The notes beneath the pieces were generated by a model. The model was not told where the DNA came from, did not search any database, and saw only the letters and a list, made by a program, of their open reading frames with translations. A program made the translations under genes and the position numbers. DNA of 64,000 bases from Isoetes taiwanensis (taxonomy: Eukaryota > Streptophyta > Lycopodiopsida > Isoetales > Isoetaceae), in assembly GCA_021234155.1 (NCBI GenBank), contig JAJEKV010000003.1, positions 18,398,386 through 18,462,385 of the forward strand. Direction: 5' to 3'. Shown in pieces: positions 1 to 64,000 of this stretch. Within the stretch, counting starts at the first letter, position 1. Each line of letters starts with the position of its first letter.

Positions 1-1295
1 AGTATGCAGCAGTATTTGGATGCTCTTAGTGGGTTATGTGACACAATAGAAATGACGGTGGACCTGCAGAAAACTAAGCTCCTAGCAATCCTCTCCCCGC
101 AGCATGATATCCCAGATCTCTATTATAGAGGACAAAAGGTGGATGTCATAAGGACCCTCAAGTATCTGGGAATCGACTTTTCCACTAGCATGCTATTGGA
201 TGACTGTGTGGAAAGAAGGGTCGACGTGGGATGGAAAGCGCTGTATGCAATGCAGAATAGACCTCTGTGACTGGGCACGTAGAGCACACCTAAACCAGTA
301 CTACTGTATGGGGTAGAGGTCTGGGGTCCACCGATTAGCAAGAACACCTGGGATAAGCTAGAGAGGGTGCAAAAAGCCTTTTTGACATACAGCCGAGGTG
401 TCAAAAATATGGTGCCTTATCCGATTTTGCTATATGAGACTGGTTTCTGGCCCTTGCAACATTCCGCTATGAGCAGACATCTTGCATATTTCCATAAGAT
501 CAGTAGCATGGATGCACAACATCTTCCCCCTAGGGCTTTGTTATTGGCACAAGGGGCATAATGGCTGAAGAGAGTATGGCGGAAGCACTGTAAGGGGTGA
601 TTCACAACATGGTCTATAGACTACCAGTAGATTGTGGCTATGCCTGATGCCGAGGGACATGATACGCACCTGAATAAGCGATTTGCTACCACTCTGTGGA
701 ATGCAGCCACTCTTGCGAAGCCTAAAACAGAGCACTACCGCACGCAATTTAATTCAGCGTTGAAACATGGCCCACACCGGTACTTGAAAACACACATATC
801 TATGAAGAAACGAAGAGCTATTGCCTTCGTGAGGACCGGGTCCCATCATCTCAAAATTGAAACAGATTGCTAGAGTACAGATGGAGGGCAGAGAATCCGT
901 CAGCATGAGAGAATATATCAGTGTTTTTCGCATGCAAACAGTAGAGAATGAGAGCCATGCTCTGCATGAGTATCCGGCATATATGCACATCTAAGCAGCA
1001 CATGCTGATCTTAGATGCTTTGAGACACTGTTGCATCACTTGCTGGCATCGCTGATGGTTGCACATCTCGCGTCCTACATTTTCCAGGTCTCCACTGTTA
1101 GAGCATCCATCATAGGACAGAGGATCTGAGAGCCTACTACCAGGGTTTTTCCTCCCACGTAGGGGTTTTTTCATCCCAGTAGCAGGGACATATTGTATAG
1201 TAGCATTTGTATTTTCGGTGTGGTTTTTATCTGCTTCATGCAGTGCGTGTATTGTCTCATGGTCGGCCCAGCCTTCCCGCTGACGCTAAAATACC
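1..1295 (+). mobile_element. LINE A, copy 1: 3' part of a non-LTR retrotransposon
   Basis: The window opens inside the reverse-transcriptase ORF: residues just after the catalytic site are readable in one frame at 4-270 (contains LKYLGIDFSTSML, a typical post-palm LINE motif). Downstream pieces in shifting frames correspond to the C-terminal region seen better in the 28683-31801 copy. The element ends at a conserved terminus ending ctaaaata around 1288, followed directly by a pyrimidine microsatellite instead of poly(A). The ORF is broken by several frame changes. Some of these coincide with CAG/CTG differences from copy 2, so part of the damage may be sequence error. Confidence 0.85.
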
Positions 1296-1350
1296 CTCTC
1301 TCTCCCTCCCTCCTCCCTCCCTCCCTCCCTCCCTCCCTCCCTCCCTCCTC
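1296..1350. repeat. (TCCC)n microsatellite at the LINE A terminus
   Basis: Near-perfect CTCC/TCCC tetranucleotide repeats immediately follow the LINE A end. The same junction recurs at 31802-31858. LINE B ends in a different repeat (GGAA on the + strand, i.e. TTCC in the element's sense), so the tail belongs to the retrotransposition product and is not chance. Confidence 0.9.
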
Positions 1351-1964
1351 TTCCTGTTTGATCCTAATTATTGTTGAACCGTAGATGCAAAATTTTTGCA
1401 ATGGTTGCCACGATCATCAAATAGAAGCTCCCTGGTAATCTAGTACTGTCAATTGCTCCTTCTTGAAACCTGCAGTGAAATATGTTACATGACCTTCATG
1501 AAACAAGCCGTAATAGATTCTGCTCTCATAGATTAACCATTAATTAATCATAATGTCTTCTTCTCCAATGCCATGTACTTGAGTAAAAATGACCCTTGAA
1601 AGCAACCCCTGTTCATAGATTGTAAAGGCGAAATTTTGGATTAAGACTTTAGCTTGAGATTTTCAGTTTGCAATAGCAAATTCCCATCATTAGAGTTTGG
1701 CCAGCACAAGAGGAGATCGTGTAAGCTCTATATCAACTAAGCTTCCATCTATTTGACGCATCTCCAACAAACTAATAGAAATTGATATGTATGGTACACT
1801 CGACTTGATTTCAATATGTAGCATAATAACAGGGGGTTTTCTTTGTGTTTTTGTACGCTTTTCACTAAGGTTTTCCTATGATTTCGTGATGTATTCAAAT
1901 GGATGTACTAATGCGTACATCTAGAGTGCACCATTTCTGAGCCGTTGATTTTAGGCCTTTTTTT
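1351..1964. other. Non-coding spacer
   Basis: AT-rich spacer after LINE A with no convincing ORF, RNA gene or terminal repeat. It is almost identical to 31859-32470. Confidence 0.6.
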
Positions 1965-2150
1965 TTCAATGGTCAACAACCAATGGCTCACAACAAAAGC
2001 CCTTTTTTTTGTGCGCAGTGGTGCATAATGGTCAACAACCAATGGCTCACAACAAAAGCCCTTTTTGTGCGTGGTGGTGCGCGTGAATGGTCAACAACGA
2101 TGACTCACAACAAAAGCCCTTTTTTGTGTGTGTGTGGTGCATAATGGGCA
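1965..2150. repeat. Minisatellite, three ~60-bp units
   Basis: Three head-to-tail units share ggtcaacaac, ggctcacaacaaaagccc and a T-run followed by gtgcg. Unit starts lie near 1969, 2029 and 2086. The units have diverged by short indels in the T-run and by a few substitutions. The homologous array in copy 2 is at 32474-32650. Confidence 0.85.
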
Positions 2151-2382
2151 CATCAAGGGCTTGAAGGGCGATGTAGTGCGCTCTCACGGCAACAACACAT
2201 TTTGTCATAACTTTTGATCCGTGAGTCTGCTTCGATGATTTTATTATGGCTGGAAAGCTCTCTCCGAGTCTTTTTGATAGTGTATGATATGCATATGTTT
2301 GCTTAAGTTATTTATGCTAAAACAGCAATTTTTCGGCCGGGTTTGGTAGGCTTTCACATCCTACCAGCTGATTAATACAGGA

Positions 2383-2613
2383 TTGCGCTATTGGATATTG
2401 TTTTATGGCTCATTCCGAATGAAGCTTGCAAAAAATTACCATGCATTTTTAGATTTTGAGGCAGTTATTAAGCAAATTCCAAGGCTTCTAGATCCTTGTG
2501 CTAACAAGCAGAAGAGTTTCCCACTTTGGTTTCTCACCACAAGAGTAATGGAATCAATCTGCTCTATCTTTATGGTAACTTTTACTTATGTTCTATTTGT
2601 TTTATTGTCATGA
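2383..2613 (+). other. Unrecognised 76-aa open frame, possible relic exon
   Basis: An open frame containing [20 protein letters not shown] and [13 protein letters not shown] has balanced, protein-like composition over about 60 residues, then turns hydrophobic after a possible GT donor (tatggtaact at about 2574). I do not recognise the family. There is no neighbouring exon I could find in frame. Its exact retention in copy 2 (32904-33119) follows from the duplication and is not independent support. It may be an exon fragment carried by an old insertion or a chance ORF. Confidence 0.3.
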
Positions 2614-4383
2614 AATTCAAAAGCTACAGGTGATGAAAGCCTCAAATGAATTCTAGTTTTTTTCTGGTTTGAATTCTAAAATTTTTGTCACACCGAGGGG
2701 GCTGACGTCCCTAAGGTCCCGAAGGGGCCAAATTTTTTTTTTTGCAACACAAACCATTAACATCCAATCCAACATATAAAAATTAAATCCCCCAACACAT
2801 AACAACCATTGACATTAGCAACCAACACATAACTACCATTGACATTAATTAACACAACCATTGGGTCCAACACATTTAAATTAAAATCCCCCTTAAACCC
2901 CCTTTGGTTTGGGTGCATATTCACACGGGGAGTGAAGTAGGGCAACGAGAGCTGTTGAATAGGCATATTCACTCCTTATTCCTTAATCTACACCGTACAT
3001 AAAGTTCCTCGTTTGTGGGGTATGCAAGTACAAAATTTGCTATACTATATAACAAGATTTGCAAAATACTATAAGATTTCAAGCGGAATACAAGAAGGGT
3101 TAAGCCTTGCAACAACATATGCTAATAGACTTGAGGACAATGCCGCATTACTCAGATTACATATGCATTAATTAGCAAACAAAATGTCAAGGCATTTGGT
3201 GGAGCTAATACACAAGAAAGTTAAATTATATAAAATAAATGCTTACAAGATAACAAGATCCTCACTTTTCCAGAAAGCAAGAATGCACTTGAAGCAGTGG
3301 TAAGGTCGTAGTATGAAAACCGTGCCAACTTATCTTCCAAGTGGAAATACACATCTACATCCATAAACGTAATACGCAGTTAACATTTACATAACTGTTC
3401 AGTTTATTCAACATCAAACTTGGCAGAAACACTTTATAATAACAACCTAATGATCCAAATAAGTATTGTATTCAATAAGAAATATGAGTTTCTTTTACTT
3501 AGAGCTATTATATTGCCTAAATTGGAGCTATAATATCATCTGAATAGAGAACCACTTTAAGCAACGATATTCTTTTAGTTGACAAAATTGAGAACCATCT
3601 AAAGCAATGTGTTTTTCTCATATTTAATGCATTTCCATAAATGTCAAGCAGTATATTATCTAAGACGCTAATTGGGCAATCGCTATAATGAAAGGAAGAT
3701 AACACTCTTATCAAGAACCTAAAATTCTATTCATGCGATGGAGAAATTGAATCCATATCCTCACACATCTAAGTATTTCATTAAAAAATAAGTCGCCTTT
3801 TGGAAAACTTTGAAACCAAACATTTGTAGGTATTTGCAACTATGGTGATGTGCTTGCTGATTCTTTTTACCTTTTCTCCGCCTCATCACGAAAAGATTTG
3901 ATTCTTTTGCACCTTCAAGATAATGCCTATTACGTCTGCATGAAGATATAATATAAAGATTTAAATGCTCAATACGATTTCCAAGAAGATTTCTTCATTA
4001 ACATCTTAGAAAATGCTATGACAGCAAATAGATATGAAAAATGCGTATTCGAATCAATCCAAAGGTTGTAGAGAGTTGTGCACACCCACATCACATCCTA
4101 TCATAAAGAATGGAGTTTGGAGAGGAATGAACTTCCGTTTTAACAAAAGTTAAGACCAAAATTTATGGGTACTTGGTTCAAGTTAGTTTCTACATTCAAT
4201 ACCAATTATAATTATAATCATGTGATAATACAAATACTTTTCGACAAAATGAATACGTTTTATTTGCATAAGAACAAACTTTAAGAGCTACCAAAAAATC
4301 TCCCAATGTTTCTCTATCTAAAAATTAAGATATTTCAAGTTTCCAACTGGAGATTTATACCTCCACCCGTATACCCATTCTGC
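2614..4383. other. AT-rich spacer with short internal repeats
   Basis: No gene is supported. At 2790-2870 the phrases accattgacatta and aacacataac recur several times, a small degenerate repeat. Between about 3217 and 3715 the sequence differs from copy 2 by many scattered substitutions and indels, unlike the near-identical flanks. The rest is low-complexity AT-rich DNA. Confidence 0.5.
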
Positions 4384-4608
4384 ACATCTGTGACTAATGC
4401 TGGGCATCGCCGGGCACAGGTTTCTATGTTTTTTGTTTTTCCTACCCATTTCATACCCTCATGGCTACTAAATGCCTAAACCCTAAACCTTCACACTTGG
4501 CACTCCAGGTATTATATTTATACATTCTTATTCCACCTACAAACTACTTTAGTCACCCATTCCACACGTCCACGACAAATGCAGGCATCACCGGGCACAC
4601 GTTTCTAG
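4384..4608. repeat. Imperfect ~45-bp direct repeats about 180 bp apart
   Basis: The stretch at about 4384-4430 (contains gggcatcgccgggcacaggt) recurs in altered form at about 4562-4608 (contains aggcatcaccgggcacacgt). Both are followed by ttct. The origin is unclear; it could be the ends of a small decayed element. Copy 2 has the same pair near 34912 and 35090. Confidence 0.55.
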
Positions 4609-4809
4609 TCCTTATAGAAAATACATGAAACAATCTTTCAAACTTCCTACTCATGCACTAACGCAACGAGAAATCTTCAATTTTGAATTGGGCAAATGTT
4701 CTTTACCTCAGAGTTCTCCTAATGCTGCACAAAAAGGCAACCCTATGGTATGCCACCATCTTGTTTGTTTTTGTTGTAGTTTCAATTAGAATACCATGCT
4801 CAATGGATG

Positions 4810-4835
4810 TTTTGTTTTGTTTTGTTTTGTTTTCT
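4810..4835. repeat. (TTTTG)n microsatellite
   Basis: Four to five TTTTG units lie just upstream of the tRNA-derived repeat; they are present identically near 35331 in copy 2. Confidence 0.8.
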
Positions 4836-4867
4836 TTCCTCCTTGAAATTGCCTCTAACTCTTGTAT

Positions 4868-5003
4868 TATACCATGCTCAGTTGGTAGAGCACCAAACCG
4901 TCAAATTAATGGTCGTATATTCAAGTCCTAATGTGCCTACTGTTTCTTCTTTCTTTTTTTGCCATGCCTACCATTTCTCCCTCCCTCCCTCCCTCCCTCC
5001 CTA
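4868..5003 (+). mobile_element. tRNA-Lys-like SINE head with (TCCC)n tail
   Basis: The stretch gctcagttggtagagca at about 4877 is a textbook pol III A box/D-arm. About 35 bp on, tattcaagtcc resembles a degenerate B box/T-arm. The intervening region resembles a tRNA-Lys anticodon arm (caaattaatggtcg). The acceptor stem does not close and the T-arm is weak, so this is not a working tRNA gene. About 60 bp of unrelated body follows, then a TCCC microsatellite at 4978-5003. A SINE or retro-pseudogene fits best. The copy at about 35390-35528 matches apart from a small indel. Confidence 0.55.
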
Positions 5004-5025
5004 GCTAGCCTAGCCTGTTAGTGAT

Positions 5026-5235
5026 GATGAGGAGCGTATTGGGTTGAGACTCCATTCCACAAGCCTGGTGGTAAGGGAAAGGTCAAACAGAAATATGAGG
5101 TTATGGCCTACTATACGAAACAATTACCATTCTATTTTGGAGAAACACCTGCACCTTACTTTCATGTGGCGGAATACCTGCACCTTGTACCTTTGGTATG
5201 CCTTCAAGAAAAACCAAGTTCCATAGTTATCGTCT
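5026..5235 (+). other. Possible coding relic after the SINE
   Basis: In copy 2 (35547-35762) this stretch is open for 71 codons with plausible composition (contains KVKQKYEVMAYYTKQLPFYF and HVAEYLHLVPLV). In copy 1 two extra bases near 5030 change the frame at the start. I do not recognise the product. It may be a pseudo-exon or chance. Confidence 0.25.
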
Positions 5236-6783
5236 AAGTGCAACCTTTTGCTTGTTTTTTAAAGTTAACCATTGAATGCAATAAATTTCATACAATTAAA
5301 ACCATTGGATGACGTGGATAACATAATCTAGTGAACCCATTGTGGCACATCACACAGAGGCAGGCAAACAGAGAAAGCACAGAGATGGCTGATCCGGCCC
5401 GAAATAGGAACGAATTCAACACATGGAAATCCGTAAAGAAATCCCAATAAAAATTTAAAACCAAGCAAGGAAAATCGTCCGTTGGTTGAAGGAAGATCGC
5501 TTGAAGGAAAATTGTTTGAAGAACACAAATATGGCTACATGTATGATCCACCGCCTTACCAAGAATCCTACCTAGGCATGGGCTCTTTGGCCCATTCTAT
5601 TCTATTCGACCGCACCGATCCAGAGCCATGCTACCCAGACAAAATCCGCCCACATAATGCCAATCCCGCAGATGCAAATGATGACAAACTCAGATGGAGC
5701 GATGGCAAACGCCATCTCCACACCCAATCCAATTCCAAAGAAGACTAGAAGGAACCCACCAATTCCTAAGAAATCGCCGCAGCCTACATGCAGCCCAAAG
5801 AAGGTGGATGCATGAATGGCACCCTGAGGCTCGCGACCAAAAAGGAAAGAAATCTAATTTCCAAGAAAAGAAAAAAGAAAAAATGATATCGAACCGTTAC
5901 AAAAATAGGCATTCTAAACCATTAAAAAAAAAAAAAAACCCAATTCCAAACCATTGCAAAAAACCATGGAAATCGTCTATAGCGAACCTTAACGCCTCGT
6001 CCTCTGGCTTTTACAGTCGAGATCTAATCTCACCGTTGATCAAAAATGTCAAGTATCACCAATAACATCCGAGTGGGCTCAAATTTTATACTGCTTTCGC
6101 GAACTTCCTGTAACATCCTAGAGTGTTAGCATGCAATTCTTATAAAAACCTAGAATAATATGAGAATACGATTTCTTGTTTTTGTCTGACAGAAAAAGCA
6201 TTGCCAGAACATGCTTTGCGGGAGCAGAGAAACAGAGAAATCCTGGTTTAGAAGATTAGGGCCAGATCTGATGACCCATAAGAATGCTGATTCGAAGCTT
6301 CACGCAGATTAGTTGTCGCAGGGCTCCTCCATTCCGGCAGATTAGTTGCGGCAGTCCTCCATTCCGACGATGGTGCAGCCCCCTCGCTTCATAGAAACCC
6401 TCCATGCTTCCCTCGCTCGGGCGATGGTGCAACCCCCGCTCGTTGTTCCATTCTCGGCCGATGGCGCCCATTCCTCGGCGACAAGCTTCCCATTCCTCGG
6501 GCGATGACCTACTTCTCTTGCAAACCCTCGGACTAGAGACGTTAAGGGAGATAACGCCCTGGCCCTCGGGCGTTCACCATAAAAAAAAAAATTCGGCATG
6601 GCCAAAATGGCTTATCGAACAAGTTTGGGTCCAAATTTTTACATCATACGATTCACATTGGTCTAGGTAATGTATGTGTATTTGCATGCGCCTCTTCCAC
6701 GAAAGCAAGAGGGGGGAATTCGCAAAAAACGCACGGCTTACATTTGGCGGGAAAAGATCGTTGCATTTTTCTTGAGACAGTGA
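5236..6783. other. Spacer upstream of the UBR7-like gene
   Basis: No gene is supported. It includes an A-rich stretch (about 5840-5960) and a GC-rich stretch at 6290-6540 with recurring ctccattcc and gcgatgg phrases. The GC-rich stretch differs strongly from copy 2 (36820-37060), mostly at CAG/CTG/CGG positions. From 6500 to the gene the copies are nearly identical. Confidence 0.5.
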
Positions 6784-6883
6784 ATTGAGCGCGGGTCACT
6801 TCTTAACTTTACCGGAGCTCTCAGGTTTTTCATTTAGAGCTGTAGTATTCTGCAAGGTGCTACTTCTTATTGAATTTTACGAA

Positions 6884-8391
6884 ATGGAAAATACTGGAGC
6901 CTTTGACGACGAGAACGAGCAGGTGATTAGCGTCAACGAGTATTTCGAGAACATAGATGCTGAGGAACTGGTATGGTGGTCGATTTGGGTTATATTGGGT
7001 TGTAAAAAAATAGGGTTCTTCAAAGTAGTGGTTAACTTTTGATGATTGTAGAAAGCGGATCTTGTACTTGGTGGAGATGAAGGCCAAGAATGCACTTACA
7101 GCAAAGGTTACATGCCTCGCCAAGCTTTTATTCTCCTGTCTCACATGCACTCCTAATGGAAAAGCTGGAGTATGCACAGCGTGCTCTTTGGCTTGTCATG
7201 ACGGGCATCAAGTATGATTATCTAGCTTCAATTTTGTCTATCACCTGCAAATTTTCTGTTCAGAGGCATTTTCTATCCTGTTTTCAGGTGGTCGAGATGT
7301 GGACAAAACGAAAATTTAGATGTGATTGTGGAAACAGTAAATTTAATGGTGTGGAGTGCAGACTCTACAAGAACAAGGATACTGAGAATTATAGCAATGT
7401 TTACAACCAGAACTTCCTTGAACGTATTGCATCTGCCATCGCCCATATCCAGATTCTGAAGGGCCAGATCTTGGAGAAATGCTACAATGTTGCATATGTG
7501 AGGATTGGTTTCATGAGACGCATTTGGAGCTTAAAGATACAGAGCAGGTATAAAACTGTATGCATTTTTATATTTAATCATACTTACCATATTGACATAT
7601 TTGATTGCGAATTTGTTTCGGTTCTTAGCAAGTTTTAACTTGGCATGTCCAGGTACCAAAGGATGAAGATGGGGAACTTGCATTTGATGAATTTATTTGT
7701 CCCAGCTGTGCAAAATCTTGCAGTTTTCTCTCATTTTATCCTGAGATCCTTATCCAGCCAGTTATCTCGAGTCACACTATGCTTGAATCTGGTCTAGTCA
7801 ATGAGAGTTGCGAAAATATTGAAAATTTAAAGTCTAAACCAGAGGAAAAGCTCCACGATATTTTACCCTTACCTATGGGATCTGCAGAATCTGTGAGTGT
7901 TAAAGATGCAACTTGCAAGCTCAGAAGCTGTACCAAAAGTTTATTTTCAGTTGGGAAGAAGGCTATTTTTCTTGACAGGTTGTGGAGAAACAACCTGTGT
8001 CAATGTCCTGATTGTCAAAAAATGTACGAGTCTCGGAAGCTGACATTTTTACTGGATCACGAGGACACTATCTATGAATATGAGAAAAAAGCAGAAGAGA
8101 GGCGGGCTGAGAAACTAGAACGTGCTGAGGGAGCAGAGATGGCGTTTATTAAAAAACTAGGCCATGTTGAGAAAATGGAGTTCTTATATGGTTTAAATGA
8201 CATGACTACAAGTTTGAAGTCCTTCCTGGTGAGTACCTCAAAGTTAAAGTTGTTCAATCTTTTTGTGACCTTGATTTCTGATTAAACTTTTACAGAACGG
8301 ATTTCAAGAATCTGAAAAGCAGTAACTTGGCGCAGATGTGCACGAATTTTTTGAAAAGCTTAATAAGAAGAGGAAGAGGACCTTCCAGTGA
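6884..8391 (+). pseudogene. UBR7: UBR7-like UBR-box/PHD protein gene, copy 1 (interrupted)
   Basis: Same five-exon layout as the intact gene at 37400-38908: exons 6884-6970, 7052-7211, 7288-7547, 7653-8228, 8296-8391, all with GT/AG borders. Exons 1 and 4 are intact. Exon 2 has one extra T in a T-run near 7127. Exon 3 lacks one G near 7421, just before the PHD cysteines. Exon 5 lacks a G near 8323 and gains one near 8330, which brings in an early stop. All are one-base length changes in short runs. They would kill the protein if real, but a poor consensus is equally likely because the aldolase copy next to it shows the same kind of change. Confidence 0.8.
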
Positions 8392-10063
8392 CTCTTAATT
8401 CAGAATTTGAAGAAATTTGATTCCAGCTGGAGAATCTTCTATTCCACTCATGCTTTCGGGCCACTGCCAAAGGTGTTAATGGAATGACACACTGGGGAGA
8501 ATCAACCTTTAAATTTCGGTGATGTTCTCTTGTTTTAATTTTGCCATAGCTTTTGTAGAATGCTAAAACTGGGGCTGCCTTCCTTAATAATGTTATATAT
8601 GCACAAGGAAGGCCCTCAGTTCATTAACCTTTAGCATTTAGTGAAGCAGTAAAGAAAAAAAGAAAGTGAAAAATTTGTAGACAATTTGTGTATTTGAAGC
8701 ATGTCTATATATGGAGAAAGTGATGTTTACCCAAATTGTGTAGAGAGATAAGGAGAGAAACTTCTCCGAGGCTTTCTGCTTAGGGGTGAATATAAATTGC
8801 CTAAAGCCGAAACTCAGAACTATTTAATACAATCAAGACATGCTATGTAACATGGGTTTAAGCAAAATCAAATTCAGAAGGGTTTAATGCGGGTGGTGCA
8901 TTTTTTTATGCCAATTTGAAGGATGTGTGCCCATGAATGGAACTAGTTCTGGGTAATTCCTCAACATCGCATGCATACTAAAAGATCATATTTCAAATCT
9001 GCAAAGTCATCAAGCATCTTCTCAGTGATGGATTTGGGACACATGCCTTAAAATCTGCAAATTATCAGACATCTGCAAATTCATCAGGCCTGCTGTCAAA
9101 TTTGCAGCCTTGTCCCATTGCTCCAATAGTCCTTAATTTTTACTTAACACCGACAAGTTGTATGCATGCAGAATCTAGTCTATGAGGAACTTTTTCCTAC
9201 ATTTTATTTACAGGATTTGGTTAAATTTATTCTCCAGTAAAGGATGCTTCAGTTTGGGCAGATCCATCACATGTATTCTAGCTAACAAGTCCTAACAAGC
9301 AAGAGACATATCTTCAGCTCTCACGCGTCCAAAGGTTTGCCCATTCAAGCCCATAAACCATGAGAGCTGATTCTCGTTGGGCTAAACAATGTTGCACGCT
9401 ATGTGTAACCAGTTACATTCCACAATTTGTTGCCACTCTTCTGTGGTAGAAATTTAATTTGCCACTCTTCTGTGGTAGAAATTTAAACTTCAAATATATG
9501 GATCAGACATCAAATCTGCAAATTCTTTCTGCATATGAGCCTAAGTTCAAACCGCACTTACAGAAATTTATCTTCAAAGGCATAGATCAAACCTATGCCG
9601 CATAATATAGTTCCTCTCACAATTTACCAATCTGAACGTGCACTTGGTCCTGGTAACTTTTACAGAGGTAGAATATTTAGGTACCTCCAAAGTTCCTAAT
9701 GTATTGATGATGATAGTAATTAAAATAACACCCATTGCCAGTACACAATACACAGGCAATGCATATAATAATATAGAAACTCTACAAATGCATCTCATAA
9801 AATAATGTAGAAACTCTATAAATAAATCTGAAATATTCATTTCAGTGGATTCTAGCCAAGGAATAAAAATTTATCCGCATATGCTTCCTGCACGTGCCAG
9901 ATTATCTTTGATAGAATTATTATACTCAGGTTCAATGAGCATCTAAAACTTACAGCCTATCTTTGGACAGCCAAAGAAGCAGTATAAAGCTTCTTCGGCT
10001 ACTTTTACACAGCAGGAAAAAAGGCAATTCAAGTACTCATCTTTAAAAGGAAACGACTACCAC
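8392..10063. other. Spacer between the convergent UBR7-like and aldolase genes
   Basis: The two genes converge, so this stretch holds both 3' ends. I see no further gene. Two small tandem duplications are visible: ctgcaaattcatcag-like phrases at 9050-9090 and a 29-bp unit containing gccactcttctgtggtag twice at 9431-9487. The equivalent in copy 2 is 38909-40590, where several one-base runs are longer. Confidence 0.6.
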
Positions 10064-11705
10064 TTAGTAAGTGTAGCCCTTCTCGTAAACTCCTTTCTTT
10101 GCTTCTTCAGCTTCACCTTCAGCACTGTATTTCCCAAGTTGGGCCAAAGAGTTTGCCCTTGCCCTCGCAATCAATGCTTTTTGGGCTGCTTCAACATTTT
10201 CTGGTAGCCCTTTCCATGTCTTAAGCACTGAGTTTTGAAGAGCTCGTGCATAAGAAAATGATACATGCCAGGGGTTAGGGCTTTGGTTCATTGCATTCAA
10301 GTTCAATGTCGCTTCCACTTCAGACTGACCTCCAGATAGGAACTGCATAAAAGGAACTTAATTAAGAAAACAGATAGCAATGCAATAATAAAAATAAGCA
10401 GGGAAAGAATGGTGCTCACCATAATTCCAGGAACAGATGGTGGCACCCTCCTTTTAACAACTTAAGGGTGTATGCTGCTACTGCCTCAGGAGTCGCCCTT
10501 TCCTTGGCTTCAGCACCAGGGGTAACCATGCTTGGCTTCAGAAGGATGCCCTCAAGAGAACATTGTTCTCTGCCAAGAAGTAAAACACCCTAGCCCAAAC
10601 TTTCAAAGCCACCTCCAAAGTCCTGTCAATGGTGTGCTCTCCATCAAGAAGAATTTCAGGCTCAACAATAGGAACCAAACCATTGTCCTGAAAAGGCGAG
10701 GTTCAGCTTTATAACAATACCCCATAAGAAGTAGCAGAGTGTAGAAGTGAGTGTAAACTTGGTTATTTTTCCCAACAACTAACCTGAGAGATTGCTGCAT
10801 AACGGGCAAGACCCCATGCAGCTTCAGTCACAGCCAAATCTGATGGGCCATTTGGAATGCTGACAACAGTGCGCCTGCATACGAATAATTTTAAGCTCAA
10901 TTAGTATCCATAAACTCTGTGACTAATTTTAAGCTTGAAGTTAAGACTCACTCACCACTTGGCAAATCTTGCCCCCTGCTTGTAGTATGCAGCAGACCTT
11001 GAAGCCAGGCCATCAAGTCCTTGGCACCAGGACTCATCGTTGAACCAGCCAAAGGCACAAGACCCTGAGCATAGCCATTGAGAAAAAAGAAAAGGTTATA
11101 TATAAGAGCATAATTAGATGGAAATACACCAGCAAACCTGCCATACCTTGTCTGTTTTAATACCAGGAACAATCTTCTGCGCATTCAGCACATCAACAAA
11201 GGTCTTGCCATCAGTAGTTGATTGGTACAGAGTCTCTTCAAAAAGGATGGCACCAGAAATGTACTCCCAAGTCCTGGAGCGGTAACAAGTAGCTGTCTGT
11301 ATGCTTGGCGATTTTCCTCAGTGTTCTCAAGGCCAATAGAGGGCAAGACGTTTGCCACATGTAGCATTAGACTCGTCCATGGCAAGGATACCACGGCCAG
11401 GAGAAGCAATTGTTTTCTGCAATTACAAGAACATAGTCCAACATATCAAAAACTTCCGATCGTACTCAAGACAGAGTATTGTAACAATACCCAAAATGCA
11501 CTAAGTTAGAAACAGATCTAAACTTAATTACACACCGCAGTCTTGACAAGCCCTCATCGTAGCCAGCAGCTCTGATGGAGAAGGCGGGCATGCGGACGGC
11601 GGCCGGAGAAGCATTGGTAGGAGTGAATTTCAAGCTCTGGCCTAGAAATTGAGATCCAGCAAGACTCACGGACTGATTGAGAGCCATTGTCGCGGCAGCT
11701 GCCAT
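10064..11705 (-). pseudogene. FBA: Plastid fructose-bisphosphate aldolase, copy 1 (interrupted)
   Basis: Six exons on the minus strand: 11705-11536, 11416-11147, 11064-10956, 10874-10784, 10687-10420, 10342-10064. Exons 4 and 6 are identical to copy 2. Exon 1 lacks one base near 11551 and has an Ala-to-Thr change at codon 6. Exon 2 gains a G near 11341 and lacks a C near 11269. Exon 3 lacks a G near 11042. Exon 5 lacks a T near 10452 and a G near 10553. Splice sites are preserved. Almost only one-base length changes, with nearly no substitutions, is not how a decaying duplicate gene normally looks, so mis-assembly or poor polishing is the leading explanation. Confidence 0.85.
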
Positions 11706-12412
11706 TGTATCTTGGTGCGATCGACGGATTCGACTGGGCGGCCCTTGCCCTCCTCTGCTTACTGCTCGTCTTTCTGCAGAAAAGCAATACCATATAAATG
11801 AGCAATTAAGCGGGCCTGATTTGCTATTCTTTTTCTTCCCTGTTCGGAAATTCTGACGGCCAGCCTTTGCCACGTATCAATATAGGGATAAGCAGACAAG
11901 CCTGTCCAACCGTTGATGGTCCACGTTGGAGAAATGGACGGTAGAACGTCCACAAAGGCGGCTGGCTTCAGAAACAATATGCGTTAGAGATGGGAATATT
12001 CAACCCAGATTATGAATGGTTGGTTCGTTGGACTAGATAAATATTGAGCCCATTATGAATATTCCATAATAGATATATGGTCACAATAACATGTGGCCCT
12101 AGTTTTGCTAGTATAGCCATGGATCGTTAGCGAATCTTTGCAACAATAAAATAAAATTATAGTATTACACAAATGCACGTCCTCATGTTCTTCAAATAGA
12201 ATAATGCGCTTTTGGCCTTATCTAGTGGTTTCTAATTAGCAAATTTCCTTGCATTCATTCTTCCTTTGAATGCTTTTATCATGTCGAGATGGCTATTTTG
12301 AGTGCATGATATTGTGAAAGTGGCAAGAATAATGTGATGATATGTATATTCATGACCTAACGTGCATGCTGAAACAAACTTTTATAGTACAAAATGTATG
12401 TTAAGGAGATTA
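11706..12412. other. Upstream region of aldolase copy 1
   Basis: Holds the 5' leader and promoter of the minus-strand aldolase gene; see the copy 2 entry at 42320-42436 for the candidate motifs. The part beyond about 11980 is AT-rich spacer up to the LINE B tail, with no gene. Confidence 0.5.
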
Positions 12413-15127
12413 GAAGGAAGGAAGGAAGGAAGTATATTTTAACGTCCAATCGGGCCAACCGCCTATGAGACGGGTGATACAATGTAGTGAAAAATTTCCA
12501 AACAAAAAAGAAAACAAAACAAAAAAACCCGCATAATGTGTCTCTACCACTGGATGAAAACCCCCCATGGGAGGAAAACCTTGTAGTAGGCGCTGAGAGA
12601 GGCCCTATCCGGGCGCCAAATTCCCCGGGTGGCCGGAGGGACTCCTCGATGGTGGAGACTTGCGTAATGTGGGACGCGAGACGCGCTTTCACCATCGCAA
12701 AGCCAACAGCTGATGAATTGCTATCTCGTGAGCATCCGAGATCGCATGAGTCGCCGATGTGTGCATATGCCGGGCATTCCCCGTAGAGAGCATGGTGTTC
12801 ATCTTCTACTATCCGCATGTGACAAAGACTGCATAATCTCTCATACCGGGATTCCTCGCCCCATCCGCATTCCCAAATGCACTGCCTCAATTTCGAGATG
12901 GTGGGACCCCCGCCCCTTATTGCAGCCTATAGCTCTCCGCTTTGGTAGAGATGTGTGCCTTCTCGATACTGGGGGCCGGGGTTCAAGGACGGATTTGACC
13001 TCCTAAGGTGGTAGTGCTCGCTTTGGGCTTTGCAAGAGTGGGCGATCCCATAGAGAGGGCAAAGAAGTGCTTCATTCAAATGCGCCTCCGCCCGCGAGCA
13101 TCCGACATATCCATAATGCGCTGATAGTCTGCGGACCATCTTGGCGTAACCATCCCCCTACAATGCTCCCCGCCACACTTCCGTGACGCTAGGCCCCTTT
13201 GGCCAATAACAGAGCCCGGGAGGAAGACGCCAGGTGTAACGCTTCCTAACCGACATGCCCCTTAGCCAATCGGGCAAAACCGCCTAGACGCTTATGAGTA
13301 GTCGCTTACCCATTTATGCTTGTCTCCGAACGCCCCCACGTGCACATTCAAGGTTCGGAATACTCGAGCTGCCTACCATGGGCCCGCCCGCCTCTCCCAC
13401 TCAGAACTATGCTCTCGCCCTCGAGCATCCAAGGCTATACCATGTCTATGTCATACCATGTCACAATGATTACCAAGTCTTTGCAAATTACCCATGCATA
13501 TAGGCACCCATGGAGACTCAACTCGAGACCGCTCGATACTAATCAGAACGCTTCCTAACCGACATGCCCTTAGCCAATCGGGCAAAACCGCCTAGACGCT
13601 TTTATGAGTAGTCGCTTCTACCCATTTATGCCGGGTGTCCCTCGAACGCCCCACGTGCACATTCAAGGTTCAATACTCGAGCTGCCTACCATGGGCCCGC
13701 TATATCAGGCATCCATTCCCCGGCCAACCTTATGGAAATACACGCTAGCAAAGCCCGCGCATAAAGCAGTATCGTCGCAGGGGCCAAAGGCCGCCTCATA
13801 CAAAGAAAATCTGATAAGGCACCGCGGTCCTCGACGCCTAGGTCGGGATGTCGAAAGCCTTCAGACTTCTCTCTAGCTTATCCCAAGTACCCTTTGCTAA
13901 CCGCTGGCCCCTAGACCTCTACCCCATACAGCAATACTGGTTCCACAAGTGCTCGAAACAGGTGTGCTTTGCGTGCCCAATCGCAGAGATCTATTCTCAG
14001 AATACAGCTATTCTCAGATTGCATACGTGGCTTTCCATCCCACACGACCCTTCTTTCTACACAAATATCCCATAGCATGTTAGCGTAGAAATTCCATTCC
14101 CCGTAGATACTTAAAGGCTGTCCTACAACTTCCATCCTCCCTCGTCTCCAATAGAAGTCTGATATGATGTCACAAGCAGACAGGATTGGCAAATGCTTGG
14201 TTTTCTCATTGCGATCATTATTCCCCGCTATGTCACGTAATTGACTGATTAGAAGAAGAATAGAATTGGTTCTTTTCATCCACTCCGAGACAAAAAAAAA
14301 AGAAGGCTTATTATTGTCCAAGATTAAGAAACCCCGCCCCAAAGGGTCTTCGAGGGAAAAACCTAGTCGCTTTTTGTTAAACTGCATATTTCAATGTAGC
14401 GACGAGGGCACAACTGATCTTGCATGTCCATTACCTCCATTGAAGTTATCTCCAACATCATATGCAATGGTTAGCTAGGTGTAACTAACCCGACATGAGG
14501 TACTGATAGACCCAAATGCCGAGGCGCTTATGCAAAGTTCAATTGGCAAATTGGCGTAGCCTATCCGGGCGCTTCTTCCCGAACCCATCAGCCCATCGCA
14601 CTCGAGGAGGTGTGCTCTTTTTGCTAATGGATGCAATCATTCTATGGAAAATGTGCCAACAAGTACCGATATGCACCCCTAGCAATCGTGGGATTAATCT
14701 CGCATTTGTAGTGTGATGTTTTTACCGCTTCTAAAGCCCTAGCATCACAAAACTTACTTAGGAAGCACGGTTCAGATATCGCCAGATAATTGTGGTCCTC
14801 ATTGTTGTTTACCTGTACACACCTCTCGCTCCTCGCACATTCCATCTAGAGAAATCCAAATGGCCTCGCTTTCTCACTCTAGCATGGTTTAGCAGCTTGG
14901 GACCCAAGGCCATTAAGTAGGCAGTAGGCGCAGGTTTAGAAGACGAAGTATCTCCATATAACCACCTTCAAAGTATATGATGCATGTTCAAGCGGCCGAA
15001 TTCGTTTCTTGCGTAAGAGTTTGATATTGACCAAAAACTTCACCTAAGTGCCTCGTTGAAAAGCTTTCTCAACTCGCCTCCAAGTCATTCCTGTGGTAAG
15101 TAAGAAGAATTAGCCTGGCTAAGATCC
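12413..15127 (-). mobile_element. LINE B, copy 1: minus-strand LINE, cut at the duplication junction
   Basis: This is the same family as LINE A, in reverse. Its 3' end is at about 12432 in the + strand phrase tatattttaacgtcc and is followed outward by (GGAA)n at 12413-12431. The minus-strand frame near 12713-12890 carries CSLCHMRIVEDEHHALYGEC, a zinc-knuckle-like C-terminal motif also seen degraded in LINE A. The region 13911-14387 holds the RT C-terminal part (contains QFCD/RDIAG and DLCDWARKAHL). It is interrupted by the TRIM at 13235-13705 and stops abruptly at 15127, whereas copy 2 continues toward the RT core. Confidence 0.85.
13235..13705 (-). mobile_element. TRIM (miniature LTR retrotransposon) in LINE B, copy 1
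   Basis: Counterpart of the better-preserved element at 43766-44231: two terminal direct repeats of about 158 bp around a short internal part, in reverse orientation. The ends are less clear here than in copy 2. It is non-coding and broken, and its LINE host interval is the same as in copy 2, so it predates the duplication. Confidence 0.8.
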
Positions 15128-15539
15128 ACCTCGGTGGTTTAGAACCTCCGGGTTGCTTAAGGCAACCACTCAAAGTGAAAAGATCCAAGAAAATGCTCAA
15201 ACAATTATCTAACTTAGCTTTCCACGAAGGGTGAAAAGTCTGTCTCACAAGAAAGTTTGCAAATGTAAAATCAAATAGACTTTGATCATAATTCTTGCTT
15301 TCATGGCTGCACAAGACCTGATAGTATCTTGGGGCAAAAAGTCGGAGTGGCTCTGAAGGGTAGATGGATCAAAGAGGCGGCTCCCGACCAAGTCAATTTT
15401 GGTCAATATCCACAGCAGAGCTAAATTCCAAAACTTAAATCTTGACTCTTCCTTTTTGAGATCGATGCTTTAGCATGTTTTAAAAATATGCGCACTCAAT
15501 GGTCCTTGATGGTCTTTGCAAATGGAGATCTAATTTTGG
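15128..15539. other. Sequence at the right side of the duplication junction
   Basis: No gene is recognised. The sequence changes sharply from LINE B at 15127/15128. If the 30.5-kb block is a simple tandem duplication, 15128 is the left end of copy 2 and this sequence should also lie about 15.4 kb left of the window start. Confidence 0.5.
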
Positions 15540-17605
15540 GGTTTTTATTTTTTGAAAATTTGTGATAAAGTATGGCAGAAATGAAGATGTATTTTTGCTA
15601 ATGATAATGAATGCATGTCTTTGCTTTTTATTGCAATGTCCATGCATGACAAGACCATCTAATGCTTCCGAGAATTTTTTGTTGAGAATCTTGTTGAGTG
15701 AAGAGTAGATTTATGCTTCAAAATTTCAAGTATAAGCTCACTCTGTGATGATAGCTCGGACAAACATTATGGCTAGGAAACACTTGTATTCAAGATGCCT
15801 AAATGCAAAGCTAGAAGTGCTTTAACGCCGGAATGAAATGCTTGGGGAAATGATGCGGCACAATAATTGTCACCCGGGTCGATATAGAACACTTTCGTAA
15901 TTCGATAACAAGGCTCGGTTTTTCATTTGAATCAGGTACACATAGGCAAACAATAGTAATCCCAAGCTCTAAGTCTTGGAGCACGGGGATCTAATAGGTA
16001 TCTGATCAAGGATCTAATAGGTTTATCTGGTCAAGCTAAGAATCAAATATGGAAGCAGAATCAAGCTCCGATTGATGTAACCCGGTCCTTCTTCAAGGTA
16101 ATCAATCTCTTTTTTCACCTCAAAGCCTTGAATTTTTGTCGAGCACAAAAGCCCCTTCTAAAAATTCCTGATTACATTTGCGTTCTTGGCTAATTGAGTT
16201 CAATTGTCACGTCTTTTTGCTATTGTGATGCTTTCTTGGCATTGTACAAGGTATTATTTAGCTTCGGGGTCATGATTGCATGTTTGTTTCAGGCGAATTA
16301 GACGAATCTTGGCAGTTTCCGGATTTATGGTTCTTGGCAACCGCAGAATAAATATCCTGGAGGCCTGTTTTAGTTTGAACGACCAAGATATATAAGAATA
16401 ATAAAACCCTTATTATTAATATTAGCGTGTAATATCCATGTGGGCCTCGGTAGCTCCACCACCCCTGCGCTTGGGATGTTCCACGTGGCATGGGGAGATT
16501 GGCAGGAAAGAAAATAGGCTTTTGGGGGGGGTAGATAGGAAATTTTTTGCAACATGGTCTAAAGGCACGATTCCCAAGGAACTGAATTTGAAGGCCAAAA
16601 TAAATGATTTTTTCAATTTTCTTTTTGCAATGGGAATCTTTTTATATGCTCTAGAAGATCTTTGGAATCTTTTTTTTTTTTGCAAATGAGCACTTTAAAA
16701 TTTTGGCTTTAAAATGGCATGTAAGGAGGATGATGTGGCATGTGGGCATGATGACTAGGCAAATCAAGGGTGACATGTCAAACAAAGGGTGGTGGCGTGT
16801 CAAATAACTTGGCCTAGAATATTTTTTCTAGTCAAAACCTTGAGTGAGGTGGACATGATGTGTATGACACGTGGAGTTCAATGTAATTTGAAGGATTTTT
16901 GCAAAAATAGGGTTTCAATGTAGTGACTTGCGTGCATGATATGACATGGCAAGAAAGGGGTGACATGTATGGTGACAGCCTCTTAAAGGTGTTGTCATAG
17001 GTCAATTTAGGCATAAATGCATGATATTTGCATTTTTCTAGGCAAATCTTGATTTTTGGGTGTTTCCCTTAGGAATTTTGCATTCTCTCTCCTCTTTTGA
17101 CTTATAGGGAGGAAATTGACCTTTGACCACATGTATGACCAAGTCAAGTGGAGTTTAGTGCTTTTGGGTGATATGGATATAGTATGGTAAGTGTATGGGA
17201 TGTGAATGACATGTGAATGGGTAGTTTTGACTAGAAAAAAATCTTTAAAGGCCAAATTTGACTTGGAGATGAGGTGTAGGCATGGAACTAGAGATCTCAT
17301 GAGCATTTCACCATGGTTAAAGGTAAAGGGAATGTAGGATGGGAATCAAAGGGTGCAATCATGCCAAAATTCAAATGTCACTATCACATACCAAGAAATC
17401 TTCAAGGGGTCTTCAATACTTCAAACTTTGCTTGATTCTCCTTTTGCCTTGCTTGTGTGACCTTAGTCAAATGTCCTCACCTTGCTCTTCAAGTCTTCAA
17501 AGTGTGCAAGTATGAATTCTTCTTGTGCCTCTAAATTAGGATCAAAGTGTGAGAATAAGTGTTAAATATGCCTTGCTCTTCCATGCTACCATAGCATGGC
17601 GTGAG
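15540..17605. repeat. 2.06-kb tandem unit 1 (diverged, LTR-like)
   Basis: It is collinear with 17606-18230 plus 24675-26248 once LINE C is removed. Shared landmarks: tcggtttttcatttgaatca (15915) versus tcggatttttcattcaaatc (17973); ttctagtcaaaa then gatgtgtatgacacgtg (16827 versus 25355); ctcttccatgctacca (17578) versus ctcttctatgctacca (26217). Offsets of about 2058 and 2071 bp give the period. A TATA-like stretch (atatataagaataataaaac, 16388) sits where unit 2 has gtataaata, so each unit may be an old LTR with its promoter. No coding sequence is seen. Confidence 0.75.
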
Positions 17606-18230
17606 AAATCTTCAAGGTGGAATTTTTTACAGGAAATGCAATGATATGCAACAAAATTGAGAACAAGCTTTTGAAAATTGCTTTTTAGTGTCTTTTCAAA
17701 CTTTTTTATACTCTTTTTTTTCTTGATTGACTCTGTCTATGCATTGACCTATATCACGGTCTCAAAACACATCAAATGTTCACATAGATTGATTCTAAAG
17801 GCAATTTAACCTAGTTTTTATTATGAAATCGATCAGCAGATTGAGACATGATGTAGCGATTTATAATATGCTTCGATAAACAATTTACCTTCAAATGTCA
17901 TTTTCACGCTTTTAGTTTATCTTGTTTGGGAAGTGAGGTGCAAATTGAACTTAGTTGTAACATCAAGGATCGGATTTTTCATTCAAATCAATTTCACACA
18001 ATCATACAAAGAGATTCCCAAGCTCACGTAGTCTTGGGCACATGATCAAAATAGTCTTCAAGGCGACAAATAATCGATTGCTTCAAGTAATCCATGGATT
18101 CTAAAAGCAAGGAAGGCAAATTCAAGCTTGAGTCATTCAAACCGGCCTCAAAATGAGTGATCCGCGATGCGTTCATGTGCCCCAAAGCCCTTGAAATTTT
18201 ACGTAAACAATTCCCCTTTTCATAATGCTT
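17606..18230. repeat. 2.06-kb tandem unit 2, left part
   Basis: Left part of the second unit, interrupted at 18230 by the LINE C poly(A) tail (a T-run on this strand). It continues at 24675. Confidence 0.7.
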
Positions 18231-18597
18231 TTTTTTTTTTTTTTTTTTTTGAAGGGTGAAAGCCAAAAGTTTATTAATGGAGAAAAAGTACAAAATTTAC
18301 ATGTCTCATCTAAGCGTGTAAGCACGAGAGATGCCCGCAGAAACGAGCACGGAGCACAATGTACTTACTCGAATAGGAGACTAATGATAAGAATCAATTC
18401 GAATCTTGAATCCATATCGTTCCACCGGTTACGAGTCAAGGGAAGAACACTTCGTAGAACATCAATATCTTTTAAGGCCCCTTTGTAATAACAACGTATC
18501 TGAGGAGCGAATAAATGCCACGAAAGATGTGGTGTCTGCGGCGGCTCCCATATATCGACCATAGGAGCCATAGGAACCAAGATGAAATGCCCTTTGT

Positions 18598-18924
18598 TTA
18601 ATTTGGAGGCCATGCATTGGGATAGGGCGCCAAAAAGAATGCATCGGCGGTCAATGTCTTGTTAAACAAACCTTGTAGCGAGGACCATGCTGGTTGAACC
18701 TCGGGACAATCAAAGAGACAATGCTCAAGAGTCTCAGCGTCCAGGCGAGCCGGGCATCTTGGAGATATCACGAGGATCATCATAGCGATCTTAGAAAGGC
18801 GTGTAACCGCGATTTTGTGAATAACTTGCCACCACGGTATATAGAGACTTTTAGGGTGGAGCAACCTATCCCAAAGCCATCGCCATAATGCGACACAAAG
18901 TGTGGTGGAACATGTAGGTGCCAC
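18598..18924 (-). pseudogene. LINE C zinc-binding RT C-terminal domain (zf-RVT)
   Basis: A 108-residue frame contains WRWLWDRLLHPKSLYIPWWQ and, after a gap, AETLEHCLFDCPEVQPAW. This W-x-W-LP-K plus E-x-x-x-HC-x-x-x-CP pattern is the domain that ends plant L1 ORF2 proteins. LINE D at 47200-47470 has the same domain (VWDKLLHPKVVVLWWQ), so the two belong to one family. Confidence 0.8.
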
Positions 18925-19289
18925 CCATCGGGCAGCTGGAGGGTTGTGGTGCTAAAAAGAAGGCGATATCTTGATCGACAAATTGCTTGCCTTTGTGAAT
19001 ATTTTCATGACAGTCCATGGCACCCTTTTCAGCAGCACCAACTTGCACTATGAGAGGCAAAATTTTACCCGACCTTCTCCCATAGAGATACATCCCAGCG
19101 AGGCGCGGGGAACGTTTTGCACGAAAGGGGAGGCCAGAGCGTGTTCATAAAAAGGCGACCCTCCTCATACCATGTTTGAATAGAGACAACACACCTTGCA
19201 GAACCCATGGCACCTCGTGTGGGGGATGGCGAGGCTGCCAATGGAAGTCTTGAGGGGTGCGGAGGCGATGGTGCCCACCACCATGGGTC

Positions 19290-20763
19290 TCAATTAGGGT
19301 GTGGATAGAGGGGCAAGGCGGAAAAGATGTAGTTTTTTGCCTCCCATGTTGCCAACAAACCATAAAAATGAAAGCGGAGAAAGCGCTTGGGAAAGGCTGC
19401 GAGTGAAATAAAGCCAAAGGTAGGACTGGTTTGACGACCTTCTTGCCTAGAGGGATCACGGTGACCAAGAGCTTGTCTAAGAAGGCGTGAACCGAGGAGA
19501 GTCATCCTCACCATTAGGGAGTCTCCAAATGAACTTTGAAATAAGCACTTTGCTGCGATAAGAAGTCCATCATACCCGGACCACACGCCCATTTTGGAAG
19601 GATGCGCCGACCAAACCACCTTAACCACACCTTCCCGATTACGCCCAAATAAAGTTCGAACTATTGCAATGAGCTCATGCACTTTTTGATGCGTGGTGCT
19701 AGCGGTAAGGATGCCATATAAACATGGGTACTACTAAGGGCCGACTTGGCTTTTTAATGCGACACGCAAAGAGACAACTTAGCAGGTGGACCACGGAACA
19801 AGTGCTTCTCAAACCCCTAATGATCTCCTCCCATCAGCCCCCATAGTAACACGGATACCAAGCTGGAATCCCCAACAACTTGATGGCTTTGTCCATGCGC
19901 CAAGTAATTTCCATGGATGTCGTGAACACATGCGGGCCAGGACTATCCAATGTCCCACAAAGGCTGTACATACGCCACCCCACAAGAACAGGAAGCCGGT
20001 GAAAAAGTGTCTAAAAAGCATTTTGGCGACAACAAGATTTTCATCATTAGCGACTAGGAAGAGGCGTGATGATGTGCATATTGATTACAAACCTCTTGTG
20101 TGCCGTTCTCCATTGCAAGACCATGGAGAAGTCCCTCTGTCGTTGCAATGGTGAATAAGCGTGACAAAACCTCCGCCAACAATTGTGAAAAGCAATGGTG
20201 CTAAAGGGCATCCACGGCAAATACCACGACCAAAGTGAAAAGGCATGTGATGACTCACCATGGAGCGAGGGGCGGTCGCTCGGCGAGAGATATGCGACTT
20301 CATAATATCGATGTGAATTGTTCCCCAAATCCCGATCTTAGCATCTGACGGACGCATGAATTCCCGGGCGACAACTGTCATAAGCTTTTGCAAAATCAAG
20401 CTTAAGATATACAAGCCGGAAGGTTTTATGCGTGCCCAATAAATTCCCTCATAGCGGCGGCAACATTATTCAAAATGCACCGTTTTGGAGAAAACTGGTT
20501 GGGTTGTTGAGATGGACTACGCCAAGATGTCCTTTGCTTCTGCAAAAAGCCTTGGCGAAGATCTTATATCTGGGATGACGATAAGGTGATGGGCCATGTC
20601 GAAATAGTCGAGGATCCTTGACCTTGGGGATGAGTGAGATGGCTTTTGTGTTTAGAATTCTATCCAAAGCGGTGGACGTAGAAAGTCCGCGAGAAAGCAT
20701 CATACACATCTGGCTCCGGCCATTCCCAATACTCTGGAAGAACTCAATTGGCAAACCATCCAA
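19290..20763 (-). pseudogene. LINE C reverse-transcriptase region
   Basis: Reading on the minus strand, 20763-20470 opens with MDGLPIEFF and ISLIPKVKDPR, the L1 motif just after GPDG. 20414-20085 carries GRGICRGCPLAPLLFTIV, the RT motif around QGCPLSP. 19682-19290 matches the region linking the palm to the zinc domain, with the same order as LINE D. The pieces lie in different frames and the YxDD box is not cleanly readable. Confidence 0.8.
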
Positions 20764-20946
20764 ACACGGGCATTTGCCCTTTTTGAGTTCAAAAGGCTGC
20801 GATTTTTAAATCGTCATTTGTAATAACCACCTCTCTATTGACTCACTTGCTGCTCACGGAGATGATGGAAATCTAGATAAAAGCGAGCATCTTGCATTTC
20901 GATTGAAAGGGAAGATGTTTCTCGGCTAAAAAAAATGCGGAAGTGG

Positions 20947-21956
20947 TCATGCGGATCTTTGTGCGAGTTCGGTCGGCTCTGTTAGCATCGAACCATTCGG
21001 CAAAAGCAATGAGGACATGGTTGATGTCATAAATACGATACCTCTTAGCACGAAAAAAAGCCCGTTACAGCGGTCTCCATCGCGAAACCGCTGCGGACCT
21101 GCCTTCATCTTTGCTTGCTGAATTTGCTCCTCCTCAATGCTTGGATGCATTGCCAAAATATCACGATCATGAAACACGGAAGGCGTCCACTGTCGAGAAT
21201 GGAGAGAGCGATACAAAGTGTCGGTAAAGCGCGACTGCCCTTTGCGGACTCACCGACCCACTCTTTGGCAAAACCCTTGGCTGCGACTATTGCATCCACT
21301 ACCTCGGCGTCGATTGGCGGTTGTCCAAGTATTCTTGCAACCTTCTTGAAAGTCGGCATCCTTTAAGAACTTCCGCGTTCGAAAACACGTCCTTCAGGTC
21401 CCTTGCATTGCTGCGGGGGCTCGTCCGAAATGAGTTGCGGATGGTGGTGCGGCGAGTTATCTACGAGGCAATCGAAAGAGACACGGAAGTGTCGCCAGCT
21501 GTATGCGCATTCCAATAAGCTCTATCCAGAGAGCTTGCGACCCCCACCAACTTGACCATTGCACCAAGTGAAGGCACCTTCACCATCAATCTCAGGAGGT
21601 TGCGGTCATGGAGTGAAGCGAAGCCCGCTTTGGCGTTCAAAACCGAACCTGCTTGTAGAATTAAGCCCCCAACCGATCGGACTCCACTTCCACCATATTG
21701 AGATCCCCAACAAGAAGCCATGAAATGTGGGCCCAAAGTGATTATCTTCCCTCGCCAAAGAGGCCCGCGGTGAAGCTCGATGATGAGGTCTATTGTGGGC
21801 ATAAACATTAATTAGACCATATTTCACCCCTTGCTCACGCCATACAATTGGGGCCCAACGACCAAAGCGATCAGCTGAGTAAGGATGGCCCGGCAAGGAA
21901 GGAAGCCATGCTATCACGACCCACACTTTGGCGGGGATAAATTTCAACTGCGACAA
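20947..21956 (-). pseudogene. LINE C APE-type endonuclease region
   Basis: The 21956-21606 frame contains DRFGRWAPIVWREQGVKYGL followed by INVYAHN. This resembles the core strands of the exonuclease-endonuclease-phosphatase fold of L1 ORF2 (the IxNVYxP position). Later parts are scattered over frames down to 20947. The assignment rests on this motif and on its position 5' of the RT. Confidence 0.65.
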
Positions 21957-22099
21957 AGGACATTAAACTGCGACCAATCGTATGCGCAAGCTTTGATCGT
22001 CTCCCTTACGACACTTATGCTCTTGAAGACATACAAGCCGAGCATCAATCTAGATAAGTAAAAAAAATACGACTAAAAGCAGGGGGGGAGGCTACCCTG

Positions 22100-24100
22100 A
22101 ACATTCCATGAGACTAACACGCATTGATCTTGTGATGGGGCCAATTCGGATGAGACCGATGTCTCAAGGGACTTGAGAATGTTTCAGGGCACTGGCATGG
22201 CGGCAACCTCATCAACCAAATCAGCCCGCTGAAGTGGATCCAGCGACCACCATGGGATGCAATGGGAGGGCGATTGCCACGAAGCGAGGCGGGGCGGGGA
22301 TTGTGAGAGGAATTAGATCCCTTGCTTGAGACTTTTGCCCGGTTGGCAAGAAAGCCCGGTGGATGTTTAGGTGGTGGGTGGATGCCGCGCCGATCAATGT
22401 CCATATCTTGCCCACGAGCCTCTTCAATTTGCTCTTGCGATTTACGGATTTCCGGCCGGTCTCAACATTTGGTGATCTAGAGGCCGAGGTGGAGGCTGCA
22501 AGCTGGAAGAAGCGGGGGCAATCACGAACCTGAGGGACTTGAGAGATATCTTTGAGGTGGGGAGTTGATCTAGGAGCATGGAGTGCGGGGAGGAAGCGGA
22601 TGGAGAATCATGTTGGTGAACCCTACGATATTGAGCAAAGAGAGGGGCTTGAGGAAACATGAAGCTAGCTTCGGGACCATTCAACAAGGGCGGCTTAAAT
22701 GGAAAGAACATGGGCCCGCTTTGGACAACAATTGTTTGAGGCAACTCCACGATGAATGGGCCTTGCCACGCAAACCTTGGTAATGCCATTGGTTATGGAG
22801 TGTTGCAAATGGAGTCAATCTCATTAGCAATGGCGAGAAATGAACTTGGAATCTTTGTAACTCACGGAGGAAAATCTTGATAGCAAACGGAAGGGGCGCG
22901 TAAAGGCATCGGCAGCTAGAAAGGATCGGGGAACATCTTGTTGATAGAGCAAGAAGTGTTTCGAGGAGAGGATCAACACCTCGTTCTATGAGTTGAGCAG
23001 CCCGGTTGGGGAGATTCAAACATCAAAAGGAAACAGCGTTGATCTTTTGCCCACAAGCGATAGATTGACAAGCGAGGGGCCCTAGCTTGTGAAGGTGCCC
23101 CCAGGGCGACCAAGATCCCGGCGCGCAGCCGGATCGAGGGAAAGGGCGGTGAAGTGGCGGACCCGCGGAACATGCAACCAAGCGCTCCACATGTGTAGAT
23201 GATCCTCATGGCTAACACTGCTTGGAGCCCCAAAGCGGCTCAAAAGTTGCCCACGCACTCGAACCTCATAAAAATTTACCGTCGATGGGAATTTGGACAT
23301 CCATAGAGTCTTGCTTGGCTTGCAATTCTTTGGAGATAGGACACAACTTCCTTCTGTTATTATCCACCATGGTGGCAATGGCCTCTGAGACCGCAGTAGA
23401 GGTGGCGAGAGCCCCGCCGGGGCCCTTACAAAGCCACTCGAGAGAAGCCCAGGACACACGTAGCTTTCGAGCAAGCGTATCGGATGATCTCAAAGGTGTG
23501 GTCGATGCGGCTTCGAGGGGCCGGGAAGAGGATGTGCCTGGGCTGCCGTGGAGGAAGGGGAAACTCCTCACATACGAGGAACCTCAGCGTGTGTTGGGCG
23601 TACACCCGGTTGTGGAGGTTGCACCACCTCCAGAGCACTACACGTAGAAGTAGTCCGCGCAAGGAACTTCCAACTGTGTTGGAGGTCTTTGCCCGTCAAC
23701 ACTATTAGGTGCGACTGTCCAGGAGGAGCACTCTACATGCACATGGGGTGCAGGCGATATGAGGGACTTCCAACTTTGTGTTGGAGGAGCTAGTAGCCAG
23801 CGGCAACCCGACGGATAAAGAGGGTCTTGCACGAACCCGAGAACCTCAGCGAGTGTTGGAGGCTAATTGCGAGGCGCACCATGCGGTCGAGGAACCTCAG
23901 CGTCGTTGGAGGTGTGACACTCCGAAAGAGTTTTTCAATGGCACAACCACGGCTTCGGTCTCACGGACATGTAGGCGGCGCAAAGCGTGGTTGGCGCAAC
24001 TACGGTCCGGGATGGAAGCTGGAGCAAATGCGAAGGCGAGGAAGAAGATGGAGCTCTGTCTCAATTGAATTGACCACATTCATGCCATTAGAAGACATAT
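22100..24100 (-). pseudogene. LINE C ORF1-like region
   Basis: A GC-richer stretch 5' of the endonuclease with open frames on the minus strand such as 23474-23082. Its place fits ORF1 (nucleic-acid-binding protein) of a plant L1. I could not see a clean CCHC knuckle or DUF4283 signature, so the name rests on position only. Confidence 0.4.
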
Positions 24101-24674
24101 TGGGCAACACTAAAAGTTGAGATGCAGGGAGACTAAACTCGGGGAGCGAAGAGCACCCTCGCGAGCCATCTTGTGTGCATCAGCGCGTACTCATCACGGG
24201 AGAATGCGCAGCATATTCTTTGCCAATTCCTCCATGAGCTGCGGTAGAAACACGGAAAGCCTTGCGTTTTGGCGGTGCGAGTGGATCTTGTCATCTCCAC
24301 CAAGAGAGGAGGGCCGAAGTTTCAGATCTGAACCGTCTTTTCCAACAGGCCAATCTCTGAAGGAATTAAAGCACCACTGGATGGAGTGCTTAAAGAGCTT
24401 TCAACAAGCCCAAACACGCCCAAAAGCGCCACAAGATGCAAAAGTTATGGCCAAAAAAACTGCGACCAAACCCTAGCACCGCCAAAAGAGGGCCGGGACT
24501 GTGAGGCGGATTCCGTCGACCAAAACAGAGGAGACACCATACAGATCATACACCGATGGAAAGCTCTTTCGATAAGCTTTCCAACGAGCCCAGGAACACC
24601 TGAATCTGACACCGGAATCTCGAGTTATGATCAAAAGAGTAGAGCTGAAACCCTAAGCGCCATCATGAGCGCCC

Positions 24675-26248
24675 TCATAATGCTTTGTTTTGGTCAATTC
24701 TTGGCAAATCCGGCTTAATTCTTTGTCCTTTTGCTTAATTTCAGTGTCCTTGGCATGTATCAAGTCTATTCGAGAGCATTTGGCAATGATTAGGTAGCTG
24801 GCTTGTCAAAATTTTGAATCTTGGCCTGACAAAATTTAGGGTTCTTGAGATCTCGAAATGAAATATCCCACAAACATTTTTCTTTTTGGCAGCTCGGGTA
24901 TAAATAGACCACTCTGACGTGTATTCGTGTATTATTAACAATTACGTGCTATCTCCACGTGATGTCTGGCCCGTTGCCAGCTCACATGCCTGGAGGCACC
25001 ACATGGTGGGGGAAGACTGGATGGGATGAGTGACTAGCCCCCCCGGGGGGGTGGGGGGGAGGGGGGATGGATAGGAATTTTTTTAATTTTTTGAACCTTG
25101 GCATGATTCCCAAGAACTCAAAAATAAAGGTCAAAACAAGGTCATTTTTGAAAATTCTTTTTTTCACATGGAATCTTTTTTGATGCTCTATGACATGGAA
25201 GAATCTTTTTTACAAAAGGACATTTGGCAGTTTTGCTTCAAAATGGGGTAAAATTGATGAAGTGGCAAGTTGGTATGGTGACTTGGCAAATGGACGATGA
25301 TATGGCAATATGGGATGATGATGTGCCAAGTGAGTTGGCCAAATGTCTTTTTTCTAGTCAAAATTTTTTGGGAGGTGCAAATGATGTGTATGACACGTGT
25401 AGGGTGATGCGGAAGCATTTAGTGATGATGTGGCATAATGTAATGATGACATGCCCCCCTAAGTGTCAAAATGACTTTTCTTAAGTCAAATATTTTGAAA
25501 GAAGACTTTTTTATGGAAGGTGACATGTGTGTGATGACATGGCATGCTTGGTGGTGATGTGGATGGTGCATGGTATATTGTGGTGGTGATTTGGCAACTA
25601 TAGAGACATGGATCCATTTGGCACTAGTGCACATAAACTTGCAACCCTTATGCATCAACTTGATTATCTGACTTTTTCATGTTTTTCTTGGGAAATTGTG
25701 CACTTTCTCTTTCTACTTTGACTTTTAGAGAGAATATGATCTTAGATCATGGGAGGCCAAATTGAGTGGAATTTTTGACCTTTTCAAGATGGTGGAGGTA
25801 TAATGAGTGTGTGATGTACGAATAGTGCATTGATATGTTTTGACTAGAGAAAAGGCTATTTGCCAAATTTGCTAAGAGAAATGAAGGTGAGATATGGCAA
25901 GTAAGGTATCTTGGATAGAAATAGGGTGGTAAACTCAAGTAGTGAACCATGTGAAATAGCACTCATGACAAGAACTCAAATTAGCCACATACCAAGTCAA
26001 CTTGAGGGGTCTTCCAATCTTCAAACTCTAGCTTGATTTGCTTGAATCTTTTCTTCCTTGCTTTGCTTGTATGATCTTCAATGAATGTCCTTTCCTTGGC
26101 TCTTCAAGCAAGTGTCTACTTGTGATCTTCAGGGATGTGAGTCTTCAAATCTGTAGTACTTGTACTCAAATGCTTAAGTCAATATGCAAACAAAGATATG
26201 CCATTGTGTGCAAAGCTCTTCTATGCTACCAAAATGTGGCAACATAAC
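24675..26248. repeat. 2.06-kb tandem unit 2, right part
   Basis: Continuation of unit 2 after LINE C. It includes a strong TATA box (gtataaatagacc, about 24898) about 50 bp before attacgtgctatctccacgtg, aligned with unit 1's attagcgtgtaatatccatg. The unit ends near 26248, where the DUF868 relic starts. No coding sequence is seen. Confidence 0.7.
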
Positions 26249-26700
26249 ATCCCAATAAACTTCCATATATTGGCCATCAACTACTATGGTCTTGTTCATG
26301 TCGAACTTCCATGTTAACCCCCTAACCTGAACTTTTTTGTCAATCCTTACACCTTGTCTTGCCTTGTCTAACACTCTATCATTATTCTCTATGTAGCTTC
26401 TATAAAGGAGATCTCTCTTTAATCCTCTTATATGCTTCCTTTTGCATCTCATCTAGAAGAATAACTACTTCTATCTCAAAAATAATCGTTACCAGGTTCT
26501 TCAGTAGACCTTCACCGTTCTTTGAATTTTATGCTCTTACAACCTTGTTCCTTCCAAAGAAAAGCCATGGCCTCAGCTCCACTTTGCATCCATATTCCAG
26601 TGACGAGTTATCCATTATCACACTCAAACCCTGCCCTATCATTTTTTTGCACCATGTTATGCTCAGGAATATGCGGGCATGCAAGATTCGTTTGATATTA
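26230..26700 (-). pseudogene. Relic of a DUF868-family gene
   Basis: On the minus strand one frame reads LEYGCKVELRPWLFFGR and then DEMQKEAYKRIKERS, with stops between and after. A shifted frame continues with KVQVRGLTWKFDMNKTIVVD and GQYMEVYWDV. These match the landmark order of plant DUF868 proteins (KVE-KPWLFW, KEAYKRTK, LQWKFRGNQTIFVDG, WDVHDW). The two frames and the in-frame stops show a decayed copy; the N-terminus is not visible. The parental function is unknown. It abuts the end of the 2.06-kb unit. Confidence 0.65.
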
Positions 26701-27703
26701 ACAAGTTACCACATGACATTTATGGGTCTGACGAACTACGACCACTATATCAACAACCTAGACTTGTATTCTCCAAAACAAAACCTCTTCAAACACAAAT
26801 CTCTTTAAGCACGAATTTCTATATACCAATGTTATCTTAGGGTATGCTTTTTGACTTTTCCAATAAGAGTTTTCTTTTTTCTTTATTTTTTTTAATTTCC
26901 ATAGCAATTTTATCCAACAACCTACAAACTACAGAATGGCTATGGCGATGGAAAGGAGCCAACAAGGCACAACAACGCTTGTAAAATTATAGAATCCACA
27001 TGGAGAAAGGAAAGCGGGGACTAAGCTCATGTTATTGCAACTTCTCCACTCTTGCCGGTTATGCCTGAGTTACATCAGCTCCAAATGGAACTGGAATAGA
27101 AGTATTTGGGCAAGAAATACGGCAAGGATCTACCACCTCAATGGCCTTTGGGACTGAATAGCTCCAACATTAAACTACATCTACAATTTTGACTTGTTAG
27201 TTTAAATCATTACAGGGACTAGAAATTGAGATGCTACATTACCACAAATTCATCATAATCTATAATGCCATTTCATTACAATCTGTTGTGAGTATCAAAT
27301 CTTTGAGTTCTTCCTCTTTCAAGCCCTCCAAGTCTTCTCTGTGAGTCCTCACTGCCAAAATAAGTTCCAGCCTAATATGAGCATATGACTTGGTGGTATT
27401 TTTGCAGAATTCTTACCCGAATTATTGCTCGATGGGAATCTTGATACGTGATGTACTCATTGACTTTACTTAAGCTGGAATCTTATTATCTCATCATATA
27501 TAAAAAAAACTGAGAAACCTCTTTTTCCTTCAGCCCAATCTCACAAAGTTTTGCCTAAACCACGCATCTACCTCTGGAGGTGCAGGCAGCGGTCATGCAT
27601 CCACCTCTAGAGGTGCGAGGACTGCGCGTGCACATGGCAGGGCCACAGGGACTGCACCACGTCCACGTGGTCGCGTTACTGGAGAGGCCCAGAATGGGAT
27701 TTT
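26701..27703. other. Spacer without a supported gene
   Basis: AT-rich sequence with no ORF, RNA gene or repeat I can name. The stretch 27560-27680 is GC-richer and carries two ccacctct..aggtgc phrases (27570 and 27600). Confidence 0.5.
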
Positions 27704-27952
27704 GTGAAAGAGTTTGGCGTAAATGAGTGGGAATGTGTGTTTTGTGAATACTCATCGGTAAATGGTTCTGCAACAAGAATTCGAGCTCACATCTTATGTG
27801 AACGAGACGTCGGTGTCGCGACTTGTACTGCATCTGCTGACTTGCGAAAGGATGCCATTGAAAGGTTGTCTCGACTGGATGTGATACGCAAAACGAAGAA
27901 TGCAAGGATGTTAAGCGACAAATCAAAGGGTTACAAAATTAATGGTATTTAA
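27704..27952 (+). pseudogene. BED-type zinc-finger fragment, probably from a hAT transposon
   Basis: The 82-aa frame includes WECVFCEYSSVNG and ATRIRAHILCERDVGVATC. The pattern C-x2-C then RI-x-AH then a final C resembles the BED finger that opens hAT transposases and related plant proteins. No hATC dimerisation domain or transposase core follows within the next kilobase, and I see no terminal inverted repeats. It is a fragment, not a working transposase. Confidence 0.5.
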
Positions 27953-28682
27953 AGCCGGACGGGCATATAAGCATAAGTATTTGCTTATAGACCTTGTAGA
28001 TAAATACAAACGTGTTCTTACTGCAATCATGATGAATAACATGCAATCACGATGAACAACTTGGACATATCAAAGATGTTGAAGTTACCTTAATAATTTC
28101 GAAGAATGCTGCTTTACAACATTCGCTCAATGATTGTTGCTGCTTACTAGGTTTCAGCATCTATATGAAATCTCGGTGGTTTTGATGACTTCGCCCACTA
28201 AAAACCATATTGGATCAGTTAGATATTAACACAACAATTAGATTAAGCCAGGGAGAGGAAGATATTGACAAACCCGATGTGCATTTGCATCGTTGTCTGT
28301 GTATTGATGAGTTGCCTGATATGATAAAATAAAGCCTTGGGAGCAAAGGAATCTGTATACTTGCCCTCTTTTTCTACCATTCCAATCACTGCTAATTCCA
28401 ATCATTAAACACATTGGCAGTATACCAGTATGTCCTGAGTAGAAATTCTAAATAATCTTACGCGAAAACCACAATTGGAATAGGTGGAAGATTATGAATT
28501 GCGACTTATATTCTTCAAATCTTTTAGAAGCTTATAGATATGAGTTTGAATAAAGAAATCAATCAATAGTTATGCATAATCTCATATGATTTTTTTTTAG
28601 CATGGTAATACATGATATAAGCACGCGAGATAGTATTTAGAATTATGAGGAAACAATAAGTATGTATCAATGAGTAGCATCT
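27953..28682. other. Spacer without a supported gene
   Basis: AT-rich, with no recognisable coding, RNA or repeat feature. It ends where LINE A begins abruptly. Confidence 0.5.
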
Positions 28683-31600
28683 CATGTGGGTGAGAGTACT
28701 GGAGACTCAGCATCGTCCCTTGTTTATTGCAGGCTGCTATATACCCCATGCAACCTCTAAGTTCTACTGGGTCCACAAGGTAGTCATAGATGCGCAAATG
28801 CCTTATAGAGAGTTGTATGATGACATAGAGCAATATCACCAGCAAGGACGTGCTCTTGCTAGGAGATTTCAGCGCTCGCACTGCACAGCTGCAATCAGTC
28901 ATCTTCCAAGGAGAGGCCTATTCTGACTCACTCTGGCGTGAAACGGCTGCACCCCAACACGTAAGACAGTCTTAGGATACAGTGACCAAGTCTTTGGAAG
29001 GGGGTTGGTCCAACTCTATCAGGTCTTTGACATGGTAGTCTGCAATCGTATGCTCAGATGGCGCAATCAAGGGGCTTTACTTGCAAGAGCGATAGAGGAG
29101 CCAGCGTGGTGGACTATCTCCTCGCTCCGATCAGAGATTTCTCGATTAGCACACGAAGAAGAGATGAGGAGACTTTGTTAGACCACTATCCACTTTATGT
29201 TACTTTGGATGGGAGCATTCAGTATTGCAGGCACAAGATAGAAACCGTCAGGGGCTGGGATACAACCCCGATTATCGCAAGCAAGCAGAATATGAGTCTG
29301 TGCTGGAAAGTGAGCTGCAGGGGATTGATGCCTTCTATACATTACACGATAAATGGGAGTGGCTTGTAAATGCCTTATTCAGAGCAGCCAGTCAGCAAGG
29401 GATCTCTCGTGAAGAGACACTACGCAATTCCCCCATAATATCAGGTTTGACACTGATTGCAAGGCTCTAAAGACCCAGTTGCGTCTCATCTCAGACCCTC
29501 AGTTGTGGCAACAAGCCATTCAAGACTATAGAGCATTCTTGAAATCCAAAAAGCATAGGTACATCGCAGAACATCAGCATCGCATGTTTGGCTTGCTGAT
29601 GATGGAGCCGAAAGCCTTGTGGCATAGGGTGTTATATAAGAGGCATTAACCACCCGGCAATATTACCATAGACTAGTGGATGCATCGCCGTAAGAAGTTG
29701 TATGAACCCCCAGGAGTGACTGCTGGGGTACCGGATCAGATGGGAGAAATGTTACAGCTCACTGAGGAGGGCATTCAACAGGACCTTAGATACCTGGCTA
29801 ATGGAAAAGTGAAGGACTTGCAGGGACTTCAAGTTGAGTTATTGAAATGGGGTGGGCCGATTTTGTTAGGGCCTCTGGTAATGATAATTTAACCAGGCCA
29901 TAAGGGAGTGCCTCCCACATAAGTGGATGGTTAGCAAGGTCACTCTCATTCATAAGACATGTAATAGCGATAATTCGGCGAGCTACTGCATGATCATGGT
30001 GAGCCCATTACTCACAAAAATTTTAGCAGGCGTGGTGGAGAAGAGGCTAACTCAGTGGACTGAGGAAGTTGGAGTGCATGCAGTTGGCCAGGCGGGGTTT
30101 CGCCCTGCGCACTCCACAGTTGACCATATATTCACTCTCATAATCTGTATAGAAGTTAACCGCAATGTGCGCGTGACCTGTATTGTTGTTTTATAGATTT
30201 CAAGACTGCAAATGATCGCAAGACCTATTGTGGCAGCATTTGCAGGAGCTGCATGTCCCACATGACTTATAAGATGTCATCTACATACTATATGATGGGA
30301 TATATGCTGCATTGCCTGCCTTAGATCAGCGAGTTGCTAGCAGCATAGGGTTTAAACAAGGATGTGCATTATCCCCAATGCTCTTTGGTCTCTATATTGA
30401 CAAATTGGAGACCTGGATGCAAGAACATAGGGGTGGTGGCCTGCAAGGACCAGAGGCATAGTATAAGGCAATTGGTCTATGCAAACGATGTGGACTTGTT
30501 GTCCCATAAATACAGCCAAGAGTATGCAGCAGTATTTGGATGCTCTTAGTGGGTTATGTGACACAATAGAAATGACGGTGGACCTGCAGAAAACTAAGCT
30601 CCTAGCAATCCTCTCCCCGCAGCATGATATCCCAGATCTCTATTATAGAGGACAAAAGGTGGATGTCATAAGGACCCTCAAGTATCTGGGAATCGACTTT
30701 TCCACTAGCATGCTATTGGATGACTGTGTGGAAAGAAGGGTCGACGTGGGATGGAAAGCGCTGTATGCAATGCAGAATAGACCTCTGTATTTGAGCGCGT
30801 AGAGCACACCTAAACCCGATACTCTTTGTATGGGGTAGAGTCTGGGGTCCACCCGATTAGCAAGAACACACAGGATAAGCTAGAGAGGGTGCAAAAGCCT
30901 TTTGACATCTGGTAGGAGTGTCAAAAATATGGTGCCTTATCAGATTTTGCTATATGAGGCCGGTTTTCGGCCCCTTGCAACATTAAAAGCTATGAGCGGA
31001 CATCTTGCATATTTCCATAAGATCGGTAGCATGGATGCACAACATCTTCCCCTAGGGCTTTGTTATTGGCACAAGGGGCATAATGGTGAAAGAGTATGGC
31101 GGAAGCTTTGTAAGGGGTGATTCACAACATGGTCTATAGACTACCCGATGGATTGTGGCTATGCGATCTTAGAGGACATGATCGCTTTGAATAAGCGATT
31201 TGCTACCACTCGTGGAATCGACCACTCTTTGCGAAGCCTAAAGCGAGCACTACGCCGCCAATTTAATTGGCGTTGAAACATGGCCCCACCAGGTGCCGAA
31301 AACACACATATCTATGAAGAAGCGAAGAGCTATTGCCTTAGTGAGGACCCGGGTCCCATCATCTCAAAATTGAAGCAGTTGCTAGAGTACGGATGGAGGG
31401 CAGAGAATCCGTCAGCATGAGAGAATATATCAGTGTTTTTCGCATGCAAACAGTAGAGAATGAGAGCCATGCTCTGCATGAGTATCCGGCATATATGCAC
31501 ATCTAAGCAGCACATGCTGATCTTAGATGCTTTGAGACACTGTTGCATCACTTGCTGGCATCGCTGATGGTTGCACATCTCGCGTCCTACATTTTCCAGG

Positions 31601-31801
31601 TCTCCACTGTTAGAGCATCCATCATAGGACAGAGGATCGAGAGCCTACTACCAGGGTTTTTCCTCCCCGTAGGGGTTTTTCATCGATGCTTGAGGGGACA
31701 TATTGTATAGTAGCATTTGTATTTTCGGTGTGGTTTTTATCTGCTTCATGCAGTGCGTGTATTGTCTCATGGTCAGTTCAGCCTCCGCGGACGTTAAAAT
31801 A
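28683..31801 (+). mobile_element. LINE A, copy 2: 5'-truncated LINE with APE endonuclease and RT
   Basis: The element begins within the endonuclease (PLFIAGCYIPHATSKFYW at about 28711) and continues with GASVVDYLLAP and DHYPLYVTL (29090-29210). The RT follows: LANGKVKDLQGLQVELLKWG (29790), GQAGFRPAHSTVDHIFTL (30082) and LVYANDVDLLS (30471), the catalytic box where YADD would be expected. The 3' end carries the conserved ggacgttaaaata and then (TCCC)n. Frames change several times. The Asn at the box would follow from a single CAG-to-CAA change, the same exchange seen between the two copies elsewhere. It is truncated at its 5' end, as is usual for LINE insertions. Confidence 0.88.
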
Positions 31802-31858
31802 CCCTCTCTCTCTCCCTCCCTCCCTCCCTCCCTCCCTCCCTCCCTCCCTCCCTCTCTT
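31802..31858. repeat. (TCCC)n microsatellite at the LINE A terminus
   Basis: Same tail as at 1296-1350, with a slightly different repeat number and a purer TCCC register. Confidence 0.9.
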
Positions 31859-32473
31859 CTGTTTGATCCTAATTATTGTTGAGCCGTAGATGCAAAATTT
31901 TTGCAATGGTTGCCCACGATCATCAAATAGAAGCTCCACAGTAATCTAATGCTTGTCAATTGCTCCTTCTTGAAACCTGCAGTGAAATATGTTACATGAC
32001 CTTCATGAAACAAGCCGTAATAGATTCTGCTCTCATAGATTAACCATTAATTAATCATAATGTCTTCTTCTCCAATGCCATGTACTTGAGTAAAAATGAC
32101 CCTTGAAAGCAACCCCTGTTCATAGATTGTAAAGGCGAAATTTTGGATTAAGACTTTAGCTTGAGATTTTCAGTTTGCAATAGCAAATTCCCATCATTAG
32201 AGTTTGGCCAGCACAAGAGGAGATCGTGTAAGCTCTATATCAACTAAGCTTCCATCTATTTGACGCATCTCCAACAAACTAATAGAAATTGATATGTATG
32301 GTACACTCGACTTGATTTCAATATGTAGCATAATAACAGGGGGTTTTCTTTGTGTTTTTGTACGCTTTTCACTAAGGTTTTCCTATGATTTCGTGATGTA
32401 TTCAAATGGATGTACTAATGCGTACATCTAGAGTGCACCATTTCTGAGCCGTTGATTTTAGGCCTTTTTTTTT
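31859..32473. other. Non-coding spacer
   Basis: Near-identical to 1351-1964; no gene. Confidence 0.6.
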
Positions 32474-32650
32474 CAATGGTCAACAACCAATGGCTCACAA
32501 CAAAAGCCCTTTTTTTTGTGCGTGTGGTGCATAATGGTCAACAACCAATGGCTCACAACAAAAGCCCTTTTTTTGTGCGTGTGGTGCGTAATGGTCAACA
32601 ACGAATGACTCACAACAAAAGCCCTCTTTTTGTGTGTGTGGTGCATAATG
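32474..32650. repeat. Minisatellite, three ~58-60-bp units
   Basis: Copy 2 of the array at 1965-2150. The units are more alike here (gtgcgtgtggtgc in each). Confidence 0.85.
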
Positions 32651-32903
32651 GGCACATCAAGGGCTTGAAGGGCGCATGTAGTGCAGTTTCCCCGCCGGCA
32701 ACACATTTCTTGTCATAACTTTTGATCCAGAGCTCCGTTTCAGATGATTTTTATTGCGTTGGAAAGCTCTCTCCGAGTCTTTTTGATAGTGTATGATATG
32801 CATATGTTTGCTTAAGTTATTTATGCTAAAACAGCAATTTTTCGGCCGGGTTTGGTAGGCTTTCACATCCTACCGGTGATTATCTGAGATTAGCTATTGG
32901 ATA

Positions 32904-33119
32904 TTGTTTTATGGCTCATTCCGAATGAAGCTTGCAAAAAATTACCATGCATTTTTAGATTTTGAGGCAGTTATTAAGCAAATTCCAAGGCTTCTAGATC
33001 CTTGTGCTAACAAGCAGAAGAGTTTCCCACTTTGGTTTCTCACCACAAGAGTAATGGAATCAATCTGCTCTATCTTTATGGTAACTTTTACTTATGTTCT
33101 ATTTGTTTTATTGTCATGA
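32904..33119 (+). other. Unrecognised open frame, duplicate of 2383-2613
   Basis: The same residues from [16 protein letters not shown] onward; the upstream part differs by small indels. Function unknown. Confidence 0.3.
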
Positions 33120-34905
33120 AATTCAAAAGCTACAGGTGATGAAAGCCTCAAATGAATTCTAGTTTTTTTCTGGTTTGAATTCTAAAATTTTTGTCACAGG
33201 GGGCTGGCGTCCCTAAAGGTCGAAGGGGCCAAATTTTTGCAACTTACAAACCATTAACATCCAATCCAACATATAAAAATTAAATCCCCCAACACATAAC
33301 AACCATTGACATTAGCAACCAACACATAACTACCATTGACATTAATTAACACAACCATTGGGTCCAACACATTTAAATTAAAATCCCCCTTAAACCCCCT
33401 TTGGTTTGGGTGCATATTCACACGGGGAGTGAAGTAGGGCAACGAGAGCTGTTGAATAGGCATATTCACTCCTTATTCCTTAATCTACACCGTACATAAA
33501 GTTCCTCGTTTGTGGGGTATGCAAGTACAAAATTTGCTATACTATATAACAAGATTTGCAAAATACTATAAGATTTCAAGCGGAATACAAGAAGGGTTAA
33601 GCCTTGCAACAACATATGCTAATAGACTTGAGGACAATGCCGCATTACTCAGATTACATATGCATTAATTAGCAAACAAAATGTCAAGGCATTTGGTGGA
33701 TCTAATACACAAGAAAGTTATATTGCATAAAATAAATGCTTACACAAAACAAGATCCTCGCTTTTGCAGAAAGCAGGAATGCATTTGAGGCAGTGGTAAG
33801 ACCATAGTAGTACAGATATGCATTAGAAGCCCCTAGAAACTATGCCAGCTTATCCTCCAAGTGCAAATGCACATCTACACCCATAAATATAATAAGCATT
33901 TAACACTTACATAACTGTGCATTTTATCCAATATCAAACTTGGCAAAAACACTCTATAATGACAACCTAATGATCCAAACAAGTACTGTAATCAATAAGA
34001 AACATGAGTTTCTTTTACTTATAGCTATTATATCATCTAAATTGGAGCTATAATATCATCTGAACAGATAACCACTTTAAGCACCGACGTTCTTTTACTT
34101 GGCAAAATTGAGAACCATCTTAAATAATGTGTTTTTCTTATGTTTAATGCATTTCCATAAACTTCAAGCATAATATTATCTAAGACGCTAATTGGGCACT
34201 GGCTATGGGCTGAAAGGAAGATAACACTCTTATCAGTAACCTAAAATTCTATTCATGCGATGGAGAAATTGAATCCATATCCTCACACATCGGTTATTTC
34301 ATTAAAAAATAAGCTGCCTTTGGAAAACTTTGAAACCAAACATTTGTAGGTATTTGCAACTATGGTGATGTGCTTGCTGATTCTTTACCTTTTCTCTGCC
34401 TCAGATCACGAGCGCATTTGATTCTTTGCACCTTCAGTATACGCCTATTACGTCTGCATGAAGATATAATATAAAGATTTAAATGCTCAATACGATTTCC
34501 AAGAAGATTTCTTCATTAACATCTTAGAAAATGCTATGACAGCAAATAGATATGAAAAATGCAGATTCGGAATCAATCCAGTGCTTGTAGAGAGTTGTGC
34601 ACACCCCGACATCACATCCTATCATAAAGAATGGAGTTTGGAGAGGAATGAACTTCCGTTTTAACAAAAGTTAAGACCAAAATTTATGGGTACTTGGTTC
34701 AAGTTAGTTTCTACATTCAATACCAATTATAATTATAATCATGTGATAATACAAATACTTTTCGACAAAATGAATACGTTTTATTTGCATAAGAACAAAC
34801 TTTAAGAGCTACCAAAAAATCTCCCAATGTTTCTCTATCTAAAAATTAAGATATTTCAAGTTTCCAACTGGAGATTTATACCTCCACCCGTATACCCATT
34901 CTGCA
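33120..34905. other. AT-rich spacer
   Basis: Counterpart of 2614-4383. The interval of about 33706-34225 is the divergent patch relative to copy 1. It includes about 20 bp near 33812 (containing gatatgcattagaagcccct) that has no counterpart in copy 1. No gene is seen. Confidence 0.5.
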
Positions 34906-35389
34906 CATCTGTGACTAATGCTGGGCATCGCCGGGCACAGGTTTCTATGTTTTTTGTTTTTCCTACCCATTTCATACCCTCATGGCTACTAAATGCCTAA
35001 ACCCTAAACCTTCACACTTGGCACTCCAGGTATTATATTTATACATTCTTATTCCACCTACAAACTACTTTAGTCACCCATTCCACACGTCCACGACAAA
35101 TGCAGGCATCACCGGGCACACGTTTCTAGTCCTTATAGAAAATACATGAAACAATCTTTCAAACTTCCTACTCATGCACTAACGCAACGAGAAATCTTCA
35201 ATTTTGAATTGGGCAAATGTTCTTTACCTCAGAGTTCTCCTAATGCTGCACAAAAAGGCAACCCTATGGTATGCCACCATCTTGTTTGTTTTTGTTGTAG
35301 TTTCAATTAGAATACCATGCTCAATGGATGTTTTGTTTTGTTTTGTTTTGTTTTCTTTCCTCCTTGAAATTGCCTCTAACTCTTGTATT

Positions 35390-35528
35390 ATACCATGCTC
35401 AGTTGGTAGAGCACCAAACCGTCAAATTAATGGTCGTATATTCAAGTCCTAATGTGAGTACCCTACTGTTTCTTCTTTCTTTTTTTGCCATGCCTACCAT
35501 TTCTCCCTCCCTCCCTCCCTCCCTCCCT
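35390..35528 (+). mobile_element. tRNA-Lys-like SINE head with (TCCC)n tail, duplicate
   Basis: Same as 4868-5003, with an A box at about 35398 and a TCCC tail at 35504-35528. About 4-5 bp are added before ccctactgtttc compared with copy 1. Confidence 0.55.
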
Positions 35529-35546
35529 AGCTAGCCTAGCCTGTTA

Positions 35547-35762
35547 GTGATGATGAGGGCGTATTGGGTTGAGACTCCATTCCACAAGCCTGGTGGTAAG
35601 GGAAAGGTCAAACAGAAATATGAGGTTATGGCCTACTATACGAAACAATTACCATTCTATTTTGGAGAAACACCTGCACCTTACTTTCATGTGGCGGAAT
35701 ACCTGCACCTTGTACCTTTGGTATGCCTTCAAGAAAAACCAAGTTCCATAGTTATCGTCTAA
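35547..35762 (+). other. Unrecognised 71-aa open frame
   Basis: The open version of the relic at 5026-5235 (contains ETPFHKPGGKGKVKQKYEV). There are no splice partners I can identify. It could be a pseudo-exon. Confidence 0.3.
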
Positions 35763-37399
35763 GTGCAACCTTTTGCTTGTTTTTTAAAGTTAACCATTGA
35801 ATGCAATAAATTTCATACAATTAAAACCATTGGATGACGTGGATAACATAATCTAGTGAACCCATTGTGGCACATCACACAGAGGCAGGCAAACAGAGAA
35901 AGCACAGAGATGGCTGATCCGGCCTGAAATAGGAACGTAACTAACACATGGAAATCCAGAAAGAAATCCCGAATAAAAATTTAAACCAAGCAAGGAAAAT
36001 CGTCTGTTGGTTGAAGGAAGATCGTTTGAAGGAAAATTGTTTGAAGAACACAGTCATGGCTACACAGAAGGATCCACTGGCCTTACCAGTAACCTACCTA
36101 GGCATGGGCTCTTTGGCCCATTCTATTCTATTCTGACCGCAGCCCGATCCAGGAGCCATGCTACCCAGGACAAAATCCGGCCCACATAATGCCGAATCCC
36201 GCAGTAGATGCAGCAGATGACAAACCCAGATGGAGCAGATGGCAAACGCCATCTCCACACCCAGCCAATTCCAGCAAGACTAGAAGGAACCCAGCCAATT
36301 CCGGCAAAACTGCTGCAGCCACATGCAGCTCCAGCAAGGTGGATGCATGAATGGCACCCTGAGGCTCGCGACCAAAAAGGAAAGAAATCTAATTTCCAAG
36401 AAAAGAAAAAAGAAAAAATGATATCGAACCGTTACAAAAATAGGCATTCTAAACCATTAAAAAAAAAAAAAAACCCAATTCCAAACCATTGCAAAAAACC
36501 ATGGAAATCGTCTATAGCGAACCTTAACGCTCTGGTCCTCGGTTTTACAGGCTGAGATCTAATCTCAGCCGTTGATCAAAATGCTGTTATCAGCTAATAA
36601 CATCTGAGTGGCTCAAATTTTATACTCTGTTTCTCGCAACTTCCTGTAACATCCTAGAGTGTTAGCATGCAATTCTTATAAAAACCTAGAATAATATGAG
36701 AATACGATTTCTTGTTTTTGTCTGACAGAAAAAGCATTGCGAACATGCTGCGGGCGAAGAAGCGAGAGAAATCTGGTTTAGAAGATTAGGGCGGATCGAT
36801 GACCCATAAGAATCTTGATTGAAGCTTCCGCCTTGATTAGTTGTCGCGGGGGCTCCTCCATTCCGCGAGATTAGTTGCGGCGGATCCTCCATTAAGCGAT
36901 GGTGCAGCCCACATACATTTGCAAACCCTCCATGCTTCACCTTACGGCGATGGTGCAACCCCTACTGTTGCTCCATTCGTGATGGGCCATTCGGCGATGC
37001 TTCTCCATTCTGGCGATGGCGCCCCTACTTCTCTTGCAAACCCTCGGACTAGAGACGTTAAGGGAGATAACGCCCTGGCCCTCGGGCGTTCACCATAAAA
37101 AAAAAAATTCGGCATGGCCAAAATGGCTTATCGAACAAGTTTGGGTCCAAATTTTTACATCATACGATTCACATTGGTCTAGGTAATGTATGTGTATTTG
37201 CATGCGCCTCTTCCACGAAAGCAAGAGGGGGGAATTCGCAAAAAACGCACGGCTTACATTTGGCGGGAAAAGATCGTTGCATTTTTCTTGAGACAGTGAA
37301 TTGAGCGCGGGTCACTTCTTAACTTTACCGGAGCTCTCAGGTTTTTCATTTAGAGCTGTAGTATTCTGCAAGGTGCTACTTCTTATTGAATTTTACGAA
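35763..37399. other. Spacer upstream of the UBR7-like gene, copy 2
   Basis: Counterpart of 5236-6783. At 36170-36350 CAG and CAGC triplets are frequent here where copy 1 has CAA or other bases. At 36820-37020 the GC-rich stretch differs strongly from copy 1. No gene is supported. Confidence 0.5.
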
Positions 37400-38908
37400 A
37401 TGGAAAATACTGGAGCCTTTGACGACGAGAACGAGCAGGTGATTAGCGTCAACGAGTATTTCGAGAACATAGATGCTGAGGAACTGGTATGGTGGTCGAT
37501 TTGGGTTATATTGGGTTGTAAAAAATAGGGTTCTTCAAAGTAGTGGTTAACTTTCTTTGATTGTAGAAAGCGGATCTTGTACTTGGTGGAGATGAAGGCC
37601 AAGAATGCACTTACAGCAAAGGTTACATGCCTCGCCAAGCTTTATTCTCCTGTCTCACATGCACTCCTAATGGAAAAGCTGGAGTATGCACAGCGTGCTC
37701 TTTGGCTTGTCATGACGGGCATCAAGTATGATTATCTAGCTTCAATTTTGTCTATCACCTGCAAATTTTCTGTTCAGAGGCATTTTCTATCCTGTTTTCA
37801 GGTGGTCGAGATGTGGACAAAACGAAAATTTAGATGTGATTGTGGAAACAGTAAATTTAATGGTGTGGAGTGCAGACTCTACAAGAACAAGGATACTGAG
37901 AATTATAGCAATGTTTACAACCAGAACTTCCTTGGAACGTATTGCATCTGCCATCGCCCATATCCAGACTCTGAAGGGCCAGATCTTGGAGAAATGCTAC
38001 AATGTTGCATATGTGAGGATTGGTTTCATGAGACGCATTTGGAGCTTAAAGATACAGAGCAGGTATAAAACTGTATGCATTTTTATATTTAATCATACTT
38101 ACCATATTGACATATTTGATTGCGAATTCTGTTTCGGTTCTTAGCAAGTTTTTAACTTGGCATGTCCAGGTACCAAAGGATGAAGATGGGGAACTTGCAT
38201 TTGATGAATTTATTTGTCCCAGCTGTGCAAAATCTTGCAGTTTTCTCTCATTTTATCCTGAGATCCTTATCCAGCCAGTTATCTCGAGTCACACTATGCT
38301 TGAATCTGGTCTAGTCAATGAGAGTTGCGAAAATATTGAAAATTTAAAGTCTAAACCAGAGGAAAAGCTCCACGATATTTTACCCTTACCTATGGGATCT
38401 GCAGAATCTGTGAGTGTTAAAGATGCAACTTGCAAGCTCAGAAGCTGTACCAAAAGTTTATTTTCAGTTGGGAAGAAGGCTATTTTTCTTGACAGGTTGT
38501 GGAGAAACAACCTGTGTCAATGTCCTGATTGTCAAAAAATGTACGAGTCTCGGAAGCTGACATTTTTACTGGATCACGAGGACACTATCTATGAATATGA
38601 GAAAAAAGCAGAAGAGAGGCGGGCTGAGAAACTAGAACGTGCTGAGGGAGCAGAGATGGCGTTTATTAAAAAACTAGGCCATGTTGAGAAAATGGAGTTC
38701 TTATATGGTTTAAATGACATGACTACAAGTTTGAAGTCCTTCCTGGTGAGTACCTCAAAGTTAAAGTTGTTCAATCTTTTTGTGACCTTGATTTCTGATT
38801 AAACTTTTACAGAACGGATTTCAAGAATCTGGAAAAGCAGTAACTTGCGCAGATGTGCACGAATTTTTTGAAAAGCTTAATAAGAAGAGGAAGAGGACCT
38901 TCCAGTGA
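37400..38908 (+). CDS. UBR7: UBR7-like protein: UBR-box and PHD-finger, intact
   Basis: Five exons (37400-37486, 37567-37725, 37802-38062, 38170-38745, 38813-38908), all phase 0 with GT/AG borders, give a 392-aa protein ending in TFQ. ATG 37400 starts MENTGAFDDENEQ; the open frame extends upstream only without a better ATG. The UBR box spans about aa 43-115 (SCLTCTPNGKAGVCTACSLA, RKFRCDCGNSKF). A PHD-like finger spans aa 130-188 (YCICHRPYPD, LQCCICEDWFH, FICPSCAK). A charged helical stretch rich in E, K and R follows (aa about 300-340). Family knowledge: human UBR7 is a UBR-box protein with a PHD finger that binds histones; plant orthologues share this order. The length is close to the family norm of about 420-450 aa. 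Confidence 0.92.
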
Positions 38909-40590
38909 CTCTTAATTCAGAATTTGAAGAAATTTGATTCCAGCTGGAGAATCTTCTATTCCACTCATGCTTTCGGGCCACTGCCAAAGGTGTTAATGGA
39001 ATGACACACTGGGGAGAATCAACCTTTTAAATTTCGGTGATGTTCTCTTGTTTTAATTTTGCCATAGCTTTTGTAGAATGCTAAAACTGGGGCTGCCTTC
39101 CTTAATAATGTTATATATGCACAAGGAAGGCCCTCAGTTCATTAACCTTTAGCATTTAGTGAAGCAGTAAAGAAAACAAGAAAGTGAAAAATTTGGTAGA
39201 CAATTTGTGTATTTGAAGCATGTCTATATATGGAGAAAGTGATGTTTACCCAAATTGTGTAGAGAGATAAGGAGAGAAACTTCTCCGAGGCTTTCTGCTT
39301 AGGGGGTGAATATAAATTGCCTAAAGCCGAAACTCAGAACTATTTAATACAATCAAGACATGCTATGTAACATGGGTTTAAGCAAAATCAAATTCAGAAG
39401 GGTTTAATGCGGGTGGTGCATTTTTTTATGCCAATTTGAAGGATGTGTGCCCATGAATGGAACTAGTTCTGGGTAATTCCTCAACATCGCATGCATACTA
39501 AAAGATCATATTTCAAATCTGCAAAGTCATCAAGCATCTTCTCAGTGATGGATTTGGGACACATGCCTTAAAATCTGCAAATTCATCAGACATCTGCAAA
39601 TTCATCAGGCCTGCTGTCAAATTTGCAGCCTTGTCCCATTGCTCCAATAGTCCTTAATTTTTTACTTAACACCGACAAGTTGTATGCATGCAGAATCTAG
39701 TCTATGAGGAACTTTTTCCTACATTTTATTTACAGGATTTGGTTAAATTTATTCTCCAGTAAAGGATGCTTCAGTTTGGGCAGATCCATCACATGTATTC
39801 TAGCTAACAAGTCCTAACAAGCAAGAGACATATCTTCAGCTCTCTCACGCGTCCAAAGGTTTGCCCATTCAAGCCCATAAACCATGAGAGCTGATTCTCG
39901 TTGGGCTAAACAATGTTGCACGCTATGTGTAACCAGTTACATTCCACAATTTGTTGCCACTCTTCTGTGGTAGAAATTTAATTTGCCACTCTTCTGTGGT
40001 AGAAATTTAAACTTCAAATATATGGATCAGACATCAAATCTGCAAATTCTTTCTGCATATGAGCCTAAGTTCAAACCGCACTTCTTACAGAAATTTATCT
40101 TCAAAGGCATAGATCAAACCTATGCCGCATAATATAGTTCCTCTCACAATTTACCAATCTGAACGTGCACTTGGTCCTGGTAACTTTTACAGAGGTAGAA
40201 TATTTAGGTACCTCCAAAGTTCCTAATGTATTGATGATGATAGTAATTAAAATAACACCCATTGCCAGTACACAATACACAGGCAATGCATATAATAATA
40301 TAGAAACTCTACAAATGCATCTCATAAAATAATGTAGAAACTCTACAAATAAATCTGAAATATTCATTTCAGTGGATTCTAGCCAAGGAATAAAAATTTA
40401 TCCGCATATGCTTCCTGCACGTGCCAGATTATCTTTGATAGAATTATTATACTCAGGTTCAATGAGCATCTAAAACTTACAGCCTATCTTTGGACAGCCA
40501 AAGAAGCAGTATAAAGCTTCTTCGGCTACTTTTACACAGCAGGAAAAAAGGCAATTCAAGTACTCATCTTTAAAAGGAAACGACTACCAC
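38909..40590. other. Spacer between convergent genes, copy 2
   Basis: Holds the 3' ends of the UBR7-like gene and of aldolase. No further gene. A 29-bp tandem pair (gccactcttctgtggtag) lies at 39955-40012. Confidence 0.6.
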
Positions 40591-42239
40591 TTAGTAAGTG
40601 TAGCCCTTCTCGTAAACTCCTTTCTTTGCTTCTTCAGCTTCACCTTCAGCACTGTATTTCCCAAGTTGGGCCAAAGAGTTTGCCCTTGCCCTCGCAATCA
40701 ATGCTTTTTGGGCTGCTTCAACATTTTCTGGTAGCCCTTTCCATGTCTTAAGCACTGAGTTTTGAAGAGCTCGTGCATAAGAAAATGATACATGCCAGGG
40801 GTTAGGGCTTTGGTTCATTGCATTCAAGTTCAATGTCGCTTCCACTTCAGACTGACCTCCAGATAGGAACTGCATAAAAGGAACTTAATTAAGAAAACAG
40901 ATAGCAATGCAATAATAAAAAATAAGCAAGGGAAAGAATGGTGCTCACCATAATTCCAGGAACAGATGGTGGCACCCTCCTCTTTAACAACTTAAGGGTG
41001 TATGCTGCTACTGCCTCAGGAGTCGCCCTTTCCTTGGCTTCAGCACCAGGGGTAACCATGCTTGGCTTCAGAAGGATGCCCTCGAAGAGAACATTGTTCT
41101 CTGCCAAGAAGTAAAACACCCTAGCCCAAACTTTCAAAGCCACCTCCAAAGTCCTGTCAATGGTGTGCTCTCCATCAAGAAGAATTTCAGGCTCAACAAT
41201 AGGAACCAAACCATTGTCCTGAAAAGGCGAGGTTCAGCTTTATAACAATACCCCATAAGAAGTAGCAGAGTGTAGAAGTGAGTGTAAAACTTGGTTATTT
41301 TTCCCAACAACTAACCTGAGAGATTGCTGCATAACGGGCAAGACCCCATGCAGCTTCAGTCACAGCCAAATCTGATGGGCCATTTGGAATGCTGACAACA
41401 GTGCGCCTGCATACGAATAATTTTAAGCTCAATTAGTATCCATAAACTCTGTGACTAATTTTAAGCTTGAAGTTAAGACTCACTCACCACTTGGCAAATC
41501 TTGCCCCCTGCTTGTAGTATGCAGCAGACCTTGAAGCCAGGCCATCAAGTCCTTGGCACCAGGACTCATCGTTGGAACCAGCCAAAGGCACAAGACCCTG
41601 AGCATAGCCATTGAGAAAAAAGAAAAGGTTATATATAAGAGCATAATTAGATGGAAATACACCAGCAAACCTGCCATACCTTGTCTGTTTTAATACCAGG
41701 AACAATCTTCTGCGCATTCAGCACATCAACAAAGGTCTTGCCATCAGTAGTTGATTGGTACAGAGTCTCTTCAAAAAGGATGGCACCAGAAATGTACTCC
41801 CCAAGTCCTGGAGCGGTAACAAGTAGCTGTCTGTATGCTTGGCGATTTTCCTCAGTGTTCTCAAGGCCAATAGAGGCAAGACGTTTGCCACATGTAGCAT
41901 TAGACTCGTCCATGGCAAGGATACCACGGCCAGGAGAAGCAATTGTTTTCTGCAATTACAAGAACATAGTCCAACATATCAAAAACTTCCGATCGTACTC
42001 AAGACAGAGTATTGTAACAATACCCAAAATGCACTAAGTTAGAAACAGATCTAAACTTAATTACACACCGCAGTCTTGACAAGCTCCTCATCGTAGCCAG
42101 CAGCTCTGATGGAGAAGGCGGGCATGCGGACGGCGGCCGGAGAAGCATTGGTAGGAGTGAATTTCAAGCTCTGGCCTAGAAATTGAGATCCAGCAAGACT
42201 CACGGACTGATTGAGAGCCATTGCCGCGGCAGCTGCCAT
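40591..42239 (-). CDS. FBA: Fructose-bisphosphate aldolase, class I, chloroplastic, intact
   Basis: Six minus-strand exons (42239-42069, 41949-41680, 41597-41488, 41406-41316, 41218-40949, 40869-40591) with GT/AG borders encode 396 aa, the usual size of plastid FBA. The enzyme cleaves fructose 1,6-bisphosphate to DHAP and GAP, or condenses them in the Calvin cycle, in the stroma. Residues 1 to about 45 form an S/A/R-rich transit peptide. The class I active site is complete: Asp71 (LAMDES), Lys147 (KTDKG), Lys183 (RFAKW), Glu223/Glu225 (VEPEIL), Schiff-base Lys265 ([12 protein letters not shown]) and the C-terminal Tyr (KGYTY). ATG 42239 was chosen because it is in frame with the transit peptide; an internal Met follows at residue 7. 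It converges with the UBR7-like gene. Confidence 0.96.
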
Positions 42240-42319
42240 TGTATCTTGGTGCGATCGACGGATTCGACTGGGCGGCCCTTGCCCTCCTCTGCTTACTGCT
42301 CGTCTTTCTGCAGAAAAGC

Positions 42320-42436
42320 AATACCATATAAATGAGCAATTAAGCGGCTCCGATTTGCTATTCTTTTTCTTCCCTGTTCGGAAATTCTGACGGCCAGCCT
42401 TTTGCCACGTATCAATATAGGGATAAGCAGACAAGC
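42320..42436 (-). promoter_or_regulatory. Candidate light-type promoter motifs of aldolase
   Basis: Upstream of the aldolase ATG, on the + strand, are gggataag (42420; an I-box GATAAG) and gccacgtatc (42404; an ACGT core), 20 bp apart, and a TATA-like accatataaatg (42324; read as catttatatggt on the gene strand) about 90 bp before the ATG. I-box plus ACGT pairs are common in photosynthesis gene promoters. The transcription start is unknown; this is motif matching only. Confidence 0.35.
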
Positions 42437-42439
42437 CTG

Positions 42440-42950
42440 TCCAACCGTTGGATGGTCCACGTTGGAGAAATGGACGGTAGAACGTCCACAAAGGCGGCTG
42501 GCTTCAGAAACAATATGCGTTAGAGATGGGAATATTCAACTCCAGATTATGAATGGTTGGTTCGTTGGACTAGATAAATATTGAGCCCATTATGAATATT
42601 CCATAATAGATATATGGTCACAATAACATGTGGCCCTAGTTTTGCTAGTATAGCCATGGATCGTTAGCGAATCTTTGCAACAATAAAATAAAATTATAGT
42701 ATTACACAAATGCACGTCCTCATGTTCTTCAAATAGAATAATGCGCTTTTGGCCTTATCTAGTGGTTTCTAATTAGCAAATTTCCTTGCCATTCATTCTT
42801 CCTTTGAATGCTTTTATCATGTCGAGATGGCTATTTTGAGTGCATGATATTGTGAAAGTGGCAAGAATAATGTGATGATATGTATATTCATGACCTAACG
42901 TGCATGCTGAAACAAACTTTTATAGTACAAAATGTATGTTAAGGAGATTA
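42440..42950. other. Spacer between aldolase and LINE B
   Basis: AT-rich, no gene; near-identical to 11900-12412. Confidence 0.5.
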
Positions 42951-42970
42951 GAAGGAAGGAAGGAAGGAAG
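42951..42970. repeat. (GGAA)n microsatellite at the LINE B terminus
   Basis: Four to five GGAA units (TTCC in the LINE sense) follow the LINE end directly. Counterpart at 12413-12431. Confidence 0.85.
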
Positions 42971-45900
42971 TATATTTTAACGTCCACTGAAGCCAACTGG
43001 CCTATGAGACGGTGATACAATGTAGTGAAAAATTTCCAAACACAAAAGAAAACAACAAAACCCTGTACAATGTGTCTCTACCACTGGGATGAAAAAACCC
43101 CCCATGTGGGAGGAAAAACCCTTGTAGTAGGCGTTGAGAGGCCCTATCCGGGCTCAAATTCCCCCGCATCTTTGTGAGGGACTCCCGATGGTGGAGACTT
43201 GCGGGAATGTAGGGACGAGGCGTGCCACCATTGGCAAAGCCAGCCGATTGATGAATTGCTATCTCGAGCATCCGAGATCGGCATGAGCTGCTTTCGGATG
43301 TGTGCATATCTTTGGGCATTCTGTAGAGCATGGTGTTCATCTTCTACTATCGCATGTGACAAAGACGGCATAATCTCTCATACAGGGGATTCCACGCCCT
43401 CCATCCAGTACCCGTATTGTCTCAATTTCGAGATGGTGGGACCGTCCTTATTGCGGCTATAGCTCTCCGTTTCTTGGTAGAGATGTGTGCCTTGGATCTT
43501 GGGTGGGGGCCGTGTTCAAGCGACGGATTGACCTGCGTGTGGTAGTGCTCTATTTTGGGCTTTGCAAGAGTGGGCGCATCCCATAGAGAGGCAGCAAAGT
43601 GCTCATTCAAATGCAGCTCCTGCTCCGCGATATCCGACATATCCATAATGCGTTGATAGTCTATGGACCATCTTGCGAACCATCCCCTACAATGCTCCTG
43701 CCACACTCTCTTCAGACGTTGTGGCCCTTGTGCCAATAACAGAGCCCGGGGAGGAAGACGTTGTGTGTAACGTTCCTAACCGACATGCCCTTAGCCAACT
43801 GGGCAAAACCGTCTAGACGTTTATGAGTAGTCGCTTCTACCCATTTATGCCGGTGTCTCGGGAACGCCCCACAGGCACATTCAAGGTTCGAATACTCGAG
43901 CGGTCTACCATGGGCCCGTTACAGTCTCTCCCACTAGAACTATGCTCGTCCTCGAGCATCCAAGGCTATACCATGTCTATGTCATACCATGTCACAATGA
44001 TTACCAAGTCTTTGCAAATTACCCATGCATATAGGCACCCATGGAGACTTCGAACTTCGAGACCTGCTCGATACCAACTATGCGTTCCTAACCGACATGC
44101 CCTTAGCCAACTGGGCAAAACCGTCTAGACGTTTATGAGTAGTCGCTTCTACCCATTTATGCGGTGTCTCGAACGCCTACACAGGCACATTCAAGGTTGA
44201 ATACTCGGCGGTCTACCATGGGCGGATTACATTGTGCATCCATTACATCAACCTTATGGAAATACGCCAAGGTGCTGCGATAGCGTATCGTCAGGGGCCA
44301 AAGGCGATCTCATACAAACAAAATCGGATAAGGCACCGCGGTCCTTGACGCTTAGGTCGTATGTCGTGAAAGCCTTTCGTACCCTCTCTAGCTTATCCCA
44401 AGTACCCTTGCTAACCCGGCCCCTAGACCTCTACCCCATACAAAGAATATTGGTTCCACAAGTGCTCAAAGCAGGTGTGCTTTTATTGTCTAATCGCGAG
44501 ATCTATCTATAATCCTTGGCTATTCTGCATTGCATACAGGGCTTTCCATCCCGCGCTGACCCTTCTTTCTACACAGTCATCCCATAGCATGTTAGCAGAG
44601 AAATCGATTCCCAGATACTTAAAGGTCCTTACAACTTCCATCCTCTGTCCTCTGTAATAGAAGTCTGGGATATGATGCTGCGCAGACAGGATTGGCAACA
44701 GCTTGGTTTTCTGCTGGTTGACTGTCATTCCTGCTATGTCACAGAATTGACTGATTAGAAGAAGAATAGAATTGGTTCTTTTCATCCACGGAGACAAAAA
44801 AAAAAGAAGGCTTATTATTGTCCAAGATTAAGAAACCCTGCCCCAAAGGGTCTTCGAGGGAAAAACCTTAGCTGCTTCTTGTTAAACTGTACATTTCAAT
44901 GTAGCGACGTAGGGCACAACTGATCTTGCATGTCCATTACCTCCATTGAAGTTATCTCCAACATCATATGCAATGGTTAGCTAGGTGTAACTAACCTGAC
45001 ATGAGGTACGCTGATAGACCCAAATGCTGAGGCAGTTATGCAAAGTTCAATTGGCAGCATTGGCAGAGCCTATCTGGGCGTTCTTCCTGAACCCATCAGC
45101 CTATCGCAATTCTGAGGCAGGTGCTCCTTTTGCGAATGGATGCAATCATTCTATGGGAAAATGTGCCAACAAGTACCGATATGCACCCCTAGCAATCGTG
45201 GGATTAATCTGCATTTGTAGTGTGATGTTTTTACCAGTTCTAAAGCCCTAGCATCACAAAACTTACTTAGGAAGCACGTGTCTAGATACTGCTTCAGATA
45301 ATTGTGGTCCTCATTGTTGTTTACCTGTACACACCTCTGTTCCTGCACATTCCATCTAGAGAACGAAATGGCTCGTTTCTCACTCTAGCATGGTTTAGCA
45401 GTTGTGGACCCAAGGCCATTGCGTAGGCGAGGTTTAGAAGACGAGTATCTCCCATATTAACCACCTTCTGAAAGTATATGATGTGATGTTCAAGCGCGGT
45501 CGAATCTTGTCTCTTGCAGAAGAGTTTGATATTGGACCAAAAACTTCACTCCAAGTGCTCAAGTTGAAAAAGCTTTCTGAACTCGCTCCAAGTCATTCCA
45601 GGTGGTAAGTAAGAAGAATTAGCTCTGTCAAGATCCTGAACAGGTATGAATAATGAGACCAGCGTAAAGCTCTGCTTTATGACATTTGGTTTTCATTGCA
45701 TATAAAGCCTTCCAGTCTGCCGTCACTCGTTGTCGAATACAATAATCCAAATAGCATGGGAGGGAGTGGACACTCTTGTCGACTCCTACACTACTGTTGG
45801 CAAGTTGGTCTAATAGTGGCATTTGAGCTGAGCATGTTGCATGTAGTCTCCATATTGCATTTTTAACTTCTGGGGGACTCCCACCTGTATTAACCCTTCC

Positions 45901-46016
45901 CACAACATTTTCCTACGTACCTCGTCAAAAGCTTTTGCAAAATCTACAAAGCAACAATATTGATCTTGCCGTTTATTTTCAATGTGATGTGTGGTGAGTT
46001 GGTATAGGCCTAGTAA
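42971..46016 (-). mobile_element. LINE B, 3' segment (before the LINE D insertion)
   Basis: A minus-strand LINE of the LINE A family. The RT core is read in one frame at 46061-45810: HHIENKRQDQYCCFVDFAKA followed by FDEVRRKMLWEGL, the FVDFxKAFDxVxRxxLW motif. 44797-44507 covers MTVNQQKTKLLPILSAQHH and LKYLGIDFSANML, matching LINE A codon for codon in places. The 3' end is at 42971, with the phrase acgttaaaata and the TTCC tail in the element's sense. The TRIM at 43766-44231 and LINE D with its neighbour (46017-47871) interrupt it. Its 5' part resumes at 47872. Confidence 0.87.
43766..44231 (-). mobile_element. TRIM: terminal-repeat retrotransposon in miniature, with both ends
   Basis: A 466-bp fossil of the LTR group with no coding capacity. 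Two terminal direct repeats of about 158 bp (43766-43923 and about 44075-44231) start TGTAA or end TTACA and flank a 150-bp middle. In its own (minus) orientation the 5' repeat is followed by a primer-binding-site-like ttggtatcgagcaggtct, close to the initiator tRNA-Met complement, and the 3' repeat is preceded by a purine tract gtgggagagac. The 5-bp phrase ttgtg flanks it on both sides (43761-43765, 44232-44236) as a target-site duplication. It lies inside LINE B. It needs other elements' enzymes to move. Confidence 0.85.
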
Positions 46017-46235
46017 TACCAAAATAAATGTGCATTTGGTCATGGGTTCAAACCTTGCCAATGTATGTTTATCTTTGGGAGTTGGTTACTGGGGGTATAC
46101 GATGATGATCCCCGACGTGGTAGAACTTAAAAGCCTATACGTGTCCTCCACTTTGGCTACCGCAAGGCAGTGGGATAAACTAGCTAGTCTGTACAAGATT
46201 AGTCTAGTATGGACCTTAAACAAAGTATAGCTCCG
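46017..46235 (+). mobile_element. SINE-like insert next to LINE D
   Basis: This segment is foreign to LINE B. It contains gggttcaaacc (about 46046), a good pol III B box, then a 180-bp body (contains tactgggggtatacgatgat and gtgggataaactagctag). The upstream A-box-like phrase ttggtatagg belongs to the LINE B coding sequence, so no full tRNA-like head can be claimed. It may be a truncated SINE, or the 5' piece of the composite inserted together with LINE D. Confidence 0.35.
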
Positions 46236-47871
46236 TAGTGTAAGATGGAGGAGATTGTGCGTATCGTCAGAAATTTTATTTGGGGTGGAAATGAGTTAGG
46301 AGCGGTGGTCAAGGTAGCTTGGGCGAAATGCATTAGACCTAAGGCAGGTGGTCTTGGTATGTTGGATTTTCACCTCCAAAACAAGGTGATGATATCAAAG
46401 TTTATTTGGAGGATTTTCATTGGTAAGGATGATTCTCCTGGCCTGAGGTTGTTGGTGCAATCGATTCAGCATTGTCTCCCATTTCATAAGGCCACCATTA
46501 AGCCCCTCCTTCCTTGGGCTTATTTGGGGTGGAAATGAGTTAGGAGCGGTGTTCAAGGTAGCTTAGACCTAAGGCAGCTGGTGGTCTTGGTATGTTGGAT
46601 TTTCACCTCCAAAGCAAGGTGATGATATCAAAGTTTATTTGGAGGATTTTTATTGGTAAGGATGATTCTCCTGGCCTGAGGTTGTTGGTGCAGTCGATTC
46701 AGCATAGTCTCCCATTTCATAAGGCCACCATTAAGCCCCTCCTTCCTTGGGCTTTGCTTTATTATATGCATCCATATCTTAATAATGCATCTCCCTTTCT
46801 AAAGGGGTTGCTTGCTGCTTGGGACACTGTCAGGTCTCTTTTCCATATTAATCCTGAGGCATGTCTTCAGTTGTCCACTCCATGCTGGTGGATTCCTTTG
46901 CAGGACACTCCAGAGAATGTGCCTCTAAGTGTGGTTGTTCATCCAAAGACACAACGACGATGGATAGCAGCTGGTATAAGCACTATTGCAGCTTGGTATG
47001 AGTCTGGTCATCTCATGTCATGGGAAGCATTTAGAACAAAGTTCTTGTTGTACAGATGGGACAAAGTAATCTGGAATCATATTCTTTGCATTGTTGCCCA
47101 CGGGATTACGGTTCCTGATTGAGGTAGTCGTATGGGGTTGCCATCAGGATATCCAGCCGGCAGTTTGTGTCTTCTGTGTATAAACTGCTTGTGCATTCTG
47201 AAATCCTGCCTCCATCTAATAGGTGGCATCTTCAGGTCCCTCAGCCACAATGGAAAAGTGTTTGGATATGGGTATGGGATAAGCTGCTTCATCCCAAAGT
47301 AGTAGTTTTGTGGTGGCAAGTGATCCATAGATGCCTCAGAGTCAACAGGTTGGTCCATAAAATGGATAATCGAATTTCAGAGCTCTGTCCTTTATGCCTG
47401 CAAAGGGTTGAGAGTATTGAGCATTGTTTTTTCTTGTGTGAGCGGTTCGGCAGGCATGGTCTTGGTTGTTGACCCTATTTGGCACGTCTTGATCTAGCCA
47501 GCAAATTTTGCTTGCTATCTATCCTGATGCTTGGCCCAAACTACGAAAACGAGCTTTTCATCTCGCATGTAGCTGGCTTTTATGGTCAATCTGGAAGAGA
47601 AGGAGGTTGTTTATCTTTAAGGGCGTAGATACTGCAGATGAGATTGTTGTTCTTCGCAAAAATAAAATTGTTATGGCTTACAATTGTTCTTCTCTTGATC
47701 AAGAGAAGAAAGTACTGATCTGGCATACTTACCTTCAGATTCATTCTTTTGCATAGGCAGGTGGTTGTGCTCAGTTGGATCGGTTTGTCCACTGGGGTTA
47801 TAATACTGTCTTTGCATTTTATGTTGCTCTAGTTCTTACTTGGTGAATAAAGCTTGTCGTCCTTCAAAAAA
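46236..47871 (+). mobile_element. LINE D: 5'-truncated L1-type LINE with poly(A)
   Basis: The frames read IVRNFIWGGNELGAVVKVAW, then AKCIRPKAGGLGMLDFHLQ (palm-to-C-terminus linker), later VWDKLLHPKVVVLWWQVIHR and ESIEHCFFLCERF (zf-RVT). An AATAAA signal at about 47846 precedes an A-run at 47864-47871. An internal tandem duplication of about 240 bp (46277-46519 repeated as 46520-46755) breaks the frame. The family is that of LINE C. It interrupts LINE B: the LINE B frame stops at 46016 and resumes at 47872. A longer target-site duplication than taa is not evident. Confidence 0.85.
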
Positions 47872-48600
47872 AATAACGTGAAAATATGATCAATGGTGGA
47901 GTGTTTAGATCTGGATTTTCTTGCTTGTATAAGGGCACATACCTTTCTTTCCTCTGCCCATATTGTCAATTGCTGCTCAAGAACTTTGACCAGTAGTTTT
48001 GCCAACAAGATGATCATGGTTGTGCGGTAGTTTGGGGGGGTCACTTGCCTTATGTATTGGAACCATTATGCTAGCGATCCATTGTGGGAGGAAGCCTTCT
48101 TGAAGTGCCCTATTGAAGAGGCTAGAAGATGGAGATAATTTGTGGCCCTGCCCACTTTAACAACTCTGCGTGTATGTCAACTAAATCTATAGTTTTGTCA
48201 TTTGCGAGACCTTACAAGCTTTTAGCATAGCCTCTGTTATAACTGATTCATGGGCATGTCTGTGCTGATACCTCATTTTAAGCCCCGATGGGACCATAAA
48301 CCTGCAGCAAATACTGTTTCCAATGTTGTGATGATATTTCTCGTTGATGTGCTGCAATGTATTATGCCTTCTTGCCTTTGAGGAAAGGAAAGCTTTGTAC
48401 TGGTTGATTGCCCGTTGACCTGGAAGTGGGGTCAACTACTTGCTTGAGCTCGCATTTAAGGTCCTTACATTCATTATCAAACCACTTCTTTCCAAGAAAA
48501 GGAGGTTGAACATGAAGTCCTTGTGCATCTTCTCCAAAATAGCGATCTGCAATACACAAAAGGATGATGGTCAAATTGCATGGCATATACCTGGTTAGAT
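47872..48600 (-). mobile_element. LINE B, 5' segment (after the LINE D insertion)
   Basis: The minus-strand frame at 48044-47829 contains LLVKVLEQQLTIWAEE and HSTIDHIFT, which joins in sense with the segment ending at 46016. 48586-48362 has KKWFDNECKDLKCELKQ, the stretch between endonuclease and RT. The match fades near 48600, so the element is 5'-truncated. It pairs with LINE A's GFRPAHSTVDHIFTL. Confidence 0.8.
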
Positions 48601-50080
48601 CTCAATTGAATCCTCTCTTTTTAATATTGTTTCCATAAGATATAGAAATGTACGGTAAGACATGGTAGTTTATTTTGCTACGAGGAATATATGGGCATAC
48701 TAAGGATAAGCAATAAGATAACTTATAATCAATGAATAATAACATGGTATAAAGTGGGAAGATGGCTTTGTACCGTGCCCCTCAATTCTTATAAAGTTTA
48801 AAAGGATTCTTTCTGGTAATCTTATAGAACTAATGATCAGAAGAAACGGAGCTATGTCAACCAAGAGGAAGGAGTGGGATCTAAGAAGGAATATGGATCG
48901 AATCTTGGGAACTCCAAGGGAGGACTGGACACGTGGAAATACATAATGCAGTATTTAAATATTTGTATCCAATAATAAAAAAAAATATTTGTATCCAATA
49001 ATCGGTATGAAAAATTATCAAGCGTACCATAGACGTTTAGTGCAGGCTGTTAAATATCCTTGTAAATAATACGAGTACGATCGCATTAAATCACAGTTTG
49101 GGTTTGGAGTTTAGATTTGGAAAGCATATGAGAAGGAATGTGGCAGCTCCAATTCCGACAAGCATGGAGAGTCGGAAGCTGGTCTTTAGATAAATTAAAT
49201 AAAGGAAGTACATGGATTTCTGGTTGGTGGAAGGAATGAGAACTTCGAAAAAGGGCTGTAAGAATAGTTTAAGAACAAATTATAATTTAAAATTGATAGA
49301 GGTCGGGGGGCAACATAAATCAACATCTAAGCAGTAACATTCGAAGTAGATTGGCATGTCCATTAGGTATCTTAAAGCAGTCAAACAAAATTTGATAAGT
49401 TGTTGGAAGTGGAGCTCGTAACCAGCTCCAAAGATGTCCAAGGCCCTTAAGGGGATAAAATGGACGGTAAAACTTGTATATCATATATCATATCATTATA
49501 TTGAAAATATCTAGTGATACAATGGATTGTTTCCAAATTTCTCCTATGCTATCAATAAAATGGCTTAATTCAGGTTCATATGTGTTGTGTATTGGTTATT
49601 TATGGATGCATTCTACGTCGTATTTCTTCCATCTCCTTTAATGCCTGCTGCAACCTATCTGATATTACCTGTCGCTATAAAATGTTTACCTCTAAAGGGG
49701 AGACTATATTCACATAAGTGTCGTAAATTAACACTTTCTATGATGGCTTTGTTGGGGCATTGGAAACTCGTCCCAGATTATTGTCTTTAGTTCGATGCTA
49801 CTGCAAATCGTTGCTCCATCAATGATTAAATGTTTGCATTGTTTTTTTTACAGATAAAACGACCAACTAATGCTGTTGTGCCACAAGGAAGAATAATTTC
49901 TTAGTTGCCTCGAACAAATAGCATACACACTTTAATAGGATTGTTTTATATGTCTCAGCTTTTTCATTGATGAATATAGGTTGGTTAATATGTAGAAGTT
50001 CCATTCATTCTTGCACAAATATATATACAAGTTTTTGTACTATGAGGGGTCTATAGAGTTGAATGTGTCTATTCTAAAGA
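48601..50080. other. Spacer without a supported gene
   Basis: AT-rich. A short duplicated phrase (tatttgtatccaataat) occurs at 48959 and 48987. The 67-codon frame at 49587-49790 has no motif I recognise. Nothing else is supported. Confidence 0.5.
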
Positions 50081-50760
50081 TTATAGACAGGTTGTATGAA
50101 GCCGGCTATCCAAAACTGACCCAGTGTGAAAGATTCCTTGGATCTCTTAAGATTTTACAAAGATTGGCCTAGATTTTTCAAGATTATCGCAAGATTGCTC
50201 TAGATTCAGAAGAAACTACGTAGCTAGATCCTCTTGGATTCTATGAAGATTATTTTAGATTCTCAAAAATCTAATGGAGATTCAATTGGATTCCCCTAGG
50301 TTCCAAAAGATTGTCTTGAGATTCCCCAAGGTTTCTCTACATTCGCTAAGATTCTACGCAGGTTCATTTATATTCCCTTAGATTTTACGATAGCTTCTCT
50401 AAGTTTCCATCAATATTTCCCTGGATTCTATGGCGTTTAATGAACGTTCCCTAGATTCGCGAAGATTCTTCCAAGATTCCCATAGATTCCCAAGGGTCTG
50501 TAAATTTTTCTAGATTCCCTTACATTCTAGGAAGATTACCCTGATTCTTCAAGATCACTCTAGATTCTCGAAGATTATATGAAGATTTTTTTGGATTCGC
50601 CTAGATTCCCAAGTTATCCAAAAATGGTCCTAGATTTTGTAACATTCCATCAAGATTCTCAAAGATTTGATGACGCTTCGCTTAGATTCTGCTAGTATCC
50701 CAAAGATTATCCCAACAGTCGCACAGATTCCCCAAGATGTGGATTCTCCTAGATTCTCAC
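50080..50760. repeat. Degenerate 10-11-bp array (AGATTCyyyn)
   Basis: The hexamer AGATTC and one-off variants (GGATTC, AGATTT, AGATTA, GGTTCC) recur through about 680 bp. In the best stretches they stand every 10 or 11 bp, for example at 50460-50490 and 50560-50610; intervening bases are mostly pyrimidines. There is no ORF or open border. The array ends directly before a LINE-tail fragment. Confidence 0.75.
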
Positions 50761-50766
50761 AGTAAT

Positions 50767-50866
50767 ACGCTTGTTGTGCCTCCTGTTTGGATCCCACAGG
50801 CCAATTGGTCTCCGTGGACGATAAAAAGTTTATTCTATTCTATTCTATTCTATTCTATTCTATTCT
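50767..50866 (+). mobile_element. Tiny 3' fragment of the LINE A/B family with (TTCTA)n tail
   Basis: The phrase ccaattggtctccgtggacg followed by ataaaaagttta matches the last 40 bp of LINE A/B (ccagttggct..gtggacgttaaaata in LINE B sense). It is followed by eight TTCTA/TATTC units at 50830-50866. It is either an extreme 5' truncation or a SINE that borrows the LINE tail. Confidence 0.65.
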
Positions 50867-51628
50867 AACATTGTCATAGACTCCCTTAGATTCCCAAATA
50901 TTCTTTTAGGAATATTTCATTGAATGATTTGTAGAATCTTCCAGGTTGCTTCTCTTGATCATTTCCTACAATAAGTACCCTAACATCTCACCCCATCATG
51001 ATCGTACCACAAGTGGTCACAAGTAGCCTCGAGCCACCTGGATTTCATGTAAGTTGCTTCACCTGGAGAGTCTCGTATACTAGAAGATATCTAAGCGTTA
51101 AAATATGACACTGGAACATACACTGTGCTAAATAGACATCAAATGTGTGCACGGTATTGTCACATGCTAGGTAATTATTTTGACTGATTCTCCTGTATAT
51201 TTATTCTTGGCGGCACCTAATATATATTGGAACGTTATTCATCCACAATAGAGCTGAGGAGTCTTCGATAGCATCAGTTTACAACTTCATGACGTAATAT
51301 TGACTCTCTTGCATGTTCTTTGTGGACTATTGTTTTAATATTTCTCAAGAAACATTGCAATGTCTGTAGAAAAAAAGATTATCTAACATATGTCCAAACA
51401 TTTCCATTCTCAGCATATGTGTAATTAGCCAATAGATTATTCTGCAATTAACGATTAATTTGGACCATATGTGCAATATATGTTCACTTGAATACTGAAC
51501 TATGGAAACATTAATTGTGCTCTCCCTCACCAAGTTAGCGGTGAAAAGTTCATCAATGTTTACTACAGCTTCTTTTACAATTGTAAAATCATGGATTCAT
51601 CTTTATTATTATGAAGCGTTGATTCGCA
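50867..51628. other. Spacer without a supported gene
   Basis: AT-rich, no feature seen. Confidence 0.5.
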
Positions 51629-51902
51629 TTTGCAAAATCATGTCAAATATTGGGGACTCGGAGGTTAAAAAAAAAGCCACAATTCAAAAAATGCCCTTGT
51701 ATGGAACGTAGGGGCGCCTTTGCAAAATCATGTCAAATATTGGGGACTCAAGAGGTTCAAAAAAAAAGCCACAATTCAAAAAATGCCCTTGTATAGAACG
51801 TAGGGGCGCCTTTGCAAAATCATGTCAAATATTGGGGACTCAGGAGGTTCAAAAAAAAAATCACAATTCAAAAAATGCCCTTGTATAAGATGTAGAGGCA
51901 CA
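51629..51902. repeat. Tandem triplication, ~91-bp unit
   Basis: Three units start ttgcaaaatcatgtcaaata at 51629, 51719 and 51812. Each contains an A-run and gccacaattcaaaaaatgcc or a close variant. The third unit is a little diverged. There are no spacers as in CRISPR and no coding frame. Confidence 0.9.
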
Positions 51903-52006
51903 AGGCTAGTTCAAAACATTGACAAATGCAATTTATTATGAGTAGAGCTGATTTGATAATTGGAAGATTTCCTTCTCAAACGATTTGGTCACAAAATGTG
52001 CGAACC

Positions 52007-52080
52007 CATTGCTTAGTTAGCGCTCAAATAAGTAAAACAACAGCATTGCTTAGTTAGCGCTCAAATAAGTAAAACAACAG
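52007..52080. repeat. Perfect 37-bp tandem pair
   Basis: The unit beginning cattgcttagttagcgctc occurs twice with no mismatch, followed by a partial third (cat). A recent slippage event. Confidence 0.9.
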
Positions 52081-53164
52081 CATGGCACGAATGACAAATT
52101 AATAAGAGTCCATGGAATTAAGTTTGAGTGTTTGTTGTTAGAGAAATCATTAATTGCCAAATTTGCCTCGTTAGCGTGACACTATTCATTCAGTGCGCTG
52201 CAGCACATTGGACAATTTGTTTGGACTTAAATTCTAGCTGAAAACCTAGCGTCAATCTCTTTTGTCCTATTTTGGCATGTTATCCATCTCTTCAAATATG
52301 AATTTGGGTGGTTTGCTGTATCCATAAACCTTACTATAAATCACACTGTCAAACACCAACCATAAAGTAAATATATCGTCTTTGTGAATAAGGGATCCGA
52401 ATTTCAGGTAGTATCTATAAATCATATTGCAGGAAAGAGCGCAGCAACATCATTAGAGATAATCTATTCAATATGAAGGTATATCTTTATTTGTTGGACA
52501 ACAAATTCGTCTACATCTTCAGAGTATAGGTGCAAAAATCACATACATTATAATCTTTTTTATGGATCAATATATCACTGGCAAAATGTTGTTTTGTGAT
52601 TGTAGATGCTGGAACTAATATCTAATGCAAGTCAATTTGCCAAACTCAAGCCACGAAGATTGTGGCATGCAGTTGCAGTCGCTATGAAGTTAGCTTTCCA
52701 TACAAAAATTTGCAAATAAAAATATTCCGAGACATGCATTGTGGAACTCCACATCCTTGGCAGTGCATACATAGCATATCATGAGTTCAAAACCAAGTCT
52801 ATAGCTGCAGACTATAAATTCTCATGTGAAGGTCACATCTAGGACAAAAAATCATGCCCCTATCGCACTGTTGGAACACTGTTAGAAAGTAGCTTGGACC
52901 AATATAGTTCTGCCATAAATGACATTTAACTAGCTTGTGGTTCGGAATTTAACTTTCTTGCACTGTCATAGCTTCCTACAACAAACTCATGTTCTGTCTC
53001 ATATCCAAAAGCTTGGATGGTGCCATCCATCTTTCTTTCTGTTTAAAATCTCTTAAAAGAACTTGCTCGAATGTGCAGAACAAAAGCCTTTTTATTTCCC
53101 TTTCTGGATCAAATGCCCAAAAAACAACCGTTCTTTTTTGTTTTCTGCGCATCAGGACAAATGG
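52081..53164. other. Spacer without a supported gene
   Basis: AT-rich; no ORF, RNA gene or repeat that I can support. Confidence 0.5.
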
Positions 53165-53169
53165 GTGCA

Positions 53170-54972
53170 TGTGACGTTCCAGCACAGTATACGCTCCCAG
53201 GACGTATATTGTACTGCCACGTCACGCGTACACGCCACCCCGATTGACGTGTACGCCAACGTATAGCCAAGTGGGTAGCCCCTAGGGGGCAACTTGCTAA
53301 GAATGTGCATTAGCATTAATGTGCACATTTTCCAATGTACACATTAATGTGGGCACACATTTCCATGTGGCCACTTGATGCCAAGTGGGCCATACCCATA
53401 GGAGCAATTAAGGTGCACATTTTCCAATGTACACATTCATTAATGTGCACACATTTCCATGTGAGCACATTTGGGTGCACACATTTCCATGTGGGCACAT
53501 TTGGCCACCTAGCCCTTAAAGGCAAGTGGGCCCATTACCAATTATCCCACATGCCAAAAGGGGATAATTGGAAACCCTAGCCACCCCCTTGTCTATATAG
53601 GGTTGGAAACCCTAACTAACCTAATTTTCGATTTTAGGGTTTGAACTCTTTTTGGCTGCCTCAAGCGACCAAAACCGCATCCCGAACTCGATTGGGAGAA
53701 CTACATCCTTAGTTCCTCGAGATTCGAAAGCGTTTTGTGCCAGGATGGTCGAAGCTCAGTCGGGAGGAGCCCCTCAAGGATCGTATTTGGCCAATTAGAT
53801 AGTCTAAACCCTATTTTAGGCATTGAATCAAAGGGGTTTAGCCTATTAGATTGCCCATAGCAGCCCTCTAGAACTCTAGATAGCGAGATTCTAACTAAAG
53901 AACCTAACTCTATGATATAGGTTAGATCTTGTTCTTTAGTTCTTACGTGATGTATATGGATGATGTATCTCTGTGAACTCCTTGTATTGGGAAGGGGGTA
54001 GAGACCTAAAGCTTGGTAGTTGATGCTCCTAGAGTAGCCTCTCTAGCACACTTGTACATGCGGCCTGCGGCACAATAGCCCTTTGTGTTGTGTTCTTAGG
54101 GTCGACCGGTTGATAAGGGTGGTTTGTGTCCATAGCGGTTGCTCTCTCGGGATGTAAAGTCTACCGGAGAGCACCGCAGACTAGCGCTTAATACTTTGGG
54201 GGGCTGCGTGCACCACGAGTATGAGTTCGACACCCGTTGGGGATAAGAAGCCGTGCTGGCGGCGGTGCCACCGGGGTTTCGGTCGAGGCCATGTGCAAGT
54301 GGTTGTCTTGGCACGAGGGGTGGGACCGGTCGTGGTGGTAGTTCCCTTCAAGTGGGTTAAAGTCGAAAGTACGGGCGGTTGGTGTCCTCTTTGCCTGCTA
54401 TGGCATTGATCATCCGGTGGGGAGAGAAACCTCCCTACACGCCTCATCCAGTGCAGGGGAGATGTAAACGGCTATAGCCCCTTTGGCTATGATCCCCAAG
54501 AACTTACGGTCCAACCCGAAGTTCTTCAACCTATCGCAAAGTGTATGCGGGGAGGGGCGGATGGAGTGGACAACCCTAAGCCATGTTCTTATGCCAGCCA
54601 AATCCATTGCCATGAATTCTGTCTGCAATGAACTCTGGAGACCCAAGCCGTCAGTCATCCCTTTGAGTCTGAGCCTTGGGTAGGATTCCCTATGTGATGT
54701 GCTAATCTTTGTCTATGCAGATATGTGGAGGACCATCCTTCGTGATGGTCATATGATGTTGATGTATGTGCTACTGACATGTATGTTTACGCTTCCGCAG
54801 CTAGGTAGGCCCTGAGGGAGACGGGGTGCAATGACCCTTCCACTCTTCCCACTGGAACCCGTCACGGTTGCAGTGTCATGTGGAGGGCCCTGTATTAGCA
54901 TGGAGCTGGTATGGGGGATGAACTCCTGTTTGTATACGGCGAGTGCACCGTATACGAGAAGGGGACGTCACA
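53170..54972. mobile_element. Solo LTR, 1.8 kb, with 5-bp target-site duplication
   Basis: A fossil LTR of unknown superfamily. It begins TGTGACGT and ends ACGTCACA, a perfect inverted pair, and is flanked by gtgca at 53165-53169 and 54973-54977. Inside are a duplicated AT/GC-mixed stretch (gtgcacattttccaatgtac at 53311 and again near 53411) and a TATA box (tctatatag at 53593), fitting a U3 promoter on the + strand. No internal region follows, so it is what remains after LTR-LTR recombination. The clean termini suggest moderate rather than extreme age. Confidence 0.85.
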
Positions 54973-54993
54973 GTGCATCCCTCTTTAAATTCT

Positions 54994-55429
54994 TGTAACG
55001 GGCCCATGGTAGGCCGCTCGAGTATTCGAACCTTGAATGTGCCTGTGGGGCATTCCCGAGACATCGGCATAAATGGGTAGAAGCGACTACTCATAAACGT
55101 CTAGACGGTTTTGCCCAGTTGGTTAAGGGCATGTTGGTTAGGAACGTTACAGTTGGCATCAGAGCCAAGTTGGATCTTTGGGTGTTGATATTTATTTACA
55201 GATTACAGGTTGGATCCTTAGCTATTGAGATGGTGGATCATAGATCATGTTGAGGTAAGGGTTCTTCTCGTAGTATGCTCAGTAAGATGGATAGCAGTTA
55301 TACTTCTAAGGTGAAGTTTTGATTTGAGTTAAAGTTGTGCTATATTTGAGATATTTGAATCATAGAATTTGTTTCAGTAAAATACATAACGACCCATGAG
55401 GACATGGGTTAAATTTTAGAAGGAGAGAC
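54994..55429 (+). mobile_element. TRIM-type LTR, primer-binding site and internal part
   Basis: 54994-55151 is a 158-bp LTR related to those of the TRIM at 43766-44231, now on the + strand (TGTAACGG...CGTTACA). Just after it, ttggcatcagagcc (55153) resembles the initiator tRNA-Met primer-binding site. A non-coding 260-bp middle leads to a purine tract (agaaggagagac, 55418-55429). What follows at 55430 is not the same LTR, so the element is a fragment or chimera. It is broken and non-coding. Confidence 0.75.
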
Positions 55430-58012
55430 TGTAACGATCCTGGCCACTTGATGAGCCAGTATACGTACTCATGTACGTATATGCATGCTTGACATGCATG
55501 CAAGACAGAACATGCATGCAAGATGGAACATGCATGCAAGATAGAACATGCATGCAACATGGAGAGCATATAAGCAAGAGTTACTTTTGGAGAGCTTAGT
55601 GGGAATTGGAGACGTGAAGGTTTTTGCAAGAGAATGCAACCTGGAGCATGAAGGCAAAGAAGGATTGCACTGGGAGGATTGGCGGATCAAGTGAGGATGC
55701 CAGAGCTTGGGAACGGCATCAAATATTCTTCTATCAGGTGGGGTTTGTATTGATTCTTGAGGTGACATATGTTGCAATTAGGCATGATTAGAATATGATT
55801 TGTGATGAGAGGATGTGGTGCCTATGTACCGATGTGGAATCATGGACATAAAGAAGTGATTTTCTGCTGTAAATGCTATGCAAGAGGGAATTCTGTGCCA
55901 GCATATAAGAAATTGAATCTGGCATGAGAAGAGGCCGAAATTGATGCAAAAGGGCCTTTTTTTGAATCATAGGAGTCGGATTTGGAAGTGGAAGAAGAAA
56001 TTTCATATTTATGAGTGGAGACAGAAGTCTGTTTGGCAAATTTTCTAGCCCAGAAAATCACCCTGAAACTGCCGTGGAACCGCCTAGACTTCTTTGGAAC
56101 ACAGAGACGGGACCAAATCAGAATTCTTTGGGCTCCAAAAAGCCCCAAATCAATTGCTGGAAGGATGGGTTGAGCTGTTAGGTGCCGACTCCAATGCTGG
56201 TCGTGTTCACAGTTTTGTCTTTTCTTTTATTGTTTTGTTTGGATTAATTGGGTTATTGCTTAGCTAATACTTATTGGCATGTGAAAATATGAAGCTAAGT
56301 AATCATTGGACGTAGTTGGATTGCACTCTTGCTTAAGGAAAAGGAAGGAATTAACCAAAGAGGAGATCCAGGCATGAGGAGCTGGGCTGCATAATCCAGT
56401 AATAAAAACATGCATTGTTTCTAATGATTGAATTTGCATTATTAGGAACTTATGGAATATACGGTTAATAAATCTAAGGCTAATGAGTAAATTGTACATT
56501 TGACACCTAGAAGTGAAGCTCTCACTAAAGGTCAGTTGGCAAGGCTTACAAGCAGTTGCGGTTGTAAGAGCGTATAGATTTTTAAGTCTGAAGTGCAGGA
56601 TTTGGGGTTCCATCTTAGATGCATTAATAAATCCCTTAGCTAAGGAAAGTGGGTTTTTAATTAAAATATTAAAAACCTTAGCTAACAATTCTTAAAGATA
56701 AATTAAGATATGGAACCTTAAAGATCAAGTGAAGTTGGGCCGAGGGGGCAATATGAGGCATATGGGGGCGTCTATACGAGGCTAGGGCATGGAACACTGT
56801 AAGTCTAAGTGTATAACTGTGCATGGAACACTGTAAGTCTAAGTGTATAACTGTAAGTTTCTAAGTGTTGAACTATATTTTATCAAAGACATCATAGCTA
56901 ATGGATTATCCTCGTGGGAGAATGATTCTGGGGTAAGTTGTGCAGTATGAAATGATATTGTCTTTTCTTGTTCAGTGAAATACATAGTTGTGGGAGTGAT
57001 ATCAATGACAGTTAGGCTTGTGACAGTACTTCAACTTGGGCAGGTTGTATGGGCAACATCAGCAGCAGTATAATCCAGGCACATGTATAGGAAACATTCT
57101 AATGAACACCACATGTCATGGTCTTTGTATTGTCTCACTGTTGTCTTGGTATTGTTATGTATTTGGATCCTCCGGGGTCGGACTTCCAGGTTCGGTGGCC
57201 TGGGTTGCTCCGGCATGACTCATGTTTCTATGTTCTATGTATTTGTGCTCTGTGACACTGGGCATTAGTTCTCCTGGCCGGGATTGCTACGTCAGTCAAC
57301 TCTTGTGAACTCCCATGGTAAGAGGTCCTCCAGTGCCAGACGTGGGCTGAGAGGGTATGCATATACGAGGTTCACCCCACCACCCGCACAGGGCTTGGAA
57401 TGTAAGCTGGCTGGGCAACATGCTGCTAACAGGGCCTGTATGTAGGCTGGCTGAGCTACCCATTGTCCCGGAGTTTGTTTATGATGGTTTGGTACTCTGG
57501 TTATGTTCTTTGCTATTGATGTCTATGTTGTTTTCTTTGTTGTCGTTGTCATTGTCTAGCATTGCACCATAGGTTCTTGTGTCTTTGAGTTGTTTCTGTT
57601 TGTTATCCAAGACTTTCAAGATGTTCTATGCATGCAGAAGCAGCTATGGGATCCCCACTTAGTCACGAGGACTAACCCCAGTGAGTGCATGTGCAGTGAA
57701 CAAGCAAGGCAGTGATTGCGCAGATGGCATCAATGTAGCGAAGGATCATGGTTGTGATCTGGAGTTAAAAGGCTTTTGTTTAGCTTACTTAGCAGTGTTT
57801 AGGCATATACATTGAGAGTATTGTGGATATTATAATTCTTCAAGATTTATGTTGAATTCATAAGGATGGTTCAGATTTCAACTGCAAAGGAAGATTCAAT
57901 TCTTCACCAATACTGTTGTTTTGTAAAGTTATACCAACCTAGATCTAGTCACTTTGCAAGTTTTGACAAGATCCCGAGTTGCCAGGAGGGTCAACTCGGC
58001 AGGCTCGTCACA
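55430..58012 (+). mobile_element. Probable 2.6-kb LTR of another family
   Basis: It starts TGTAACGATCCTGGC directly after a purine tract and may end at ...GGCAGGCTCGTCACA (58012). The two ends are imperfect inverted repeats (12 of 15). A TATA-like gcatataagcaagag lies at 55567, and a tandem array of four catgcatgcaaga units at 55492-55560. No protein domain is seen across the interval. The right end is not confirmed by a target-site duplication. Superfamily unknown, possibly Ty3/gypsy given its length. A fossil. Confidence 0.5.
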
Positions 58013-58064
58013 TATATTTTTGGATGCTTAAGATGAAAGCTTGATCATTATGATTTTTAAAAAT

Positions 58065-58235
58065 TGGAGACTAAGACAGAGATGTGTTCATATGGGCATC
58101 TTCAACATCTGCATTGTCAAAGCATTTACTAACTTTGTTCCAAGCCAACTGGAGACTAGAATAGAGATGTATTCATATGAGCATCCTCAACATTTGCACT
58201 ATCAAGACATTTACTAACTTTGTTTCAAGCCATAA
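58065..58235. repeat. Tandem pair, ~85-bp unit
   Basis: Two units share ttcatatg, gcatc.tcaacat and catttactaactttgtt.caagcca. They differ at several positions, so this is an older duplication. It lies on the flank of the L1 fragment. Confidence 0.8.
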
Positions 58236-58479
58236 TAATGTTATGTATTAATGGATATGTATTTGGACTAGGGTGCAACTCAACAAAAGCTGAATCTGGA
58301 GGACAATGCTTAATGGTAGGGTGGCCAACAGGATAAGAATTGTGGAGCCAATATCTAATAAATGTAGAAGCAACAGAATTACAATCATTTAAAGTTCTCC
58401 AGACATATTTACTAGTATGAGAACATGCTTATGGATACAAATTTTTGCAGCCTATACCATCAAAATGTTTGGCACGAGA

Positions 58480-58600
58480 AATGGTATATCCCAAAAATGC
58501 ATGTAAAAATCTGGTAGACCATCTGGACCTAGAGATTTCTCTTTGCTAAAACTTTTAAGGACAGCTTGGATTTCATTCGCATTAGGGATAGCTACAAAGG
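58480..58600 (-). pseudogene. L1-type reverse-transcriptase start fragment
   Basis: On the minus strand the frame reads NANEIQAVLKSFSKEKSLGP followed by DGLPDFYM. This matches the start of L1 RT (EI..A...M...KAPGPDGLP..F). The frame is lost on both sides. Further decayed L1 sequence may extend to about 58250 and 58870 but cannot be read with confidence. Confidence 0.65.
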
Positions 58601-58904
58601 AGGACCTCTCTATTCTCTAGATAAAGGAGCTCTTTAAATGTGGATAATTGTGAACAGATAGTATTCTTAAATAGCATAACTCCATCTGGAAACTGTGGAT
58701 TCAAAATTCTCAGCAACAGCGTGGAACTCAATTTGCCCAGGCAAGTACGTCTTCATAATATTGCTAATGGTTGCTTTGAATAAAGAAGTAAACAAGATGT
58801 TTGAATTTGTTCCTGAAGGGGGGAGGGGACATCAGATAGTGATTTTCACTGTGAGAAAGAAAATTGAAGGAAATCTAAGAGAGGGAAATCTAGATTTGTG
58901 AAGA

Positions 58905-59985
58905 CTGCAGCTTCCTATCTCCATAAAACCCCAGCTGAGAACACTCGTAACAAAAAGAAAAGGCACAAATTAAGATCATCTAAGAGGTCCTCCTAACAAA
59001 TCAGAGGGATAGAAGAGGTCCTCTTTATTATCGATAGCGAGAAAGAAAATTGGGGTAATGATGACTTTCTAAAAGATAATACTGCCTCCAACACTGCTTT
59101 AGATGCTTCCAAATATGAGAGAGGGAAATGTAGGACTGGAAAGACTGCAGCTTCCTATCTCTATAAAACCCTAGCTGAGAACACTCATAGCCCAAAAAAA
59201 AAGGGGGGGCGCAAGTTAAGATCATCTAAAAGGTTCTCCTAGTAAGTCAGAGGAATAGAAGAGGACCTCTTTGAATAGAGGGGAATCACCAAAGCATTTT
59301 TCCTAAACGAGAGCCATCTCCAAGAATGATAAGAAAACTAAATATTAATCTGAGTGATAGCTTTAAGAGCAATAATGTGGCAAAGAAGCCCCGTGATTCG
59401 GAGATGATAAATACAAGTGTGATAAAAAACAATAAGGTGATGGATCTTTCTGCGGATTTACAGACAACCAATGCTAATTGTCATTCTACCCAATTGATTA
59501 ATGATGGGCTGGGCGAAATCAATTAGCGAGGATTGTCTGAATGATAATGGCATGTAATGATGATCATAGGATTAGATGGAAATTGGTCATGCACAAATAC
59601 TCTAACTTGGCAGGTGACAAAACCGAGTACGAGCCAATAGCTAAGATCTCTTTAAGAGACTCTCCTCCCATTTCTCCTTGCTCCACGGGAAGGAATCAAT
59701 GTAGAGAGCTAGATAATGATGTGGTTTTAATGTGTATTCATGCTCAAGAAGTCATACAATGATCAAGAGTTGAGGGCATCCCACCATAAAAATAGATGGG
59801 CAGATCTGGTTATGGAAGAGGACAACACCAATGAGATAGAGAGATTATTTGAAATTCGAAGGAAGAATAAACTGTATGAACGAGAGGTGTTGTGTGAAGT
59901 AGACATTGTATCTACAAAAAGAAACAAACCCTCTCGACCAGATAAAATTATAAGTTGAAACATCAGGGGTATGAAATTCTCTGAA
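58905..59985 (+). mobile_element. L1-type ORF1/endonuclease junction fragment, unit 1
   Basis: The frames carry KSNNVAKKPRDSEMINTSVI (59362) and then RPDKIIS-x-NIRGM (59937-59970). The latter is the KIISWNIRGL motif that opens the L1 endonuclease, with a stop at the Trp position (tga for tgg). The upstream part holds two sub-repeats of about 230 bp (aagactgcagcttcctatct at about 58900 and 59141). The whole unit recurs at 60290-61280. Confidence 0.6.
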
Positions 59986-59989
59986 GTGG

Positions 59990-60280
59990 AAGGTAATAGA
60001 TTAGCTTTGGCTACTACCCGACCTTGCTGCATTAATACTGTCCCCACTGCTTGACCACAAGCATCCGTATAAACCTCAAAGTACTCATTTAGAATGGACA
60101 TTTTGATATAGGACTATGAAACAACTCCTCTTTAATAAGCTTAAAAGCTTCTTGTTGTACCTTGTCCCATACATATTCGCGATCTTTCTTTAAAAGATTG
60201 TGAGTGGAGCTACTACCTTGGAAAATTTCAGCACAAATTTCCTATTTCTGTGAGCTCTAGCTTGTGATGTATGAGCAGTC
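59990..60280 (-). mobile_element. Ty3/gypsy-type pol fossil (RT end and RNase H start)
   Basis: The minus-strand frame at 60101-59990 contains VYTDACGQAVGTVLMQQGR, the start of the Ty3/gypsy RNase H domain (TDASG-x-x-G-x-VLxQ). Residues typical of the end of the RT lie just upstream. It is short and broken, with no LTR nearby. It sits between two L1-derived units, so it either inserted there or was carried by the duplication. Confidence 0.75.
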
Positions 60281-60289
60281 TCTTTACCC

Positions 60290-61280
60290 CAGCTTCCCAT
60301 CTCTAGAGAACCCCAACTGAGAACACTCGTAGCAAAAAGAAAAAGCACAAGTTAAGATCATCTAAAAGGTCCTAGCAAGTCAGAGAAATAGAAGAGGTCA
60401 TCTTTATTATCGACAGTGAGAAAGAAAACTGGGGTAATGATGACTTTCTAAAAGATAATACTGCCTCCAACATTGCTTTAGCTGCCTCCATATCTAAGAG
60501 AGGGAAATCTAGGACTGGGAAGACTGCAACTTCCTATCTCCATAAAACTCTAGCTGAGAACACTCATAGGAAAAAAAAAAGGGGAGGGGGTTGGGGGGGG
60601 GGGGGGCAAGTTAAGATCATCTAAAAGGTCCTCCTAGCAAGTCAGAGGAATAGAAGAGGACCTCTTTGAGTGGAGGGGAATTATCAAAGAATTTTTTCTA
60701 AATGGGAGATCAATAGTCTGGAGAGCCGTCTCTAAGAATGATAAGAAAACATGTATCAATCTGAGGAGGTCGTTGGTAGCTTTAAGAGCAACGATGTGGC
60801 AAAGAAGCCTCGTGATTCAGAGATGATAAATAAAAGTGTGATAGAAAATAATAAGGTGATGGATCTTTCTGCGGATTTACAGACAACCAATGCTAATTGT
60901 CATTCTACCCAATTGACTAATGATGTATTGACTGGGCAAAATCAATTAGCAGGGATTGTCTATAATGATGATCACGTGCAATGATGATCATAGGCTTGGA
61001 TGGAAAGTGGTCAATGCACAAGCACTCTAACTTGACGGGTGACAAAATCGAGTACGAGTCCTTAGCTAAGATCTCGTTAAGATACTCCTATTTCTCCTCG
61101 CTCCATAGGAAGGAATCAATGTAGGGAGTTGGATAAGAATAGATGCACAGATCCGATTATGGACGAGGACAACATCAATGACACTGAGAGATTATTTGGA
61201 CTTCGAAAGAAAAGAAAAATGGATGAACGAGCGGGGATGTGTGAAGTAGACGGAGTATCTACAAAAGGAACTCGAACATA
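60290..61280 (+). mobile_element. L1-type fragment, unit 2 (duplicate of 58905-59985)
   Basis: It repeats the sub-repeats (60310, 60510), the KSNDVAKKPRDSEMINKSVI frame (60781) and the region before the endonuclease motif, about 1.4 kb downstream of unit 1. The divergence is modest. A G-rich run at 60582-60607 corresponds to a shorter one at 59205. The endonuclease start is not retained. Confidence 0.65.
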
Positions 61281-61974
61281 AACGTTCGTTCAATCATTGC
61301 GAACAAGCTGGATCATCAAGGAGCTGGAACAAACTATACTCTATGAACCAAATACCATGCAAGGGCATTTGGATGTTTCAGAATTGACCCCGATTCGGAC
61401 GCCATTATTTACCTCGATTTTAATTACATGATTTAAAAAGTTTGTAATCCCTCAATATCTTCTTGACTTTTGTGGATAACATGAAAAACAATTACAAGCA
61501 TTCTGCGCCACTTGTCAGATATTTATTCGCTGGACTGAAAAAGTGACTTCGAAAAAGCAGAATGTTAAGTAAACACATCGGAGTGTTATTTAAAAAGGAA
61601 AGGTTAGTAGATGGTCTATTCGTGGGATTTAAACGCTCCACATGGCATTGCCCCGTTGGAGCCATGGCAGACTGCGTTGTAAGTGTCCTTTACATTTTAC
61701 AAAGCTTGGGAGAATTAACGTGGTGATGCCACATGGCAGACGAATCCATTGCAGAATGGTATTTTGGCACTTGCATGCACAAACATGTGCATAATTAAAC
61801 AATTATCTGTATGATACACCCAAAAATGAATAGCAAATGAAACATTTTCATGAGTCAAGCAACTTGAAAAGAAATAGCAACAAACTGATGAAAAATGGTT
61901 ATTTATTGAAGTGTTTAAACATCTAGCGACCAAATTATAGACACATGGCGCAATTTTGTGCCATCCATCCGCTG
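61281..61974. other. Spacer at the 3' side of the SecA2-like gene
   Basis: No gene is supported. It should contain the 3' UTR of the minus-strand gene that stops at 61975. Confidence 0.5.
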
Positions 61975-62281
61975 TTAGAGAAAACTTTGTGGATCAATAT
62001 CCTGGTCTGTAGATAACCATGGCTGCAAAAGTGATTCTACGGTCATCCTGCGAACGGAACTTAGCATTCCAATGAAAAAGCGTGCACCATCAATTTTGTA
62101 TTCTTCTAAAGGGTTCATCCTTCCAAAGCTTCTCACTTGTACCTACATTTGCCACAAATGAATATATTGTAATATATGATCTGCAGGACAATGAAGATCA
62201 GCTTACAGCAGATAAGAGACGGTTCATATTAACAAGATGAATTCTCCAGAAGTGGTCAAGCGCATTGATCCCAAGAATTCT
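61975..62281 (-). CDS. SECA2: SecA2-like plastid translocase ATPase, last two exons
   Basis: Two short minus-strand exons, 62281-62207 and 62142-61975, have GT/AG borders and matching phase 0. They read ALDHFWRIHLVNMNRLLSA, then VQVRSFGRMNPLEEYKIDGA, RFFIGMLSSVRRMTVESLLQ and a 15-residue tail to TAA. This is the helical scaffold/C-terminal part of SecA; NPLEEYKIDG and the absence of a bacterial-type zinc tail fit plant SecA2, the motor of the second thylakoid/envelope Sec system. No earlier exon could be identified up to the copia LTR at 62864, so the gene either continues beyond the window or is a truncated remnant. Confidence 0.75.
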
Positions 62282-62863
62282 CTGTAATCAGAAAATGGCA
62301 TACAGAATTAATACAGGAATTGCGAAGCAGTTGAATTTGAAGAATGGTCGGCAAGATAGAACACATCATGTCATGCAGGTTCCATGCTGGAAGGATCATT
62401 CAGTAGATGGTGGAAGGGAATAGAAACGAGTGAACAAGACTGGAACTGTTCATCACGCTCTAACATTGTGATCTCTGAAAATAGAACCGAGAGATAATAC
62501 GACTTTCTATGATCTTCCTCAACCATTGCGGTATCATTTTAAATTGGACCTTCCAGGCATAAGAGGCCTTATTGATCTGCTGAGGTATCTGATGCAGAGA
62601 AAACTTTCTGGATAGACGTCATACTATTATGATATAATGTAGTGCAGGGTGGCAAAAAACTTGATCATAAACATGAAGAGAACATAAATCAGCATAATGG
62701 TTGTGGCGTTGCCATTTTGCTGGCACTTACACAAGTGCTACAATATCGGGGAGCTAGTTTAGATGAGAAGGCAATGTTATAGCTGATGCACCGGGCACTT
62801 GCAAAATGTTTTCTCACCACCTCAGCTCCTCAGGACAAGATGAGAAAAGAGGATTGTAAAACC
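62282..62863. other. Probable intron of the SecA2-like gene
   Basis: No exon with SecA similarity was found on the minus strand here. The sequence runs from the acceptor at 62282 to the copia LTR, so it is probably intron or, if the gene is truncated, plain spacer. Confidence 0.4.
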
Positions 62864-63058
62864 TGTTAGATCTATATGCTGGCATGTATGATGACGTCAC
62901 ACTGCTGACCTGGCACACTGCATGCCTGTACGCTGTTGCTGACATGGCATTCTTCATATAAACCATAGTCATGCCTATCTGTAGTTAGTCTGTTTTCCTA
63001 GAGCTAGGCACTCGTACTTTGTAGCTTTCTTCCACCATAATACATTACAATGTTTACA
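62864..63058 (+). mobile_element. 5' LTR of a Ty1/copia-type element
   Basis: About 195 bp from TGTTAGATC to TGTTTACA. TATA-like catataaacc is at 62957. The 3' border is fixed by the adjacent primer-binding site; the 5' border by TG and the usual short copia LTR size. A fossil or possibly recent copy; only its left end is in the window. Confidence 0.75.
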
Positions 63059-64000
63059 TGGTATCAGAGCTCAGGCATGGCTGGGAGTTAGCATTAATAA
63101 AATTTTGTGAGGATTGAGTGCTTCTTGCTGAAAGTTTACAAGCTAAAACAGATTCAAGTTGGCTTTCCAACAAGCCAAGATTCATTGGAATCACACATTG
63201 TTGGGAGATCTTGTAATTTGGTTGCAAGAATTGGTCTAGAACGGGTCTAGAACGCGCTGCGGGTCTAGAACGGGTCTAGAATGTGGTAGCTCGAAAAATC
63301 TATGCAGAGATTCATTCAATCTTGCGAGTTTTTCAAAAGTGGAAAGGCTTAAGTCAGCAGTCTATTACTCGATCTGGTGTTTGCGGCAAAGATTTTGCCG
63401 GATTTCAAGTTTGGCAAAAATTTGGTATGTTTTTGGTATGCTTTTCTCGAAACGTTTTTAGTTCCGTTGAAGAATTTGAAGATTAATGGTTCGGATCTGG
63501 AGTCGTGGAAGGTCTGGTGTCGTGGTCAAGATTTCATAGATTGAATCGGATTTGATCTGAAGATCCTAGAGCCCATCTGAACTGGAGTTGGTGTGTCGGA
63601 ATGGTTTTTGGCATGCGGGGTGCAACAAATATTGACAATTGGCAGAACTATTTTAAGGGAAAATGTGCATTGTAAATTTTTACCGGATTCTTGTTGGAGA
63701 AGCTGCGATTTCTAAGCATCCCCGCAATTTCTTGCTAAGGTTTGGATTAAGGGGCCTGCAACGGGTTTCCAGCACAAGCTGGGTACGACTTTGGGTCTGA
63801 TCTTTCTGGAGGAGCTTGCAGCACAGCAACCTGGATACAGATTTGGGTCTATCTTTCAGAAGGGGTTTGCAGCAAAGCAAGCTGGGCACAGCTAACTGGA
63901 ATTTAGAACTGGAATTCATTCTATCTTAGAATATTGTGAGAACTTGTTACTTGAGAATGCCTATATTTTCAGGGTCTTCTCAGGTTCTCGAATTTTCAGG
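63059..64000 (+). mobile_element. Copia-type internal region, start (runs off the window)
   Basis: The primer-binding site tggtatcagagc (63059-63070) is a perfect match to the standard plant initiator tRNA-Met site. The rest is leader-like sequence with gggtctagaacgggtctaga-type short repeats (63238-63280). No gag domain is readable before the window ends. Whether the element is whole cannot be told. Confidence 0.65.

What the first reader, a model, noticed from the sequence alone, without database searches (positions are those of the whole stretch)
36170..36350. Copies differ preferentially at CAG/CTG/CCG triplets
Copy 2 reads cagatgg, cccagcc, ccagcaag where copy 1 (5650-5800) reads gatgg, cccaatcc, ccaaagaag. 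The same exchange fills LINE A (270-880 versus 30790-31400), the 6300-6500 stretch and LINE B, in both directions. CHG is the plant methylation context, and transposons are its targets. Nanopore-type base-calling mistakes at methylated CHG sites would give exactly this, and would inflate apparent transposon decay.
Basis: partly seen in the sequence, partly recalled or inferred. Interest (0 to 1): 0.8.

Follow-up and report, generated by a model that had tools for sequence, protein, structure and literature searches.

The report
Methylation-linked sequencing errors in transposons
Two near-identical 15-kilobase copies in this plant-like genome differ mostly where sequencing software appears to have misread chemically tagged letters in transposons, so much of their apparent decay is probably an assembly artefact and not evolution.

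Summary
Confirmed and extended. Window 1-15127 and 30521-45636 are two copies of one duplication (94.1%). Identical stretches of up to 848 columns alternate with blocks that differ in up to a third of columns. Within the blocks, ranking all 32 trinucleotide classes puts exactly the symmetric plant methylation contexts on top: the four CG-containing classes and CAG/CTG (0 of 1000 mask rotations reach any of them). The finding named only CHG; CG is as strong. The changes do not look like mutation: 20 of 323 clusters are single transitions at a CG/CHG cytosine, 161 change length. The commonest exchange is CAG/CTG in one copy for CG in the other (81 opposite, 7 same). External LINE proteins favour copy 1 in LINE A and, less cleanly, copy 2 in LINE B. 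Best explanation: nanopore base-calling errors at methylated CG and CHG, patchily polished. A caller that learned 5mC only in CG would write methylated CHG as CG, giving transposons false CpGs, frameshifts and divergence. Platform, species and methylation are inferred; no reads or signal were available. Known kind (bacterial Dcm-site errors); the CHG-to-CG rewrite is a testable new variant.

The parts
1..15127 (+). copy 1 of the duplication (runs off the window start)
   Evidence: blastn 94.1% to 30521-45636
30521..45636 (+). copy 2 of the duplication
5251..5830 (.). difference-rich block of the finding, copy 1; 2 clusters of sign copy-1-CHG-rich against 14; CG o/e .64, CAG/CTG o/e .77
35776..36360 (.). 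same block, copy 2; CG o/e .42, CAG/CTG o/e 1.74; judged the truer copy from composition only, no outside witness here
151..1591 (+). difference-rich block holding LINE A, copy 1 (truer copy by outside proteins over 380-1135)
30671..31610 (+). LINE A, copy 2 (7 frameshifts against P0001; CG o/e .66, CAG/CTG o/e .84, copy 1 .48 and 1.40)
5990..6530 (.). block whose signs switch twice in copy 1 coordinates: 5996-6091 5 of 5 copy 2, 6205-6353 8 of 8 copy 1, 6382-6482 5 of 5 copy 2 (partition seen afterwards)
3085..4205 (.). A+T-rich difference block, copy 1
12420..15127 (-). LINE B region, copy 1 (poorer copy; CG o/e .84, CAG/CTG o/e .56)
42958..45636 (-). LINE B region, copy 2 (better, not clean; CG o/e .69, CAG/CTG o/e .92)
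13226..13702 (.). small element with two ~155-bp direct repeats inside LINE B, copy 1; the repeats share six changes absent from both copy-2 repeats and the solo copy
43766..44231 (.). same element, copy 2
54994..55165 (-). solo copy of the ~155-bp repeat outside the duplication
6650..12300 (.). gene-like tract, copy 1: almost no substitutions, short deletions relative to copy 2; CG o/e .47, CAG/CTG o/e 1.41
18000..24500 (.). unduplicated tract with the composition of a damaged copy (CG o/e .82, CAG/CTG o/e .48); untested, no second copy

Best explanation
The differences are consensus sequencing errors placed by cytosine methylation, not evolution. Shown: they sit in blocks, centre on CG and CHG, are mostly multi-base or length-changing, recur as the same rewrites, and damage different copies in different blocks. 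Inferred: native DNA was read by nanopore; in transposons 5-methylcytosine in CG and CHG shifts the signal of the few bases in the pore; a caller trained where 5mC sits in CG writes a CG-containing word for methylated CAG/CTG (CAG to CGT or CGA, CTG to TCG or ACG), or drops or adds a base; gene DNA, unmethylated at CHG, is read well. Inferred too: short-read polishing repaired blocks unevenly, since reads from both copies go to whichever copy is nearer the truth, so one is corrected and the other stays raw.
For: Context ranking and rotations. Types: 185 complex, 73 pure indels, 48 single transitions (20 at CG/CHG cytosines), 17 single transversions of 323 clusters; 50% of clusters change length against 14-23% in five other repeat pairs of the window. 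Difference rate .325 on a motif.033 at 15 bp or more. Exchange CAG/CTG for CG 81 against 7, top of 320 pairings, 66 of 81 not single substitutions; 93 against 7 with blastn. Commonest isolated double changes CAG/CGA 12, CTG/ACG 9 (with AGA/GTA 9) of 134 readings. 23 of 62 bins of 250 columns without a mismatch, others with up to 69. LINE A score 725 with 1 frameshift in copy 1, 461 with 7 in copy 2; LINE B 511 with 4 in copy 2, 287 with 6 in copy 1. Both copy-1 repeats of a small element share six changes absent from three other copies. Dcm words CCAGG/CCTGG hold about 70% of consensus errors of default nanopore models, and a model trained on methylated DNA nearly removes them (PMC6591954, passages).
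Against: No reads, signal, methylation data or species. Motif-rich tracts 886-1126 (6 CG, 13 CAG/CTG) and 6535-7000 (25 CG, 9 CAG/CTG) show no differences between copies, so patchy polishing or patchy methylation must be added. The exchange has the same sign in control pairs (18 against 2 of 173 clusters), only rarer (10% against 25%, Fisher p 8.6e-5). At CHG/CG exchange clusters P0001 favours the CG version in 1 of 11 (LINE A) and 3 of 8 (LINE B). LINE A copy 1 has 5 stop codons against 2 in copy 2. 75 of 304 block clusters have neither motif within two bases. The distance fall is partly built in, because motifs of either copy count. Of the six shared changes in the small element one goes from a CG word to CTG.
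Confidence: 0.82

Rival explanations
1. Real decay of methylated transposons: 5-methylcytosine deaminates at CG and CHG, so two old copies drift apart there while conversion or selection keeps the rest identical.
For: Same cytosine contexts. Tracts 16500-18000 and 25000-26500 do look truly decayed: CG o/e .23 and .13, CAG/CTG .23 and .21, TG+CA 1.38. 20 clusters are clean transitions at CG/CHG.
Against: Only 20 of 323 clusters are such transitions and 161 change length; the copy poor in CAG/CTG is richer in CG in four of five compared blocks, the fifth showing no difference, whereas deamination lowers both; identical runs of 848, 682 and 575 columns between dense blocks.
Confidence: 0.06
2. 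Random long-read noise without a methylation link: an under-polished assembly whose copies got different correction.
For: Outside the blocks 13 of 19 clusters are short deletions in copy 1, several in homopolymers, and 2 are deletions in copy 2.
Against: Noise has no reason to rank exactly the CG classes and CAG/CTG first of 32, nor to be concentrated in some blocks.
Confidence: 0.06
3. The two copies are real diverged paralogues or haplotypes made into a mosaic by gene conversion.
For: Identical tracts alternate with diverged ones.
Against: Conversion does not explain context, rewrites or length changes, nor copies that are better in one block and worse in the next.
Confidence: 0.04

Closest known systems
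Dcm-site consensus errors of nanopore base-callers in Enterobacteriaceae (Wick et al. 2019, PMC6591954, passages read)
   Same: Errors gather at 5mC motifs the model was not trained on; CCAGG/CCTGG are themselves CHG words; default consensus is wrong there
   Different: Here the contexts are CG and all CHG, in blocks with repeats; each error often puts a CG where the other copy has CAG/CTG; one dataset, no signal
Lower nanopore accuracy in plants, improved by species-trained models (PMC9749173, passages read)
   Same: Methylation named there as a likely cause
   Different: That text holds no mention of CHG or transposable elements (0 occurrences each); no context-resolved signature in the passages seen
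Deamination decay of methylated transposons (recalled)
   Same: Same cytosine contexts
   Different: Clean transitions lowering CG and CHG together, in place of rewrites that raise CG
Repeat-induced point mutation of fungi (recalled)
   Same: Hits repeats
   Different: C-to-T transitions only

Membership tests
Methylation-motif nanopore consensus error | differences gather at 5mC motifs | tested here: met
   top five of 32 classes are the CG classes and CAG/CTG, 0 of 1000 rotations; that the sites are methylated is not tested
Methylation-motif nanopore consensus error | errors include indels and local rewrites, not only transitions | tested here: met
   258 of 323 clusters complex or indel
Methylation-motif nanopore consensus error | one version is wrong against an outside reference | tested here: met
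   LINE A: copy 1 preferred in 20 of 26 clusters, copy 2 in 3, neutral 3 (P0001); LINE B: copy 2 in 19 of 30, copy 1 in 7, neutral 4
Methylation-motif nanopore consensus error | disappears with accurate reads, amplified DNA or a methylation-trained model | not testable with these tools
   no reads or signal
Deamination decay | single C-to-T / G-to-A changes at CG/CHG dominate | tested here: not met
   20 of 323 clusters
Deamination decay | CG and CHG fall together | tested here: not met
   CG up where CAG/CTG is down in four of five compared blocks, no difference in the fifth
Repeat-induced point mutation | transitions only, in repeats | tested here: not met
   48 of 323 clusters are single transitions

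The most novel reading that the evidence does not exclude
The base-caller has learned that a 5mC signal means CG, so it writes methylated CAG/CTG as CG. Nanopore-derived plant assemblies would then carry false CpGs and lost CHGs inside transposons, and the local ratio of CG to CAG/CTG in a bare assembly becomes a readable imprint of CHG methylation: miscalled tracts show high CG with low CHG, truly decayed ones low CG with low CHG, genes low CG with high CHG.
Probability: 0.5. Interest if true: 0.68.

Novelty: new variant of a known kind. Interest (0 to 1): 0.5.

Why it matters
If general, transposon ages, pseudogene calls, CpG-depletion statistics, divergence of segmental duplications and reference-based methylation calls in such assemblies are biased exactly where methylation is high: divergence and frameshifts are inflated and CpG sites invented. 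It can be screened for from sequence alone (CG o/e against CAG/CTG o/e; CAG/CGT and CTG/TCG exchanges between repeat copies).

Tried and rejected
Pfam found nothing on three LINE pieces and nothing above cut-off on the ORFs given, except zf-RVT at 47128-47472. The protein search with the gene ORF 38050-38802 gave no hit at E 0.001, Rfam and tRNA scans of the window gave 0, so the species stays unknown. The second MAFFT run returned the same counts as the first and is no independent check; the blastn alignment is. The CHG-for-CG exchange alone was demoted as proof, because control pairs show its sign too. The pooled control is five pairs (173 clusters); I left out the two LINE A copy 2 / LINE B pairs (73 clusters, 10 opposite, 6 same; length change 23% and 33%) because that copy is itself suspect. 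CG and CAG/CTG o/e over 64 windows correlate only modestly (Spearman -.38, p .002). Eight paper searches (listings) and passages of seven papers showed no description of methylated CHG read as CG; one search found 0 papers holding 'basecalling errors', 'CHG', '5mC' and 'nanopore' together. The held library is partial, so this is no proof of absence.

Full report
Anatomy. Window 1-15127 recurs at 30521-45636 in the same orientation, 94.1% identical, with 486 mismatches and 289 gap openings. Copy 1 runs off the window start, so the unit is longer; the layout fits a 30.5 kb tandem unit or an assembly misjoin at 15127/15128, which I cannot tell apart. The copies are a mosaic: 23 of 62 bins of 250 alignment columns hold no mismatch, others up to 69 mismatches and 82 differing columns. 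For 323 difference clusters (neighbouring differing columns at most four apart) the longest identical run is 848 columns; uniform placement gave a mean longest gap of 301 and a maximum of 556 in 500 trials.

Context. In the difference-rich blocks all 32 trinucleotide classes were ranked by how often an occurrence is touched by a difference. The top five are CGC/GCG, CCG/CGG, CAG/CTG, CGA/TCG and ACG/CGT (.607 to .454); the sixth is .305. These are the four CG-containing classes plus the one remaining CHG class. Rotating the difference mask 1000 times never reached the observed CAG/CTG, CCG/CGG or other-CG values, while composition-matched GAC/GTC sat at its expectation and GCC/GGC was slightly raised (14 of 1000). 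A blastn alignment gave the same top five, 0 of 1000 each. Of 304 clusters in blocks, 184 include a CG and 45 more a CHG within two bases in either copy (75.3%), against 38.2% for random placement; 75 have neither.

Type of change. Of 323 clusters 185 are complex, 73 pure indels, 48 single transitions and 17 single transversions; 20 of the transitions sit at a CG or CHG cytosine and 28 at CHH. Half of the clusters change length, against 14-23% in five other repeat pairs of the window. The difference rate falls from .325 on a motif to .033 at 15 bp or more; as motifs of either copy count, part of this is built in, but three control pairs show only a weak or irregular fall. A footprint of a few bases suits a pore that reads about five bases (R9.4; PMC6591954, passages).

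The exchange. Where a cluster changes both the number of CAG/CTG and of CG, the two move in opposite directions in 81 of 88 cases, the strongest of 320 class pairings; 93 against 7 with the blastn alignment. Five control pairs show the same sign (18 against 2) in fewer clusters (10% against 25%, Fisher p 8.6e-5), since CTG to CCG is a single transition. In the duplication only 15 of the 81 are single substitutions. The rest are rewrites such as GCAGAG/GCGTAG, ACAGGC/ACGTGC, AACTGG/AATCGG, AGCTGC/AGTCGC and GCAGA/GCGA, each of these seen at two or more places. Among 134 triplet readings of isolated double changes (one change can be read twice) the commonest are CAG/CGA (12), CTG/ACG (9) and AGA/GTA (9); in 92 control readings CAG/CGA occurs 3 times and CTG/ACG is not in the list of the 12 commonest. 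Regionally, in LINE A, 3085-4205, 5251-5830 and LINE B the copy poorer in CAG/CTG is richer in CG; 5990-6530 taken whole shows no difference.

Switching. If the CHG-rich, CG-poor version is taken as the truer, the favoured copy changes along the duplication: 72 clusters for copy 1, 102 for copy 2, in 70 runs against 85.5 expected from shuffling (97 of 10000 as low). Patches of 100-150 bp are about the size of short reads, which is why I infer uneven short-read polishing.

Which copy is right. P0001, an unnamed 245-residue protein, is 65% identical to LINE A over 56% of the query. A frame-aware alignment gives LINE A copy 1 a score of 725 (1 frameshift, 5 stops) and copy 2 461 (7 frameshifts, 2 stops); LINE B copy 2 511 (4, 1) and copy 1 287 (6, 0). 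Exchanging one cluster at a time: in LINE A copy 1 is preferred in 20 of 26, copy 2 in 3, neutral 3 by P0001, and 19, 2 and 5 by P0004; in LINE B copy 2 is preferred in 19 of 30, copy 1 in 7, neutral 4 by P0001. At clusters that exchange CHG for CG, P0001 favours the CHG version in 8 of 11 in LINE A (one of them by a single point, where P0004 disagrees) and 4 of 8 in LINE B, the CG version in 1 and 3, neutral 2 and 1. So the direction is clear in LINE A and mixed in LINE B, where both copies look damaged. The stops of LINE A copy 1 may be true old decay; that is untested.

A further witness. LINE B carries a small element with ~155-bp direct repeats. Two repeats in copy 1, two in copy 2 and a solo copy at 54994-55165 give five sequences. 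Both copy-1 repeats share six changes (eight columns) absent from both copy-2 repeats and from the solo copy; two are CTG to TCG and CAG to CGT, one is the reverse (a CG word in the others, CTG in copy 1), and the remaining three lie beside a CG. The element is in both duplicates, so these arose in copy 1 alone, by repeated identical miscalls or by conversion between its repeats.

Mechanism. Shown: place, context, type, exchange, and which copy is damaged in LINE A. Inferred: native nanopore reads, 5mC in CG and CHG of transposons, a caller for which 5mC means CG, uneven polishing. The nearest established fact is that default nanopore models put about 70% of consensus errors into the Dcm words CCAGG/CCTGG, and that a model trained on methylated data nearly removed them (PMC6591954, passages). 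A plant study names methylation differences as a likely cause of lost accuracy (PMC9749173, passages).

Contrast inside the window. 16500-18000 and 25000-26500 have low CG, low CAG/CTG and raised TG+CA, as real deamination would leave. 18000-24500 has CG .82 with CAG/CTG .48, like the damaged copies. The gene tract has CG .47 with CAG/CTG 1.41. The reading of 18000-24500 is untested, for want of a second copy.

Limits. The genome search did not complete, the species is unknown, and there are no reads. That the organism is a plant rests on the CHG context and on a zf-RVT domain at 47128-47472 (its plant bias is recalled).

Noticed in passing
37544-38802 (copy 2) and 7030-8290 (copy 1): A gene with weak zf-UBR (E .066) and PHD (E .0056) matches, both under Pfam's cut-off, in the order of UBR7-type proteins (recalled). 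Copy 2 reads on through the PHD part; copy 1 loses the frame there, at a one-base deletion near 7420, so one 'pseudogene' is probably an assembly error.
   Followed up: partly
43766-44231, 13226-13702, 54994-55165: A 466-bp element with ~155-bp direct repeats beginning TGTAACG and ending CGTTACA, inside LINE B; the LINE A alignment overlaps by 5 bases (515-519) at the break, as a 5-bp target-site duplication would. It looks like a small TRIM-type LTR element (recalled class).
   Followed up: partly
16500-18000 and 25000-26500: Two tracts with very low CG and CAG/CTG and raised TG+CA, holding 70%-similar repeats: a likely case of true deamination decay in the same window.
   Followed up: partly
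47128-47472: zf-RVT domain (Pfam E 1.5e-10), a second LINE type, close to a 233-bp tandem duplication at 46333-46754.
   Followed up: no
8660-12390 against 39180-42930: In the near-identical gene tract the short indels are nearly always missing bases in copy 1, often in homopolymers: copy 1 seems less polished, which also fits a false duplication.
   Followed up: partly
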